In this document: positions 1 to 49,980 of the stretch, in pieces
Layout of the letters: the number at the start of each line of letters is the position of its first letter
How positions within the stretch are numbered: position 1 is the stretch's first letter
IMG/VR virus record: IMGVR_UViG_3300035201_000148
Coordinates: 1 to 49,980 of that record
Source of the DNA: a virus
DNA length: 49,980 nucleotides
Direction: 5' to 3' (one strand)
Program-made: the position numbers and the translations under genes
Notes under the pieces: generated by a model
What the model saw: the letters and a program-made list of their open reading frames with translations, nothing else
Database searches by the model: none
Told to the model about the DNA's origin: nothing

Positions 1-69
1 CGATTTACTTGTCAAAATTATGCTCTGAAGTATTATATAGCTTTGGAACCTGATTCTACATTCGGATGA
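1..69 (+). CDS. 45: Sliding clamp gp45, C-terminal end only
   Basis: This is the last 22 codons of a gene that begins upstream of the window, ending at TGA 67-69. The peptide ends in NYALKYYIALEPDSTFG, which parallels the C-terminus of T4 gp45 (NYVVALEADSTHDF). gp45 is the trimeric DNA polymerase processivity clamp and the co-activator of late transcription. Its position just ahead of gp44 supports the call, because 45-44-62 is the T4 order. Only the C-terminal tail is visible, so nothing can be said about the rest of the protein. Confidence 0.75.
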   Translation, partial: RFTCQNYALKYYIALEPDSTFG

Positions 70-248
70 AACGTAAAATAGATCCATCTGAATATATGCA
101 AGATGGGTGGGATAGTTCTCCAGGTCCTGTCCACCCATATAAAAGAGGATCCCTTCATAATAAAGTAGGGATGTGGATTATGTGGACATATTATGTTTTG
201 TTCACCTTTATGGTTGTGAGGTTAATATGGGTTCTCAATACAAGGTAG
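66..248 (+). CDS. Small single-span membrane protein
   Basis: A 60-residue protein whose ATG overlaps the gp45 stop codon (ATGA), a sign of translational coupling. The N-terminal half is polar and rich in Pro and Gly. Residues about 34-56 form one hydrophobic segment (VGMWIMWTYYVLFTFMVV) followed by a short basic end, so a single membrane span is likely. I do not recognise a named family. Small membrane proteins like this are scattered between replication genes in T4-like cyanophages, and several more occur in this window. Confidence 0.6.
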   Translation: MKRKIDPSEYMQDGWDSSPGPVHPYKRGSLHNKVGMWIMWTYYVLFTFMVVRLIWVLNTR

Positions 249-460
249 GTGGTAAAGAGTTTGAAGATTGGACACTTGCTCAGGACCAAGCTAGGCAATT
301 GTTGGAAGATGGTATAGAATATGTAAGTATATTGCAATGGGATGATGAACGAAAGACTTGGGGTTTACTTCAAGAATTAAATTTAGAACGTGGTATTATT
401 GGAAAGCAATTCAACACTCACGTTCTTGCACCTTATTATGTTAGACTCAGAGGATTATGA
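227..460 (+). CDS. Small conserved-type protein between clamp and clamp loader
   Basis: A 77-residue protein starting MGSQYKVGGKEFEDW. I chose ATG 227 over the in-frame ATG at 173 because GAGG lies at 218-221, five bases before it, and because the upstream stretch would overlap the membrane protein deeply. The N-terminal half looks like a compact alpha/beta fold (GKEFEDWTLAQDQARQLLEDG); the rest has no recognisable motif. Its TGA overlaps the gp44 ATG, so it is probably co-translated with the clamp loader. Function unknown. Confidence 0.65.
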   Translation: MGSQYKVGGKEFEDWTLAQDQARQLLEDGIEYVSILQWDDERKTWGLLQELNLERGIIGKQFNTHVLAPYYVRLRGL

Positions 461-1398
461 GTGACTTTATTTGGGTTGAAAAATACCGACCCAAGACAAT
501 TGATGAATGCATTCTCCCAGAGAATATTAAGAAAACCTTTAGTGATTTTCTAAATAGGGGTGAAATACCGAATATGTTGCTTGCTGGACCTCCTGGTGTT
601 GGTAAGACTACGGTAGCAAAAGCACTCTGTAATCAATTGGGGGTAGACTACTATGTCATTAATGGATCGGATGAGGGAAGGTTTCTTGATACAGTTCGGA
701 ATAACGCCAAGAACTTTGCGTCTACAGTATCTCTTAGCAGCGAGTCAAAGCATAAAGTCATCATCATCGACGAGGCAGACAATACCACTGCCGACGTACA
801 ACTCCTCCTTAGAGCGTCTATTGAGGAGTTCACCAACAATTGTAGATTCATCTTCACCTGCAACTATAAAAATAAAATCATCGAACCCCTCCACTCGCGG
901 TGTGCTGTGGTCGAGTTCGGCATCAAAGGTAAAGAGAAACCTCAAATTCAAGCTGAGTTCTTCAAACGACTTAATACCATCTTGGACACAGAACGGATCG
1001 AATCCGATAAGAAAGTCCTCATTGAACTCATCAGCAAACACTTTCCAGATTGGAGAAGAATCTTAAATGAGTGTCAGAGATACTCTGTTGGTGGTAAAAT
1101 AGATAGTGGTATACTTGCAACTTTTTCGGATGTAGCGGTAAATGATCTCATTAAAAACCTCAAAGAAAAGAACTTTAAGGAAGTTCGTAAGTGGTGTGTC
1201 AGTAACTTGGATAATGATCCTGCTGTTCTATTACGTCGCATTTACGATTCTCTTTCAGATTCCTTGGTTCCTACATCCATTCCTGCTGCTGTTTTGGTTA
1301 TTGCTAAGTACCAATACCAAATTGCCTTCGTAGCAGATCAAGAAATTAATTTACTTGCTTGCTTAACTGAAATCATGGTGGAGTGTCAATTTAAATGA
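457..1398 (+). CDS. 44: Clamp loader large subunit gp44 (AAA+ ATPase)
   Basis: A 313-residue AAA+ ATPase that, with gp62, loads the gp45 clamp at primer-template junctions using ATP. Walker A is GPPGVGKTT at about 44-52, Walker B IIIDEAD at 102-108, and the clamp-loader SRC motif lies at 147-149. The N-terminal WVEKYRPKTIDE is also typical of RFC/gp44 proteins, and the length matches T4 gp44 (319). The start overlaps the upstream stop as ATGA. Codons from about 700 to 1030 are visibly richer in C-ending triplets than the rest of the gene. Unlike T4, gp62 does not follow directly; about 3.1 kb of other genes separate the two subunits. Confidence 0.97.
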   Translation: MSDFIWVEKYRPKTIDECILPENIKKTFSDFLNRGEIPNMLLAGPPGVGKTTVAKALCNQLGVDYYVINGSDEGRFLDTVRNNAKNFASTVSLSSESKHKVIIIDEADNTTADVQLLLRASIEEFTNNCRFIFTCNYKNKIIEPLHSRCAVVEFGIKGKEKPQIQAEFFKRLNTILDTERIESDKKVLIELISKHFPDWRRILNECQRYSVGGKIDSGILATFSDVAVNDLIKNLKEKNFKEVRKWCVSNLDNDPAVLLRRIYDSLSDSLVPTSIPAAVLVIAKYQYQIAFVADQEINLLACLTEIMVECQFK

Positions 1399-1592
1399 AA
1401 CATTATCAGAAAAGAAAAAGACATGTAAACCATTCAATGTCTAGTGGTAAAGGAACTCCGTGGGCAACCTCAAAAATTTTTACAAGTGTTTATAATAAAC
1501 ATTTGGATGTTAGAGGACCAGGATTTACAGAACCAAATAAAATAAAACAATTGCCAAAGGGAGCAATTGTTGAAATTTTTAAAAATGTGTGA
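1395..1592 (+). CDS. Small basic protein of unknown function
   Basis: A 65-residue, strongly basic protein (start MKHYQKRKRHVNHS) whose ATG overlaps the gp44 stop. It has no membrane segment. The middle (SGKGTPWATSKIFTSVYNKHLDVRGPGF) and C-terminal part (LPKGAIVEIFKNV) look like a folded domain rather than a leader peptide. I do not recognise the family. Overlap with gp44 suggests co-expression with early replication genes. Confidence 0.6.
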   Translation: MKHYQKRKRHVNHSMSSGKGTPWATSKIFTSVYNKHLDVRGPGFTEPNKIKQLPKGAIVEIFKNV

Positions 1593-1598
1593 ATTTAA

Positions 1599-1760
1599 AT
1601 GAGAACTCAAAGAAAAGAAAACTATTATTATGTTTTCTGGACTATAGCAATGATTGCTTTTATAGTTCCACAAGTCTTTACTGCATATGCATATATGAGT
1701 ATTAAAGATCTTCTTGATAAACCAATAAAGGTTGAGTATATAAATCAGGAGACAATGTAA
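1599..1760 (+). CDS. Small membrane protein, possible paralogue of 2423-2674
   Basis: A 53-residue protein starting [18 protein letters not shown] and ending at TAA 1758-1760, which overlaps the pyrE start as TAATG. A basic N-terminus precedes a hydrophobic span (about residues 9-33, [20 protein letters not shown]), followed by [12 protein letters not shown]. The same plan, YY-V/I-FW then a span then a D/LDxPI motif, recurs in the protein at 2423-2674, so the two look like diverged copies flanking pyrE. Function unknown. Confidence 0.6.
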
Positions 1761-2296
1761 TGAAAGATGAATTATTAGAACTTCTAAAGAAGTATGCATA
1801 TAAGAAAGGAGAGTTTACTCTTTCTTCTGGTAAGACAAGTGAGCATTATGTTAACTGTAAACCAGTAACATTATCTGGGAGGGGATTAACCCTTGCTAGT
1901 TTGTTGATGCTAAAAGAAGTTGAGACTAAAGTAGTAGCAGGACTTACTCTTGGTGCTGATCCTTTAGTTGCAGGAGTTTCTTTAGTATCTGCATTAGATA
2001 GTAGAATGGTTAATGGTTTGATAGTTCGTAAAGAACCTAAAGGTCATGGTACAGAAGCATGGATAGAAGGACCATTACCACCAGAAGGAACAAAGATAAC
2101 TGTATTAGAAGATGTTGTTACTACAGGTGGTTCTGCTATTAAGGCAGTAGAGAAATTGCGTGATGCTGGATATGTGGTAGAAAGAGTAGTGTCCATTGTA
2201 GATAGACAAGAAGGTGGTAAGGATGCTATGATGGAAAAGAAATTAGAACTACGTAGTTTATTTGAATTACCAGAATTGGTAGGAAAATTTTTATGA
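1760..2296 (+). CDS. pyrE: Orotate phosphoribosyltransferase
   Basis: A 178-residue type I phosphoribosyltransferase expected to join orotate to PRPP, giving OMP in de novo pyrimidine synthesis. The PRPP-binding motif [11 protein letters not shown] sits at about 115-125. The flexible catalytic loop RKEPKGHG is at 90-97, and the N-terminal [11 protein letters not shown] matches the OPRT signature. It is slightly shorter than typical bacterial PyrE (about 210), mostly by trimming at the ends. In a phage it fits boosting nucleotide supply along with purM, nrdAB and mazG in this window. It is packed between two small membrane-protein genes. Confidence 0.9.
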
Positions 2297-2436
2297 CTGA
2301 TGACAACAAGGTAATCTACAGGGCAACAGCAAATCCTAATGCAACTAACAGCGAGTTAGATGCTAAAATCATTATAGACCATACAAAAAAAGATGGAAAC
2401 CGTGACGTTGAGAGAGAAGAAAATGAAAAAGTCTAA
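2293..2436 (+). CDS. Small acidic polar protein
   Basis: A 47-residue hydrophilic protein starting [16 protein letters not shown]. The ATG at 2293 overlaps the pyrE stop (ATGA) and its own TAA at 2434-2436 lies 14 bases inside the next gene. No membrane segment or known motif is visible. The tight coupling on both sides is the main reason to call it a gene; the length makes this uncertain. Confidence 0.45.
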
Positions 2437-2674
2437 ATTAGAAAAACAAAGACATCAAGTTAAATCTAGATGGTATTATATCTTTTGGGGAACATGTACA
2501 GTAGCAGTATGTGCTGGACAGATTCTTGTTGGAAATGGATTCCGTAGAATGGCAGAAAGTTTTGATAGAGTACTAGATGCTCCTATAAGAATGGATATTG
2601 GTATCCCTGGTCCTAGACATAGAATGGTAATTCCTGAGATGTGGGATCCTGAAGATCCTATGGTTATTCGATGA
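2423..2674 (+). CDS. Small membrane protein with short globular tail
   Basis: An 83-residue protein from ATG 2423 ([14 protein letters not shown]); an upstream in-frame ATG at 2393 is less likely because it would run further into the preceding gene. A very basic N-terminus leads into a span near residues 15-32 (WYYIFWGTCTVAVCAGQILV), then FRRMAESFDRVLDAPIRMDIG and a Pro-rich tail. It shares its layout with the protein at 1599-1760. This is a type often seen in T4-like cyanophages; function unknown. Its stop overlaps the next start (ATGA). Confidence 0.65.
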   Translation: MKKSKLEKQRHQVKSRWYYIFWGTCTVAVCAGQILVGNGFRRMAESFDRVLDAPIRMDIGIPGPRHRMVIPEMWDPEDPMVIR

Positions 2675-3795
2675 TCATAAGTGAGGCAGATGCTTTATGG
2701 GCTGCTGACGAATTTATTGATTATTTTAGAAATTTTACATCAATAGAAGATTATCTTCGATATGTGAAGAAGCAGTTGGTTGCTCAGACAAGTCAACTTT
2801 TTCCTTTGGAGGATGAATTCTTTAATGAAGATATTCCTCCAAATGAGATGGAGTTTGATGTTAAATTTGTTGGAGATAGATTTGAGCATTCCATACCACA
2901 GGATCATTATAATAATCTTTTAGCAGCAGTATCTTCTCATAATAATGAAAGTAATATACCAGGAAGAGAATTACGTTGGATAGTATATGAAAAGAGATCT
3001 CAGAAGGTTGTGGGGTTTGTTCGTTTTGGTTCTCCTACAATTAATTCTAAACCAAGGAATATATGGTTAGGTAAAGCACCTGACCTTTCTGTGTTTAATC
3101 GTCATGCTGCAATGGGATTTGTTATTGTCCCATCTCAACCTTTTGGATATAATTATCTTGGTGGTAAACTTCTTGCATTGATGTGTGTTTCTCATTTTGC
3201 AAGAGAGACTTTGAATGAAGTATTCCAGAAAGATATTGCCTTATTTGAAACTACTTCATTGTATGGTTCTACGACCTCTGCGTCACAGTATGATGGACTA
3301 AAACCTTTCTTTAGGTATAAAGGTTTAACTGAAAGTAAGTTCCTTCCCCTGCTCCATGAAGAGGTCTTTCATAGACTTCATAATAGGTTTACTATATTAA
3401 ATAATAACAAACCATTAACTCTTAATACTGCTTCATCTAAAAAGATGAAAAGACAAACTAAGATGATTGCTTGGACTAAAAATTCTTTAAAGGAATATGG
3501 TCAGGAAGAGAAACTTAAAGAGTTTAATGATGTGATTAAGATGGCATTTAATCTTACACAGAAGAAGAGATATTATATTTCTGATTATGGGTACTCTAAT
3601 GTTAAAGAAGTTATTAATGGTGACCATTATCAATTATGTCCTGGACCTAATTGGGATAAGTTTCATTTAGATAATATTATTTCTTGGTGGAAGAAAAAAG
3701 CAACAAAGAGATATGATAAATTAAAGCAAGAAGGTCGTTTCAGGGATAGGGTCGAACTTTGGACTAATGACGATGATATACAGATCATAAGATAA
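2671..3795 (+). CDS. Large hypothetical protein, DUF4338/DruA-like pattern
   Basis: A 374-residue protein. Residues about 100-225 carry a pattern I associate with DUF4338, the core domain of DruA from Druantia anti-phage systems. It has VVGFVRFGSP, then PRNIWLG, an N-R-H...GFVIVPSQPF stretch, LLALM, and a late FETTSLY...YDGLKPFFRYKGL block. DruA proteins show G-F-x-x-F-G-S-P, PRD-x-WIGW, N-N-x-RFLILPW, L-ETFVD and G-T-C-Y-x-A-N-W in the same order. The match is by eye and distant. A basic C-terminal region (KKMKRQTKMIAWTKNS) could bind nucleic acid. It sits in an early replication segment next to an oxygenase. Confidence 0.55.
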   Translation: MIISEADALWAADEFIDYFRNFTSIEDYLRYVKKQLVAQTSQLFPLEDEFFNEDIPPNEMEFDVKFVGDRFEHSIPQDHYNNLLAAVSSHNNESNIPGRELRWIVYEKRSQKVVGFVRFGSPTINSKPRNIWLGKAPDLSVFNRHAAMGFVIVPSQPFGYNYLGGKLLALMCVSHFARETLNEVFQKDIALFETTSLYGSTTSASQYDGLKPFFRYKGLTESKFLPLLHEEVFHRLHNRFTILNNNKPLTLNTASSKKMKRQTKMIAWTKNSLKEYGQEEKLKEFNDVIKMAFNLTQKKRYYISDYGYSNVKEVINGDHYQLCPGPNWDKFHLDNIISWWKKKATKRYDKLKQEGRFRDRVELWTNDDDIQIIR

Positions 3796-4368
3796 ATGTT
3801 AGAAAATCCCCGCAATGTAGAATTTGATATCTATGTGATGGATGATGTTTTTCCTGAGGATGAACATGTAGAATTTTTGAAACTAATTAGAGAACTTAAT
3901 GGTGATTGGAAACCACGTATTGATGATTTGGATGTGTTTTGGTTTGCATGGAAAGAAGAACATCCAGGTAGAAAATATTTAATGCATCTATTAAATATTG
4001 TGGGTAAACATTTTGATTTATCTTCTGCTATTGGGTATGAAACTTGGATTCGTATGAATACTAGACCTTGCGGTTGGCATCGTGATCATGATGATAGATT
4101 GGAAATGACCACGGGAGAATTAAAATATCCAATGTGTACTACAGTATATTACCCTTATGTTGGGGATGATCTGAAAGATGGTAGACTGTTATTTGAAAAT
4201 GGAACTGTACTTTTACCTAAGACAAATCGAATGGCATTTTTTGGACCAGGTTATTATCATAATGTTGAGGAGTTTACTGGTGAAAGGATTTCTATCTTAC
4301 TTAATCCTTGGAATGAAACTCTTTGTCAAACAGAATGTCATGATCCTTGGAGGAGGTATATGGTATGA
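3796..4368 (+). CDS. 2OG-Fe(II) dioxygenase
   Basis: A 190-residue predicted 2-oxoglutarate/iron(II)-dependent oxygenase. The metal-binding HxD pair is in GWHRDHDD (His95, Asp97), the distal His in GYYHNVEE (about His155), and the 2OG-anchoring Arg in GERISILLNPW (about Arg164). The jelly-roll spacing of these three sites is right for the prolyl 4-hydroxylase-like group. Such enzymes are common in cyanomyoviruses, but their substrates are generally not known. The gene begins directly after the preceding stop and ends in overlap with the next start. Confidence 0.85.
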   Translation: MLENPRNVEFDIYVMDDVFPEDEHVEFLKLIRELNGDWKPRIDDLDVFWFAWKEEHPGRKYLMHLLNIVGKHFDLSSAIGYETWIRMNTRPCGWHRDHDDRLEMTTGELKYPMCTTVYYPYVGDDLKDGRLLFENGTVLLPKTNRMAFFGPGYYHNVEEFTGERISILLNPWNETLCQTECHDPWRRYMV

Positions 4369-4565
4369 GTTGGAAGAAGTATCGTAAATTAACGTTAGAA
4401 GAATGGGGTATACTATCAGTGTTATACCTTGAATACTTTGTACAAAAGTTTCTATGTGGGATATACTTTACTTACCAGAAATTGAGTTACTGGAACTTCA
4501 ATAGAAACTTGGATGAAAGAAATAGAAAACTTGCTGAACAAACACCATTATCAAAAAATGACTGA
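4365..4565 (+). CDS. Small protein upstream of gp62
   Basis: A 66-residue protein from ATG 4365 (MSWKKYRKLTLEEWG). A strong GGAGGAGG at 4349-4356 precedes it by eight bases, which decides the start over the upstream in-frame TTG. The centre (ILSVLYLEYFVQKFLCGIYFTY) is aromatic and hydrophobic and may be a membrane-associated helix; the C-terminal third is polar. The stop overlaps the chosen gp62 start by eight bases. Family unknown. Confidence 0.65.
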   Translation: MSWKKYRKLTLEEWGILSVLYLEYFVQKFLCGIYFTYQKLSYWNFNRNLDERNRKLAEQTPLSKND

Positions 4566-4941
4566 ACTTAAAGACTGGTTGAATTCTATCAACTTTACAA
4601 AGCAAGATTTGCGAGAGGAAGATCCTGATTCTATAAAGGATTATGCTCCTTATATTATCAATCGTTGTTTATCAGGTCATCTTGATTGCATTATGTTTGC
4701 GAATGAGATGAACAAGTATTCGTTCTTAGATAAGGATATGCAATATTCTTTTTATCTAAATACTTTGAGGAAAAAGAAGAGATTCAGTCCCTGGCTCCGT
4801 AAGGATAAAGTCACAGATCTTGAAATCATCAAACAATACTATGGTTATAGTAACGAAAAAGCATCACAAGCTTTGAAAATATTAACCCCTGAACAAATTA
4901 AATTTATTAAACAACGACTTGATACTGGAGGAAGGAAATGA
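4558..4941 (+). CDS. 62: Clamp loader small subunit gp62
   Basis: A 127-residue protein starting MTELKDWLNSINFTK. It is recognised as the cyanophage form of gp62, which joins gp44 to make the clamp loader. Supporting features are YIINRCLSGHLDCIMFANEMN, the KKKRFSPWLRKDK block and the position directly before RegA. It is shorter than T4 gp62 (187). An in-frame ATG at 4513 would add 15 residues but would overlap the preceding gene by more than 50 bases; neither start has a strong ribosome-binding site. The stop overlaps the regA start. Confidence 0.88.
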   Translation: MTELKDWLNSINFTKQDLREEDPDSIKDYAPYIINRCLSGHLDCIMFANEMNKYSFLDKDMQYSFYLNTLRKKKRFSPWLRKDKVTDLEIIKQYYGYSNEKASQALKILTPEQIKFIKQRLDTGGRK

Positions 4942-5378
4942 CGGCTTCGACGGTTGAACCTACTGTAGAGTGGGCCCAAGATAAGATGCTGGAGGTTGTG
5001 CTGAATGAACCAGATGATTTCTTAAAAGTTCGTGAGACTTTAACAAGAATTGGTGTAGCATCCAGAAAGGAAAAGAAACTCTATCAGTCCTGCCATATAC
5101 TGCATAAGCAGGGAAGATATTATATTGTTCACTTTAAGGAACTCTTCGCACTTGATGGGAAACACGCTAACCTTACTGCTAACGATGTTCAGCGTAGGAA
5201 TCGTATTGCTCGTCTCCTTGCTGATTGGGGTTTAATTTCCATAGTTAAGGAAGATTCTGTTGCAGACATTGCACCCCTTAATCAAATTAAAGTATTAGCA
5301 TATAAAGATAAAGGTGACTGGATACTAGAACAGAAGTATAATATAGGAAAGAAGGGGAAGACCCAAGAAACTGAGTGA
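4938..5378 (+). CDS. regA: RegA translational repressor
   Basis: A 146-residue RegA. The blocks DFLKVRETLTRIGVA, LYQSCHILHKQG and YYIVHFKELFALDG follow T4 RegA (122 residues) almost position by position. RegA binds the start regions of early mRNAs, including its own, and blocks ribosome entry. A strong GGAGGAAGG at 4926-4934 favours ATG 4938, which gives an N-terminal extension of 16 residues relative to T4. Met17 (4986, MLEVVLNEPDD) lines up with the T4 start and remains an alternative. There is also a C-terminal tail (GKKGKTQETE). Confidence 0.97.
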   Translation: MTASTVEPTVEWAQDKMLEVVLNEPDDFLKVRETLTRIGVASRKEKKLYQSCHILHKQGRYYIVHFKELFALDGKHANLTANDVQRRNRIARLLADWGLISIVKEDSVADIAPLNQIKVLAYKDKGDWILEQKYNIGKKGKTQETE

Positions 5379-6082
5379 AAAAATTTATTTTTGATGTTGA
5401 CGGAACTCTGACTCCTAGTAGATGTCAGATAAATTCCGAGTTTTTATTATTCATGATGTTCTTTGCAACACGGAATGATGTTTATCTTGTTACTGGTAGT
5501 GACAGGGATAAGACATTAGAACAGGTTGGTGTGGATTTATGTAATGCATCTCAAAGAGTTTATAATTGTTCTGGTTCTGATGCATATGAGCAGGATGAGA
5601 ATGTCTATAGAGATGAATGGACTTTACCTTGGGATGTGGAAAGGTTTTTGTATGATGAATTAGATTATAGTCAATTTATTATGCGTAATGGAAATCATAT
5701 TGAAAGGAGACCTGGTGGGGTTAATTTTAGTATTCTAGGTAGAGCAAAGGATCCTTTTCTTGGTAGAAAGGAATATATGGAATGGGATAAGGAAACTAAT
5801 GAGAGAGCAGATATAGCAGACAGACTTAGAAGTAATTATCCTGGTTTATCTGTTGCTCTTGGTGGTCAAACTGGTATTGATATTGGACCTTGGGGTAGTG
5901 ATAAGAGTCAAATATTGAGAGATTTTTCTGAGAATGATGAACTATATTTCTTTGGCGATAGGATGGAACCAGGTGGAAATGATCATTCTTTAGGGGAAGC
6001 AGTAAAAAATATGGGCGGTTATACGTACCATGTTAAAAATTGGGAAGAGACCCGAACCATATTAGAGGGTATTCACGAATGA
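5375..6082 (+). CDS. Eukaryote-type phosphomannomutase (HAD superfamily)
   Basis: A 235-residue HAD-superfamily protein that follows the eukaryotic phosphomannomutase (PMM1/PMM2) plan. The nucleophile motif FDVDGTLT (Asp7, Asp9) is at the N-terminus, with VTGSDRDKTLEQVG, RNGNHIERRPGGVNFSILGR, FGDRMEPGGND and a GGQTGIDIGPWGSDKSQ block. Expected reaction: mannose-6-phosphate to mannose-1-phosphate, the step before GDP-mannose; members of the family also interconvert glucose-1- and glucose-6-phosphate. The start is GTG, overlapping the regA stop. It probably serves the GDP-sugar genes downstream, although it lies about 29 kb away from them. Confidence 0.88.
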   Translation: MKKFIFDVDGTLTPSRCQINSEFLLFMMFFATRNDVYLVTGSDRDKTLEQVGVDLCNASQRVYNCSGSDAYEQDENVYRDEWTLPWDVERFLYDELDYSQFIMRNGNHIERRPGGVNFSILGRAKDPFLGRKEYMEWDKETNERADIADRLRSNYPGLSVALGGQTGIDIGPWGSDKSQILRDFSENDELYFFGDRMEPGGNDHSLGEAVKNMGGYTYHVKNWEETRTILEGIHE

Positions 6083-6100
6083 CATTTTAGATAGTCTTTG

Positions 6101-6158
6101 CTTAAATAGTAGTGTCGCCGAAAGGGACATCACAACTAAATCTCGCTTTTAAAGGAGG
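6101..6158 (+). promoter_or_regulatory. hsp20 leader: late-type promoter, GNRA hairpin, strong RBS
   Basis: The 81-base gap before hsp20 holds three elements in order. CTTAAATA at 6101-6108 resembles the T4-type late promoter box TATAAATA. At 6113-6129 a short hairpin (TGTC-G-CC, GAAA loop, GG-GACA) has one bulged G and a GNRA tetraloop. AAAGGAGG at 6151-6158 is a strong ribosome-binding site six bases before the ATG. The hairpin would lie at the very 5' end of a transcript from this promoter, so it may stabilise the mRNA. Confidence 0.5.
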
Positions 6159-6163
6159 CTATC

Positions 6164-6595
6164 ATGACTAACCTAGCAAGGTATCACGCTGCGAATCTTC
6201 CAGAATTAATGGAAACGATAAGACGCAACGGATTTGGAATGGACGATTATTTGGATCGTTTTTTCAATGAAACAAGAACAGAGAACTATCCACCTTACAA
6301 CATAGTTCAGGTAAACAATGTAGAAACCAGACTTGAGGTTGCTCTTGCTGGATTCAAAAAGAAAGAAGTTAAGGTTTACACTGAGTTTGGTAAACTAGTT
6401 GTTGAGGGGAACAAAGAGAAGAAAGATGATAAAGATGAGTTAATCTTTAAAGGACTTGCTCAAAGATCCTTCCAAAGAACATGGGGTATCACTGATGATA
6501 CAGAGGTACAGAAAGTTGAATTTGAGGATGGACTACTTACTGTTACAGTAGGAAAGATTGTCCCTGAGCATCATGCCAGAAAAGACTGGCTCTAA
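6164..6595 (+). CDS. hsp20: Small heat-shock protein Hsp20
   Basis: A 143-residue alpha-crystallin-type chaperone. The alpha-crystallin domain spans about residues 43-130 (YNIVQVNNVETRLEVALAGFKKKEVKVYTE is its start; GLLTVTVGKIVPEH its end). The N-terminal arm contains DDYLDRFF, as in other cyanophage Hsp20 proteins. Hsp20 is found in nearly all known cyanomyoviruses and is thought to protect proteins during phage assembly or photo-stress. The gene is a single unit, with its own late-type promoter and leader before it and a strong terminator after it. Confidence 0.95.
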   Translation: MTNLARYHAANLPELMETIRRNGFGMDDYLDRFFNETRTENYPPYNIVQVNNVETRLEVALAGFKKKEVKVYTEFGKLVVEGNKEKKDDKDELIFKGLAQRSFQRTWGITDDTEVQKVEFEDGLLTVTVGKIVPEHHARKDWL

Positions 6596-6617
6596 ATACA
6601 ATTGAGTTCGAGATGGA

Positions 6618-6644
6618 AAGGCAACCTTGACGGTTGCCTTTTTT
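6618..6644 (+). terminator. Rho-independent terminator after hsp20
   Basis: A perfect nine-base-pair stem (AAGGCAACC at 6618-6626, GGTTGCCTT at 6632-6640) with a five-base loop is followed directly by a T run. It lies 22 bases after the hsp20 stop and isolates that gene from the polymerase cluster. Confidence 0.92.
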
Positions 6645-6676
6645 CTTGTTAAAATGTATGGAGGTATGAAGGGATT

Positions 6677-7036
6677 ATGACTATTAAGGTTTTGGTAATG
6701 AAATCTGGTGAAGATGTCATTGCTGATGTGCAAGAAATGGTTAGTGATACTGATCAAGTTATTGGTTATTTTCTTACAAGACCTTGTGTTGTTACATTAA
6801 GAGCTTCTGAAGATCCTACAAGTGATGATGAGCAGGAAGTTTCTATTAGGATGCATCCTTGGATGCCTTTAGCACGAGAGAAGTTAATTCCCATTAGTAC
6901 TGATTGGGTTGTTACTATGGTAACTCCAGTAGAAAAAGTTTTAGAAATGTACCAAAAGGAAGTATTAAACGATGGACAAGAAACCGATACAACTGATAAT
7001 TCTGACGAACAACCTAAAGCTGGTCTCACAGATTGA
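6677..7036 (+). CDS. Sm-like fold protein candidate, first of a tandem pair
   Basis: A 119-residue protein with an N-terminal part typical of small beta-barrel Sm-like phage proteins (IKVLVMKSGEDVIADVQEM), then IGYFLTRPCVV, HPWMPLAREKLIPISTDWVVTMVTP and an acidic tail (ETDTTDNSDEQP). The following gene encodes a shorter protein with the same order of elements, so the two look like tandem paralogues. An Sm/Hfq-like role would mean RNA binding, but this is inference from fold-like sequence only. It starts 33 bases after the hsp20 terminator, so an undetected promoter may lie in between or a read-through transcript may be used. Confidence 0.6.
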   Translation: MTIKVLVMKSGEDVIADVQEMVSDTDQVIGYFLTRPCVVTLRASEDPTSDDEQEVSIRMHPWMPLAREKLIPISTDWVVTMVTPVEKVLEMYQKEVLNDGQETDTTDNSDEQPKAGLTD

Positions 7037-7235
7037 GGAAGTTGGTGCAGCAATTCCAGGAGAACCTGATTGTAAATTGCTTGAACCATATATTGTTGGG
7101 GAGCAAGATACTCTTTCTCCTTGGTTGGTGGATTGTACCAATCAGAATGAATTTATGTTATCATCAGATAAGATACTAACTCTTGTCGATCCAAAACCAA
7201 CATTACTTGAGAAATACGAAAAACTTATTAAGTGA
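6972..7235 (+). CDS. Sm-like fold protein candidate, second of a tandem pair
   Basis: An 87-residue protein (start MDKKPIQLIILTNNLKLV) whose first 65 bases overlap the end of the preceding gene in another frame. It repeats the neighbour's plan: a beta strand with LVSQIEEVGA, then CKLLEPYIV, SPWLVDCTNQNEFMLSSDKILTLVDP and a helix LEKYEKLIK. Compare LEMYQKEV in the first copy. The overlap covers the acidic tail of copy one. It ends in overlap with the GTG of the DNA polymerase, so it is probably co-translated with gp43. Confidence 0.6.
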   Translation: MDKKPIQLIILTNNLKLVSQIEEVGAAIPGEPDCKLLEPYIVGEQDTLSPWLVDCTNQNEFMLSSDKILTLVDPKPTLLEKYEKLIK

Positions 7236-9721
7236 AATTCTACACTAATGTACAATTGATTGGGAATCAATTCCTTGTTAGAGGAGTTGAGAATGGAAAG
7301 AGATATGAGCATAGGGATGAGTTTTTCCCTACTCTATTCGTTAAGTCTAAGAAGAAGACTAAATATAAAACGTTGAATGGAGAAAGCGTTGAATCAATTC
7401 ATCCAGGAACAGTCAGAGATTGTAGGGAGTTTTATAAGAAATACGAGGATGTGGAGGGATTCGAGATATATGGTAATGACCGTTACATCTACCAGTATAT
7501 TTCAGAGAAATATCCTGAGGATGAGATCAAGTTTGACATCAGCAAGATTAAACTTGTTACTCTGGATATTGAAGTTGCGTCTGAGCAAGGGTTCCCTGAT
7601 GTTGAATCGTGCGTGGAAGAGATCCTTGCTATCAGTATCCAAGACTATACGACAAAACAGATTACGACTTGGGGAAGCAAACCATTTCAGAATAATCGCA
7701 AGGATGTAACATATCATCATTGTCCCACTGAGTATGATCTTTTAACAAGTTTTATTAATTATTGGATGCAGGATGTTCCAGATGTGATTACTGGATGGAA
7801 CATACAGTTATATGATATACCATATATTTGTAAACGTATTGAGCGTGTCTTAGGTGAAAAGTTAATGAAGAGATTTTCTCCTTGGGGACTTGTGTCTCAA
7901 GGTGAAATTCATATTATGGGACGTACTCATACTGTATTTGATGTTGGTGGTGTAACCCAATTAGATTATATTGATCTTTATAAGAAGTTTACTTATAAAG
8001 CACAAGAGTCATATCGATTAGATTATATTGCTAGTGTTGAATTAGGGCAGAAAAAATTAGATCACAGCGAGTATGATACTTTTAAGGATTTCTATACAAA
8101 AGGTTGGCAGAAGTTTATTGAGTATAATATAATCGACGTTGAACTTGTTGACCGTTTGGAAGACAAGATGAAACTGATTGAATTGGCGTTAACTATGGCA
8201 TATGATGCTAAGGTTAATTACAACGATGTATTCTATCAGGTTCGGATGTGGGATACGATCATTTATAACTATTTGAAGAAGAGGAACATTGTTATTCCTC
8301 CCAAGAATAGGTCACAAAAAAACGAAAAATACGCAGGAGCATATGTCAAGGAACCGAAGCCGGGAAAGTATGATTGGGTTGTGTCTTTTGACCTCAATAG
8401 CCTGTATCCTCATCTTATTATGCAATATAATATCAGTCCAGAAACCCTCAGGGAGACTAGACATTCCAGCGCGAGCGTTGAGGGGATTCTAAATCAAGAT
8501 ATAGAGATTACTGGTGAGTATGCTACTTGTGCTAATGGAGCACAGTATCGAAAAGATATAAAGGGATTCCTCCCAGAACTTATGGAGAAGATGTATGAAG
8601 AACGTGTTATATTTAAGAAGAGGATGCTCACAGCGAAGCAGGAGTTTGAGAAGACACCCTCGACTGCTCTTACAAAAGAGATTGCCAGGTGTAACAACAT
8701 CCAAATGGCAAAGAAGATTTCTCTTAACAGTGCTTATGGTGCTATCGGCAATCAGTACTTCAGGTATTATAAGTTAGCAAATGCTGAAGCAATTACTTTG
8801 TCTGGACAAGTATCTATTCGCTGGATAGAAAATCGGATGAATAATCATTTGAATAAAATTTTGAAAACTGAGGAGGTTGATTATGTTATTGCTTCAGATA
8901 CTGATTCCATTTATCTTAATTTGGGTCCTTTGGTTGAACGTGTATACGAGGGGAGAGAGAAAACTAGTGAGGGCGTTGTTAGGTTCCTTAACAAGGTGTG
9001 TGAAGATGAATTCGAACCTTATATTGAAGGTGCTTACCAAGCGTTGGCCGGGTATGTCAACGCCTATGCCCAAAAGATGCAAATGAAACGTGAGAACATT
9101 GCCGATAGAGGTATATGGACTGCGAAGAAAAGATATATTTTAAATGTGTGGGATAGTGAAGGGGTTAGATATGAAGAACCTAAGTTAAAGATGATGGGTA
9201 TTGAGGCAGTTAAATCTTCAACACCTGCACCATGTAGAGCAATGATTAAGGATGCTCTAAAGATTATGATGAATGGAACAGAAGATGAAGTGATTGATTT
9301 TATTGAAAAGTGTCGTAAGGAATTCAAAACATTACCACCAGAAGATATATCATTTCCACGTTCTGCATCTAATGTTACTAAGTATCAAGCACATTCCACA
9401 ATATATTCAAAGGGAACTCCTATACATATACGGGGTGCATTATTATACAACCATTATGTAAAGAAGCATAAGTTGGATAATAAGTACTCACTAATCCAGA
9501 ATGGCGAAAAGATTAAATTCTGCTACCTGAAGAAACCAAATATTATTCATGAGAATATTATTTCTTTCATTCAGGATTTTCCGTGTGAAATTGGACTTGA
9601 CAAGTACATTGATTATGACTTACAATTTGAAAAAGCCTTCTTGGAACCACTGAAAGCAATCTTAGATGCGATTGGCTGGAACGTGGAAAAAACTGTAAAC
9701 CTAGAATCCTTTTTTTCCTAA
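7232..9721 (+). CDS. 43: Family B DNA polymerase gp43
   Basis: The 829-residue replicative polymerase with 3'-5' exonuclease. Exo I is LDIEVAS (Asp112, Glu114), Exo II ITGWNIQLYDIPYI, and Exo III contains YNIIDVELVDRL. Polymerase motif A is DLNSLYPHL (about 386-394), motif B KKISLNSAYGAIGNQYF, motif C SDTDSIY (about 556), and KKRY lies near 633. All key acidic residues are present, so it looks active and unsplit. It is shorter than T4 gp43 (898). Translation starts at GTG 7232 in overlap with the previous stop; there is no in-frame ATG nearby that keeps the family N-terminus. Confidence 0.98.
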   Translation: MKFYTNVQLIGNQFLVRGVENGKRYEHRDEFFPTLFVKSKKKTKYKTLNGESVESIHPGTVRDCREFYKKYEDVEGFEIYGNDRYIYQYISEKYPEDEIKFDISKIKLVTLDIEVASEQGFPDVESCVEEILAISIQDYTTKQITTWGSKPFQNNRKDVTYHHCPTEYDLLTSFINYWMQDVPDVITGWNIQLYDIPYICKRIERVLGEKLMKRFSPWGLVSQGEIHIMGRTHTVFDVGGVTQLDYIDLYKKFTYKAQESYRLDYIASVELGQKKLDHSEYDTFKDFYTKGWQKFIEYNIIDVELVDRLEDKMKLIELALTMAYDAKVNYNDVFYQVRMWDTIIYNYLKKRNIVIPPKNRSQKNEKYAGAYVKEPKPGKYDWVVSFDLNSLYPHLIMQYNISPETLRETRHSSASVEGILNQDIEITGEYATCANGAQYRKDIKGFLPELMEKMYEERVIFKKRMLTAKQEFEKTPSTALTKEIARCNNIQMAKKISLNSAYGAIGNQYFRYYKLANAEAITLSGQVSIRWIENRMNNHLNKILKTEEVDYVIASDTDSIYLNLGPLVERVYEGREKTSEGVVRFLNKVCEDEFEPYIEGAYQALAGYVNAYAQKMQMKRENIADRGIWTAKKRYILNVWDSEGVRYEEPKLKMMGIEAVKSSTPAPCRAMIKDALKIMMNGTEDEVIDFIEKCRKEFKTLPPEDISFPRSASNVTKYQAHSTIYSKGTPIHIRGALLYNHYVKKHKLDNKYSLIQNGEKIKFCYLKKPNIIHENIISFIQDFPCEIGLDKYIDYDLQFEKAFLEPLKAILDAIGWNVEKTVNLESFFS
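9597..9626 (+). promoter_or_regulatory. Weak sigma70-like promoter candidate inside gp43
   Basis: TTGACA at 9597-9602 and TACAAT at 9621-9626 are separated by 18 bases. It lies in the 3' end of gp43, about 95 bases before the next gene, and could add transcription for the cytidylyltransferase and uvsX. It is inside coding sequence, so chance occurrence is possible. Confidence 0.3.
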
Positions 9722-9891
9722 TGGACCTTCCTATTAACGATAAAGATTTAGATACAATTATAAGAGCATTGACTCTTGGCGGTGATACTGCATTGTATCA
9801 AAGACTTAAATTGGTTAAAGAAACACGGGATGCAAATCCAGGAGGTCCTTATAAGAAAATACTTCGTGAATCACATGGGATGGTTATTTAA
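9721..9891 (+). CDS. Small helical protein after the polymerase
   Basis: A 56-residue protein starting MDLPINDKDLDTIIRAL and ending at TAA 9889-9891, overlapping gp43 by one base and the next gene by one base. It is polar and probably helical, with LYQRLKLVKETRD in the middle. The small protein at 13284-13463 has a loosely similar plan (LRDLLSHIPD...LYDKVKVL), so both may belong to one family of short cyanophage helical proteins. Function unknown. Confidence 0.6.
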   Translation: MDLPINDKDLDTIIRALTLGGDTALYQRLKLVKETRDANPGGPYKKILRESHGMVI

Positions 9892-10352
9892 TGTTCTTTG
9901 AAAAAATTAGTTTAGTTACTGGTGGATTTGATCCATTACACAGTGGGCATATATCATATTTTAAGAGAGCAAAAGATCTCTCTAATTATTTGGTTGTTGG
10001 ATTGAATACTGAAGAATGGTTGACCCATAAGAAGGGACAATATTTTCAGTCTTGGGTAGAACGTGCTGAGATTATTAGACACCTAGAAATGGTTGATGCA
10101 GTTATTTCTTGGGAAGATGATGAGGCAGGTTCTGCTTGCGGTGCTATTGAAAAATGTTTAGATATTGCAGAGAAAGTAATTTTCTGTAATGGAGGTGATA
10201 GGGGTAAAGAAAATACTCCAGAACTTGAAAAGTTTGGTAGTAACCCCCGTGTTAAATTTGAATTTGGTATTGGTGGTGAGTATAAAAAGAACAGTAGTTC
10301 TTGGATATTGAAAGGTTATTTTGATAGGCAACGTAAATTATTGGGCATTTGA
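9891..10352 (+). CDS. Cytidylyltransferase-family nucleotidyltransferase
   Basis: A 153-residue protein of the cytidylyltransferase superfamily. Its signature is [16 protein letters not shown] near residues 9-24, with the HxGH nucleotide-binding motif. A second element, [14 protein letters not shown], and the late SSSWILKGY complete the fold. Nearest types are glycerol-3-phosphate cytidylyltransferase and the adenylyltransferase half of HldE, so the product would be a CDP- or ADP-activated alcohol or sugar. The substrate cannot be read from the sequence. It sits between gp43 and uvsX; a role in glycan precursor supply is possible but not shown. Confidence 0.85.
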
Positions 10353-10353
10353 T

Positions 10354-11358
10354 ATGGATTTTCTAAAAGACATAGTAAAAGAAATTGGAAACGAATACAC
10401 CCAACTCGCAGCAGACATCGACGAAACAGAACAATTCGTCGATACCGGCTCGTACATCTTTAATGGACTTGTTAGCGGTTCCATTTTTGGCGGCGTTTCT
10501 TCTAATAAGATTACTGCCATTGCTGGTGAGTCTAGTACTGGGAAAACTTTTTTCTCGCTCGCAGTGGTTAAGAACTTCCTTGATTCTAATCCTGATGGTT
10601 ACTGTCTCTATTTTGATACTGAAGCCGCAGTTAATAAAGGATTACTTGAGTCTCGTGGAGTTGACCTAAAGAGATTGGTTGTTGTTAATGTAGTAACCAT
10701 TGAGGAATTTCGTAGTAAGGCACTTAAAGCAGTTGATAAATATCTACAAATGCCCACAGAAGATCGCAAACCTTGTATGTTTGTGTTAGACTCTTTGGGT
10801 ATGCTCTCCACAGAAAAAGAAATCACGGACGCACTGAACGACAAGCAAGTTCGGGACATGACCAAATCGCAATTGGTTAAGGGTGCATTCAGAATGCTTA
10901 CTTTGAAGTTGGGTCAAGCAAACATTCCACTTATAGTCACAAATCACACTTACGATGTCATTGGTTCTTACGTCCCTACTAAGGAAATGGGAGGAGGTTC
11001 AGGCCTCAAGTATGCAGCAAGTACGATCATCTATCTCGGCCGCAAAAAAGAGAAAGATGGTAAAGAAGTCGTCGGAAATATTGTCAAAGCTAAGACTGCT
11101 AAGTCGCGTTTAAGTAAAGAGAATAAGCAAGTTGAAATACGTTTGTATTTTGATGAACGTGGACTTGATCGTTATTATGGTCTCTTAGAATTAGGAGAGA
11201 TAGGAGGACTGTGGAAGAATGTTGCTGGTAGATATGAAATAGATGGTAAGAAAGTATATGGTAAAGAGATCTATAAAAATCCAGAAAAGTACTTTACTCC
11301 AGAAGTGATGCAAGCTCTTGATGAGATTTCTCAGAAGGAGTTTAGTTATGGGTCATGA
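10354..11358 (+). CDS. uvsX: UvsX RecA-like recombinase
   Basis: A 334-residue strand-exchange protein, the phage counterpart of RecA, needed for recombination-dependent replication and repair. Walker A is GESSTGKT (58-65) and Walker B ends in [20 protein letters not shown] and [16 protein letters not shown] mark the DNA-binding loop region. The start at ATG 10354 ([12 protein letters not shown]) matches the family N-terminus; an in-frame ATG at 10321 would run into the previous gene. Its TGA overlaps the next ATG. C-rich codon patches lie at about 10380-10450 and 10800-11100. Confidence 0.96.
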
Positions 11359-11918
11359 AGAATATAAAAATAATAAAGAAGGATATTAATGTTTCTAAGA
11401 TTAAGGCACAGTTAGATAAGAATGATGGTGATTGGGGATCTCAACAGAAACTTAAGAACGTTAAGATAAAAGATCCTCATGAATATATTACTACAGTTGA
11501 TGTGCTTCAACTGGTAATAGGTGGTATTAATAAACCAGGAGAACATGTAGGTGATACTGAGATATGTAATAAGACTCCTGCATATGAACATCATAGTGCT
11601 GTTAGGAAATATCTGAGAAAGACTTTTCCAGATATACGTCGTTGTGGATTTATGTCTCTACCTGTAGAAGAGATAGTGGGTGCTCATATTGATGAGGGGA
11701 CATATTATTTGGATAAGGATAGATACCATTTATCCATAACAGGTCAGTACCAATATTTTGTAGGAAATGAAAGTGTTATAGTTGACCCAGGGACATTATT
11801 GTGGTTTAATAATAAGATGCCTCATGGGACAGTTAACACTGGTGATGTTCCTAGAATTATCTTTGTGTTTGATGTTCCCCATTCTCCAAACAATCCGCAG
11901 CATAGTATAGATGGATAG
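11355..11918 (+). CDS. Aspartyl/asparaginyl hydroxylase-like oxygenase
   Basis: A 187-residue double-stranded beta-helix protein resembling the Asp/Asn beta-hydroxylase branch of 2OG-Fe(II) enzymes. Candidate metal ligands are in [11 protein letters not shown] (His and Asp) and [20 protein letters not shown] (distal His and the Arg that would hold 2OG). [14 protein letters not shown] and [11 protein letters not shown] form the barrel core. It is unrelated in detail to the oxygenase at 3796-4368. Substrate unknown; it lies between uvsX and gp41, overlapping both by a few bases. Confidence 0.75.
11782..11810 (+). promoter_or_regulatory. Weak sigma70-like promoter candidate before gp41
   Basis: TTGACC at 11782-11787 and TTTAAT at 11805-11810 are 17 bases apart, about 100 bases before the gp41 start and inside the oxygenase gene. 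Each box has one mismatch to consensus. It could strengthen helicase expression, but the location within coding sequence keeps confidence low. Confidence 0.3.
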
Positions 11919-13281
11919 CGTTGAGTTTCTGATTCTTAGGAATCTCTTACATAATGAGGAGTATGTTCGTAAGGTTCTTCCTTTTGTTAAGGCAGATTAC
12001 TTTGAGGATACTAATCAAAGGGTAGTATTTGAGGAGATATCTAGTTTCGTTCAGGAATATAATGAACCTGCTACCAAAGAAATCCTTTGTATAGAAACAG
12101 AAAAGCGTCAAGATATTAATGATAGTTCTTTTAAAGATATTACTACATTAATTAATAGTTTAGAGGATCAACCATCTGAGTTTGATTGGTTAGTTGATAC
12201 TACTGAGAAATGGTGTCGAGATCGTGCTATATATTTGGCACTGATGGAATCGATTCAGTTAGCTGATGGAAAAGGGGAGCAGAAAGGAAGGGATGCTATT
12301 CCTAGCATTTTGTCTGATGCTTTGGCTGTTTCTTTCGATAATCATATAGGACATGACTACTTACAAGACTACGAAGAAAGGTATGAATCGTACCACAGGA
12401 AGGAAGACAAGATTGAGTTTGATCTCGAATTCTTCAATAAAGTTACGAAAGGCGGTTTACCGAATAAGACTCTCAACATTGCTCTTGCTGGGACAGGTGT
12501 TGGAAAATCTCTATTCATGTGTCATGTGGCAAGCTCAACTTTGCTCCAGGGAAAGAACGTCCTTTACATCACTCTCGAAATGGCAGAGGAAAAGATTGCG
12601 GAAAGGATCGATGCTAATTTACTTAATGTCGCAATACAAGATATAACTGATCTTCCAAAGCAGATGTATGAGACTAAGGTTACAAACCTTTCTCAGAAAA
12701 CTCAAGGACAATTAATTATTAAAGAATATCCTACTGCATCAGCACATAGTGGTCATTTTAAATCTTTGTTAAATGAACTTGCACTTAAGAAATCTTTTAA
12801 ACCAGATATTATATTCATAGATTACTTAAATATATGTGCTTCCAGTAGATACCGTGGAAACGCTAATGTCAATTCTTACTCGTATATCAAAGCGATTGCA
12901 GAAGAACTCCGTGGTCTTGCGGTTGAAGCAAATGTTCCAATCGTTTCCGCTACTCAAACCACTCGTTCTGGTTTTGCTAGTAGCGATGTTGACCTTACAG
13001 ATACCAGTGAGTCTTTTGGGCTTCCAGCTACCGCTGATCTTATGTTTGCTCTTATTAGTACTGAGGAATTGGAGAGTTTAAATCAAATATTGGTTAAGCA
13101 ATTAAAGAATCGTTATAATGATCCTACTATGAATAAGAGATTTGTGGTGGGTATTGATAGAGCAAAGATGAGGTTATATGACTGTGAACAGAGTGCTCAG
13201 GAAGATATTGTTGACAATGGGCAAGAAGAAGAGTATACTGAAAAGAAAGCAAAGAAATCATTCTCCGAGTTTAAATTTTAA
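11911..13281 (+). CDS. 41: Replicative DNA helicase gp41 (DnaB-like)
   Basis: A 456-residue hexameric 5'-3' helicase of the replication fork, partner of the gp61 primase. The N-terminal helical domain (VEFLILRNLLHNEEYVRKVLPFVKADYF) precedes a RecA-like core with Walker A AGTGVGKS near 193-200, LYITLEMAEEKIAERID, the Walker B region IIFIDYLN and SATQTTRSGF. Length and order match T4 gp41 (475). The acidic/basic C-tail EEEYTEKKAKKSFSEF is typical. It starts in overlap with the oxygenase gene. A strong sigma70-like promoter lies within its 3' end. Confidence 0.96.
   Translation: MDSVEFLILRNLLHNEEYVRKVLPFVKADYFEDTNQRVVFEEISSFVQEYNEPATKEILCIETEKRQDINDSSFKDITTLINSLEDQPSEFDWLVDTTEKWCRDRAIYLALMESIQLADGKGEQKGRDAIPSILSDALAVSFDNHIGHDYLQDYEERYESYHRKEDKIEFDLEFFNKVTKGGLPNKTLNIALAGTGVGKSLFMCHVASSTLLQGKNVLYITLEMAEEKIAERIDANLLNVAIQDITDLPKQMYETKVTNLSQKTQGQLIIKEYPTASAHSGHFKSLLNELALKKSFKPDIIFIDYLNICASSRYRGNANVNSYSYIKAIAEELRGLAVEANVPIVSATQTTRSGFASSDVDLTDTSESFGLPATADLMFALISTEELESLNQILVKQLKNRYNDPTMNKRFVVGIDRAKMRLYDCEQSAQEDIVDNGQEEEYTEKKAKKSFSEFKF
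13211..13239 (+). promoter_or_regulatory. Strong sigma70-like early promoter
   Basis: TTGACA at 13211-13216 and TATACT at 13234-13239 are exactly 17 bases apart: a perfect -35 and a one-mismatch -10. It lies in the last 75 bases of gp41, so transcription would begin near 13246 and serve the small gene at 13284 and mazG. Predicted host RNA polymerase promoter. Confidence 0.65.
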
Positions 13282-13283
13282 TC

Positions 13284-13463
13284 ATGGAAGATCCATATCC
13301 CGCGATTGGGACTCATTATAGACCCAATATTGAACCGAGTACAACAAATAGAGGATTAACTTTAACTGCAGAAGAAGTGGTAGCATTGAGAGATCTTTTA
13401 TCTCATATACCAGATCCTAGTAAAGAAGTAGTTTCATTATATGATAAGGTAAAGGTATTATGA
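13284..13463 (+). CDS. Small protein upstream of mazG
   Basis: A 59-residue protein starting MEDPYPAIGTHYRPN, two bases after the gp41 stop, and ending in ATGA overlap with mazG. The C-terminal two-thirds (LTAEEVVALRDLLSHIPDPSKEVVSLYDKVK) looks helical. It loosely resembles the small protein at 9721-9891. It has its own strong promoter candidate at 13211-13239. No known function. Confidence 0.65.
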   Translation: MEDPYPAIGTHYRPNIEPSTTNRGLTLTAEEVVALRDLLSHIPDPSKEVVSLYDKVKVL

Positions 13464-13867
13464 CTGTTGATACTAACAAATATTTGGACTTTGTTACTGG
13501 AGTTACTAGTCTTCCAAGTACAGATCTAGCAGCACTACTTGCTCGTATTACTGAACTTGATGTTGAGCACGATGCTGATGTTCCAAGGTTATTAACTGCT
13601 GCATTAGGATTAACTGCTGAAGCAGGTGAGTTTACTGAGGTTGTAAAGAAGATTGTTCTTCAAGGTAAACCCTATAATGAAGATAATGTTTTCCATATGA
13701 AGAGAGAACTTGGGGACATCTGCTGGTATCTTGCACAGGCCTGTATGGCACTTGATACTACGTTTGATGAGATTATTGAAATGAATGTTGATAAGTTGAA
13801 AGCAAGGTATCCTGGTGGTGAGTTTGATGTCCACCATTCAGAGAATCGTGTAGAAGGCGATTTATAA
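13460..13867 (+). CDS. mazG: MazG nucleotide pyrophosphohydrolase
   Basis: A 135-residue MazG-type all-alpha NTP pyrophosphohydrolase. The metal-binding ExxE...ExxD pattern is present in TAEAGEFTEVVKK (Glu54, Glu57) and KRELGDICWYLAQA (Glu83, Asp86). Phage MazG is widespread in cyanophages; proposed roles are hydrolysis of (d)GTP/(d)CTP from degraded host DNA or adjusting host stress nucleotides, which remains debated. It is the last gene before a fresh promoter at 13884. Confidence 0.93.
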   Translation: MTVDTNKYLDFVTGVTSLPSTDLAALLARITELDVEHDADVPRLLTAALGLTAEAGEFTEVVKKIVLQGKPYNEDNVFHMKRELGDICWYLAQACMALDTTFDEIIEMNVDKLKARYPGGEFDVHHSENRVEGDL

Positions 13868-13883
13868 AGTGTCATAATGATGC

Positions 13884-13912
13884 TTGACCAGAGCACCCCA
13901 TCAATATATACT
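13884..13912 (+). promoter_or_regulatory. Strong sigma70-like early promoter
   Basis: TTGACC at 13884-13889 and TATACT at 13907-13912 are separated by exactly 17 bases in the 66-base gap between mazG and the next gene. A start near 13919 would give a leader of about 15 bases containing AGGAG (13923-13927). This is a true intergenic location, which makes it one of the best promoter candidates here. Confidence 0.75.
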
Positions 13913-13933
13913 AAAAGGAGATAGGAGAAAAGC

Positions 13934-14371
13934 ATGAACTTTTGGCAAAAAGAAACCAGTGGTGTATTAGGAGCAGTTCTTATTGCTGCTACATCTGCAT
14001 GTACTCCTGCTGTAGCACATCATCAGCAATCTGGTTATTCTGAAACCAATACTTGCTATAGAGAGGAATATAGAGAAGAGTATGTACCAGGAACAGCAGA
14101 TTCTCCTGGTTATATAAAGTCTTGGACTGATACGATTGAGTATCCTTGTAGTAGAACTCGGATTATTAGTACACCAGAGAATACAACCAGAACTAGAAAA
14201 TATGAAGAGTATGAGGTGGATGATAATGATTGTTCAGATGGTTCAGTTGCTGGTGCATTACTAGGTGGTGGACTTGCTGGATTTGGTAGTAGAGGAAAGG
14301 ATAGATGGTGGGCAATTCCTGGTGGTGCTGTTTTAGGTTCGATGATTGGTTGCCAAATTGATGGTGGTTAA
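13934..14371 (+). CDS. Putative lipoprotein with glycine-zipper segment
   Basis: A 145-residue envelope-type protein. An N-terminal hydrophobic stretch (GVLGAVLIAATSAC) ends in a Cys that could be a lipobox or a signal-peptide region. The middle is Tyr/Glu/Arg-rich with two more Cys. The C-terminus has a glycine-rich helical pair (GSVAGALLGGGLAGFGSRG and WWAIPGGAVLGSMIGCQ), like glycine-zipper membrane domains. An AGGAG six bases ahead supports the ATG. Expressed from the promoter at 13884, it could modify the host envelope early in infection; function unproven. The stop overlaps the purM start. Confidence 0.65.
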   Translation: MNFWQKETSGVLGAVLIAATSACTPAVAHHQQSGYSETNTCYREEYREEYVPGTADSPGYIKSWTDTIEYPCSRTRIISTPENTTRTRKYEEYEVDDNDCSDGSVAGALLGGGLAGFGSRGKDRWWAIPGGAVLGSMIGCQIDGG

Positions 14372-15321
14372 TGGACTACAAATCTTCGGGAGTTGATATA
14401 GAAGCAGGGAATGCTTTTGTAGAAAGACTCAAAGAGAAAGCACCTGCTATTGGTGGATTTGGTGGAATGTTTAGTGTACCATCAGGATACGAGAAACCTA
14501 TATTAGTTTCTGGTACTGATGGTGTAGGTACTAAGATTAACATATGTAGAGTTGCTAATGATTATACTACTATTGGTATAGATCTCGTTGCTATGTGTGT
14601 TAATGATGTAATTACTTGTGGTGCTAAACCATTATACTTTTTAGATTATGTTTCCACCCAAAAGATAGATGATAATGTTGCAGATATTATGGTGGGTATT
14701 CTTAAGGGATGTGAGTTAGCAGGAGTAGAATTGATAGGTGGAGAGACTGCTGAACATGGTCGCTTTTCTAATGATTATGATATAGCTGGATTTTGTACTG
14801 GTATTGTAGAAGAAGGTGAGATATTAGATGGTAGAATGATTAAACCAGGTGATGTTGTTATTGGTATAGAGAGTAGTGGTCTTCATAGTAATGGATATAG
14901 TTTGATTAATGATATGTTATGGAGACATAAGATTTCTTGGAAGGATAGTTATATTGGAGAGGGAACACCAGAACTACTTACTCCCACTAGAATCTATGCT
15001 CCTTTGGTAAAAGAATTATTGGATGAGTTTCCTATTCTTGGTATGGCACATATAACTGGTGGTGGTATTTTTGAAAATCTATTAAGGTGTTTACCTAAAG
15101 GATTAACTGCAGATATTGACTATAATGTTTGGGCATTACCAAAGATATTCAGTAAGGTTATGTGTGCTGGTGAGATACCAGAAGAGGAGATGAAGAGGGT
15201 ATTTAATCTTGGTATTGGATATTGTTTAGTAGTTCCTGAAGAAGCAGCATCAGAAGTTCAATTTCATATAGAACGTTTTGGATATAATTCGTGGGTTATT
15301 GGTAATATAAATAAGATATAG
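14371..15321 (+). CDS. purM: Phosphoribosylformylglycinamidine cyclo-ligase (AIR synthetase)
   Basis: A 316-residue PurM that would close the imidazole ring of AIR in purine synthesis using ATP. Key blocks are the N-terminal YKSSGVDIEAGN, the ATP-binding LVSGTDGVGTK (about 46-55), GIDLVAMCVNDVITCGAKPLYFLDY, IGGETAEHG, and SGLHSNGYSLI. It is slightly shorter than bacterial PurM (about 345) at the C-terminus. PurM has been reported in many cyanomyoviruses. It is expressed with the lipoprotein-like gene; a late promoter for the next gene lies within its final codons. Confidence 0.96.
   Translation: MDYKSSGVDIEAGNAFVERLKEKAPAIGGFGGMFSVPSGYEKPILVSGTDGVGTKINICRVANDYTTIGIDLVAMCVNDVITCGAKPLYFLDYVSTQKIDDNVADIMVGILKGCELAGVELIGGETAEHGRFSNDYDIAGFCTGIVEEGEILDGRMIKPGDVVIGIESSGLHSNGYSLINDMLWRHKISWKDSYIGEGTPELLTPTRIYAPLVKELLDEFPILGMAHITGGGIFENLLRCLPKGLTADIDYNVWALPKIFSKVMCAGEIPEEEMKRVFNLGIGYCLVVPEEAASEVQFHIERFGYNSWVIGNINKI
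15306..15313 (+). promoter_or_regulatory. T4-type late promoter
   Basis: A perfect TATAAATA box, overlapping the end of purM and 29 bases before the ATG of the first gene of the late island. This matches the T4 late promoter consensus, which is read with gp55 and the gp45 clamp. Confidence 0.7.
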
Positions 15322-15342
15322 AATAATATCGGAAAATCTCTC

Positions 15343-16023
15343 ATGGGCTTAATGAAGGAATTAGCAGACCTTAACGCCATCTATCAAAAGATGAATGTTA
15401 CTGAGGTATCTGCTGACACTGCTCTAAGAGCATCTAAGAAAGCTGATGTGGAAAGAGGTAAGGCAGCATCTGCTGGTGATACTGAAAAGGCAAAGGCAAA
15501 AGCAGCACAAGCATCTCGCCTTTATAAAGCATCTGGAGAAAAGAGAAAGTCTGAACCTGTAAAGCAACCTGATCGTTCATATCCAAAAGGTAAGGGTGCT
15601 AGTTATAAGGAAAGTTATGAAACACAGAAGAAAAAAGAAGTTCTTGGTGCTATGAAGAGGCAGGGAAGAAAGTTAAGTGATAAGGATAAAGAGAAGATTG
15701 CTAACAAGGTAGTAACAAGTAAGGGTGATACAAGTAAGTCTGACGACAGATATGCTTATGAAGAGTTTCAACCTTCTGAGACTGTTATGAAGTTAGTTGA
15801 GTCTGGTAAGTTTTCTGTAGAAGAACTATGGAAGATTGTTGAAGTAGAAGAAGGTTATCAAAGAGACCCTGAAGGTGGTGAAGAAAAGGAACGTCAGAGA
15901 AGAAGATCTCAAAAAGGTGGAGACAGAACTGAAAAGGTAAGAGGAGAAAGAACTCCTATGCCACCAAGAGGTGATAAGAGACGTGAAGACTTTGAAAGAT
16001 GGTATGCTGCAAATGTCAGATAA
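15343..16023 (+). CDS. Lys/Arg-rich virion-type protein
   Basis: A 226-residue, highly charged protein. It opens MGLMKELADLNAIYQKM, has Ala/Lys-rich helical stretches (AKAKAAQASRLYKA), a more folded part around TVMKLVESGKFSVEELWKIVEVEEGY, and a very basic tail (ERQRRRSQKGGDRTEK). Proteins with this KFSVEELW...RRRSQKGGDR plan occur among T4-like cyanophage structural proteins. It is preceded by a perfect late promoter, which fits a packaged or assembly protein. It overlaps the next gene by 11 bases. Confidence 0.7.
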   Translation: MGLMKELADLNAIYQKMNVTEVSADTALRASKKADVERGKAASAGDTEKAKAKAAQASRLYKASGEKRKSEPVKQPDRSYPKGKGASYKESYETQKKKEVLGAMKRQGRKLSDKDKEKIANKVVTSKGDTSKSDDRYAYEEFQPSETVMKLVESGKFSVEELWKIVEVEEGYQRDPEGGEEKERQRRRSQKGGDRTEKVRGERTPMPPRGDKRREDFERWYAANVR

Positions 16024-16423
16024 GAGTCTTAGACAATTTTCAGAAGATATAGAACAGCGTCGGCAAGCCTTGAGACAAAGGTCAGCTGATGCTGTTCAGT
16101 CTTATAAACAAAAGTCTGCTGCTTCTAGTGAGATAATAGCAAAACGTCGTGCTGAAATGTCTCAAAAGGCAAAGCAGGCTATTGCTGATATGATAGCAAA
16201 AAGAAAATCTGCTGAACAGCAAAGGGCAGATGCTAAAGCAGCACAGAAAGAAAAGCAAGATATGAAGGATCAGATTAAAGCAGAATTACAATCAGATAGA
16301 GAAGAAAAAAAGGATGATAAGGAGGAGCAAAGAAAGTCTAGAGAGAAAAAGAGAATGGAAAAGGAGAAGTCTCAAGAGAAGAAAAGAGAATCACTACAAC
16401 AAACTTTAGATACTGTTGGATAA
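16013..16423 (+). CDS. Charged coiled-coil protein
   Basis: A 136-residue protein from ATG 16013 (MSDKSLRQFSEDIEQRR). It is almost entirely Lys, Arg, Glu, Gln, Ala and Asp in helical spacing and lacks Pro, so a long coiled coil is expected. I preferred this start to the in-frame ATG at 15971 to limit overlap with the preceding gene. The composition suggests a scaffold-like or DNA-associated late protein; no catalytic motif is seen. Confidence 0.65.
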   Translation: MSDKSLRQFSEDIEQRRQALRQRSADAVQSYKQKSAASSEIIAKRRAEMSQKAKQAIADMIAKRKSAEQQRADAKAAQKEKQDMKDQIKAELQSDREEKKDDKEEQRKSREKKRMEKEKSQEKKRESLQQTLDTVG

Positions 16424-16445
16424 ATAACTCCTAGTATGTTATAAT
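16419..16445 (+). promoter_or_regulatory. Late-type box and -10 box upstream of 16459
   Basis: GATAAATA at 16419-16426 overlaps the stop of the preceding gene, and a perfect TATAAT is at 16440-16445 with a poor -35. Either could drive the short gene at 16459. The late box fits the surrounding late genes better. Confidence 0.45.
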
Positions 16446-16458
16446 TGGGGGAGAATTT

Positions 16459-16671
16459 ATGTTACACATGCGCGAACAACTATTATCTGCAGTCAAGGCC
16501 CACGCTCAGGGTGAAATTGCAAAGCATAGAGCGAACGTGAATGTATATCTAGAACATCCCGCAGGTATTGGTGAACATTCAGATATTACAGAAGCGATCC
16601 AAGTAGAATTGGATAAGATTGCTCGTTATCATGATCAAGTTGAGGTTATCGATAAGTATTTTAAGAGTTAG
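16459..16671 (+). CDS. Small conserved-type cyanophage protein
   Basis: A 70-residue protein, MLHMREQLLSAVKAHAQGE, with a helical hairpin layout (EIAKHRANVNVYL, HPAGIGEHSDITEAIQVELDKIARYHDQVEVIDKYF). A GGGGGAG run at 16447-16453 supports ATG 16459. I recognise this as a type present in many cyanomyoviruses, with no assigned function. The acidic/basic helix pattern suggests a small binding protein. The next gene starts right after its stop. Confidence 0.75.
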   Translation: MLHMREQLLSAVKAHAQGEIAKHRANVNVYLEHPAGIGEHSDITEAIQVELDKIARYHDQVEVIDKYFKS

Positions 16672-18468
16672 ATGGCCTTTAAAGGAGATACAGCAGAACA
16701 GGAATCATTACAGTGTTTAGCTTGTGCTGCGTATCAGAAATTGGGTGATAAATTGGATATTACTACTCTGAGGCGGTTAATGGTTCAGGGTAAGTTTAAG
16801 AGTACAAAGCATGATGATAATGATATCATTTGGGATAATGTTGGTATTACTGATAGAGTAAAGAGAAATCTATCTACTTGGGCTCATAACCCCCAAGGTG
16901 AGGCGTTTTTAGATAAATGGCTTAATTCTTCAATATGGGTCGCAAAATCTTTAAAGGTTGATAATATATACAGCGGAAATAACTACAAGTTTTATCGTGT
17001 AGATCAATTTCCTGGTAAAGGTACGCATAAAGATTTTAAAGAAACATTTGGTACAATATTGAAGAACATAAAGGATGCTGCTAATGGGCAAAATCTTGGT
17101 GACTTTGCTGATACTGTAAAGATATATGCTGATAAGAATATTAAACTTGCTCCAGATAAATGGAATCCTGCAGATTTTGTTGCTGTAAATAAATCTGATG
17201 AAAGAAAATGGGAAGATATTATTCAAAATTTTGTTACTAATATAGGAAACTATACTACACTTACTGATGACTTAGAAAACTTTTTATTAAAGCAAAAAGC
17301 GGAAAGAACACAAGCTAAAGTAGAAATACTGAAACAAATGGCTGTTTTATATGAATATAATAAAACACTAACACAAGGTGTTGTTGATAAAGAGTTTATT
17401 CCAATTTCATTAAAACTTACTGAGCAAGAAAATCCTGGTGTTAGTTTTTCAAAAATATCTGAACCTGCTGATGTTGCGAAGTATTTTAAATTAAGAGTTG
17501 AATATGATAAAGATTTTGAATATAAACCTAATACTCAAGAAGCAAAAGCTTGGTTTAGTATTAAAGGTGTGACTGGAATGGGAGGGCAATATAGTTTTAC
17601 TATGAGAGCAGGATCTCCTGTAGAAAAACTTACTGGTGATGTTACTAATGAATTGAAAGATCTTGGGGTTAAATCTGCTCAAGCAGGAAAAATTGCTTAT
17701 TCAGTATCAACAAAGATAGCAAAATTATCAGGTGGAAGGGGTGGATTTACAACTTTAAATAAGAAAAGAAAGGAATTATGGAAAAAGTATACACCACCAG
17801 GAATGAAGAATCCTACTAAAGGAGTTTTTTGGAAGCATACTGTAAGTAAGACTCATGGATTTACTAGTTGGAGAGTATTTGATACATTAGCAACGGTTCA
17901 TAATGCAAATTTACAAAGAGCTAGAGATGCACTTGTTAAACAAGGTAAGGAACTTACTAGAGAACAACTTGGATTTGATGTGAGGATAAGTGAAAAAGGA
18001 AGACCTAAAAGAGCAGATATAAAATATATAATGAATGAAGACCCAACAGGTATTGTTAATGATATAAAAATGTGGGCTGAGTATGCTGAATGGTTGTCGG
18101 ATGGTGATACGACGATGGAGGATTTTATGGAGAATGCTTTAGGTAAAAGACAGTGGGCAGAAGTTCTAAAGGCAGAAGCAAAAGAAAGACAAGTTTCAAA
18201 AAAACCAGAAAGAAGAAATCCTGATTGGAGATATAACGTAACTCTTAGTCAAATTCAGATGAAATATATGAAATTTAAAATTCAAGCATATGAACAGGCT
18301 TGGTTGATTGATCCAAAAGCAACAACAAACACATTACCACCTAAAGTAAAAGAGGATATTTTAAAAGGAATGTGGATGTATGCTGCATCAAAAGGATTTG
18401 TTATTTTTAAAAAGAATACTGTATCAGCATACTTGCTATCAGGTTCTTATATAAAGTGCGCGGCCTAA
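16672..18468 (+). CDS. Large uncharacterised late protein
   Basis: A 598-residue soluble protein without signal peptide or membrane span. Visible landmarks are DKWNPADFVAVNKSDERKW near 160-180 and EFIPISLKLTEQENPG near 240-255. A central Gly-rich stretch (GVTGMGGQYSF) follows, then a basic C-terminal third ending in VIFKKNTVSAYLLSGSYIK. The WNPADF plus ISLK combination recalls phage proteins of nuclease-like or unknown type that I cannot name with certainty. Its place among late genes suggests a virion or internal head protein. Codons are strongly A/T-ending throughout. Confidence 0.6.
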   Translation: MAFKGDTAEQESLQCLACAAYQKLGDKLDITTLRRLMVQGKFKSTKHDDNDIIWDNVGITDRVKRNLSTWAHNPQGEAFLDKWLNSSIWVAKSLKVDNIYSGNNYKFYRVDQFPGKGTHKDFKETFGTILKNIKDAANGQNLGDFADTVKIYADKNIKLAPDKWNPADFVAVNKSDERKWEDIIQNFVTNIGNYTTLTDDLENFLLKQKAERTQAKVEILKQMAVLYEYNKTLTQGVVDKEFIPISLKLTEQENPGVSFSKISEPADVAKYFKLRVEYDKDFEYKPNTQEAKAWFSIKGVTGMGGQYSFTMRAGSPVEKLTGDVTNELKDLGVKSAQAGKIAYSVSTKIAKLSGGRGGFTTLNKKRKELWKKYTPPGMKNPTKGVFWKHTVSKTHGFTSWRVFDTLATVHNANLQRARDALVKQGKELTREQLGFDVRISEKGRPKRADIKYIMNEDPTGIVNDIKMWAEYAEWLSDGDTTMEDFMENALGKRQWAEVLKAEAKERQVSKKPERRNPDWRYNVTLSQIQMKYMKFKIQAYEQAWLIDPKATTNTLPPKVKEDILKGMWMYAASKGFVIFKKNTVSAYLLSGSYIKCAA

Positions 18469-18472
18469 CTAC

Positions 18473-18480
18473 ACTAAATA
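18473..18480 (+). promoter_or_regulatory. Late-type promoter box
   Basis: ACTAAATA, 19 bases before the ATG at 18500, in the 31-base gap between two late genes. The identical eight bases precede the glycan cassette at 34852-34859, and both resemble the TATAAATA late box. Confidence 0.5.
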
Positions 18481-18499
18481 TAGTATAACAGTTAATTAT

Positions 18500-19768
18500 A
18501 TGAAACTCTTTACTCGATTCCTAACTGAGGCAGGAACTTCTAAAGCATCGGAACAAGCAAGGAAGTTGAACCTCAAGAGTGACGGCCACGGTGGTTGGTT
18601 GGACTCGAAGGGAGAGTTTGTCGCAAAAACAGAAGGTGGTAAGTTAAAGTTTTATAATCAGCGTCAACGTGTAGGACAAGATCCCCCACAACCTAAAGGA
18701 CTTAATACTCCAGTTGCTACTTATGATAAGCAAGGGAAACCTGCACCTCAACCAGTAGAAAGAAAACCAAAAGCAGAAGCAGGTAAGAGTGATCTTCATA
18801 AGACACTTGATACATTAACTCTTGCATTTGGTAGATTTAATCCTCCAACAATAGGACACGCAAAACTTATTGATGCAGCAGAGAAAGCATCAGCAGGTGG
18901 AGATCTTAAGATTTATCCTTCAAGGACTGTAGATAATTCTAAGAATCCTATTCCTCCTGATATGAAGGTTTCTTATATGAGGAAGATGTTCCCTGATTAT
19001 GAGGAACAGATTATTAATGATCCTGAGATGAGGACGATCTTTAATGTGTTGATTGCAGCAGATGAGGAAGGATATAAGAGTGTTAATATTGTTGCAGGTC
19101 CAGATAGAATTGCAGAGTTTGAGAAGATAGCAGTTGAGTATAATGGTTCAGAGTATTTTGATTTCCCTGATGGTATCAAAACAATTAGTGCAGGAGACCG
19201 TGAAGAAGGTGCAGAAGGTGTAGAGGGAGTATCTGCAACCAAGCAAAGACAAGCAGTATTAGATGATGACATTGAAACTTTTAGGAAAGGACTTCCCAAA
19301 GATTTTGATGAGGCTGATACTCAAGCATTGTTTGATGCAGTACGTCAAGGATTAAGTAAGAAGAAAGGTAAGAAAGGAGAAGAGGTTGAAGAACAAAGTG
19401 ATCCTTGGATGGTTGCACCTAAGTTATATCCAAAGGAATTACGTGAGAATTATTTCAGAAAGAAAATCTTTAATGTTGGTGATCTAGTAGAAAATATGAA
19501 TACTGGATTGGTTGGAGAAATTATTCGTAGAGGAACTAACTATCTAATCTGGGTTACAGAACAAAATCATATGTTCAAGTCTTGGACACATGATCTATCA
19601 GAGTATACTGAGAAGAAAATGGAACGTAAGATGAGAGATAAAACTCATCCTAATATGTTAGTTGGTACTGGTGGTGCAAGAAAGAATGTACTGGATAAGG
19701 TTCCTGGTACTTCGATTAAGAATTTTAATGTGGAAGAATTCATAAATAAGTATAAACTTAGGAAATAA
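18500..19768 (+). CDS. Virion-type protein with embedded nucleotidyltransferase domain
   Basis: A 422-residue multi-domain protein. The N-terminus (MKLFTRFLTEAG, then LKSDGHGGWLDSKGEFVAKT) is a module typical of cyanophage structural proteins. Residues about 105-270 form a cytidylyltransferase-like domain with LAFGRFNPPTIGHAKLI (an HxGH-like site, here IGHA) and GVSATKQRQAV. After an acidic/Lys linker, the C-terminal module (FNVGDLVENMNTGLVGEIIRRG, then NYLIWVTE) looks like a small beta barrel found in virion proteins. Whether the enzyme domain is active, and on what, is unknown. Confidence 0.75.
   Translation: MKLFTRFLTEAGTSKASEQARKLNLKSDGHGGWLDSKGEFVAKTEGGKLKFYNQRQRVGQDPPQPKGLNTPVATYDKQGKPAPQPVERKPKAEAGKSDLHKTLDTLTLAFGRFNPPTIGHAKLIDAAEKASAGGDLKIYPSRTVDNSKNPIPPDMKVSYMRKMFPDYEEQIINDPEMRTIFNVLIAADEEGYKSVNIVAGPDRIAEFEKIAVEYNGSEYFDFPDGIKTISAGDREEGAEGVEGVSATKQRQAVLDDDIETFRKGLPKDFDEADTQALFDAVRQGLSKKKGKKGEEVEEQSDPWMVAPKLYPKELRENYFRKKIFNVGDLVENMNTGLVGEIIRRGTNYLIWVTEQNHMFKSWTHDLSEYTEKKMERKMRDKTHPNMLVGTGGARKNVLDKVPGTSIKNFNVEEFINKYKLRK
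19741..19748 (+). promoter_or_regulatory. Late-type promoter box
   Basis: CATAAATA lies within the last codons of the preceding gene, 22 bases before the ATG at 19771. It matches the NATAAATA form of the late box at the same spacing as other candidates here. Confidence 0.4.
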
Positions 19769-19770
19769 TA

Positions 19771-21909
19771 ATGGTTCAAGGTATCTCAAAAAATCCACTA
19801 ACTGATATTTCCAAGGTATATCTTGAGCAGGTATCTATAGATGAAAGATTAGGTGGTAAAGGATATAAAAGAAGAAAAGATTACGCAGGAAGAACAGTTG
19901 AAGGTGATTGGCCTGATTCTGATAGGGGTGCTGGTAACAAGGCAAAGAAAAGAGCAGGTGGTAAGGTAGAGAAGAAGTCTCCAACCTATCAGGCATATGT
20001 TCTTAATAAAGAAGAGAAAGAGTGTGAGTGTGATTGTGGAAAGGTTCCGTGTGTAACTTGTGGTGAAGATCATCATAAGATTGATGAGGATACTAAACGT
20101 ACCACTAAGGGTAGATGGGTTGATAAGAAAGGTCGTTCCCACAAGTTTGCGGTGACTACTCATACAGGAGATGAGCAACATGTTGGGTCAATTATAAAAT
20201 CACAGTACCCTGCTAAAAGAGTTGTTATAACTGGGCAATCAGTTGATAAGAAAAAGAAAGCAGCAAAGAAGAAAGGTAAGAAGGTTGAAGAAGATTTTTC
20301 TGATTGGAGATCTGATCTTTCAGAGTATGTTGGTTCCTCAGGACCAGGATTACAAACAAATCCAGATGGTGTGGGATCTTCACCCGATTATAGTCGTCAT
20401 GGTATAAAGAATGAAAAGGTTAAAGAAAAGAAGGTAAAGAATAAGATTAAGATTAATCCTTCATTCCAAGAGAGTGCTGAAGAATTAACGAAAGCACTTG
20501 GTGGTCATTTACTTGAGGTTGCTGAAGTAGTTGATGATAAAGAAGCAGCAAATGGAAATAGTGCTGCTGATAATAAAGAGGAGAGGACTAAGAAGAAAGA
20601 GAATATGTTAAAGAAACGCATCATTCGTATGAAGATGATGGCAGTTAATAGTGGTAGTGATGATGGTATTATTGCATCTTATCAACCAGATATAGAAGGT
20701 GCTGTTGAATATTTCTTTGAGGAAGGAATTAATGAGGAAGGTTTAGAACAACTCATTGAGGATATTGGTCTTGATGATTTTGTTGATTTTATTGAAGGTG
20801 GTGCAGTAGAACTCAATGAAGAAAGAGCAGCAAGAAAGGCTTCTGTTAGAGCAAAGTCTTATGAAAAAGTAAAAGCAGAAGTTGATAAGTCTGATGCTGC
20901 AAAGAAAGCATCAAAGAAAGGAGAGTATGCTCCTTCATATGCTAAGAAAGAAACTGATGTTACAGTATATGATGATGATAAACCTGCTGTTAAGAAGAAA
21001 CCAGCAGCAAAGAAAGTATCACCAAAGAAACCAGTAACACCTACAAAAACAGTAGCACCTAAAAAACCATCAGCACCAAAGAAACCAGCAGCACCTAAAA
21101 AACCAGTTACTAAGAAGGTAACTAAAGCAGTTGCCAAGGTAAAGAAAACTCAACCTGTGAAGAAACCATCTAAGGAAGGTCTTCGTAGTAAGATTGCTAC
21201 TGCATATAAGAAAGGTGTTGAAAGACATAAAGCAGCAGTAGGAAAAGCAAAGACTGAAGTTGGAAAGGTTGTTAAGACAGCAAAGACAACTGCCAAACAG
21301 CATTCACAACATCGTAAGGACTTTGTTAAAGGTATTTCACCAACTGCTAAAGAAAAGAAAATTGTTAAAGGTGTAGGTGGTGCAGTTAAGAAAGCACTAA
21401 CCAGAGAAGAATTAGAACTTCTTGAAGATAGAAGTACCTTCAAGAAGGCTATGTCAAGGGTCTTTGGTAAGAAGAAAGAAGAAGAAAGAAAACCACAAAA
21501 AGCACAGGATGCAGGTGCTAGATTAAGAAGACAGAAGGCAAGACAAGAGTATGCTGATAAAGTTTCTGGTAGTGTAGATCTTGTACCAGATGATTTAAGA
21601 GATCATTATGAGATTGCTGAACTGAATCGTTATGGTAAGGAAACTGGTAAGGCAACTGGTTCTCTGAATAAGAGGGCAGGTAGTCCAGTTAAGACTGGTG
21701 GTAGTGGTGATAAAGCATTGCAATCAGTCCAGAGAATGATTCGTAAGGATTATGGTAGACCAGAAGGACAGCGTAAGAAAGAGAAGGGTAAGAAACCACC
21801 AGTCGCAGGTGAGTATGGAGCACGTAGATCTCCAGAACAAATTGTTAAGAAGCGTCGTTGGGATAAGGAACGTGCAGACGCATCTATGATGGATACCCGT
21901 GGAACTTAG
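19771..21909 (+). CDS. Lys-rich virion-type protein with histone H1-like segment
   Basis: A 712-residue highly basic protein. Near residues 87-102 is a Cys/His cluster (CECDCGKVPCVTCGEDHH) that could hold zinc. A folded part follows (DTKRTTKGRWVDKKGRSHKF and later GIIASYQPDIEGAVEYFFEEG). Residues about 405-475 are a Lys/Pro/Ala-rich run (repeats such as APKKPSAPKKPAAPKKP) like the tail of histone H1. The C-terminus is again basic, with RRSPEQIVKKRRWDKERAD. This composition suits a DNA-condensing protein packaged in the head, although adhesion to other polyanions is possible. A late-type box precedes it. Confidence 0.7.
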   Translation: MVQGISKNPLTDISKVYLEQVSIDERLGGKGYKRRKDYAGRTVEGDWPDSDRGAGNKAKKRAGGKVEKKSPTYQAYVLNKEEKECECDCGKVPCVTCGEDHHKIDEDTKRTTKGRWVDKKGRSHKFAVTTHTGDEQHVGSIIKSQYPAKRVVITGQSVDKKKKAAKKKGKKVEEDFSDWRSDLSEYVGSSGPGLQTNPDGVGSSPDYSRHGIKNEKVKEKKVKNKIKINPSFQESAEELTKALGGHLLEVAEVVDDKEAANGNSAADNKEERTKKKENMLKKRIIRMKMMAVNSGSDDGIIASYQPDIEGAVEYFFEEGINEEGLEQLIEDIGLDDFVDFIEGGAVELNEERAARKASVRAKSYEKVKAEVDKSDAAKKASKKGEYAPSYAKKETDVTVYDDDKPAVKKKPAAKKVSPKKPVTPTKTVAPKKPSAPKKPAAPKKPVTKKVTKAVAKVKKTQPVKKPSKEGLRSKIATAYKKGVERHKAAVGKAKTEVGKVVKTAKTTAKQHSQHRKDFVKGISPTAKEKKIVKGVGGAVKKALTREELELLEDRSTFKKAMSRVFGKKKEEERKPQKAQDAGARLRRQKARQEYADKVSGSVDLVPDDLRDHYEIAELNRYGKETGKATGSLNKRAGSPVKTGGSGDKALQSVQRMIRKDYGRPEGQRKKEKGKKPPVAGEYGARRSPEQIVKKRRWDKERADASMMDTRGT
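20992..21170 (+). repeat. Low-complexity Lys/Pro/Ala-coding repeats
   Basis: Imperfect short repeats of the type AAGAAACCAGCAGCA and CCTAAAAAACCA encode KKPAA/KKPxxPK units in the virion-type protein. The antisense strand is stop-free as a by-product. Confidence 0.75.
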
Positions 21910-22372
21910 CGAAAAGGCAAAATCAAAAGCACAACAACGATTCTTCGGGATGGTTCGTGCTGCCCAGAAGGGTGAAATGAAGAATCCATCAGATGAAGTT
22001 CTAGATGTTGCTGATGATATTAGTGTAAAAGATGCTAAGAAATTTGCTAAGACAAAGCATAAAGGATTGCCTGAGAAAAAAGTTAAGAAAGAAGAAGCAA
22101 GTTATGGTCAGAGAGATACTGAATTAAAGAAAACTAAGGTAGCAAGAGAACATAGATATAAGACTTTGCATAAGAAAACAAATGATAGTGGTAATACAGA
22201 TGTTAATGAAGGTTCATTTGATATAGATCCTAAAAAGCATAGGAAAGCAAAAAGAGATGCTAAGATTCGTAATCTTGCAAAGGATAATAAGAATCCTAAT
22301 GAGAAATCAGCAGCAGAACGTAAACTAAAAGGACCCAAACTTGCTTGGGAGGAATTTAAAACTCATATATAA
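21899..22372 (+). CDS. DUF3008-type small basic protein
   Basis: A 157-residue protein whose N-terminal half (KSKAQQRFFGMVRAAQKGEM, then KFAKTKHKGLPEKK) matches the DUF3008 pattern of small proteins found in bacteria and phages. The C-terminal half is basic and ends in AWEEFKTHI. The start must be GTG 21899, 11 bases inside the preceding gene; no ATG precedes the conserved N-terminus. Its role is unknown, and its neighbours suggest a late packaged protein. Confidence 0.75.
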   Translation: MELSEKAKSKAQQRFFGMVRAAQKGEMKNPSDEVLDVADDISVKDAKKFAKTKHKGLPEKKVKKEEASYGQRDTELKKTKVAREHRYKTLHKKTNDSGNTDVNEGSFDIDPKKHRKAKRDAKIRNLAKDNKNPNEKSAAERKLKGPKLAWEEFKTHI

Positions 22373-22390
22373 GTTAGTTGCAATTGAATA

Positions 22391-22984
22391 ATGACCTTAC
22401 CAAAGGAAGTGATTTTAGAAGCACTTCGTTGTTGTAGGGATGTATATCCACATACTCAGGACTTTTTAGTCAGTAGAAAATGTGCAGATCATACTATTCT
22501 CGCAGTAGAGGGAACCAATGAGACAACTGATTGGGTAACTAATCTTAAGTTTCTTATCAAGAGAGATGATTGTCATAGAGGTTTTAAGAACAATGCTAAT
22601 AGGACACTAGCAGAACTAGTGGTTGCCTATGAAGGATTGAACCCAGAAAGGAAACTTGTTATTGCAGGTCATTCACTAGGTGGAGCAACAGCAACTTGTA
22701 TTGCTGATTTGCTCTGGGAATCTGGTAATAGAAATGTTGCACTTGTTACTGCTGGTTCACCAAGACCTGGTGGACGTAGATTGAAACGGAGGATTAAGGA
22801 TCTTGAACACTATAGGTTTGTACACGGCGATGATATTGTTCCAAAGACTCCTCCTTGGATTGCTGGATTCGTTCATACTCATCCAGTTATTAAACTTAAG
22901 GATGAGCACAACACAAGATTTGATGGGGTCGCAGACCATAACATGGGTGACTACTATGATGCAGCGGTGAAACATTACTCATGA
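22391..22984 (+). CDS. Class 3 lipase-like alpha/beta hydrolase
   Basis: A 197-residue lipase of the class 3 (Rhizomucor-like) fold. The nucleophile elbow is AGHSLGGAT (Ser95). The acid is in FVHGDDIVPKTPP (Asp147 or 148), and the His in GVADHNMGDYY (His183); all three triad positions are present. The N-terminal FLVSRKCADHTILAVEGT matches the oxyanion strand region. No signal peptide is seen. Substrates could be membrane lipids or esters. The gene overlaps a small hydrophobic gene by four bases, so the pair may act together, for example in host envelope disruption; that is inference. Confidence 0.9.
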   Translation: MTLPKEVILEALRCCRDVYPHTQDFLVSRKCADHTILAVEGTNETTDWVTNLKFLIKRDDCHRGFKNNANRTLAELVVAYEGLNPERKLVIAGHSLGGATATCIADLLWESGNRNVALVTAGSPRPGGRRLKRRIKDLEHYRFVHGDDIVPKTPPWIAGFVHTHPVIKLKDEHNTRFDGVADHNMGDYYDAAVKHYS

Positions 22985-23163
22985 CATTATTATTTTTGTT
23001 AATAAAACCCGTTTTACTTATGCTCGTGCGTAAAGTTTTCAAGAAACAGATGAAGGAATTCGCTGTTCAGATGATGGAAGAGTACGTACAAACTACTGAT
23101 AATGATGTAGATGATCAACTTGTTGCGAGGGTTCGCAAAGCGATGAGACTAGGAGCAGTGTAA
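22981..23163 (+). CDS. Small membrane-anchored protein next to lipase
   Basis: A 60-residue protein starting MTLLFLLIKPVLLMLVRKVF: a short hydrophobic anchor followed by an amphipathic, charged helix (KKQMKEFAVQMMEEYVQT). Its ATG overlaps the lipase stop (ATGA). It might anchor or help the lipase, or act like a small holin-type protein, but neither can be shown from sequence. Confidence 0.65.
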   Translation: MTLLFLLIKPVLLMLVRKVFKKQMKEFAVQMMEEYVQTTDNDVDDQLVARVRKAMRLGAV

Positions 23164-23174
23164 GATATTCAGGT

Positions 23175-23182
23175 TATAAATA
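23175..23182 (+). promoter_or_regulatory. T4-type late promoter
   Basis: A perfect TATAAATA in the 55-base gap before the structural gene at 23219, 36 bases ahead of its ATG. Being intergenic, this is the most convincing late promoter in the window. Confidence 0.8.
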
Positions 23183-23218
23183 TTCATTAGCACAGAAATC
23201 TTTTACGGAAGTAGACAC

Positions 23219-23770
23219 ATGGCACTTTGGGGAAATAACGACAATGTTGGTACTGCTGGTTCAGTATCTCTGAACTATGCTACTAGGGTTGTAACTGGTG
23301 GAGCACTTACTGGGCAGACAGGAACTTTGTTTGGTGAATCAGGAAAGATTCAAGTAGGTGATACCATAAGTTTTGGCGTTAAGACAAAACCAGGTGTTTT
23401 CTTTGGAGATGCTGTTGTCGCCAGTATTGCAAGTACAACATCATTAACAATCGGTTCAACTGCTAACTTAAGTGGAGCAGCAATCGCTGGAACTAGTTTT
23501 CAAGGAAGTCAGCAACCTGATTTTGTTGTAGGGGATAGTAAATATAGTGAAAGAAATTCAGACTATTCATCACACGTTTATGGTGTATCAGCAGTTCAGT
23601 CCACTGATGCAAATGGAACCGTATACGACACAGGTGCTGGATGGGTTGGTGTTCAGACATACATAGATAGTTCAGGTGCTCTAAGAGTTAAGAAAGAAAT
23701 TCTTGTTGCTATGTCTGGTATCACAACAGGTAATGCTCCTGCATATCCAAACATAGAGACTGCTAACTAA
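23219..23770 (+). CDS. Virion structural protein
   Basis: A 183-residue protein rich in Gly, Ser, Thr, Ala and Val and poor in Lys, quite unlike its neighbours. It opens MALWGNNDNVGTAGSVSLNY. It continues with beta-strand-like units such as GDTISFGVKTKPGVFFGDAVV and LTIGSTANLSGAAIAGT. This N-terminus is one I associate with abundant cyanophage virion proteins. The perfect late promoter upstream and the beta-rich sequence support a capsid or tail decoration role; the exact location in the particle is unknown. Confidence 0.8.
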   Translation: MALWGNNDNVGTAGSVSLNYATRVVTGGALTGQTGTLFGESGKIQVGDTISFGVKTKPGVFFGDAVVASIASTTSLTIGSTANLSGAAIAGTSFQGSQQPDFVVGDSKYSERNSDYSSHVYGVSAVQSTDANGTVYDTGAGWVGVQTYIDSSGALRVKKEILVAMSGITTGNAPAYPNIETAN

Positions 23771-23790
23771 TTCCTTTGTAAATTTATGAT

Positions 23791-24183
23791 ATGATTTTTA
23801 ATGAATTGAATGATGATAACTTCATCCTGTTTGCTATTAAAAATTATGAAAATCCGCAAGCAGTAACGAAAGAGGACTTTGATAAGGATCTTAATCACTT
23901 TAAGTATATTAAAAGATTACTGAAGAGGTATAAGAATACTGGGGTTCTTAAATCACACTTATTGCTAAATCATTTTATTATTCTCTATAATATTTTTGGT
24001 GAAGCAACAACTCCAATGTTGTTCTTTAAGATTGATGAGGAATTATGGCCTGTGATGAAGACTTTTGTTATATTCCTAAATAGATTTCCAGAGTATCCAA
24101 AAACTCAAATGCATGATGTAGTAGTTGACTTGGAATGTTTGAAGGAACTTAATAGAGTCTACAATGAAAAAGAAAGTACTTGA
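23791..24183 (+). CDS. Conserved-type helical protein
   Basis: A 130-residue soluble, mainly helical protein (MIFNELNDDNFILFAIKNYE). Features include FDKDLNHFKYIKRLLKRYKNTG, HLLLNHFIILYNIFG and an aromatic LWPVMKTFVIFLNRFPEYP. The type is familiar from T4-like cyanophages near gp61, without a known function. It overlaps the next short gene by 20 bases, which points to coupled translation. Confidence 0.75.
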   Translation: MIFNELNDDNFILFAIKNYENPQAVTKEDFDKDLNHFKYIKRLLKRYKNTGVLKSHLLLNHFIILYNIFGEATTPMLFFKIDEELWPVMKTFVIFLNRFPEYPKTQMHDVVVDLECLKELNRVYNEKEST

Positions 24184-24343
24184 CAAGATAATAGATTTCA
24201 TTAGGGAAGAAGGTCCCGTTATGAGTATGGGTAATGGTGGAATTGCTGGTGCTCCTCCAGATGATCCTCCTGTGAAGAAGAGGAAGAGGTATATTTGGAC
24301 GCGAGGAATAAGAAAGAATTGGAAACCGAAAAATGAGAGTTAG
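24164..24343 (+). CDS. Small basic Pro-rich protein
   Basis: A 59-residue protein, MKKKVLDKIIDFIREEG, with a central Gly/Pro part (NGGIAGAPPDDPPVKKRKR) and a basic aromatic end (YIWTRGIRKNWKP). It overlaps the gene before by 20 bases and the gene after by 11. The pattern GGIAGAPPDDPP is one I have seen in cyanophage small proteins. Function unknown. Confidence 0.65.
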   Translation: MKKKVLDKIIDFIREEGPVMSMGNGGIAGAPPDDPPVKKRKRYIWTRGIRKNWKPKNES

Positions 24344-24707
24344 TGAAGCGGTACTAGATAGATTAGAAAGAGTAATAGAATCTTTGCAGGATAATTCTGT
24401 AAAGATGGGACAGATGCTTGCTGTCCATGATGAAAAATTAGACAAACAGGACAGGATAGATGCAGTATTATTTGAGAAGATTGACTCGGTTCACAGAGAA
24501 GTTAACCGTCAGAGTGCGGAGATTAAAGCAGGATGTGAGAGAGATATTCGCCTTGTAGATGACCGTCTTCGGTTAATGGAGAAGAAGATGTGGACGATTG
24601 CTGGTGCAATTGCTATCATTAGTTTTGTAGTATCTCCTATTGGCCAAAGGGTTGTTGGTTCTATGTTGACATCACAAGCAGAAGTTAGTATAATAGACTC
24701 AAAGTAG
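24333..24707 (+). CDS. Coiled-coil protein with C-terminal membrane helix
   Basis: A 124-residue protein. Residues 1-88 are a heptad-rich coiled coil (LDRLERVIESLQDNSVKM and DRIDAVLFEKIDSVHREV), followed by a membrane helix (MWTIAGAIAIISFVVSPIG) and a short tail. The layout resembles XhlA-type membrane proteins of phage lysis cassettes, but sequence identity is not evident. A strong promoter for the next operon lies in its last codons. Confidence 0.65.
   Translation: MRVSEAVLDRLERVIESLQDNSVKMGQMLAVHDEKLDKQDRIDAVLFEKIDSVHREVNRQSAEIKAGCERDIRLVDDRLRLMEKKMWTIAGAIAIISFVVSPIGQRVVGSMLTSQAEVSIIDSK
24666..24694 (+). promoter_or_regulatory. Perfect-consensus sigma70 promoter
   Basis: TTGACA at 24666-24671, a 17-base spacer, then TATAAT at 24689-24694: both boxes match consensus exactly. 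It lies in the last codons of the preceding gene, with transcription expected near 24701 and a leader of about 17 bases before gp61. It probably drives primase, nrdA, nrdB and the glycogen phosphorylase early in infection. Confidence 0.8.
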
Positions 24708-24717
24708 TCTGTTGTGA

Positions 24718-25686
24718 ATGGATCAAGTTGATTCCAAATTTATAGGTCTTATATCGCCTAGACTGCAGAAGTTTAAAAAGGTTAAGTCAGATCTTTATAA
24801 TTTTAGATGTCCTATCTGTGGAGACTCGCAGAAGAATAAGAGTAAGACAAGAGGATATCTATATGGTGTAAAAGCAGATGTAAATTTCAGGTGTCACAAT
24901 TGTGGTGCTTCGATGACCCTTAGTAACTTTATAAAGACATTAGATCCTGTTGTTCATAAACAGTATGTCTTTGAAAGATTTAAGGGTGGTAAGACTGGGC
25001 GGAATACTGTAGTAGAAGAACCAACGTTTGAGTTTAAACCACCACAATTTAAACCTAAACTTGATTTACCAAGAGCATCAGATGTTCAGGTTGCTAAGGA
25101 TTATCTTGAGAAGAGATCATTAGAACCAAAGAATTTTTACTATACACCTACTTTTAAAAGGTGGGTAAATACTTTAGTACTAAAATTTGATAATATAGAA
25201 TATGATGAACCGAGGATTATTATTCCTCTAATATATGAGAATCAAGTTATTGGGATACAGGGAAGGGCTCTAGGCCCTAACTCTGTTAAATATATTACTA
25301 TAATGTTTGATGAGGAGGCTCCGAAAATTTATGGACTTGACAGTATCAATAGAAAATTTCCAATCTACGTGGTCGAAGGACCGTTTGACAGCAATTTTGT
25401 TAGTAATAGCGTGGCTTTATGTGGGAGCGACGGTGACCTTGAGTGTCTTGAAACATGTGACCTTATCTATGTTTACGATAATGAACCCCGTAATAAAGAA
25501 ATTGTCCGTCGTATTGAAGGATGCATCCGAAATGATAAGTCGGTGGTCATATGGCCCAATAATATAAAGGAAAAAGATATTAATGATATGGTCCTTGCTG
25601 GACATGATGTTATGGATGTGCTAAAATCAAGTACGTATAGCGGGTTAGAAGCAAATCTCAAATTTACCACCTGGAAACGAATATGA
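24718..25686 (+). CDS. 61: DNA primase gp61
   Basis: A 322-residue primase that makes RNA primers for the lagging strand with gp41. An N-terminal zinc-binding domain has Cys31, Cys34, Cys59 and Cys62 (CPICGDSQKN, FRCHNCGAS). A TOPRIM core follows, with YVVEGPFDSNFV near 216 and LIYVYDNEPRNKEI near 246. Length is close to T4 gp61 (342). The ATG at 24718 has no strong ribosome-binding site, which is notable given the perfect promoter close upstream. It overlaps nrdA by four bases. Confidence 0.94.
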   Translation: MDQVDSKFIGLISPRLQKFKKVKSDLYNFRCPICGDSQKNKSKTRGYLYGVKADVNFRCHNCGASMTLSNFIKTLDPVVHKQYVFERFKGGKTGRNTVVEEPTFEFKPPQFKPKLDLPRASDVQVAKDYLEKRSLEPKNFYYTPTFKRWVNTLVLKFDNIEYDEPRIIIPLIYENQVIGIQGRALGPNSVKYITIMFDEEAPKIYGLDSINRKFPIYVVEGPFDSNFVSNSVALCGSDGDLECLETCDLIYVYDNEPRNKEIVRRIEGCIRNDKSVVIWPNNIKEKDINDMVLAGHDVMDVLKSSTYSGLEANLKFTTWKRI

Positions 25687-28028
25687 GTAACGGCATCAGC
25701 GTTAAGAAAAGAAATGGTAGAGGGGTAGAACCTCTTGATCTAGATAAGATCCATAATATGGTAGAAGAGGCCTGTAAAGGTGTTACAGGTGTTTCTGCTT
25801 CTCAAGTAGAGATCCAATCTGGTATCCAACTCTATGATGGTATTACCACACAGGAAATCCAGGAGATACTTATTAAGAGTGCAAGTGATCTTATCACTTT
25901 AGATAACCCAAATTATCAATTTGTTGCAGCAAGATTGCTGCTATTTGCTACTAGAAAAAGTCTTTATGGTAGATCAAGGGAGTTACCTCATCTTGAGAAT
26001 CACATTTATAACTGTACGAACATAGATGTGTATGATAAAGAAATTTTCAATAAGTATTCTAAGGAAGAAATTGATACAGCAAATGGATACATAGATCACG
26101 AACGTGACTTTTTGTTTACATATGCTGGATTAAGACAAGTAGTTGATAAATATCTTGTACAAGACAGAAGTACAGGTGGAGTATATGAAACCCCACAGTT
26201 TATGTACATTATGATCGCATTGACGATCTTTGCAGAATATCCTAAAGAAACGAGGCTTAATTATGTCAGACGATACTACGACGCAATCTCCAGACACCGA
26301 CTCAACATCCCAACCCCGATCATGGCGGGGGTACGGACCCCAATACGTCAATTTGCTTCTTGTGTTCTCATTGATAGCGATGACACCCTCGATAGTATCT
26401 TTAGTTCTGATATGGCTATTGGCAAATACGTTGCACAGAGGGCTGGTATCGGTATTAACGCAGGGAGAATCAGAGGGATCAACAGTAGAATCCGTGGCGG
26501 CGAAGTACAACACACAGGTGTGGTCCCCTTCCTCAAAAAATTTGAGAGCACTGTTCGATGCTGTACTCAGAACGGCATCAGGGGTGGATCAGCAACTGTC
26601 CACTTTCCTATCTGGCATCAAGAAATCAGAGACATCATCGTCCTCAAAAACAACAAAGGAACCGACGACAACAGAGTCAGAAAACTCGACTACTCCATCC
26701 AGTTAAGTAAGTTATTTTATGAGCGTTTTATCCAAGATCAGGACATCACGTTATTTTCCCCTCATGATGTTCCTGGTTTGTATGAGAGTTTTGGGACCGA
26801 TAAGTTTGATGACTTATATGTTCGTTACGAGTCAGATGAATCAGTCCCCAAGTCAACAATTGGAGCACAAGAATTAATATTAGATCTATTAAAGGAGAGA
26901 GCAGAGACTGGTCGTATTTACATAATGAATATTGACCATTGTAATAGTCACTCTTCATTTAAAGATCAAATTTTTATGAGTAATCTTTGTCAAGAAATTA
27001 CTCTACCAACATATCCTATTAGTCATATTGATGATCACTTAGGTGAAATATCTTTATGTATTCTTTCTGCAGTTAATGTGGGTAAGATTAGAAATGATGA
27101 GGAGTTGGAGGATCTTTGTGATCTTTCTGTTCGTGCATTGGAGGAGTTGATTGATTATCAAGAGTATCCCGTAGTAGCGGCAGAACGTGCTACGAAAGCA
27201 CGTAGATCACTTGGGGTAGGGTTTATTGGTTTAGCACATTATCTTGCTAAGTTGGGATTTAATTATGATTCTCAAGAAGCATGGGATGCTGTTCATGGAT
27301 TATCTGAATCATTCCAATACTATCTTCTGAAAGCATCTAATGAGATTGCAAAGGAGAAAGGTCATTGTTCTGATTTTGGTAGGACTAAGTATGCTGATGG
27401 AATACTACCAATTGATACATATAAACGTGATGTAGATGACATTTGTAGCGAGGAATTGAGTCATGATTGGGATAGTTTACGGGCATCTATCACCGAATAC
27501 GGTCTTAGGCACTCAACATTGTCCGCACAAATGCCTTCGGAGAGCAGTTCCGTTGTGTCAAACGCAACAAATGGAATCGAACCTCCTAGAGATTACTTGT
27601 CCATTAAGAAATCAAAGAAAGGACCTCTTAAGCAAGTTGTTCCCTCCTATGTTAGTTTAAAGAATAATTACACTTTGTTATGGGAGATGCAAAATAACGA
27701 TGGATATATTAAAATAGTAGCAGTGATGCAGAAATTCTTTGACCAAGCAATTTCTGGTAACTGGAGTTACAATCCAGAAAATTATCCAGACAATGAAGTA
27801 CCTGTTTCTGTAATGGCTAATGATCTTTTAACTACATATAAGTACGGTTGGAAGACATCTTATTATCAGAATACAAATGATCTTAAGAGTGATGATGAAC
27901 CTGCACATCCTATTGGATGGCATGATAATGTAGAAGAAGTTGGTATACAAGGTAAAACTAAATTACAAAGTTTATTAAGTGAATTAAATTCATCTGAGGA
28001 GGAAACTTGTGAGTCCTGTGCAATCTGA
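25683..28028 (+). CDS. nrdA: Ribonucleotide reductase alpha subunit (class Ia)
   Basis: A 781-residue NrdA that reduces ribonucleoside diphosphates, feeding dNTPs to phage replication. Redox and radical residues are in place: the Cys of CVLIDSDDT (about 227), NLCQEIT (Asn, Cys, Glu; Cys about 436), CILSAVN, the Tyr pair in SYYQNTND, and a C-terminal CESC redox pair. The N-terminal ATP-cone-like region (VKKRNGRGVEPLDLDKI) is present. Codons from about 26263 to 26700 are rich in C-ending triplets, and a long stop-free frame runs through that stretch. Confidence 0.98.
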   Translation: MSNGISVKKRNGRGVEPLDLDKIHNMVEEACKGVTGVSASQVEIQSGIQLYDGITTQEIQEILIKSASDLITLDNPNYQFVAARLLLFATRKSLYGRSRELPHLENHIYNCTNIDVYDKEIFNKYSKEEIDTANGYIDHERDFLFTYAGLRQVVDKYLVQDRSTGGVYETPQFMYIMIALTIFAEYPKETRLNYVRRYYDAISRHRLNIPTPIMAGVRTPIRQFASCVLIDSDDTLDSIFSSDMAIGKYVAQRAGIGINAGRIRGINSRIRGGEVQHTGVVPFLKKFESTVRCCTQNGIRGGSATVHFPIWHQEIRDIIVLKNNKGTDDNRVRKLDYSIQLSKLFYERFIQDQDITLFSPHDVPGLYESFGTDKFDDLYVRYESDESVPKSTIGAQELILDLLKERAETGRIYIMNIDHCNSHSSFKDQIFMSNLCQEITLPTYPISHIDDHLGEISLCILSAVNVGKIRNDEELEDLCDLSVRALEELIDYQEYPVVAAERATKARRSLGVGFIGLAHYLAKLGFNYDSQEAWDAVHGLSESFQYYLLKASNEIAKEKGHCSDFGRTKYADGILPIDTYKRDVDDICSEELSHDWDSLRASITEYGLRHSTLSAQMPSESSSVVSNATNGIEPPRDYLSIKKSKKGPLKQVVPSYVSLKNNYTLLWEMQNNDGYIKIVAVMQKFFDQAISGNWSYNPENYPDNEVPVSVMANDLLTTYKYGWKTSYYQNTNDLKSDDEPAHPIGWHDNVEEVGIQGKTKLQSLLSELNSSEEETCESCAI

Positions 28029-29169
28029 TATTCAAGGGATGACTGTCTTCAATACTGAAGAAGTTGATACTAAAAAACAACCAATGTTTTTTGGGAAACC
28101 CCTTGGTGTACAACGTTATGATTCTTATAAGTATCCAGTATTTGATAGATTAACTACTCAGCAACTAGGATACTTCTGGAGACCTGAAGAGGTTTCATTG
28201 CAGAAAGATAGAGGAGATTATCAATTACTTCGTCCAGAACAAAAACATATCTATACTTCTAATTTGAAGTATCAGATTATGCTTGATAGTGTTCAGGGAC
28301 GTGCTCCTGGTATGGCATTTTTACCTTATTGCTCACTACCAGAATTAGAAGCATGTATGGAAGTGTGGGGATTTATGGAGATGATTCATAGTCGTTCTTA
28401 CACATATATTATTAAGAATGTTTATTCAAATCCTTCTGATGTATTTGATACTATTATTAAGGATGAAAGAATTTTAGAACGTGCTAAGAGTGTTACGGAA
28501 TCTTATGATACTTTTATTAGAGAAGCACAGGAATGGGGTTCTGGTTGTATGTGGACTGACAGTGGTAGAGGATCTCCATCATCAGCGTGGTCATTAAAAG
28601 ATTTAAAAAGAAAACTTTATCGGGCAGTTGCTAATGTTAACATTTTGGAAGGTATTCGTTTTTATGTTAGTTTTGCATGTAGCTTCGCCTTTGGTGAGCT
28701 TAAACTTATGGAAGGCAGTGCAAAGATCATCTCCCTCATTGCTAGAGATGAGAACCAACACCTCGTACTCACCCAAACAATATTAAACAATTGGAGGAAG
28801 GGTGATGATCCTCAGATGGTAGAGATTATGAAGGAAGAAGAGGATTGGACATATAAAATGTTTGATAAGTGTGTAAATGAAGAAAAGAAATGGGCAGACT
28901 ATTTGTTTAAAGATGGAAGTATGATAGGATTAAATGATAAGTTACTGCAGCAGTATGTTGAATGGATTGCTAATAAGAGACTTAAGGCAATAGGTCTCAA
29001 ACCAGCGTATGATATTCCTATGAGAAATAATCCACTTCCTTGGACACAACATTGGATATCATCTAAAGGACTTCAGGTAGCACCACAAGAAACAGAGGTA
29101 GAATCTTATGTTGTTGGTGGTATCAAACAAGACGTTAAAAAGGACACTTTCTCTGGATTTAAATTGTAA
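28009..29169 (+). CDS. nrdB: Ribonucleotide reductase beta subunit (class Ia)
   Basis: A 386-residue NrdB carrying the di-iron tyrosyl radical. Ligands and radical site are visible: Asp in LDSVQGR, EMIHSRSY (Glu, His and the radical Tyr), LEGIRFYVSF, and RDENQH. The start is GTG 28009, 20 bases inside nrdA, supported by a strong GAGGAGG at 27996-28002; an in-frame ATG at 28039 lacks good spacing. It is directly followed by the glycogen phosphorylase gene. Confidence 0.97.
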   Translation: MSPVQSDIQGMTVFNTEEVDTKKQPMFFGKPLGVQRYDSYKYPVFDRLTTQQLGYFWRPEEVSLQKDRGDYQLLRPEQKHIYTSNLKYQIMLDSVQGRAPGMAFLPYCSLPELEACMEVWGFMEMIHSRSYTYIIKNVYSNPSDVFDTIIKDERILERAKSVTESYDTFIREAQEWGSGCMWTDSGRGSPSSAWSLKDLKRKLYRAVANVNILEGIRFYVSFACSFAFGELKLMEGSAKIISLIARDENQHLVLTQTILNNWRKGDDPQMVEIMKEEEDWTYKMFDKCVNEEKKWADYLFKDGSMIGLNDKLLQQYVEWIANKRLKAIGLKPAYDIPMRNNPLPWTQHWISSKGLQVAPQETEVESYVVGGIKQDVKKDTFSGFKL

Positions 29170-31550
29170 TGACAAACAATCTTTATAATGGTATCAATGA
29201 GCGTTTATTTTACACATTAGGAAAACGACCTGAGATTGCTACATCGCATGATTTTTATATGGCATTAAGTTATGCTGTAAGAGATCAGATGATGACTTAT
29301 TGGTTATCTAATGAAACACCTTCTAATAAAGAAGTTGCATATCTATCAGCAGAATTTTTAATTGGACCACAATTAAATAATAACCTTATTAGTTTGGGTA
29401 TAAGAGATGAAGCAAAGCAAGCATTAGAACAATATGGACAATCCTTAGATCAGATATTGGATGTAGCAGAGGAACCTGGACTTGGTAATGGTGGTTTGGG
29501 TCGATTGGCTGCTTGTTATATGGATTCCCTTGCGACTTTAAAAGTACCTGCTACTGGTTATGGTATAAGGTATAAGTATGGTATCTTCAAGCAGATTATT
29601 AGAGATAATCAGCAGATGGAAGTTACTGATAATTGGTTGCATGGTGAGTGGCCTTGGGAACTATGTCAACCAGATGAATCAGTTTTAGTTGGATTTGGTG
29701 GTAAGGTAGAACATTATATTTCTGATAGGGGTAATAATAGAGTTCGCTGGGTTCCAGCAGAGCAGGTAGTTGCTGTTCCTTATGATGTTTTACAAATAGG
29801 ATATAGAGTAAACTCTTGTAATCGTTTGAGGTTATGGAGAGCAGATGCTACTGAAACATTTGATTTCTATGCATTTAATATTGGAGATTACTTAGGATCT
29901 GTAGAGCAGGGTGTTCAGTCTGAAACTATATCCAAGGTTCTTTATCCTAATGATGGTACAGACCAAGGTAAAGAACTTAGATTAAAGCAACAACATTTCT
30001 TTGTGAGTGCTTCTATTCAGGATATGCTTAATAGTTTGGATAGAAGAGATATACCAGTAAATGAATTTGCGAATCATTGGCAAGTACAATTAAATGATAC
30101 TCATCCTTCTATTGCAGTAGCAGAGTTGATGAGATTGTTAGTTGATGAAAGACATCTTGAGTGGGATGAAGCATGGGAAATTACTAGTAAGTCTGTTGCA
30201 TATACAAATCATACTCTTCTTCCTGAAGCATTAGAGAAGTGGGATCTTAAATTGTTTAAGACACTTCTACCAAGACATATTGAGATAGTCTATGAAATTA
30301 ATCGTAGGTTCTTACAGGTAGTAAGACTTCATTATCCTGCTGATGAATCAATGCTAGAGAAGATGTCTATCATTGATGAAAGTGGTAATAAGTCTGTTCG
30401 TATGGCACACCTTGCTACTGTTGGTTCTCATCATGTTAATGGTGTTGCTGCATTACATTCTGAGTTAGTTAAGACTCAGTTGATGCCTGAGTTCTATGAT
30501 CTTTGGCCTCATAAGTTTACTAATGTAACTAATGGTGTAACTCCTAGACGATGGGTAGCATCTTGTAATCCAGCATTAGCAGAAGTTCTTGATTTCTATT
30601 GTCCAGAGTGGGTTACTAATATGGAATCCCTTAAAGATTTGGAACGTAGTTCACATGATATTGCATTACTGGATAAACTAGGAGAAGCAAAAATTGTTGG
30701 TAAACATAATCTTGCAAATTATATTTTTAATAACTTGGGGATCTCTGTAGATCCTTCTAGTATGTTTGATGTGCAGGTTAAGAGAATACATGAATATAAG
30801 AGACAACATTTACTTGCTTTATGGGTTGTTTATCAATACCTTCGCATTAAGAATGGGTATAATGTGGTATCAAGAACTGTGATCTTTGGAGGTAAAGCAG
30901 CACCTGGATATTATATGGCCAAGCATATTGTTCAGTTCATTTGTCATATTGCTGATGTAGTTAATACTGATCCTGATATGGATGGTAAGTTACGTGTAGT
31001 GTTCTTACCAAACTATAGTGTTAAGTTGGGAGAACTTGTATATCCTGCTGCTGATTTATCAGAACAGATTTCTACTGCTGGTAAGGAGGCATCTGGTACT
31101 GGTAATATGAAGTTCCAAATGAATGGTGCTTTAACTATTGGTACTCTTGATGGTGCTAATGTGGAGATACGTGAACTTGTAGGTGAAGAAAACTTCTTCT
31201 TATTTGGTCACGATGAGAAAGGGATATCAGATTTGTGGCAGAATGGATATCATCCTCAGGATCATATGAGTCCAGAACTTTGGGAAGCAGTTAATCTTAT
31301 TAAGTCTGGTCATTTCAGTCATGGTAATAAAGAAATGTTTGAACCCTTGGTTAATAATTTGTTAAATCATGATCCTTTCTGTGTTTTTGCAGACTTCTCT
31401 GATTATCTTGATGCACAGGATAGAGTAGATAGTGCTTGGAAAGAACGCGAGAGGTGGAATCATATGTCACTTCTAAATATTGCACGGTCAGGATTCTTTT
31501 CATCAGATCGTTCTATACGAGATTATTGTAATAATATTTGGAGGATCTAA
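29169..31550 (+). CDS. glgP: Glycogen/starch phosphorylase
   Basis: A 793-residue, full-length GT35 phosphorylase that cuts glycogen with phosphate to give glucose-1-phosphate. The PLP-binding block EASGTGNMKF (Lys about 648) is intact, followed by NGALTIGTLDGANVEI. Other hallmarks are PGLGNGGLGRLAACYMDSLA, GYGIRYKYGIF, NWLHGEWPWE, NDTHPSIAVAELMR, TNHTLLPEALE and VQVKRIHEYKRQ. Length is near the bacterial norm (about 800-840). The ATG overlaps the nrdB stop (TAATG), so it is probably co-transcribed with nrdAB from 24666. Codons are A/T-ending like its neighbours, so it does not look freshly acquired. Its likely use is mobilising host glycogen. Confidence 0.97.
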   Translation: MTNNLYNGINERLFYTLGKRPEIATSHDFYMALSYAVRDQMMTYWLSNETPSNKEVAYLSAEFLIGPQLNNNLISLGIRDEAKQALEQYGQSLDQILDVAEEPGLGNGGLGRLAACYMDSLATLKVPATGYGIRYKYGIFKQIIRDNQQMEVTDNWLHGEWPWELCQPDESVLVGFGGKVEHYISDRGNNRVRWVPAEQVVAVPYDVLQIGYRVNSCNRLRLWRADATETFDFYAFNIGDYLGSVEQGVQSETISKVLYPNDGTDQGKELRLKQQHFFVSASIQDMLNSLDRRDIPVNEFANHWQVQLNDTHPSIAVAELMRLLVDERHLEWDEAWEITSKSVAYTNHTLLPEALEKWDLKLFKTLLPRHIEIVYEINRRFLQVVRLHYPADESMLEKMSIIDESGNKSVRMAHLATVGSHHVNGVAALHSELVKTQLMPEFYDLWPHKFTNVTNGVTPRRWVASCNPALAEVLDFYCPEWVTNMESLKDLERSSHDIALLDKLGEAKIVGKHNLANYIFNNLGISVDPSSMFDVQVKRIHEYKRQHLLALWVVYQYLRIKNGYNVVSRTVIFGGKAAPGYYMAKHIVQFICHIADVVNTDPDMDGKLRVVFLPNYSVKLGELVYPAADLSEQISTAGKEASGTGNMKFQMNGALTIGTLDGANVEIRELVGEENFFLFGHDEKGISDLWQNGYHPQDHMSPELWEAVNLIKSGHFSHGNKEMFEPLVNNLLNHDPFCVFADFSDYLDAQDRVDSAWKERERWNHMSLLNIARSGFFSSDRSIRDYCNNIWRI

Positions 31551-31575
31551 ATAAGATGACTGTACGAATTGGAAA

Positions 31576-32046
31576 GTGGAAACCACCACAGCGGCCGCAG
31601 TGGGTGAAGGAAGTTATGAAAACCCCTGGTTATATCAAGGTACAACTTTTACTTCTAACGATATTGACGATAAGTTCGGTTTCGTCTACTGTATTACAAA
31701 TAACACGAACGGGCGAATGTACATCGGCCGTAAATATTTCTGGAAGTTTAGAACTCCACGGGGTAAAAAACGGAAAGTAAAATCTGAATCTGATTGGAAG
31801 AATTATTATGGATCGTCTGAAGAACTTAAAGAAGAGATTCAACAACTGGGTAGATGTAACTTTAGCAGAGTTATGCTCAGCTTACATAAAACAGCTGGCA
31901 AAACAAACTTCGAAGAGACGAGACAACTCTTTCTTAAAGGAGTACTCACTGAATCACTTAGCGACGGAACACCGAAGTACTACAATAGTAACATCCTCTC
32001 AAGATACTTCAGAAAAGACTATTATGAGATTGGACAAGACGGATGA
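31576..32046 (+). CDS. GIY-YIG nuclease, start uncertain (possible frameshift)
   Basis: The frame read from GTG 31576 encodes 156 residues with a GIY-YIG-type domain: FGFVYCITNNTNGRMYIGRKYF gives the paired GVY and YIG elements, followed by ESDWKNYYGSSEEL, the common phage variant. It would cut DNA, for example as a homing or host-DNA nuclease. The start is doubtful. In another frame, ATG 31556, preceded by GGAGGA at 31540-31545, opens MTVRIGKWKPPQRPQWVKE, which looks like a genuine N-terminus. The two frames would join if one base were missing near 31605-31620. Codons are C-rich from about 31640. Confidence 0.65.
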   Translation: METTTAAAVGEGSYENPWLYQGTTFTSNDIDDKFGFVYCITNNTNGRMYIGRKYFWKFRTPRGKKRKVKSESDWKNYYGSSEELKEEIQQLGRCNFSRVMLSLHKTAGKTNFEETRQLFLKGVLTESLSDGTPKYYNSNILSRYFRKDYYEIGQDG

Positions 32047-32218
32047 GATTGTTGATAATGTAAGGGATTGGGCAGTTGATAAGATAGAAGCAGCAGAACC
32101 TGTTGGGGATAAGATTGCACTCTATGCTGAATTTGAGGAGTGGATTGAACTAGAGGATGAAGATTCTATAGAAATCATTTCATCTGGAACTAAAATCGTC
32201 GAGAAACCAGAGGAATGA
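32024..32218 (+). CDS. Small acidic protein
   Basis: A 64-residue acidic, probably helical protein starting MRLDKTDEIVDNVRDW and containing KIALYAEFEEWIELEDEDSIE. It overlaps the end of the nuclease gene by 23 bases. A longer reading from 31808 in the same frame is rejected because that part is the shadow of the nuclease. No family is recognised. Confidence 0.6.
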   Translation: MRLDKTDEIVDNVRDWAVDKIEAAEPVGDKIALYAEFEEWIELEDEDSIEIISSGTKIVEKPEE

Positions 32219-32224
32219 TATATA

Positions 32225-32557
32225 ATGATTAGAAGGCCGTGGGGAACATATGAAGTTCTATTGGATGAACCTGAGTGCAAGGTAAAAAGAATATTCGTAT
32301 ACCCAAAACAAAGATTTTCTCTCCAGTATCATAACCACAGAGAGGAACATTGGACTATTGTAGAAGGTATTGGTACAATTACACAAGGTGATATTTCTTC
32401 TACAATAAGACCAGGGGAATATGCATATATTCCAAAGAAAGCAATTCATCGTCTTGATGGTGGAGAGAACGGTGTACTTTTTATTGAAGTACAACGTGGT
32501 AAATGTGATGAAGATGACATCATAAGATTATCAGACGATTACGGGAGAGTAAATTAG
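32225..32557 (+). CDS. Mannose-6-phosphate isomerase-type cupin
   Basis: A 110-residue single-domain cupin equal to the C-terminal isomerase domain of bifunctional ManC/AlgA enzymes. The signature runs RPWGTYEVL, CKVKRIFVYPKQRFSLQYH, NHREEHWTIVEG, IPKKAIHRLDGG and LFIEVQRGKCDEDDIIRLSDDYGR. Metal-binding His and Glu residues are present. It could make mannose-6-phosphate from fructose-6-phosphate, the substrate for the phosphomannomutase at 5375-6082. The guanylyltransferase half of ManC is missing from this window. Confidence 0.85.
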   Translation: MIRRPWGTYEVLLDEPECKVKRIFVYPKQRFSLQYHNHREEHWTIVEGIGTITQGDISSTIRPGEYAYIPKKAIHRLDGGENGVLFIEVQRGKCDEDDIIRLSDDYGRVN

Positions 32558-32567
32558 GTACAGAAAA

Positions 32568-32816
32568 ATGTTAGTAGTACAGTGTAAAGATTGTAGAAAG
32601 GAACTGACTAGTTCAAGTCAGAGTAAATCATGTGGATGTCCTAACATGATGACGGTAAAAGGTGATAGTGTAACAGCTGTTGACCTAACTAGAGTTATCA
32701 TGCTACAATCAACTAGTGAAAAGGTAAAGAAAGACGCACTATCTCCATCAGAACTTGCTTGGCAAGAGGAGAGACGTAAACGTAAAGTGAGGAAACTCGA
32801 TTTTGAGGTACGATGA
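32568..32816 (+). CDS. Small zinc-ribbon-like protein
   Basis: An 82-residue protein with an N-terminal Cys pair (CKDCRKEL) and a second cluster (KSCGCPN), spaced like a zinc ribbon. It ends in a basic helix (SELAWQEERRKRKVRKL). It may bind nucleic acid or protein. The stop overlaps the next start. Family not identified. Confidence 0.65.
   Translation: MLVVQCKDCRKELTSSSQSKSCGCPNMMTVKGDSVTAVDLTRVIMLQSTSEKVKKDALSPSELAWQEERRKRKVRKLDFEVR
32680..32709 (+). promoter_or_regulatory. Weak sigma70-like promoter candidate
   Basis: TTGACC at 32680-32685 and TACAAT at 32704-32709 are 18 bases apart, within the zinc-ribbon-like gene and about 100 bases ahead of a run of small membrane-protein genes. One mismatch in each box; it may be chance. 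Confidence 0.28.
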
Positions 32817-33154
32817 CTCCTCCAAACAGACATGACATCCCGATAATAGGGGACTTCTATACGAAAGCAGAAGTAGATCAAATGATTGCTGATGCTTTAG
32901 AAGAAGCACGAGCTATTGATGAGAAGTCAATGGCAGATCATAACTTCAAAGCAACTATCATTAGTATGATCCTTGGTTTTATATGTCTTGCATTATTCCT
33001 TGATGGATTGTTAAGAATCTTAGGAATAATCCCACCATTCATGGATCTAGATGTTAATGTGATTGATGATATTATAGATAAAGTAGAGAGTGATATAATG
33101 CCGATGGTACAAGACACAGCACAGAAGGCACAAAGATATATCCCAAGACGATGA
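32813..33154 (+). CDS. Small membrane protein
   Basis: A 113-residue protein: a soluble acidic N-terminal helix region (YTKAEVDQMIADALEEARAI), a membrane segment near residues 48-72 (ATIISMILGFICLALFLDGLL) and a polar amphipathic C-terminal part. It is first in a row of four small membrane-protein genes. Function unknown. Confidence 0.65.
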   Translation: MTPPNRHDIPIIGDFYTKAEVDQMIADALEEARAIDEKSMADHNFKATIISMILGFICLALFLDGLLRILGIIPPFMDLDVNVIDDIIDKVESDIMPMVQDTAQKAQRYIPRR

Positions 33155-33261
33155 CTGGAACTATTGTTGTTAATGCAGATTCAATCAGGATATTTTGTAT
33201 CATGATGTTAGGAGCCGTGTGGGTTTACCTACTCAGTCATCCTGGTGAAGATGATGAATGA
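33151..33261 (+). CDS. Tiny single-span membrane protein
   Basis: A 36-residue peptide, MTGTIVVNADSIRIF, with one hydrophobic span (CIMMLGAVWVYLLS) and an acidic end (HPGEDDE). It is coupled by ATGA to the gene before and overlaps the next by eight bases. Support comes from this packing and a clear membrane segment; it is too short for other proof. Confidence 0.55.
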   Translation: MTGTIVVNADSIRIFCIMMLGAVWVYLLSHPGEDDE

Positions 33262-33592
33262 CTTTTCTGTAATAATATTTCTAGTCATTTCTCTATCACT
33301 TCTTGGTGGTGCATTGTGGTTGATGTGGAGTGCTGGTACTTCTGAACCTATGAAAAATTATAGGACTGGTACTTGGACAACACAGGTTACTAAAAGAGTT
33401 CATCCTGAGATGGAAGGTGTAGAACCTGGTACAGAATTGATGGGTGTAAATTTTGATGAGAAACCTGCTAGTTGTGATATAGAATCATATAAAGATCTTC
33501 AAGCACGTATAGAAGTATTGAGAGCTGAATTGGAAGGAGAAGAAGATGATGACGATGATGATGGAGATGTTCCCGCACTATTAAAACGATGA
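33254..33592 (+). CDS. Membrane-anchored acidic protein
   Basis: A 112-residue protein from ATG 33254 (MNDFSVIIFLVISLSLL): an N-terminal membrane anchor, a soluble middle (NYRTGTWTTQVTKRVHPEMEG) and a strongly acidic end (EGEEDDDDDDGD) after a short helix. ATG 33251 or GTG 33245 are possible alternatives. The acidic tail on the inner or outer face is unusual. Function unknown. Coupled to the next gene by ATGA. Confidence 0.65.
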   Translation: MNDFSVIIFLVISLSLLGGALWLMWSAGTSEPMKNYRTGTWTTQVTKRVHPEMEGVEPGTELMGVNFDEKPASCDIESYKDLQARIEVLRAELEGEEDDDDDDGDVPALLKR

Positions 33593-33873
33593 CTTTTCTA
33601 ATAGCACTAATGTCCTTTGCAAACTTTGTATTCTATCCTTTAGTGATAGGTACTATTGTTGCAGTTATCATAGAACAAATCTTCAGAGCAAGAGGTGATG
33701 AAGACAATCCAGAAGATGTAAAAAGGGTTGTGATTTCTATGGGTATACGGAAGTATCTTTATAGACAAGCATGGCTTTTTAATGTAATTTGGTTTATTGG
33801 ATACTTCATTCTTATGTTTACTGTAGGAAGACAGCAACCAGCAGCAATGCCTGATATGATTTGGCAGGGTTAG
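33589..33873 (+). CDS. Two-span membrane protein
   Basis: A 94-residue protein with two predicted membrane helices: residues about 4-28 (LIALMSFANFVFYPLVIGTIV) and about 61-80 (AWLFNVIWFIGYFILMFTV), joined by a charged loop. No family recognised. It closes the run of small membrane-protein genes and could be part of an envelope-modifying set. Confidence 0.65.
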   Translation: MTFLIALMSFANFVFYPLVIGTIVAVIIEQIFRARGDEDNPEDVKRVVISMGIRKYLYRQAWLFNVIWFIGYFILMFTVGRQQPAAMPDMIWQG

Positions 33874-33903
33874 TTGTATACATAATAAGGTTTAATTAAT
33901 CCT

Positions 33904-34047
33904 ATGAAGAAAAAAATTGACATTAGGGAAGCAAAACCTTACTTCCCAGATACTCTTCCGTGCGAGTATGATCCACCAGATACAAAACCGTTAGGTGAGG
34001 AAGATTATTATGAATCATATACTAAGGGAAGGGGATCCGACGCTTGA
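33904..34047 (+). CDS. Small Pro/Asp-rich protein
   Basis: A 47-residue polar protein (MKKKIDIREAKPYFPDTLP) rich in Pro, Asp and Tyr, with CEYDPPDTKPLGEEDYY. The short gap before it contains no clear promoter. Its last codons contain the -35 box of the promoter at 34044. Function unknown; the composition looks like a small cyanophage protein rather than random sequence. Confidence 0.5.
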   Translation: MKKKIDIREAKPYFPDTLPCEYDPPDTKPLGEEDYYESYTKGRGSDA

Positions 34048-34072
34048 CTCATCGTTCGGTTTCTCATATAAT
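34044..34072 (+). promoter_or_regulatory. Strong sigma70-like promoter
   Basis: TTGACT at 34044-34049, 17-base spacer, TATAAT at 34067-34072. The start would be near 34079, giving a leader of about 17 bases before ATG 34096. Its distance to the gene is nearly the same as for the promoter at 24666 and gp61. Confidence 0.75.
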
Positions 34073-34095
34073 TAGTGTATAGTTAATTCAGAGCA

Positions 34096-34311
34096 ATGAC
34101 TCTAACTTCAAAGTTCAGTAAAGATCTAAGCACATTACGTGCAGCAGCAAACAAAGAAATTTTTCTAGATTTAAAAAATCCTAAACTCTATAAAAAGATT
34201 AAAAGATTTTATCAAAATGAAGTAGTATTAGATGGTGAAGATCCAGAAAGGGATTACAGTCTTGTAATTGAGTGCTTAAGACAAGATCTTGCAGAAGTTG
34301 AAGTAAAATGA
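34096..34311 (+). CDS. Small helical protein
   Basis: A 71-residue protein, MTLTSKFSKDLSTLRAAAN, containing LDLKNPKLYKKIKRFYQNEVV and DYSLVIECLRQDLAEVEV. It reads as a small helical protein and has its own strong promoter. Its type is known from cyanophages without function. The stop overlaps the next start. Confidence 0.7.
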   Translation: MTLTSKFSKDLSTLRAAANKEIFLDLKNPKLYKKIKRFYQNEVVLDGEDPERDYSLVIECLRQDLAEVEVK

Positions 34312-34547
34312 ATGTTATTATGGAACGGTATCCTTACCGTTATGTTGAATGTGGGACTCTAGAAAATGGGTGTCCTGATTACAGAATTCAAAAGGTAGAT
34401 GAGTGGACCAAGAGATATAAGGATATGTATCTCTGTGATAATGGAATGCAATTAACAACTGCAATAGAGGATTTTGAGTACACTAAGTGGCTTGACCCTG
34501 CAGGAGTTCCATGCTATGTTGGTGATAAAGGTCCTAGATCTAAATAA
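34308..34547 (+). CDS. Small aromatic protein
   Basis: A 79-residue protein starting MNVIMERYPYRYVECG, rich in Tyr, Asp and Gly (CPDYRIQKVDEWTKRYKDMY). It has four or more Cys but no standard zinc motif. It is coupled to the gene before by ATGA; Met at 34320 is an alternative start. Its stop lies inside a late-type box. Function unknown. Confidence 0.6.
   Translation: MNVIMERYPYRYVECGTLENGCPDYRIQKVDEWTKRYKDMYLCDNGMQLTTAIEDFEYTKWLDPAGVPCYVGDKGPRSK
34539..34546 (+). promoter_or_regulatory. Late-type promoter box
   Basis: TCTAAATA overlaps the stop of the preceding gene and lies 24 bases before ATG 34571. Spacing agrees with the other late-type boxes. With the terminator at 34819 it would make a one-gene late transcript. 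Confidence 0.4.
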
Positions 34548-34570
34548 TTAAACCCGTTCAACGTAAAAAA

Positions 34571-34810
34571 ATGGCATTTAAAGGAACAGCAGGAAAGTCT
34601 TCTAGTGGAGCATCCATGTCGAAGTATGATGTGGAAGTAGAATCAAGATTGCAGAAATTGGAAGCAGCAGTAGCAGCACTTCAAACCCATAGTCATGGTA
34701 GTAGTGGTGGTGGAGGTAGTGTCGCAGCAGGTGCGGCCGCAATAGCAGCAGAAGATGTAACTCCTGAAGAGAAGGTAGATCATCTAATCAATTTACTAGC
34801 ATCATCATAA
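34571..34810 (+). CDS. Small Ala/Gly/Ser-rich protein
   Basis: A 79-residue protein starting MAFKGTAGKSSSGASMSK, with a coiled-coil-like part (VESRLQKLEAAVAAL), a Gly/Ala-rich linker and a short C-terminal helix (EEKVDHLINLLASS). The plan resembles small virion-associated proteins of cyanophages. It has a late-type promoter and is closed off by a strong terminator, as for hsp20. Confidence 0.65.
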   Translation: MAFKGTAGKSSSGASMSKYDVEVESRLQKLEAAVAALQTHSHGSSGGGGSVAAGAAAIAAEDVTPEEKVDHLINLLASS

Positions 34811-34818
34811 TTCATTAT

Positions 34819-34847
34819 AAGGAGGTTGCAATAACCTCCTTTTTTTG
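34819..34847 (+). terminator. Rho-independent terminator before the glycan cassette
   Basis: A perfect nine-base-pair stem (AAGGAGGTT at 34819-34827, AACCTCCTT at 34833-34841) with a five-base loop and a T run. It separates the preceding short-gene region from the glycan cassette. Confidence 0.92.
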
Positions 34848-34851
34848 TTAT

Positions 34852-34859
34852 ACTAAATA
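34852..34859 (+). promoter_or_regulatory. Late-type promoter of the glycan cassette
   Basis: ACTAAATA lies just after the terminator and 25 bases before ATG 34885. It is identical to the box at 18473-18480 in the late region. No sigma70-type pair is visible here, so the cassette may be expressed late. Confidence 0.5.
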
Positions 34860-34884
34860 AAGTGATCGATTATTCTAAAAGAGT

Positions 34885-35979
34885 ATGAGGGACTATAAAG
34901 GAACTGCATTGGTATTGGGTGCAGGTGGTTTCATAGGCAGTCATATGGTAAAGAGACTGCGTAAAGAAGGTTATTGGGTACGGGGTGTTGATCTGAAGTC
35001 CCCTGAATTTTCCAAGACAGAAGCAAATGAATTTATACATGGCGACTTGCGAGATGTAGATTTCGTTCGCCGTGTTTTAAAGTTTAAAGGTGAGCAAGGT
35101 AATTTCTATAATGAAATTCCATATAAGATGGAAGAACCTTTTGATTACATCTATCAATTTGCTGCTGATATGGGTGGTGCAGGTTTCGTTTTCACTGGTG
35201 AGAACGATGCAGATATCATGCATAATTCTGTAAGTATTAATTTAAATGTACTTGAGGAGCAACGTAAGTTTAATGAAGTAAAAGGTGTAAATAATACGAG
35301 AATATTTTACTCTGGTTCAGCATGTATGTACCCAGAGCATAACCAACTTGATCCTGATAATCCTGACTGTCGTGAAGAATCAGCATACCCAGCAAACCCA
35401 GACTCCGAGTACGGATGGGAGAAACTCTTTTCAGAACGTTTGTATCTTGCTTACAACCGCAATCACAATATCCCTGTGCGTATTGCCAGGTATCATAATA
35501 TCTTCGGACCAGAAGGAACTTGGCAAGGAGGAAGAGAAAAAGCACCTGCAGCAATTTGCAGGAAAGTGGCATATGCTCAAAACGGAGATGAAATCGAAGT
35601 TTGGGGTGACGGAAAGCAGACCCGTTCCTTCCTCTTTATCGACGAGTGCATCGAAGCTACTTATCGAATGATGAATTCTGATTTCTTAGGACCAGTTAAT
35701 ATTGGTTCTGAGGAGATGGTTACTATTAATGAGTTGGTAGATATTGCTGCTAAGGTTGCTAAGAAAAAAATATATAAGAATCATATTGATGGTCCTCTTG
35801 GTGTTCGTGGTCGTAACTCTAACAATGATCTTGTAAGAGAAAAGTTGGGATGGGATTATTCTCAGACATTAGAAGAGGGTATTGCTAAAACTTATGATTG
35901 GATTAAGTGGCAAGTAGTTAAAGAACCTTTCGAAGCAGAACCTACTATGCTAGAATACGAATTGACAGCAGCAGGTTAA
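34885..35979 (+). CDS. gme: GDP-mannose 3,5-epimerase (SDR)
   Basis: A 364-residue extended SDR that closely follows plant-type GDP-mannose 3,5-epimerase, which turns GDP-D-mannose into GDP-L-galactose (with GDP-L-gulose). The NAD site is LVLGAGGFIGSH (about 9-20). The active-site Cys lies in SGSACMYP (Cys147) and the catalytic YGWEK at 176-180. FHNI/YHNIFGPEGTWQGGREKAP, VWGDGKQTRSFLFIDEC and GVRGRNSNND complete the family signature. It is a little shorter than the plant enzyme (377). It is the first gene of the glycan cassette. Codons at about 35380-35670 are C-rich. Confidence 0.92.
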   Translation: MRDYKGTALVLGAGGFIGSHMVKRLRKEGYWVRGVDLKSPEFSKTEANEFIHGDLRDVDFVRRVLKFKGEQGNFYNEIPYKMEEPFDYIYQFAADMGGAGFVFTGENDADIMHNSVSINLNVLEEQRKFNEVKGVNNTRIFYSGSACMYPEHNQLDPDNPDCREESAYPANPDSEYGWEKLFSERLYLAYNRNHNIPVRIARYHNIFGPEGTWQGGREKAPAAICRKVAYAQNGDEIEVWGDGKQTRSFLFIDECIEATYRMMNSDFLGPVNIGSEEMVTINELVDIAAKVAKKKIYKNHIDGPLGVRGRNSNNDLVREKLGWDYSQTLEEGIAKTYDWIKWQVVKEPFEAEPTMLEYELTAAG

Positions 35980-35982
35980 ATT

Positions 35983-36831
35983 ATGAGAGTGACTATATTA
36001 GGCTCCAGTGGACAAATCGGAGCATACTTGACGGAATACCTTCGTCATCTTGGACATGAGGTAATAGAGTTTGATAAGAACTTTGATGAGAAGCATGACA
36101 TGACTGTCATACCTAACATCAAACTTCATGGTGCTATTATGAATTCTGATTTTGTATACTTCCTTGCATTTGATGTAGGTGGTTCTCATTATCTGAAGAA
36201 GTATCAGCATACATTTAAGTTCCTTGATAATAATGCAAGGATGATGGTTAATGCTTTTGAATATATTCAGAAGTATAATAAACCATTTGTATTCGCATCA
36301 TCTCAGATGAGTAATATGAGTTACTCACCTTACGGTGTAATGAAGCGGGTAGGGGAACTATATACTAAGTCTTTGAACGGATTGATAGTAAAGTTTTGGA
36401 ATGTTTATGGGATTGAACATGATATGGAGAAAGCCCATGTCATTACAGATTTCATAAAGAAAGGTTTTGAGACAGGTACTATCGATATGATGACTGATGG
36501 TACGGAAGAAAGGGAATTTTTATACGCTGAAGATTGCTGTGAAGCGTTGTATACGGTCATGCAAGAGTATGATCGTTTCACTTCTGACGATGAGCTTCAT
36601 ATTACTTCTGGTGTTAGTACAAGTATTCTGGAGATTGCATCACAAATTCAGTCCTTATTTAAAGAGATTGATCGGGAGGTTACTATTGCTCCCGCTGAGT
36701 CTAAGGATGAGGTACAGAAGGATGCCCGTAATGTATCGGATCCGTACATCAAGACGTTCTGGAGACCGACCACTACGATAACTGAAGGTATCACTAAAGT
36801 ATTCAATGAAATGAAAAAGAACTATGACTAA
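35983..36831 (+). CDS. NAD-dependent sugar epimerase/dehydratase (SDR)
   Basis: A 282-residue extended SDR. The N-terminal nucleotide site is TILGSSGQIGAYLTEYL; catalytic residues are in SSQMSNMSYSPYGVMKRVGELY (Tyr and Lys of YxxxK), and VKFWNVYG and EREFLYAEDCCEAL are typical. It probably acts on a nucleotide sugar such as the GME product, but substrate and exact reaction are unknown. It lies four bases after GME and overlaps the next gene by eight. Confidence 0.85.
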   Translation: MRVTILGSSGQIGAYLTEYLRHLGHEVIEFDKNFDEKHDMTVIPNIKLHGAIMNSDFVYFLAFDVGGSHYLKKYQHTFKFLDNNARMMVNAFEYIQKYNKPFVFASSQMSNMSYSPYGVMKRVGELYTKSLNGLIVKFWNVYGIEHDMEKAHVITDFIKKGFETGTIDMMTDGTEEREFLYAEDCCEALYTVMQEYDRFTSDDELHITSGVSTSILEIASQIQSLFKEIDREVTIAPAESKDEVQKDARNVSDPYIKTFWRPTTTITEGITKVFNEMKKNYD

Positions 36832-37588
36832 CTTGACTCCTCTCAGAAATTTTATTCAGGATCCTGCTTGTGACTTGGGTAATAATGCATGGAAACTTCT
36901 TGACTTAGTAAAGACTATGAAGAACAAGAGGTTTTTAGACCTTGGTGTTCGTCTTGGTGCATCTTCTGCTGTTATGTCGGTAGGAGCAGATGAAAGTAAC
37001 AATCAAGTTTGTGGTTGTGATTTAGATTATGATGGTTTCTTTAAGAATGGTCGTAGGTTTGTTAGTGAAAACTATACTTGCTATCAGGCAGATAGTGTAA
37101 CACTTGGTAAGAACTGGGATGAAGATCCATTTGATATTATTTTTGTTGATACTATTCATACAAGAGAACAAGTACTAGCAGAACTTTATTTCTGGTCTGC
37201 TCATTTAAATGAAGGTGGATATTTTATATTCCATGATTCACATTGGGATCATACAACTAAGGGTGATACGATTGGTGGTAAGGAATGGAGAAGAGTTGAT
37301 GAAGCAATCACTGACTTCTTTAATCTTCCAGAGAATGTGATGAAGTTGGATGAGTATGAGGATAATGATATTCTATTGAATCATTCTCCTGGTAGTTTTG
37401 GTATGACTTTTATAAAGGTAAAGAAACTTGCAGCAATAGAAAGATTTAAAGAGGGTATAGATTGGAAGGAAGTATTTGATATTAGGAACGAGTTAAATGA
37501 TATGCATTTCAATAAAGACAATCCCAAATTTGTGGATTGGCATCAAGACATCCCTAACATACAGAATGAATTAGTTATTAATCCATGA
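36824..37588 (+). CDS. Class I methyltransferase (methyltransf_24-like)
   Basis: A 254-residue Rossmann-fold SAM-dependent methyltransferase. Motif I is RFLDLGVRLGASSAVMS; motif II/III includes VCGCDLDYDGF, and the post-motif is DIIFVDTIHTREQVLAEL with FHDSHWDH. These DTIH and HDSH residues recall methyltransferases that act on sugars or related small molecules. Within the cassette it would methylate a sugar hydroxyl. It shares its class with the gene at 42618-43211. Confidence 0.8.
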   Translation: MTNLTPLRNFIQDPACDLGNNAWKLLDLVKTMKNKRFLDLGVRLGASSAVMSVGADESNNQVCGCDLDYDGFFKNGRRFVSENYTCYQADSVTLGKNWDEDPFDIIFVDTIHTREQVLAELYFWSAHLNEGGYFIFHDSHWDHTTKGDTIGGKEWRRVDEAITDFFNLPENVMKLDEYEDNDILLNHSPGSFGMTFIKVKKLAAIERFKEGIDWKEVFDIRNELNDMHFNKDNPKFVDWHQDIPNIQNELVINP

Positions 37589-38409
37589 CATTTTCGGTAT
37601 CCCATTGGTCGGGTCGCTTAGGAAATAACATACAGCAGATTTCTAATTGTATAATGGCTGCTGAAAAATATAAATGTACTTTCCGTCAAAAGTTAGACCA
37701 TGATATTATTCCAAAGTTTGAAGTACACTTTGAAGGTCTTCTTGCTTCTGATTTCACAGCGAATGCTAGGTATTATTCTTGGGAACCCTTAGTTCATTGT
37801 GAGAAGGGTTGTTATGAAGGTGAGAATGAAACTGGATTAGGTGTGGAGCATATCTATAGAAATATGCATAAGGTTTGTAGAGAACATATTGGACCAAACT
37901 TATTACTTCCAAAGAAAGATATAATTGGTGATGATACGATTGTGATGCATCTTAGGAGTGGTGATAATTATCATAGGATATTCAAACCACCTACTAACTA
38001 TGTCCCCAATCCACTGATATTTTATTTGGAATTGATAGATTTATATGATAAGGCAATTGTTATTACAGAACCAGATAGAGAGAATCCTATTGTACATGAA
38101 CTAGAGAAACTTGATAAGGTTACAATTCAATCTTCTACAGTAGCAGATGACTTTGCTACATTAATGAATGCAGAGAATGTAGCATTGTCTGGTGTAGGAA
38201 CTTTTGCAATGGCTGCAGCACTTTGTTCTACTACAATTAAGAATCTATATACTACTGATTTATTATTGACAGAACACTTAAATTATACTATGCTTTATAA
38301 TACAGATGTGGAAGTTAATGTAATGGAACTGGATAATTATATTCCAGTTTTCCCCTGTAGTTGGAAGAATACAGAGGAGCAACGTAAATTTATTCTTGAA
38401 TATAGATGA
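37585..38409 (+). CDS. Fucosyltransferase-like glycosyltransferase (GT11-type)
   Basis: A 274-residue enzyme with GT11/O-fucosyltransferase features: the N-terminal GRLGNNIQQISN donor loop, the MHLRSGDNY motif that binds the GDP part, and the late GVGTFAMAAALCS. It would transfer fucose or a similar sugar from a GDP-linked donor. It is more diverged than the copies at 44830 and 47286. Overlaps neighbours by ATGA on both sides. Confidence 0.75.
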   Translation: MTFSVSHWSGRLGNNIQQISNCIMAAEKYKCTFRQKLDHDIIPKFEVHFEGLLASDFTANARYYSWEPLVHCEKGCYEGENETGLGVEHIYRNMHKVCREHIGPNLLLPKKDIIGDDTIVMHLRSGDNYHRIFKPPTNYVPNPLIFYLELIDLYDKAIVITEPDRENPIVHELEKLDKVTIQSSTVADDFATLMNAENVALSGVGTFAMAAALCSTTIKNLYTTDLLLTEHLNYTMLYNTDVEVNVMELDNYIPVFPCSWKNTEEQRKFILEYR

Positions 38410-39398
38410 AAATATTTGTAACAGGATGTGCTGGATTACTTGGCGCAAATTATACTAGGCATTTAATTTCCAGTGGTCACCATGTAATTGGTATTGATAA
38501 TCTCTCTGGAGGTTATAAAGCATTTGTTGCTAAAGGTGAGAACTTTGAGTTTGTAAAATTAAACTTAGAGAAGAGAAAGAAAGTAGAAGCATTATTTGAT
38601 GAACACCGACCAGATGTTCTGCTTCACTTTGCTGCGTATGCTGCTGAAGGTTTATCTCCTTTCATTCGTAATTTTAATTATAGGAATAATCTTCTTTGTT
38701 CTGCTAACTTAATTAATCCTTGTATTAAGTATAAGACTAAGATGATATTTACATCTAGTATGGCAGTTTATGGTGGGCAACAAACACCTTTCACAGAAGA
38801 TAAACAACCACAACCAATAGATCCATATGGTATGGCAAAGTATGCTGTAGAATGTGATCTAAAGATGGCGGAGACACAGTTTGGATTGAGGTATAACATT
38901 GTACGTCCACATAATGTTCTGGGATTGTATCAAAATATCTGGGATAGATATAGAAATGTAATTGGTATTTTCATCCGTAAGACTCTTAACGGTCAACCTA
39001 TTCTTGTCTATGGTGATGGAGAACAGACTCGTGCTTTCTCAGACATTCGTTATTATATGGAACCATTTGATATTCTTCTTAATGAATTTGATGGAGAGAT
39101 TTTTAATATTGGTGCAGATAAGTTCTTTACTCTTAATGAAGTTGCTGAAACAGTTCAGGCAATAGGTAAGAAGTATGGGTACGATGTTCCTATTGAGCAC
39201 GGTCCTCCAAGGCACGAAGTTAAACACGCATACTGCGATCATACTAAGGCAAAGAACTTGCTTAAATTCCAGGACAATACTAAACTGGAAGAGTTGATTG
39301 AAAATATGTTTGTGTGGGCAATGAAGCAACCTAACCGTAAGGTGAAGGATATGGAATATGAAATTACTGAAGGCATTTACGATTACTGGAAGAACTAA
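38406..39398 (+). CDS. UDP-glucose 4-epimerase-like SDR
   Basis: A 330-residue extended SDR: FVTGCAGLLGANYTRHL for NAD, GIDNLSGGY, LHFAAYAAEG, the catalytic SSMAVYG and YGMAKYAVE (Tyr, Lys), and VRPHNVLG. These resemble GalE and related sugar 4-epimerases. The exact donor sugar is unknown. A possible sigma70-like pair (TTGACA 38266, TATGCT 38289) lies upstream but is weak. Confidence 0.85.
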   Translation: MKIFVTGCAGLLGANYTRHLISSGHHVIGIDNLSGGYKAFVAKGENFEFVKLNLEKRKKVEALFDEHRPDVLLHFAAYAAEGLSPFIRNFNYRNNLLCSANLINPCIKYKTKMIFTSSMAVYGGQQTPFTEDKQPQPIDPYGMAKYAVECDLKMAETQFGLRYNIVRPHNVLGLYQNIWDRYRNVIGIFIRKTLNGQPILVYGDGEQTRAFSDIRYYMEPFDILLNEFDGEIFNIGADKFFTLNEVAETVQAIGKKYGYDVPIEHGPPRHEVKHAYCDHTKAKNLLKFQDNTKLEELIENMFVWAMKQPNRKVKDMEYEITEGIYDYWKN

Positions 39399-39400
39399 CT

Positions 39401-40081
39401 ATGTCAGAATGCGATTGGCCTAATTGTCCCCGATATTTTAAGGGTGACTATGAGAAACTGAAGACCAAGTTTACTGGTGCTGAAGACATTGAGAATAACT
39501 GGTCACAGTCAATGCAAGATATGTTTGTATTGACTATGCTTGATGGTAAAAAGAAAGGTGTTTATGTAGAAGTTGGTGCAGATCAACCAAGAGTAATTAG
39601 TAATACGTATCTATTAGAGACTGAGTTTGATTGGGCAGGTGTTTCATTTGAACTGGATGGTAATAAGGTATCTTTCTTTAATACTATGAGGAGAAATAAA
39701 TGTATTTGTGATGATGCTACAGAGTTTGATTATAAGTTTCTTTTTGGTGAAAGGAATTATCCAAAGCAGATTGATTATCTTCAATTGGATATTGATCCAG
39801 CAGAAGGGACTCTTGCAGCATTAAAGAAAATGCCTTTAGATGACTATAGATTTTCTGTCATTACATATGAGACTGATGTTTATAGTTCTGGAGCAGATAT
39901 TCAAGATGAACAGATACATATCTTAGAGTCAAAGGGTTATCAATTGGTTGCAAAGAATGTTAAGTGTGAGGGAAATCCATACGAAGATTGGTGGATTGAT
40001 CCTGCAATTGTGCCTGAAGAAAGGTGGAAACCTTACTATACACGTATAGGTGCTGAATCTAATGAGGTGATACTATCATGA
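39401..40081 (+). CDS. FkbM-type methyltransferase
   Basis: A 226-residue SAM methyltransferase of the FkbM kind. Motif I is GVYVEVGADQPRVISNTYLLE, followed by WAGVSFELDGNKVSFF, and the acidic post-motif is IDYLQLDIDPAEG. FkbM enzymes commonly O-methylate polyketides and bacterial glycans. Here its place supports sugar methylation. It begins two bases after the preceding gene. Confidence 0.85.
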   Translation: MSECDWPNCPRYFKGDYEKLKTKFTGAEDIENNWSQSMQDMFVLTMLDGKKKGVYVEVGADQPRVISNTYLLETEFDWAGVSFELDGNKVSFFNTMRRNKCICDDATEFDYKFLFGERNYPKQIDYLQLDIDPAEGTLAALKKMPLDDYRFSVITYETDVYSSGADIQDEQIHILESKGYQLVAKNVKCEGNPYEDWWIDPAIVPEERWKPYYTRIGAESNEVILS

Positions 40082-40836
40082 GTTGGACATTACAAGATTC
40101 TGCTGTAACTCCATATTTAAGTGCTTGTAGAGCAGCAGCACAAGGATCTGATTTCTTTAAAAATTTTAAGAGTCATCCTGCATATCGACATGTATTAGAA
40201 CATGTATCAATGGAAGAAGGTCATCAATATCTGGATGAGATTGAGATAGATTATAAAGATAAGTTAGATGAGATTAAAGAAAATGATTTATACGGCACTC
40301 CAATTCAGTGTAGTTATGATGGTATTGGTATGATATCACCAACAACTGTAAGGTATCTAAAGAATACATCTGATATTATTAACAAGTTTGGAACATCATT
40401 TAATTCTATTGTAGAAATTGGTGGAGGATATGGTGGTCTTTGTAAGGTTATGAGTACCTTTGTTGACTTTGAACAGTACCTCTTACTAGATTTGGAAGAG
40501 TGTAATATGTTATCAAGGAAGTATCTTTCACTCTTTGATCTTCCTACTATGTCTTATCAAGCAGAAGAGATAGTTGATGTTGAGGATAATTTTGATTTAT
40601 TAATTAGCAACTATGCATTGTCAGAATGTAATAGGGAAACTCAGATGATGTATATTGAAAGGTTTGTGAAGAAGAGTGATAAGTTCTATCTAATGCATAA
40701 CAACTTTCACGCAGACAATGGTAATATGTCTTATGAAGAGTTCATTGATATTATGTCTGACACTCACGATATTGAATACTATGGTGAGCACGGTGTTCCT
40801 GAAAATCCTAAAGTAATGTTTGGTACTATTAAATGA
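40078..40836 (+). CDS. Putative sugar O-methyltransferase
   Basis: A 252-residue protein with a SAM-binding core SIVEIGGGYGGLCKV, LLLDLEECNMLSRKYL and NYALSECNRETQMMYI. The combination SPTTVRYLKN...IVEIGGGYGG is typical of a family annotated as sugar O-methyltransferases in polysaccharide clusters. It overlaps its neighbours by ATGA. Third methyltransferase in the cassette; substrate unknown. Confidence 0.78.
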   Translation: MSWTLQDSAVTPYLSACRAAAQGSDFFKNFKSHPAYRHVLEHVSMEEGHQYLDEIEIDYKDKLDEIKENDLYGTPIQCSYDGIGMISPTTVRYLKNTSDIINKFGTSFNSIVEIGGGYGGLCKVMSTFVDFEQYLLLDLEECNMLSRKYLSLFDLPTMSYQAEEIVDVEDNFDLLISNYALSECNRETQMMYIERFVKKSDKFYLMHNNFHADNGNMSYEEFIDIMSDTHDIEYYGEHGVPENPKVMFGTIK

Positions 40837-41690
40837 AAGTCTTTGATTCTATAATATTCTTCAACGAACTAGAGTTGTTGGAGATGAGACTGAATATCTT
40901 AAATGATGTTGTTGATTGCTTTGTTCTTACAGAGTCTCCATTTACTGTAAGTGGTAATGAAAAACCACTCTACTATCAGGAGAATAAGGATAGGTTTGGT
41001 AAGTTTAATGATAAGATTGTACACCATATCACTGAAGAGATCCCAAATGATTTCAGTCATATGTTGGAGAAGACAAAGTTTCATGTAGCATATAAGGAAC
41101 CTGATCCATATGGAACTCCAATGATTGATATTCCTATTAGGTTTCAGCGAGCATTATATAATAGAAATAATAGTGCATTTGCTATTGAGAAAGCAGGTGC
41201 TCAAGATGATGATTTAATTATTACTAGTGATGCTGATGAGATTATTAATCCATATGTCCTAGAGGATTTGGATTGGTTTGATCCTAACAATCATTATGTT
41301 GCAACAGGTCCAGGATATTATTTTAAACTTAATTTTTTATATCAAGATGATTGGATGGGACCAAGATTATGTACTTGGAAACATCTAAAGAATACCACAG
41401 TAGATCAGCATCGTCAGGATCATCAAAGAGCATATAGGATTGAGGATGCTGCATGGCACTTTAGTTTCCTTGGTGATGCAGAGAACTTTAAACTTAAGTT
41501 AGCATCTTATGAGCATACTGAAAATAATACTGAGTCAGTAACTGCTAATGCAGCACAGAAAGTAGAAGAAGGATTGGATCCTTTGGGTAGAGGTCAGCAA
41601 TATAAAGCAGTTCCTATTGATGAGAGTTATCCAGAATACATTCAAAACAACCAAGATAAGTATGCTGATTTGATTAAGACATGGAATTAA
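40833..41690 (+). CDS. Glycosyltransferase family 17-like
   Basis: A 285-residue protein that follows the GT17 layout: VFDSIIFFNELELLEMRLN, VVDCFVLTESPFTVSG, KPLYYQENKDRFGKF, and a DADE metal site in ITSDADEIINPY. The known animal members add N-acetylglucosamine; the phage substrate is open. It overlaps the next gene by 10 bases. Confidence 0.85.
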   Translation: MKVFDSIIFFNELELLEMRLNILNDVVDCFVLTESPFTVSGNEKPLYYQENKDRFGKFNDKIVHHITEEIPNDFSHMLEKTKFHVAYKEPDPYGTPMIDIPIRFQRALYNRNNSAFAIEKAGAQDDDLIITSDADEIINPYVLEDLDWFDPNNHYVATGPGYYFKLNFLYQDDWMGPRLCTWKHLKNTTVDQHRQDHQRAYRIEDAAWHFSFLGDAENFKLKLASYEHTENNTESVTANAAQKVEEGLDPLGRGQQYKAVPIDESYPEYIQNNQDKYADLIKTWN

Positions 41691-42625
41691 TTGAGGGAGT
41701 AGCACTCTCTAAACTTTGTGATTATTCTTTCGGAGATCAATCTGGACAATGGGGTAACATTTATACTTCATTTATGAAGGATGCTAACCTTTTAAATCTT
41801 GAGTTTGCTAGTAAGGTATTTGAGGTAAAGAAAGAGAGGGATTATATGACTCTCTTTATTGATAACATTCGACTGTATAAGAGAGACGTTATTGAAGTTA
41901 AACCAGAAGATAAGGATTATGTATTTGGTTTGATGGAGAATAGTAATCTTCTTAAGTTATGTGGATGTTATCCTATGATGAAGTTTATTATCTTCACTAA
42001 TCTTGAAGATACTCCAATAGATGAAGATATCTTTGATGCTATACCAGATAATGTATTGTGTATCTCTGCTGTAAATGCTATTGAACATGGTGATAAAGTT
42101 ATTCCTGCACCTTATGGGGTACAGAGAAGAATGAGTCCTTCTGATGATAGAATAGAACGTCTTGGAAGTGCAATGAGGGCTGGTGTTGAACCTTCTTTGT
42201 TTAAACTTCTTTATGTAAATCATAATGATAATTCACATGAGGATAGGGTTGGTCTTAAGGATATGTTTAGGTCTTATGAATGGGTGAATGTAGATGAGCA
42301 GAGAGTTGATTACTATAATTTCTTATTAAATCTTGCAAAGCATAAGTTTATTCTTTGTCCTAGAGGTAATGCTATTGATTGTCATAGGAATTGGGAAGTT
42401 CTTTATATGAGAAGAGTACCTGTAATGATGACTGATACATATCTTATGGATTTATTTTATGACTATCCTGTTCTGTGGGTTCATGACTATGCAGATGTTA
42501 CAGAGGATTTGTTAAAGGATAATAATCATTTATATGAGGAAGCACAAGGAATGGATTTGACTCCATTGACTCTTCATGGTTTCTTTGATAAAATTATTAA
42601 TACGTATGCAGGTGCAAATGGATAA
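41681..42625 (+). CDS. Exostosin-like (GT47-type) glycosyltransferase
   Basis: A 314-residue protein whose C-terminal half has the exostosin signature KFILCPRGNAIDCHRNWEVLYMRRVPVMM. LFKLLYVNHNDNSHEDR comes before it. GT47-like enzymes use nucleotide sugars in GT-B folds. The N-terminal half is poorly recognisable. Acceptor and donor are unknown. Confidence 0.78.
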   Translation: MELIEGVALSKLCDYSFGDQSGQWGNIYTSFMKDANLLNLEFASKVFEVKKERDYMTLFIDNIRLYKRDVIEVKPEDKDYVFGLMENSNLLKLCGCYPMMKFIIFTNLEDTPIDEDIFDAIPDNVLCISAVNAIEHGDKVIPAPYGVQRRMSPSDDRIERLGSAMRAGVEPSLFKLLYVNHNDNSHEDRVGLKDMFRSYEWVNVDEQRVDYYNFLLNLAKHKFILCPRGNAIDCHRNWEVLYMRRVPVMMTDTYLMDLFYDYPVLWVHDYADVTEDLLKDNNHLYEEAQGMDLTPLTLHGFFDKIINTYAGANG

Positions 42626-43211
42626 ATTTATTGAGAAGGCACTGCAGGGTGATGGTGATTCTGATCGTCACCTTGTTTCAATCTTTGCTATAGCACTTGC
42701 ATCTAGAGGAAAGACGTATGTTGAATTAGGAGTCAGAGAAGGACATACTAGTGAACCTTTACATCAAGCAGCAACATTAAATCTTGGTAAGTTGTGGTCT
42801 GTTGATGTTAATGAACCAACAGAATATAGACCACCGAATAATACTCTTCATTATGAATTTAAAAAGAGTGATAGTATAAAGTTTCTTGAAAACTGGCCTA
42901 AAGATAATAAGATGGATGTGGTTTTTGTTGATGACTGGCATTCATATTCTCATGTTAAGAAGCAATTAGAATTACTTGATCAATGTGTAGGACCTAGTAG
43001 TATTATTCTTTTACATGATCTGATGTATGGGAACACAGATCCTTTTTATCATGCAGATCTTGCACACGGTGGACCTCAGTGGGATGCTGGTGGTCCTTAT
43101 CGTGCCGTTGCAGAATTGAATCCACAGTTCTGGGAATGGTCAACACTACCTTGGAATAATGGACTAACTATATTAAGAAAAAAGTATAGTAACAAATATC
43201 ATAGGAGGTAA
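42618..43211 (+). CDS. Class I methyltransferase
   Basis: A 197-residue SAM methyltransferase from ATG 42618 (MDKFIEKALQGDGDSD). The start is supported by AGGTG just upstream and by minimal overlap with the previous gene. Motif I is TYVELGVREGHTSEPL, with WSVDVNEP and VVFVDDWHSYSHVKKQL and LLHDLMYG. The DDWHSY and HDL residues match the class of the gene at 36824. Fourth methyltransferase of the cassette. Confidence 0.8.
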   Translation: MDKFIEKALQGDGDSDRHLVSIFAIALASRGKTYVELGVREGHTSEPLHQAATLNLGKLWSVDVNEPTEYRPPNNTLHYEFKKSDSIKFLENWPKDNKMDVVFVDDWHSYSHVKKQLELLDQCVGPSSIILLHDLMYGNTDPFYHADLAHGGPQWDAGGPYRAVAELNPQFWEWSTLPWNNGLTILRKKYSNKYHRR

Positions 43212-43212
43212 T

Positions 43213-44145
43213 ATGTTAGCAACAAGTATTCACGAACACGCTGGTTTAGGTAATCAGATATGGAGGTATGTCTGCTGTAGAGTCTTTGCAGAACATCACG
43301 GATATGAGTGGGGTGTAAGTCATCCTGGTTGGAGAGGACCATTTCTTAATATAGATTGGGGTAAGGAAGTTAATCTAAATGTAGAAGAGGATTCGGACTT
43401 CCAAATGGTTGAGGGATTTAAGCATTATTATAAAGAAAGATTTGATCATCATAAGAGAGCACCTGGTTGTATAGGTATTCCTGATAATAAATTCTATTCG
43501 TTACCTGATAACTGTTATATCAATGGTACGTTTCAAAGGATGAGTTATATTGAGGATCATCGTGATAAGATTTGTAGTTGGTTAACTTATGATGATAAGG
43601 TAACTGATTATTCATCAGATGATATATGTGTGATTCAATTACGTGGTGGTGATTATACCACAGGGCATTCTATGCTCCCACCACAGTATTATAAGATGGC
43701 GATGGAACGTATGAAGGAAAATAATCCTGATATTAAGTTCGTTATCGTTACAGATGATCCTGGAACTGCATCTCAATTCCTTCCTGGAGTACCTATTGTT
43801 GGTTCAGCAGTATCGGAAGAGAAGGATCAATATCAAAAAAATATTTCTTGGTATAAGTATCCTGGTGGACCTGTAGGAATAGATTATAGTATTCTTAACA
43901 CAGCAAAGTATGCTATAATATCTGCATCAACCTTTGCATTCTGGCCAGTTTGGACAAACAAAGATCTAGTTAATCTTATTGCTCCTAAGTATTGGTTTGA
44001 TTGGAGTAGGTCTGATGGTTGGTGGAGAATGAAAGATGGTATCGTCAATGACCAGAGATGGTTATGGATGGATCAGCAGGGAGGTCTCTATGAGACTAAT
44101 ACTTGTATAGAACACGCAGCGGTATATTATGACAATCAATCTTGA
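43213..44145 (+). CDS. GT11-like fucosyltransferase family protein
   Basis: A 310-residue enzyme with SIHEHAGLGNQIWRYVCCR near the N-terminus, CVIQLRGGDY as the GDP-binding motif, and SASTFAFWPVWTNKD as the late GT11 block. The typical HxR is replaced by QLR. It is more distant from the pair at 44830 and 47286. It probably transfers a GDP-linked deoxy- or 6-hydroxy sugar. Overlaps the next gene by 17 bases. Confidence 0.78.
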   Translation: MLATSIHEHAGLGNQIWRYVCCRVFAEHHGYEWGVSHPGWRGPFLNIDWGKEVNLNVEEDSDFQMVEGFKHYYKERFDHHKRAPGCIGIPDNKFYSLPDNCYINGTFQRMSYIEDHRDKICSWLTYDDKVTDYSSDDICVIQLRGGDYTTGHSMLPPQYYKMAMERMKENNPDIKFVIVTDDPGTASQFLPGVPIVGSAVSEEKDQYQKNISWYKYPGGPVGIDYSILNTAKYAIISASTFAFWPVWTNKDLVNLIAPKYWFDWSRSDGWWRMKDGIVNDQRWLWMDQQGGLYETNTCIEHAAVYYDNQS

Positions 44146-44827
44146 TAACGTAACATTATTTTGCATTTCTTCTGACAATGTTCCTGGTGCATTGCAGGCT
44201 TTGCAATATAGTATGAGGGGTATCAACTATGGTGCTGTTAAACTCATCACCCATAAAGATCCAGAAAGACCAAATCTATCCTCAAATTTACCAGAGGGAA
44301 TACAATTCTCAGAATGCTATGAAATTACTTCTATTCACGACTACAACTATTACTGTATCTACAATCTTACCCGACACATTGACACTGATTACTGCTTACT
44401 TGTTCAGCCTGACGGATTTGTTTTAAACCCAGACAAGTGGGAAGATGAATTCTTTAAGTATGATTACATTGGTGCTCCTTGGGAGAAGGTAGATCATTCA
44501 TACTTAGATCCTTGGGGTAAGGGACATCGTGTGGGTAACGGTGGGTTCTCATTCCGTAGTAAGAAACTATTAGATGTACCGAAGAGAGCACATATACAAT
44601 TTGATGTAAACTGGGGTGACTTCTATAAGCACTTTGGTTATGGTAATACAGCAGAGGATGGAAATATCTGTGTACATAATAGACATATATATGAACAACT
44701 AGGGTGTAAGTTTGCACCTGTAGAGGTAGCAGCAAGGTTCTCACAAGAGAAACAACTACCAGAGACACAAGGTATCACTCCTTTTGGTTTTCATTATCAC
44801 CTCCCACCAGGGACTAACATGGGTTAA
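44129..44827 (+). CDS. DUF5672-type putative glycosyltransferase
   Basis: A 232-residue protein with the DUF5672 pattern: TDYCLLVQPDGFVLNP, YDYIGAPW, RVGNGGFSFRSKKLLD. Such proteins are thought to be glycosyltransferases because of a DxD-like PDG site and their genomic company. It overlaps the previous gene by 17 bases. Substrate unknown. Confidence 0.75.
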   Translation: MTINLDNVTLFCISSDNVPGALQALQYSMRGINYGAVKLITHKDPERPNLSSNLPEGIQFSECYEITSIHDYNYYCIYNLTRHIDTDYCLLVQPDGFVLNPDKWEDEFFKYDYIGAPWEKVDHSYLDPWGKGHRVGNGGFSFRSKKLLDVPKRAHIQFDVNWGDFYKHFGYGNTAEDGNICVHNRHIYEQLGCKFAPVEVAARFSQEKQLPETQGITPFGFHYHLPPGTNMG

Positions 44828-44829
44828 TT

Positions 44830-45630
44830 ATGATAGGACACAATCACCTAGGAAAGAATGGAAGATTTGGTAATCAGATGTTCCAGTATGCAGCAACAAG
44901 AGGTATTGCTGCATGGAAAGGATATGAATGGTGTATACCAGATGGTCCTAAAAATGATGATGAGTTTGAAGATGAGGAGAATCAACATAAACTATTCATG
45001 GCATTTAAATTACCTGGTGTAAAGGTAGTTAATATGCATCCTGCTCCTTATCAACAAGAAGGGAGTTTTACTTTTGATGAAGATCTATTTAATAATTGTC
45101 CCGACAATATCAATCTATATGGATACTTCCAATCAGAAAAATATTTTGAACATATTGAAGAAGCAATCAGGCAAGACTTTACTTGGCGTGATGATGTTAG
45201 GTATCTTTGTGAAGATCTTTTTAATAGCATTGATGGCGAGGCTATTTCCCTCCATATTCGACGCACTGACCACTTGGTTAAACCAACATATCATCCAGTA
45301 CTTCCGTTAAGTTATTATGAGGAAGCACTATCAAAGTTTCCTAGTGATGCTACTGTTTTAGTATTCTCTGATGATCCTGCTTGGTGTCATGAACAGGATC
45401 TATTTCAAGATGATAGGTTTATGATATCAGATAGTGGTGATAACATTACTGATATGTGTTTGATGAGTATGTGTGATTATCAAATTATGGCGAACTCTAC
45501 TTACTCTTGGTGGGGTGCATGGTTATCTAACTCAGAGAATGTCATTGCACCTAAGTTATGGTTTGGTCCTGATGGTCAAGACCCAAGTGATATCTATGTA
45601 GACCGTTGGGAATATTTGGAGGTTAAATGA
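44830..45630 (+). CDS. Alpha-1,2-fucosyltransferase family protein (GT11), copy A
   Basis: A 266-residue GT11 enzyme: NGRFGNQMFQYAATRGIAAW, YGYFQSEKYFEH, then SLHIRRTDHL and ANSTYSWWGAWLS. It is close to copy B at 47286 along its whole length (YYEEALSKF, VFSDDPAW, DRFMIS). The GDP-binding HxRxGD motif here reads HIRRTD, with Thr in place of Gly. Donor may be GDP-L-fucose or GDP-L-galactose. Confidence 0.9.
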   Translation: MIGHNHLGKNGRFGNQMFQYAATRGIAAWKGYEWCIPDGPKNDDEFEDEENQHKLFMAFKLPGVKVVNMHPAPYQQEGSFTFDEDLFNNCPDNINLYGYFQSEKYFEHIEEAIRQDFTWRDDVRYLCEDLFNSIDGEAISLHIRRTDHLVKPTYHPVLPLSYYEEALSKFPSDATVLVFSDDPAWCHEQDLFQDDRFMISDSGDNITDMCLMSMCDYQIMANSTYSWWGAWLSNSENVIAPKLWFGPDGQDPSDIYVDRWEYLEVK

Positions 45631-45746
45631 AAAAAATTTTAACTTTGATTAAAAGATGGATGAATCTTGATCATCAGAGACCTTGGGAAAAGGAACCACC
45701 AGAGTGGGAAGATACAGCACCTTCTGAGTATGAACCAAATGACTGA
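45627..45746 (+). CDS. Very small protein between glycosyltransferases
   Basis: A 39-residue peptide: MKKILTLIKRWMNLDH, a basic amphipathic helix, then a Pro/Glu-rich tail (WEKEPPEWEDTAPSEYEP). It is ATGA-coupled to the gene before and overlaps the next start by eight bases. The helix could attach to membranes. Called mainly on coupling and composition. Confidence 0.5.
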   Translation: MKKILTLIKRWMNLDHQRPWEKEPPEWEDTAPSEYEPND

Positions 45747-46488
45747 ATTTTCTATAGCAATACCAGCACATGATAGAGGAGAGAACGGTCCTAAGTGGAT
45801 GGCAGAATTGCTTGATACTTTAGAGCAACAAACCTTTCAAGATTTTGAGGTGGTTGTATCAGACCAGAGTAAGAATGATAAGTTAATGAATGTGTGTCAG
45901 GAATATGATTTTGATTTTACATATATTAAGTATGAAGGTAGTGTTCCTTGTGAGAATATTAATACAGCAGTAGATAATTGTGAAGGTAGAATAATTAAGA
46001 TGATGTTCTCTGATGATATCTTTATGAGAAAGGATGCATTAGAGCGTATTAAATATGAGTATGATACTTGTCTTTGTAAGTGGGCCTTTAGTGGGTTTGC
46101 TAATTGGGATGGTGATCAATACTTTGATGAGAAACTTCCTGAATGGAGAGAGAAAACTCTAGAAGGAAACAATCATCTAAGCAGTCCTACAGTTGTTTCT
46201 TTTCTGAATGAATGTAAGATGGAGTTTGATCTTAATCTTAAACTCTTGCTAGATGTGGATTTTTATCATAGAATGAGGTGGAAGTATGGATTACCCAATA
46301 TCATACCTGAAGTTCTGGTTGCAAATCGAGATCATGATGATAGAATTAGCAGTGATGCTACATCTCAATACGATTGTGTGGTTGAACATCCAGATGGAAA
46401 TTGGATGATGAATAGTAAGGAACTTCGTTATGTGACTGCAAAGTACCCTGAGTTTATGATTTCTTCTAAGTACCCAGATGAAAATTAA
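45739..46488 (+). CDS. Glycosyltransferase family 2
   Basis: A 249-residue GT-A enzyme from ATG 45739 (MTEFSIAIPAHDRGENG). QTFQDFEVVVSDQSKNDK and the metal-binding RIIKMMFSDDIF (SDD) mark the nucleotide-sugar site, and GSVPCENINTAVDNCEGR is the usual GT2 region between them. The upstream in-frame ATG at 45667 is rejected because it would overlap the tiny gene. Substrate unknown. Confidence 0.88.
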   Translation: MTEFSIAIPAHDRGENGPKWMAELLDTLEQQTFQDFEVVVSDQSKNDKLMNVCQEYDFDFTYIKYEGSVPCENINTAVDNCEGRIIKMMFSDDIFMRKDALERIKYEYDTCLCKWAFSGFANWDGDQYFDEKLPEWREKTLEGNNHLSSPTVVSFLNECKMEFDLNLKLLLDVDFYHRMRWKYGLPNIIPEVLVANRDHDDRISSDATSQYDCVVEHPDGNWMMNSKELRYVTAKYPEFMISSKYPDEN

Positions 46489-47302
46489 TTTATCAGAAGC
46501 AACATTTATTATTCCTATCAGGATAGAATCACCTGATAGACTGAGGAATGTGGTTACAACTACTGCATTCTTAATGGAGAACTTTGATACTAATATTATT
46601 ATCAAAGAAGTTGATAATGAACCAGTATTCCAGAGAGACGCTCTTCCATTATTAGAAGAGATACTTGATTTTAATATATGGGAAAACTTTAATTATATCT
46701 TTGAGAGAAGTGATGATCCTTTATTCCATCGTCAGAGAGTTTTGAATGAAATGATAATGGAAGCAGACACACATATTGTAGTAAACTATGATTGTGATGC
46801 TATTCTTCCATTAGAATCATATGAACTTGCTTATAAGGGGATAATGGATGGTGTATATGATATAGTTTATCCTTATGGTAGTGGTGAGTATCAGAAGCAG
46901 GTAGCAGCAACTGATGTAACTGTGTCTCAATTCCTAGAGACAGGTGATTATGAGTTTCTAGATGCTGTATCAAATATATCTACATCAGACTTTGGATGGG
47001 CTCAGTTCTTTAAGAGAAGTACTTATATACAAGGTGGTATGGAGAATGAAAATTTCAAAGCATATGCACCCGAAGATAAAGAACGGTATTACAGGTTTGT
47101 TACTTTAGGTTATAGTGTTGGTAGACTTAATAATTATGTGTATCATTTAGAACATGCACGGGGTGAGAACTCTTGGTTTAATAATCCTCATATGCAGGGT
47201 AACAATGATGAGTGGGAGAAGATTAAAACTATGAGTAAGGATAATCTTTTACAATATTATTCTGAACAGGAGTATTTGAGTAAGTATGACGCTGGCATTT
47301 AA
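46478..47302 (+). CDS. GT-A glycosyltransferase, GT27-like
   Basis: A 274-residue protein with EATFIIPIRIESPDRLRNV, FHRQRVLNEMIMEADTHIVVNYDCDAILP (a DCD metal motif), and FGWAQFFKRSTYIQGGMENENF, plus a late ED residue pair (YAPEDKERYYR). This order is typical of the galactosyl/N-acetylgalactosaminyl transferases related to chondroitin polymerase. It overlaps both neighbours. Confidence 0.8.
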   Translation: MKINLSEATFIIPIRIESPDRLRNVVTTTAFLMENFDTNIIIKEVDNEPVFQRDALPLLEEILDFNIWENFNYIFERSDDPLFHRQRVLNEMIMEADTHIVVNYDCDAILPLESYELAYKGIMDGVYDIVYPYGSGEYQKQVAATDVTVSQFLETGDYEFLDAVSNISTSDFGWAQFFKRSTYIQGGMENENFKAYAPEDKERYYRFVTLGYSVGRLNNYVYHLEHARGENSWFNNPHMQGNNDEWEKIKTMSKDNLLQYYSEQEYLSKYDAGI

Positions 47303-48140
47303 TAACATTGGTAGTCTGGGAAGACTAGGTAATCAAATGTTTGAGTATGCTGCATTACGTGGTATTGCTGCTCGACATAGTTATAAGTGGATGATACCAC
47401 CACCAGAAAGAAAAGGTATAGAAAATTATAGTCTTCATAATTGTTTTAAGTTATCTCCTGATAGAAATGAGGGGATAATGGATCCTTGTCAGTATGCTCA
47501 AGAACCTTACTTTCATTTTTGTGAAGATTTATTTGAGACCTGTCCTGATAATGTAAGTCTTAATGGTTTCTTTCAGTCGTGGAGATATTTTGCTAATGTT
47601 ACGGAACAACTTAGAGAGGATTTTACTTTCCATGATGGTATCTTAAATCCTTGTAAGGAGATGATGGAAGAACTTGATGGACAAGAACCTATTATGCTTC
47701 ATGTCCGTAGAGGAGATCCTAATCTCACAGACCCTCGTGGATTCAAGTGGTCATATACTCAGTGTGGTTCTATGCATCCAGTACAACCCATAGAGTATTA
47801 TGAGAAGGCCCTCTCTAAGTTTAATAAGAATCAACCAGTTATTGTGTTCTCTGATTCAGTTGATTGGGTAAAGGAACAAGAGTTCTTTAAACCAGATCGA
47901 TTTATGATCTCTGAACCAGAAGATAAATATGCCGATGGTTCTTTTACTCCTTATGCTGACTTATGCTTGATGAGTTTGTGTTCTCATGCTATAATTGCTA
48001 ACAGTAGTATGAGCTGGTGGGGTGCATGGTTACAAACCAACCCAGACAAAATAGTAATTGCACCTAAGATGTGGTTCGGTCCTGATTACAAGGACAAAGA
48101 TACCAAAGACCTTTATTGCCCTGAGTGGATACTATTATGA
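47286..48140 (+). CDS. Alpha-1,2-fucosyltransferase family protein (GT11), copy B
   Basis: A 284-residue GT11 enzyme: LGRLGNQMFEYAALRGIAAR, NGFFQSWRYFAN, MLHVRRGD with the full HxRxGD donor motif, and ANSSMSWWGAWLQ. Highly similar to copy A at 44830, with a longer loop after HVRRGD (NLTDPRGFKWSYTQCGSMH). The two copies flank a GT2/GT27-like pair. It overlaps the nadE start by ATGA. Confidence 0.92.
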   Translation: MTLAFNNIGSLGRLGNQMFEYAALRGIAARHSYKWMIPPPERKGIENYSLHNCFKLSPDRNEGIMDPCQYAQEPYFHFCEDLFETCPDNVSLNGFFQSWRYFANVTEQLREDFTFHDGILNPCKEMMEELDGQEPIMLHVRRGDPNLTDPRGFKWSYTQCGSMHPVQPIEYYEKALSKFNKNQPVIVFSDSVDWVKEQEFFKPDRFMISEPEDKYADGSFTPYADLCLMSLCSHAIIANSSMSWWGAWLQTNPDKIVIAPKMWFGPDYKDKDTKDLYCPEWILL

Positions 48141-48910
48141 CGAGAATTGAAAGTTATGAGGATCTAACAGATAAGATTGTTAGATGGTTGAAAGATTATT
48201 ATTGGATGTATAATATTAAGGCATTTGTTGTTGGAGTGTCGGGTGGAATTGATTCTGCTGTAGTGTCTACGCTGTGTGCTAAGACAGATTTACCCACATA
48301 TGTAGTGCGGATGCCTCTGTTATCTTCTCACGATAATACTAAGTTATCTGATCTTCATTGTAAGCAATTAGCAGAGAAGTATGAAAATGTAACTAATGTT
48401 CAGATAGAACTTTCTAGTGTTTATGATCAGTTGATGCATAATATTAATTGGTGGGCTGATACTCAACATTTTGAGAAAGGTAAGTTCACAACAGATGAAC
48501 TTTCAAATGCTAATACAAAGTCACGTATTAGAATGGTAACCCTGTATCAGATTGCTGGTTCTGTTGGTGGTATAGTTGTTGGTACAGGTAACAAGGTAGA
48601 AGATTATGGAGTTGGTTTTTATACTAAGTATGGTGACGGTGGCGTTGATATTGCTCCTATTGCTGATCTATATAAAACGGAAGTTTGGGAACTCGGAGAG
48701 TACCTAGAGGTTGATGAAAGTATTTGTGAAGCACCTCCTACCGATGGTCTCTGGGATGATAAGAGAACTGATGAGGATCAATTAGGTGCGTCCTATGCAC
48801 AGTTGGAAGAAGCAATGGAGCATGGCACTGGGCCTGGCGTTGATGTTCTTAAGTACTATAATGAAAAGAACTCACATAAAATGAACCCTATCCCTACTTT
48901 TAAATTATGA
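48137..48910 (+). CDS. nadE: NAD synthetase (ammonia-dependent type)
   Basis: A 257-residue N-type ATP pyrophosphatase that should amidate nicotinic acid adenine dinucleotide to NAD+. The ATP loop VGVSGGIDSA lies at 32-41. SNANTKSRIRMVTLY, GTGNKVEDYGVGFYTKYGDGG, IAPIADLYKTEVWELG and the signature PTDGLWDDKRTDEDQLG are all NadE hallmarks. There is no glutaminase domain. ATG 48137 is coupled to the preceding stop. It is unusual company for a glycan cluster; it may support the NAD-using enzymes around it. Confidence 0.92.
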   Translation: MTRIESYEDLTDKIVRWLKDYYWMYNIKAFVVGVSGGIDSAVVSTLCAKTDLPTYVVRMPLLSSHDNTKLSDLHCKQLAEKYENVTNVQIELSSVYDQLMHNINWWADTQHFEKGKFTTDELSNANTKSRIRMVTLYQIAGSVGGIVVGTGNKVEDYGVGFYTKYGDGGVDIAPIADLYKTEVWELGEYLEVDESICEAPPTDGLWDDKRTDEDQLGASYAQLEEAMEHGTGPGVDVLKYYNEKNSHKMNPIPTFKL

Positions 48911-49980
48911 AAATAGGATTAATTGGAGCAGGAAGACTTGGACTTTGCCTTGCACTTTTAATAGAGAATGCAGGGTATAAAGTTCTTGCATCTGATGTTC
49001 GTGAAGATTATGTTCAAGCACTTAATAAAGGAGTACTTGGTACAACTGAACCAAATGTTCATGAATATCTTTGGGATGCTAAGAACATAGAGTTCACAAC
49101 AGATAATGATAGGGTCATTAGAGAATGTGATCTTATCTTTACTCTTGTACAGACTCCATCATTAGAGGATGGAAGTTATGATGTAAATGCTGTATGGAAA
49201 GTTGTTGATGACTTCAAAGAAGCATCAGATGTATTAGCAGGTAAGTCACTTGTTGTTGGGTGTACTACCAACCCAGGAGATTGTGATCTATTCCAAGAAC
49301 AATTAGCACCATATGGTGTAGATGTTTATTATAACCCAGAGTTTATTGCACAGGGTTCTATCATAAAGGATCTGCAGAATGCTGATATGGTATTGGTTGG
49401 TGGTAATGGTCATCACGTTCCAGTTATAGAAGACATCTATAAGAAGATTCAAGTTAATGAACCTTCAATTCATTTTATGAGTACAAGGGCTGCTGAACTC
49501 ACAAAGATTGCAGTTAATTGTTATCTTACAACTAAGATCAGTTATGCTAATCAGGTTGGTCAAGTAATGATTAAGGATGGTATGGGAGATGAAGTTGATA
49601 CTGTATTAAAAGCAATTGGTTCTGATACCAGAGTAGGTACAAAGTATCTTGGATTTGGTTTTGGGTTTGGTGGACCTTGTTTCCCTAGAGACAATCGTGC
49701 ATTCTCAGCATATACACAACAGGTTGGAGTTCAAAACAGTATAGGTGAGACAACAGATAACTTTAATAATGAGCACTCAGAATTTCTAGTTGATTATTAT
49801 TTGAATAAGAATAAAGAAGAACTTCCTTTTTGCTTTAAGTACTTGACTTACAAAGGTGGAATAGATATTCTTACAGAGAGTCGTCCATATGATCTTGCAT
49901 TGAGGTTATTGGATGAAGGATATAAAGTTTATTGTATTGATGTTCCTATGAATTTACATAGTCAAATCGATGACAGGATA
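48907..49980 (+). CDS. UDP-glucose/GDP-mannose 6-dehydrogenase family, 3' end beyond window
   Basis: The first 358 codons of a nucleotide-sugar dehydrogenase, cut by the window end. NAD binding is at KIGLIGAGRLG, then LVQTPSLEDGSYD, YYNPEFIAQGSIIKDL, the helix ELTKIAVNCYLTTKISY, and the catalytic Cys in GFGGPCFPRDN (Cys258). Such enzymes oxidise a sugar C6 alcohol to a uronic acid with two NAD+. UDP-glucose versus GDP-mannose preference cannot be settled. Its neighbour nadE makes its cofactor. ATG 48907 overlaps the nadE stop. Confidence 0.92.
   Translation, partial: MKIGLIGAGRLGLCLALLIENAGYKVLASDVREDYVQALNKGVLGTTEPNVHEYLWDAKNIEFTTDNDRVIRECDLIFTLVQTPSLEDGSYDVNAVWKVVDDFKEASDVLAGKSLVVGCTTNPGDCDLFQEQLAPYGVDVYYNPEFIAQGSIIKDLQNADMVLVGGNGHHVPVIEDIYKKIQVNEPSIHFMSTRAAELTKIAVNCYLTTKISYANQVGQVMIKDGMGDEVDTVLKAIGSDTRVGTKYLGFGFGFGGPCFPRDNRAFSAYTQQVGVQNSIGETTDNFNNEHSEFLVDYYLNKNKEELPFCFKYLTYKGGIDILTESRPYDLALRLLDEGYKVYCIDVPMNLHSQIDDRI

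What the first reader, a model, noticed from the sequence alone, without database searches (positions are those of the whole stretch)
2671..3795. Possible DruA-like (DUF4338) protein carried by a phage
The order GFVRFGSP, PRNIWLG, GFVIVPSQPF, LLALM, FETTSLY, then a YDGLKPFFRYKGL end parallels the core of DruA, best known from the anti-phage Druantia system. In a phage replication region such a protein could be an anti-competitor factor, a decoy or a DNA-processing enzyme in its own right.
Basis: inference. Interest (0 to 1): 0.6.

Follow-up and report, generated by a model that had tools for sequence, protein, structure and literature searches.

The report
DruA-family acetyltransferase-fold gene in cyanophage
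A marine T4-like phage carries, inside its DNA-replication operon and without the Druantia partner genes that were tested for, a relative of DruA, a protein best known from a bacterial anti-phage system; it has an acetyltransferase-like fold and most likely works as a stand-alone enzyme for the phage, perhaps by chemically modifying its DNA.

Summary
The ORF at 2671-3795 (374 aa) is a DruA/DUF4338-family protein: it passes Pfam's DruA cut-off (31.9 vs 27 bits), orthologs in 11 phage genomes all match the DruA model (ten above the cut-off), and profile comparison with bacterial Druantia type I DruA gives 98.6% probability over 238 columns. AlphaFold2 models of both show the same order of helices and strands. 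Foldseek puts both nearest GNAT acetyltransferases (weak scores, consistent family), as a 2024 paper said of DUF4338. The gene usually sits between clamp-loader genes gp44 and gp62, is conserved to its last residues (IIR), and is under purifying selection (median dN/dS 0.11). DruB and DruE were not found in 11 phage genomes or the window, so it is not a Druantia system. Phage proteins form their own group, far from bacterial DruA, which speaks against a recent decoy copy. Best reading: a stand-alone phage enzyme acting in DNA replication or protection, possibly a Mom-like base modifier; that last step is inference, and no sequence link to Mom was found. DruA-like proteins of six Synechococcus phages, S-PRM1 among them (it carries an ortholog), were reported in 2026 (Phold), so novelty is modest.

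The parts
2671..3795 (+). CDS of the DruA/DUF4338-family protein, 374 aa plus stop
2947..3261 (+). Stretch matching Pfam DruA PF14236 (residues 93-197)
3133..3186 (+). Residues 155-172: loop and helix SQPFGYNYLGGKLLALMC after strand 146-154, at the place of the GNAT cofactor-binding loop; G164 G165 K166 conserved with bacterial DruA (cofactor role inferred)
3250..3300 (+). Residues 194-210 TTSLYGSTTSASQYDGL: conserved loop, low-confidence in the model, with invariant T194, S196, G199, Y207 (active-site role inferred)
3667..3732 (+). Residues 333-354: basic C-terminal helix (region 330-360 has predicted pI 10.45); DNA contact inferred
3784..3792 (+). C-terminal residues IIR, the same in all 378 sequences of this type
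2393..2674 (+). Upstream 93-aa ORF (phrog_2000, unknown function); its stop overlaps the DruA-like start (ATGA)
457..1398 (+). gp44 clamp loader subunit, upstream context
4513..4941 (+). gp62 clamp loader subunit, downstream context

Best explanation
The gene encodes a stand-alone phage enzyme of the DruA (DUF4338) branch of the GNAT acyltransferase superfamily. Shown by computation: family membership, a GNAT-like predicted fold shared with bacterial DruA, residues conserved across both groups (R129, K166, T194, S196, S205, Y207 and several glycines), purifying selection, a replication-operon position, and no DruB or DruE in the phages. Inferred: the loop 155-172 (..YNYLGGKLL..) holds an acyl-CoA-like cofactor; the loop T194-Y207 closes the active site, with Y207 near where GNATs often carry a general acid; the basic core and C-terminal helix bring it to DNA. 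The most likely job is to modify replicating phage DNA, or a protein bound to it, so that the phage genome escapes host nucleases, a role like that of Mom in phage Mu. I hold identity and fold at about 0.9, 'catalytic and acting in phage DNA metabolism' at about 0.6, and 'modifies the phage's own DNA' at about 0.35; the number given is for the whole statement.
For: DruA family. Fold: models with pLDDT 88.7 and 85.1 and the same order of elements; Foldseek PDB matches nearly all GNAT acetyltransferases for the phage model and mostly acetyltransferases for DruA; DUF4338 described as GNAT in PMC10853773. Conserved residues. Replication operon. Purifying selection. No DruE or DruB. Basic regions. 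Fold-level match to Mom of a Salmonella phage, E 5.9e-3, probability 1.0.
Against: No Foldseek PDB match reaches E 0.001 (best 9.8e-3), so the GNAT assignment rests on consistency rather than on a single strong hit. No substrate or cofactor has been shown. Mom shows no sequence relation. D130 of the bacterial RDxxIGW motif is N in this clade and the bacterial GHFH and GPNWR motifs are missing, so the chemistry may differ or be lost. The gene is accessory: 31 phage records against 518 with a close gp44.
Confidence: 0.4

Rival explanations
1. A protein acyltransferase: it acetylates a host or phage protein (clamp, polymerase, nuclease) for host takeover or replisome control, rather than DNA.
For: GNAT-type matches in the PDB are mostly protein or small-molecule acetyltransferases; the gene lies among replisome genes.
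Against: No partner protein is indicated by the data; the basic C-terminal region suits nucleic acid at least as well.
Confidence: 0.3
2. A non-catalytic DNA- or protein-binding member that keeps the fold but has lost the chemistry, for example a replication accessory factor.
For: D130N and loss of the bacterial GHFH and GPNWR motifs; position between clamp-loader genes.
Against: R129, K166, T194, S196 and Y207 are invariant in both phage groups and bacterial DruA.
Confidence: 0.17
3. A decoy or inhibitor that mimics host DruA and blocks Druantia type I.
For: Homology to DruA over most of the protein.
Against: Identity to bacterial DruA is only about 16-18% and the phage proteins form their own group on long branches, which is not expected of a copy tracking a host protein; conserved putative active-site residues. 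Whether marine hosts carry Druantia I was not tested.
Confidence: 0.07
4. A Mom-family DNA modification enzyme, as one phage record labels its ortholog ('methylcarbamoylase mom').
For: Annotation in PQ898602; Foldseek match to a Salmonella phage Mom, E 5.9e-3.
Against: hhalign to a seven-sequence Mom alignment: probability 0.3%, E 0.21; Pfam's separate Mom family PF25680 is not among the matches at E up to 10; Mom's invariant HYS and ELxR motifs are absent. Similar function is not excluded.
Confidence: 0.03

Closest known systems
DruA-like proteins of Synechococcus phages (Phold paper, PMC12774648; example S-PRM1)
   Same: Same family: S-PRM1 carries an ortholog, 50% identical, in the same operon slot
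   Different: The paper reports the structural similarity only; in the passages read it gives no operon context, residue comparison or mechanism
DruA of Druantia type I (PF14236, DUF4338; PADLOC PDLC00002)
   Same: Homologous over most of the length, same order of predicted elements, shared G98, G115, R129, P157, G165, K166, T194, S196, Y207, G218
   Different: About 16-18% identity, D130N, no GHFH or GPNWR motifs, no DruB or DruE, lies in a phage replication operon
Pelagibacter phage Mosig DUF4338 protein and the second HTVC008M copy
   Same: Sister phage subfamily, same core motifs
   Different: Keeps RDEYIGW, ends in VGR, lies elsewhere in the genome near 2OG oxygenase and MazG genes
GNAT acetyltransferases
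   Same: Predicted fold and strand/helix order
   Different: No PDB match below E 0.001; no Pfam GNAT family match; cofactor not shown
Mom of phage Mu (PF25680)
   Same: Phage-encoded, fold-level similarity
   Different: No detectable sequence or motif relation

Membership tests
DruA / DUF4338 protein family (PF14236) | Score above the curated Pfam cut-off | tested here: met
   31.9 against 27 bits; ten of 11 phage genomes above the cut-off
DruA / DUF4338 protein family (PF14236) | Profile similarity to DruA of Druantia loci over most of the length | tested here: met
   hhalign 98.6%, E 1.2e-15, 238 columns; one source locus confirmed as DruA-B-C-D-E by PADLOC
DruA / DUF4338 protein family (PF14236) | Full set of bacterial DruA motifs (RDxxIGW, GGKL, TTS..G, SxYxRL, GHFH, GPNWR) | tested here: inconclusive
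   GGKL and TTS..G kept; SxYxRL partly; RD is RN; GHFH and GPNWR missing
Druantia type I defence system | Presence of DruE helicase | tested here: not met
   No match in 11 phage genomes or the window; control genome matches
Druantia type I defence system | Presence of DruB | tested here: not met
   No match in 11 phage genomes or the window; control genome matches
Druantia type I defence system | Presence of DruC and DruD | not tested
   Not searched in the phage genomes; five large window ORFs gave no DruC or DruD match in PADLOC
GNAT acyltransferase superfamily | GNAT fold | tested here: met
   Predicted strand/helix order and consistent Foldseek matches, though each weak; agrees with PMC10853773
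GNAT acyltransferase superfamily | Binding of acyl-CoA and acyl transfer | not testable with these tools
   Needs an experiment
Mom DNA-modification family (PF25680) | Profile match and Mom motifs | tested here: not met

The most novel reading that the evidence does not exclude
The phage DruA group is a new class of DNA-modifying acyltransferase in marine T4-like phages, and its chemistry would reveal what DruA does inside Druantia type I.
Probability: 0.2. Interest if true: 0.75.

Novelty: new member of a known kind. Interest (0 to 1): 0.36.

Why it matters
The biochemical role of DruA in Druantia type I was not described in the papers read here. A stand-alone, strongly conserved phage relative, present in phages of cultured Synechococcus and Pelagibacter, gives a simpler way to find its substrate. 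It also shows that a defence-gene label can mislead in phage genomes: a family search alone would list this as a Druantia gene although DruB and DruE are absent.

Tried and rejected
Mom membership: no sequence support. Phage-borne Druantia: DruE and DruB absent. Solved relatives by sequence: none meaningful. Steady pairing with the adjacent 2OG oxygenase-like gene as a two-step modification pathway: rejected as a general rule, 13 of 377 loci. NCBIfam: nothing. CK_II_beta hit (E 0.51): noise. ThsB hit of the ORF 11911-13281: rejected, the protein is a DnaB-type helicase. Bacterial-type DruA in viral contigs: only two loci; not pursued beyond listing the ORFs of L606. Whether marine hosts carry Druantia I could not be searched with the handles at hand. 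Promoter scan: matches little above shuffles (34 vs 27.7), not used.

Full report
Observation. Its start overlaps the stop of the upstream ORF (ATGA) and its TAA stop is followed at once by the ATG of the next ORF, so it is part of a tightly packed operon. The window is a 49,980-base virus record with replication genes of T4-like cyanophages: gp44, gp62, regA, gp43, a UvsX-like recombinase and a DnaB-type helicase.

Family. Pfam DruA (PF14236) matches residues 93-197 with 31.9 bits, above its cut-off of 27; PADLOC DruA also matches, E 1.4e-4; the closest phage family is phrog_19197, of unknown function. Since one hit just above a cut-off can mislead, I checked relatives: 11 phage genomes with a related gene all match the model, ten above the cut-off, and Pelagibacter phage Mosig scores 80 bits over model positions 60-296. 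I then collected bacterial DruA from genomes, confirmed one locus as a DruA-B-C-D-E operon with PADLOC, aligned 36 proteins and compared profiles: 98.6% probability, E 1.2e-15, 238 columns.

Fold. AlphaFold2 with 62 sequences gives pLDDT 88.7, pTM 0.84. The model of bacterial DruA (pLDDT 85.1) has the same succession of elements from the first core strand (62-67; 92-96 in DruA) to the long C-terminal helix. Foldseek against the PDB returns almost only GNAT-type acetyltransferases for the phage model and mostly acetyltransferases for DruA. Individual scores are weak (best E 9.8e-3 and 1.2e-2), so the GNAT reading rests on consistency and on PMC10853773, which describes DUF4338 as a GNAT domain. 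The library of viral models adds giant-virus proteins of unknown function (Faunusvirus, E 4.3e-15) and a Salmonella phage Mom (E 5.9e-3).

Conserved residues. Across 51 phage, 11 Mosig-type and 36 bacterial sequences, G98, G115, R129, P157, G165, K166, T194, S196, G199, Y207 and G218 are invariant. Differences matter too: D130 of the bacterial RDxxIGW motif is N in the window's clade, and the bacterial GHFH and GPNWR motifs are missing. All 378 sequences of the window's type end in IIR and all 80 Mosig-type in VGR, which suggests a functional C-terminus. dN/dS against close relatives has a median of 0.11 over 71 pairs, many with high dS.

Context and distribution. In 377 ortholog loci the next matched gene downstream is gp62 in 314, and upstream it is gp44 or the 93-aa ORF in most. 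The abutting 2OG oxygenase-like gene is the downstream neighbour in only 13. In the phage collection 31 records carry a relative against 518 with a close gp44, so it is an accessory gene. DruE and DruB are absent from all 11 phage genomes and the window, while the control genome gave both. In a tree, the two phage subfamilies, the bacterial and the archaeal sequences each fall on one side of a branch; HTVC008M carries one of each phage type.

Interpretation. This is a stand-alone phage member of the DruA family with a GNAT-like fold. An enzyme of DNA metabolism or protection fits best. Modification of the phage's own DNA, as Mom does for Mu (general knowledge), is the mechanism I favour, but it is inference: Mom shows no sequence relation and no substrate is known. 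A protein substrate is the main rival. A decoy is unlikely given the distance from bacterial DruA.

Prior work. The Phold paper (PMC12774648) reports DruA-like proteins in six Synechococcus phages by structure, with S-PRM1 as example; S-PRM1 carries an ortholog of this gene. A review (PMC12904381) lists Druantia among systems using DNA methylation and cites a phage factor, Druad1, that promotes methylation to evade type I Druantia; it does not assign a role to DruA in the passages read. The general finding is therefore known; what is added here is sequence-level support, operon slot, constraint, residue comparison and the absence of two partner genes.

Noticed in passing
window 34885-48910: A long run of ORFs for nucleotide-sugar epimerases or dehydratases, a methyltransferase and glycosyltransferases (GT17 and two GT11); a surface-sugar or glycan cluster.
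   Followed up: partly
window 3796-4368: 190-aa protein with H-x-D and H...R residues as in 2OG-Fe(II) oxygenases (WHRDHDD, YHNVEEFTGERIS), abutting the DruA-like gene; the only family match is weak, phrog_274.
   Followed up: partly
L083 5001-6122 and L483 4974-6113: Pelagibacter phage HTVC008M carries two DruA-family genes, one of each phage subfamily.
   Followed up: partly
viral model library A0A3G4ZXG3, A0A5K0UAJ3, A0A3G4ZRA1: Uncharacterised giant-virus proteins (Faunusvirus, Yasminevirus, Dasosvirus) are the best structural matches, E 4.3e-15 to 2.0e-8: DruA-like domains may occur in viruses of eukaryotes.
   Followed up: no
L081 4983-6104: The S-SCSM2R ortholog is annotated 'methylcarbamoylase mom', a label that the sequence tests here do not support.
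   Followed up: yes
window 1760-2296, 5375-6082, 14371-15321: Metabolic genes around the replication region: phosphoribosyltransferase, phosphomannomutase-like hydrolase and a phosphoribosylaminoimidazole synthetase.
   Followed up: no
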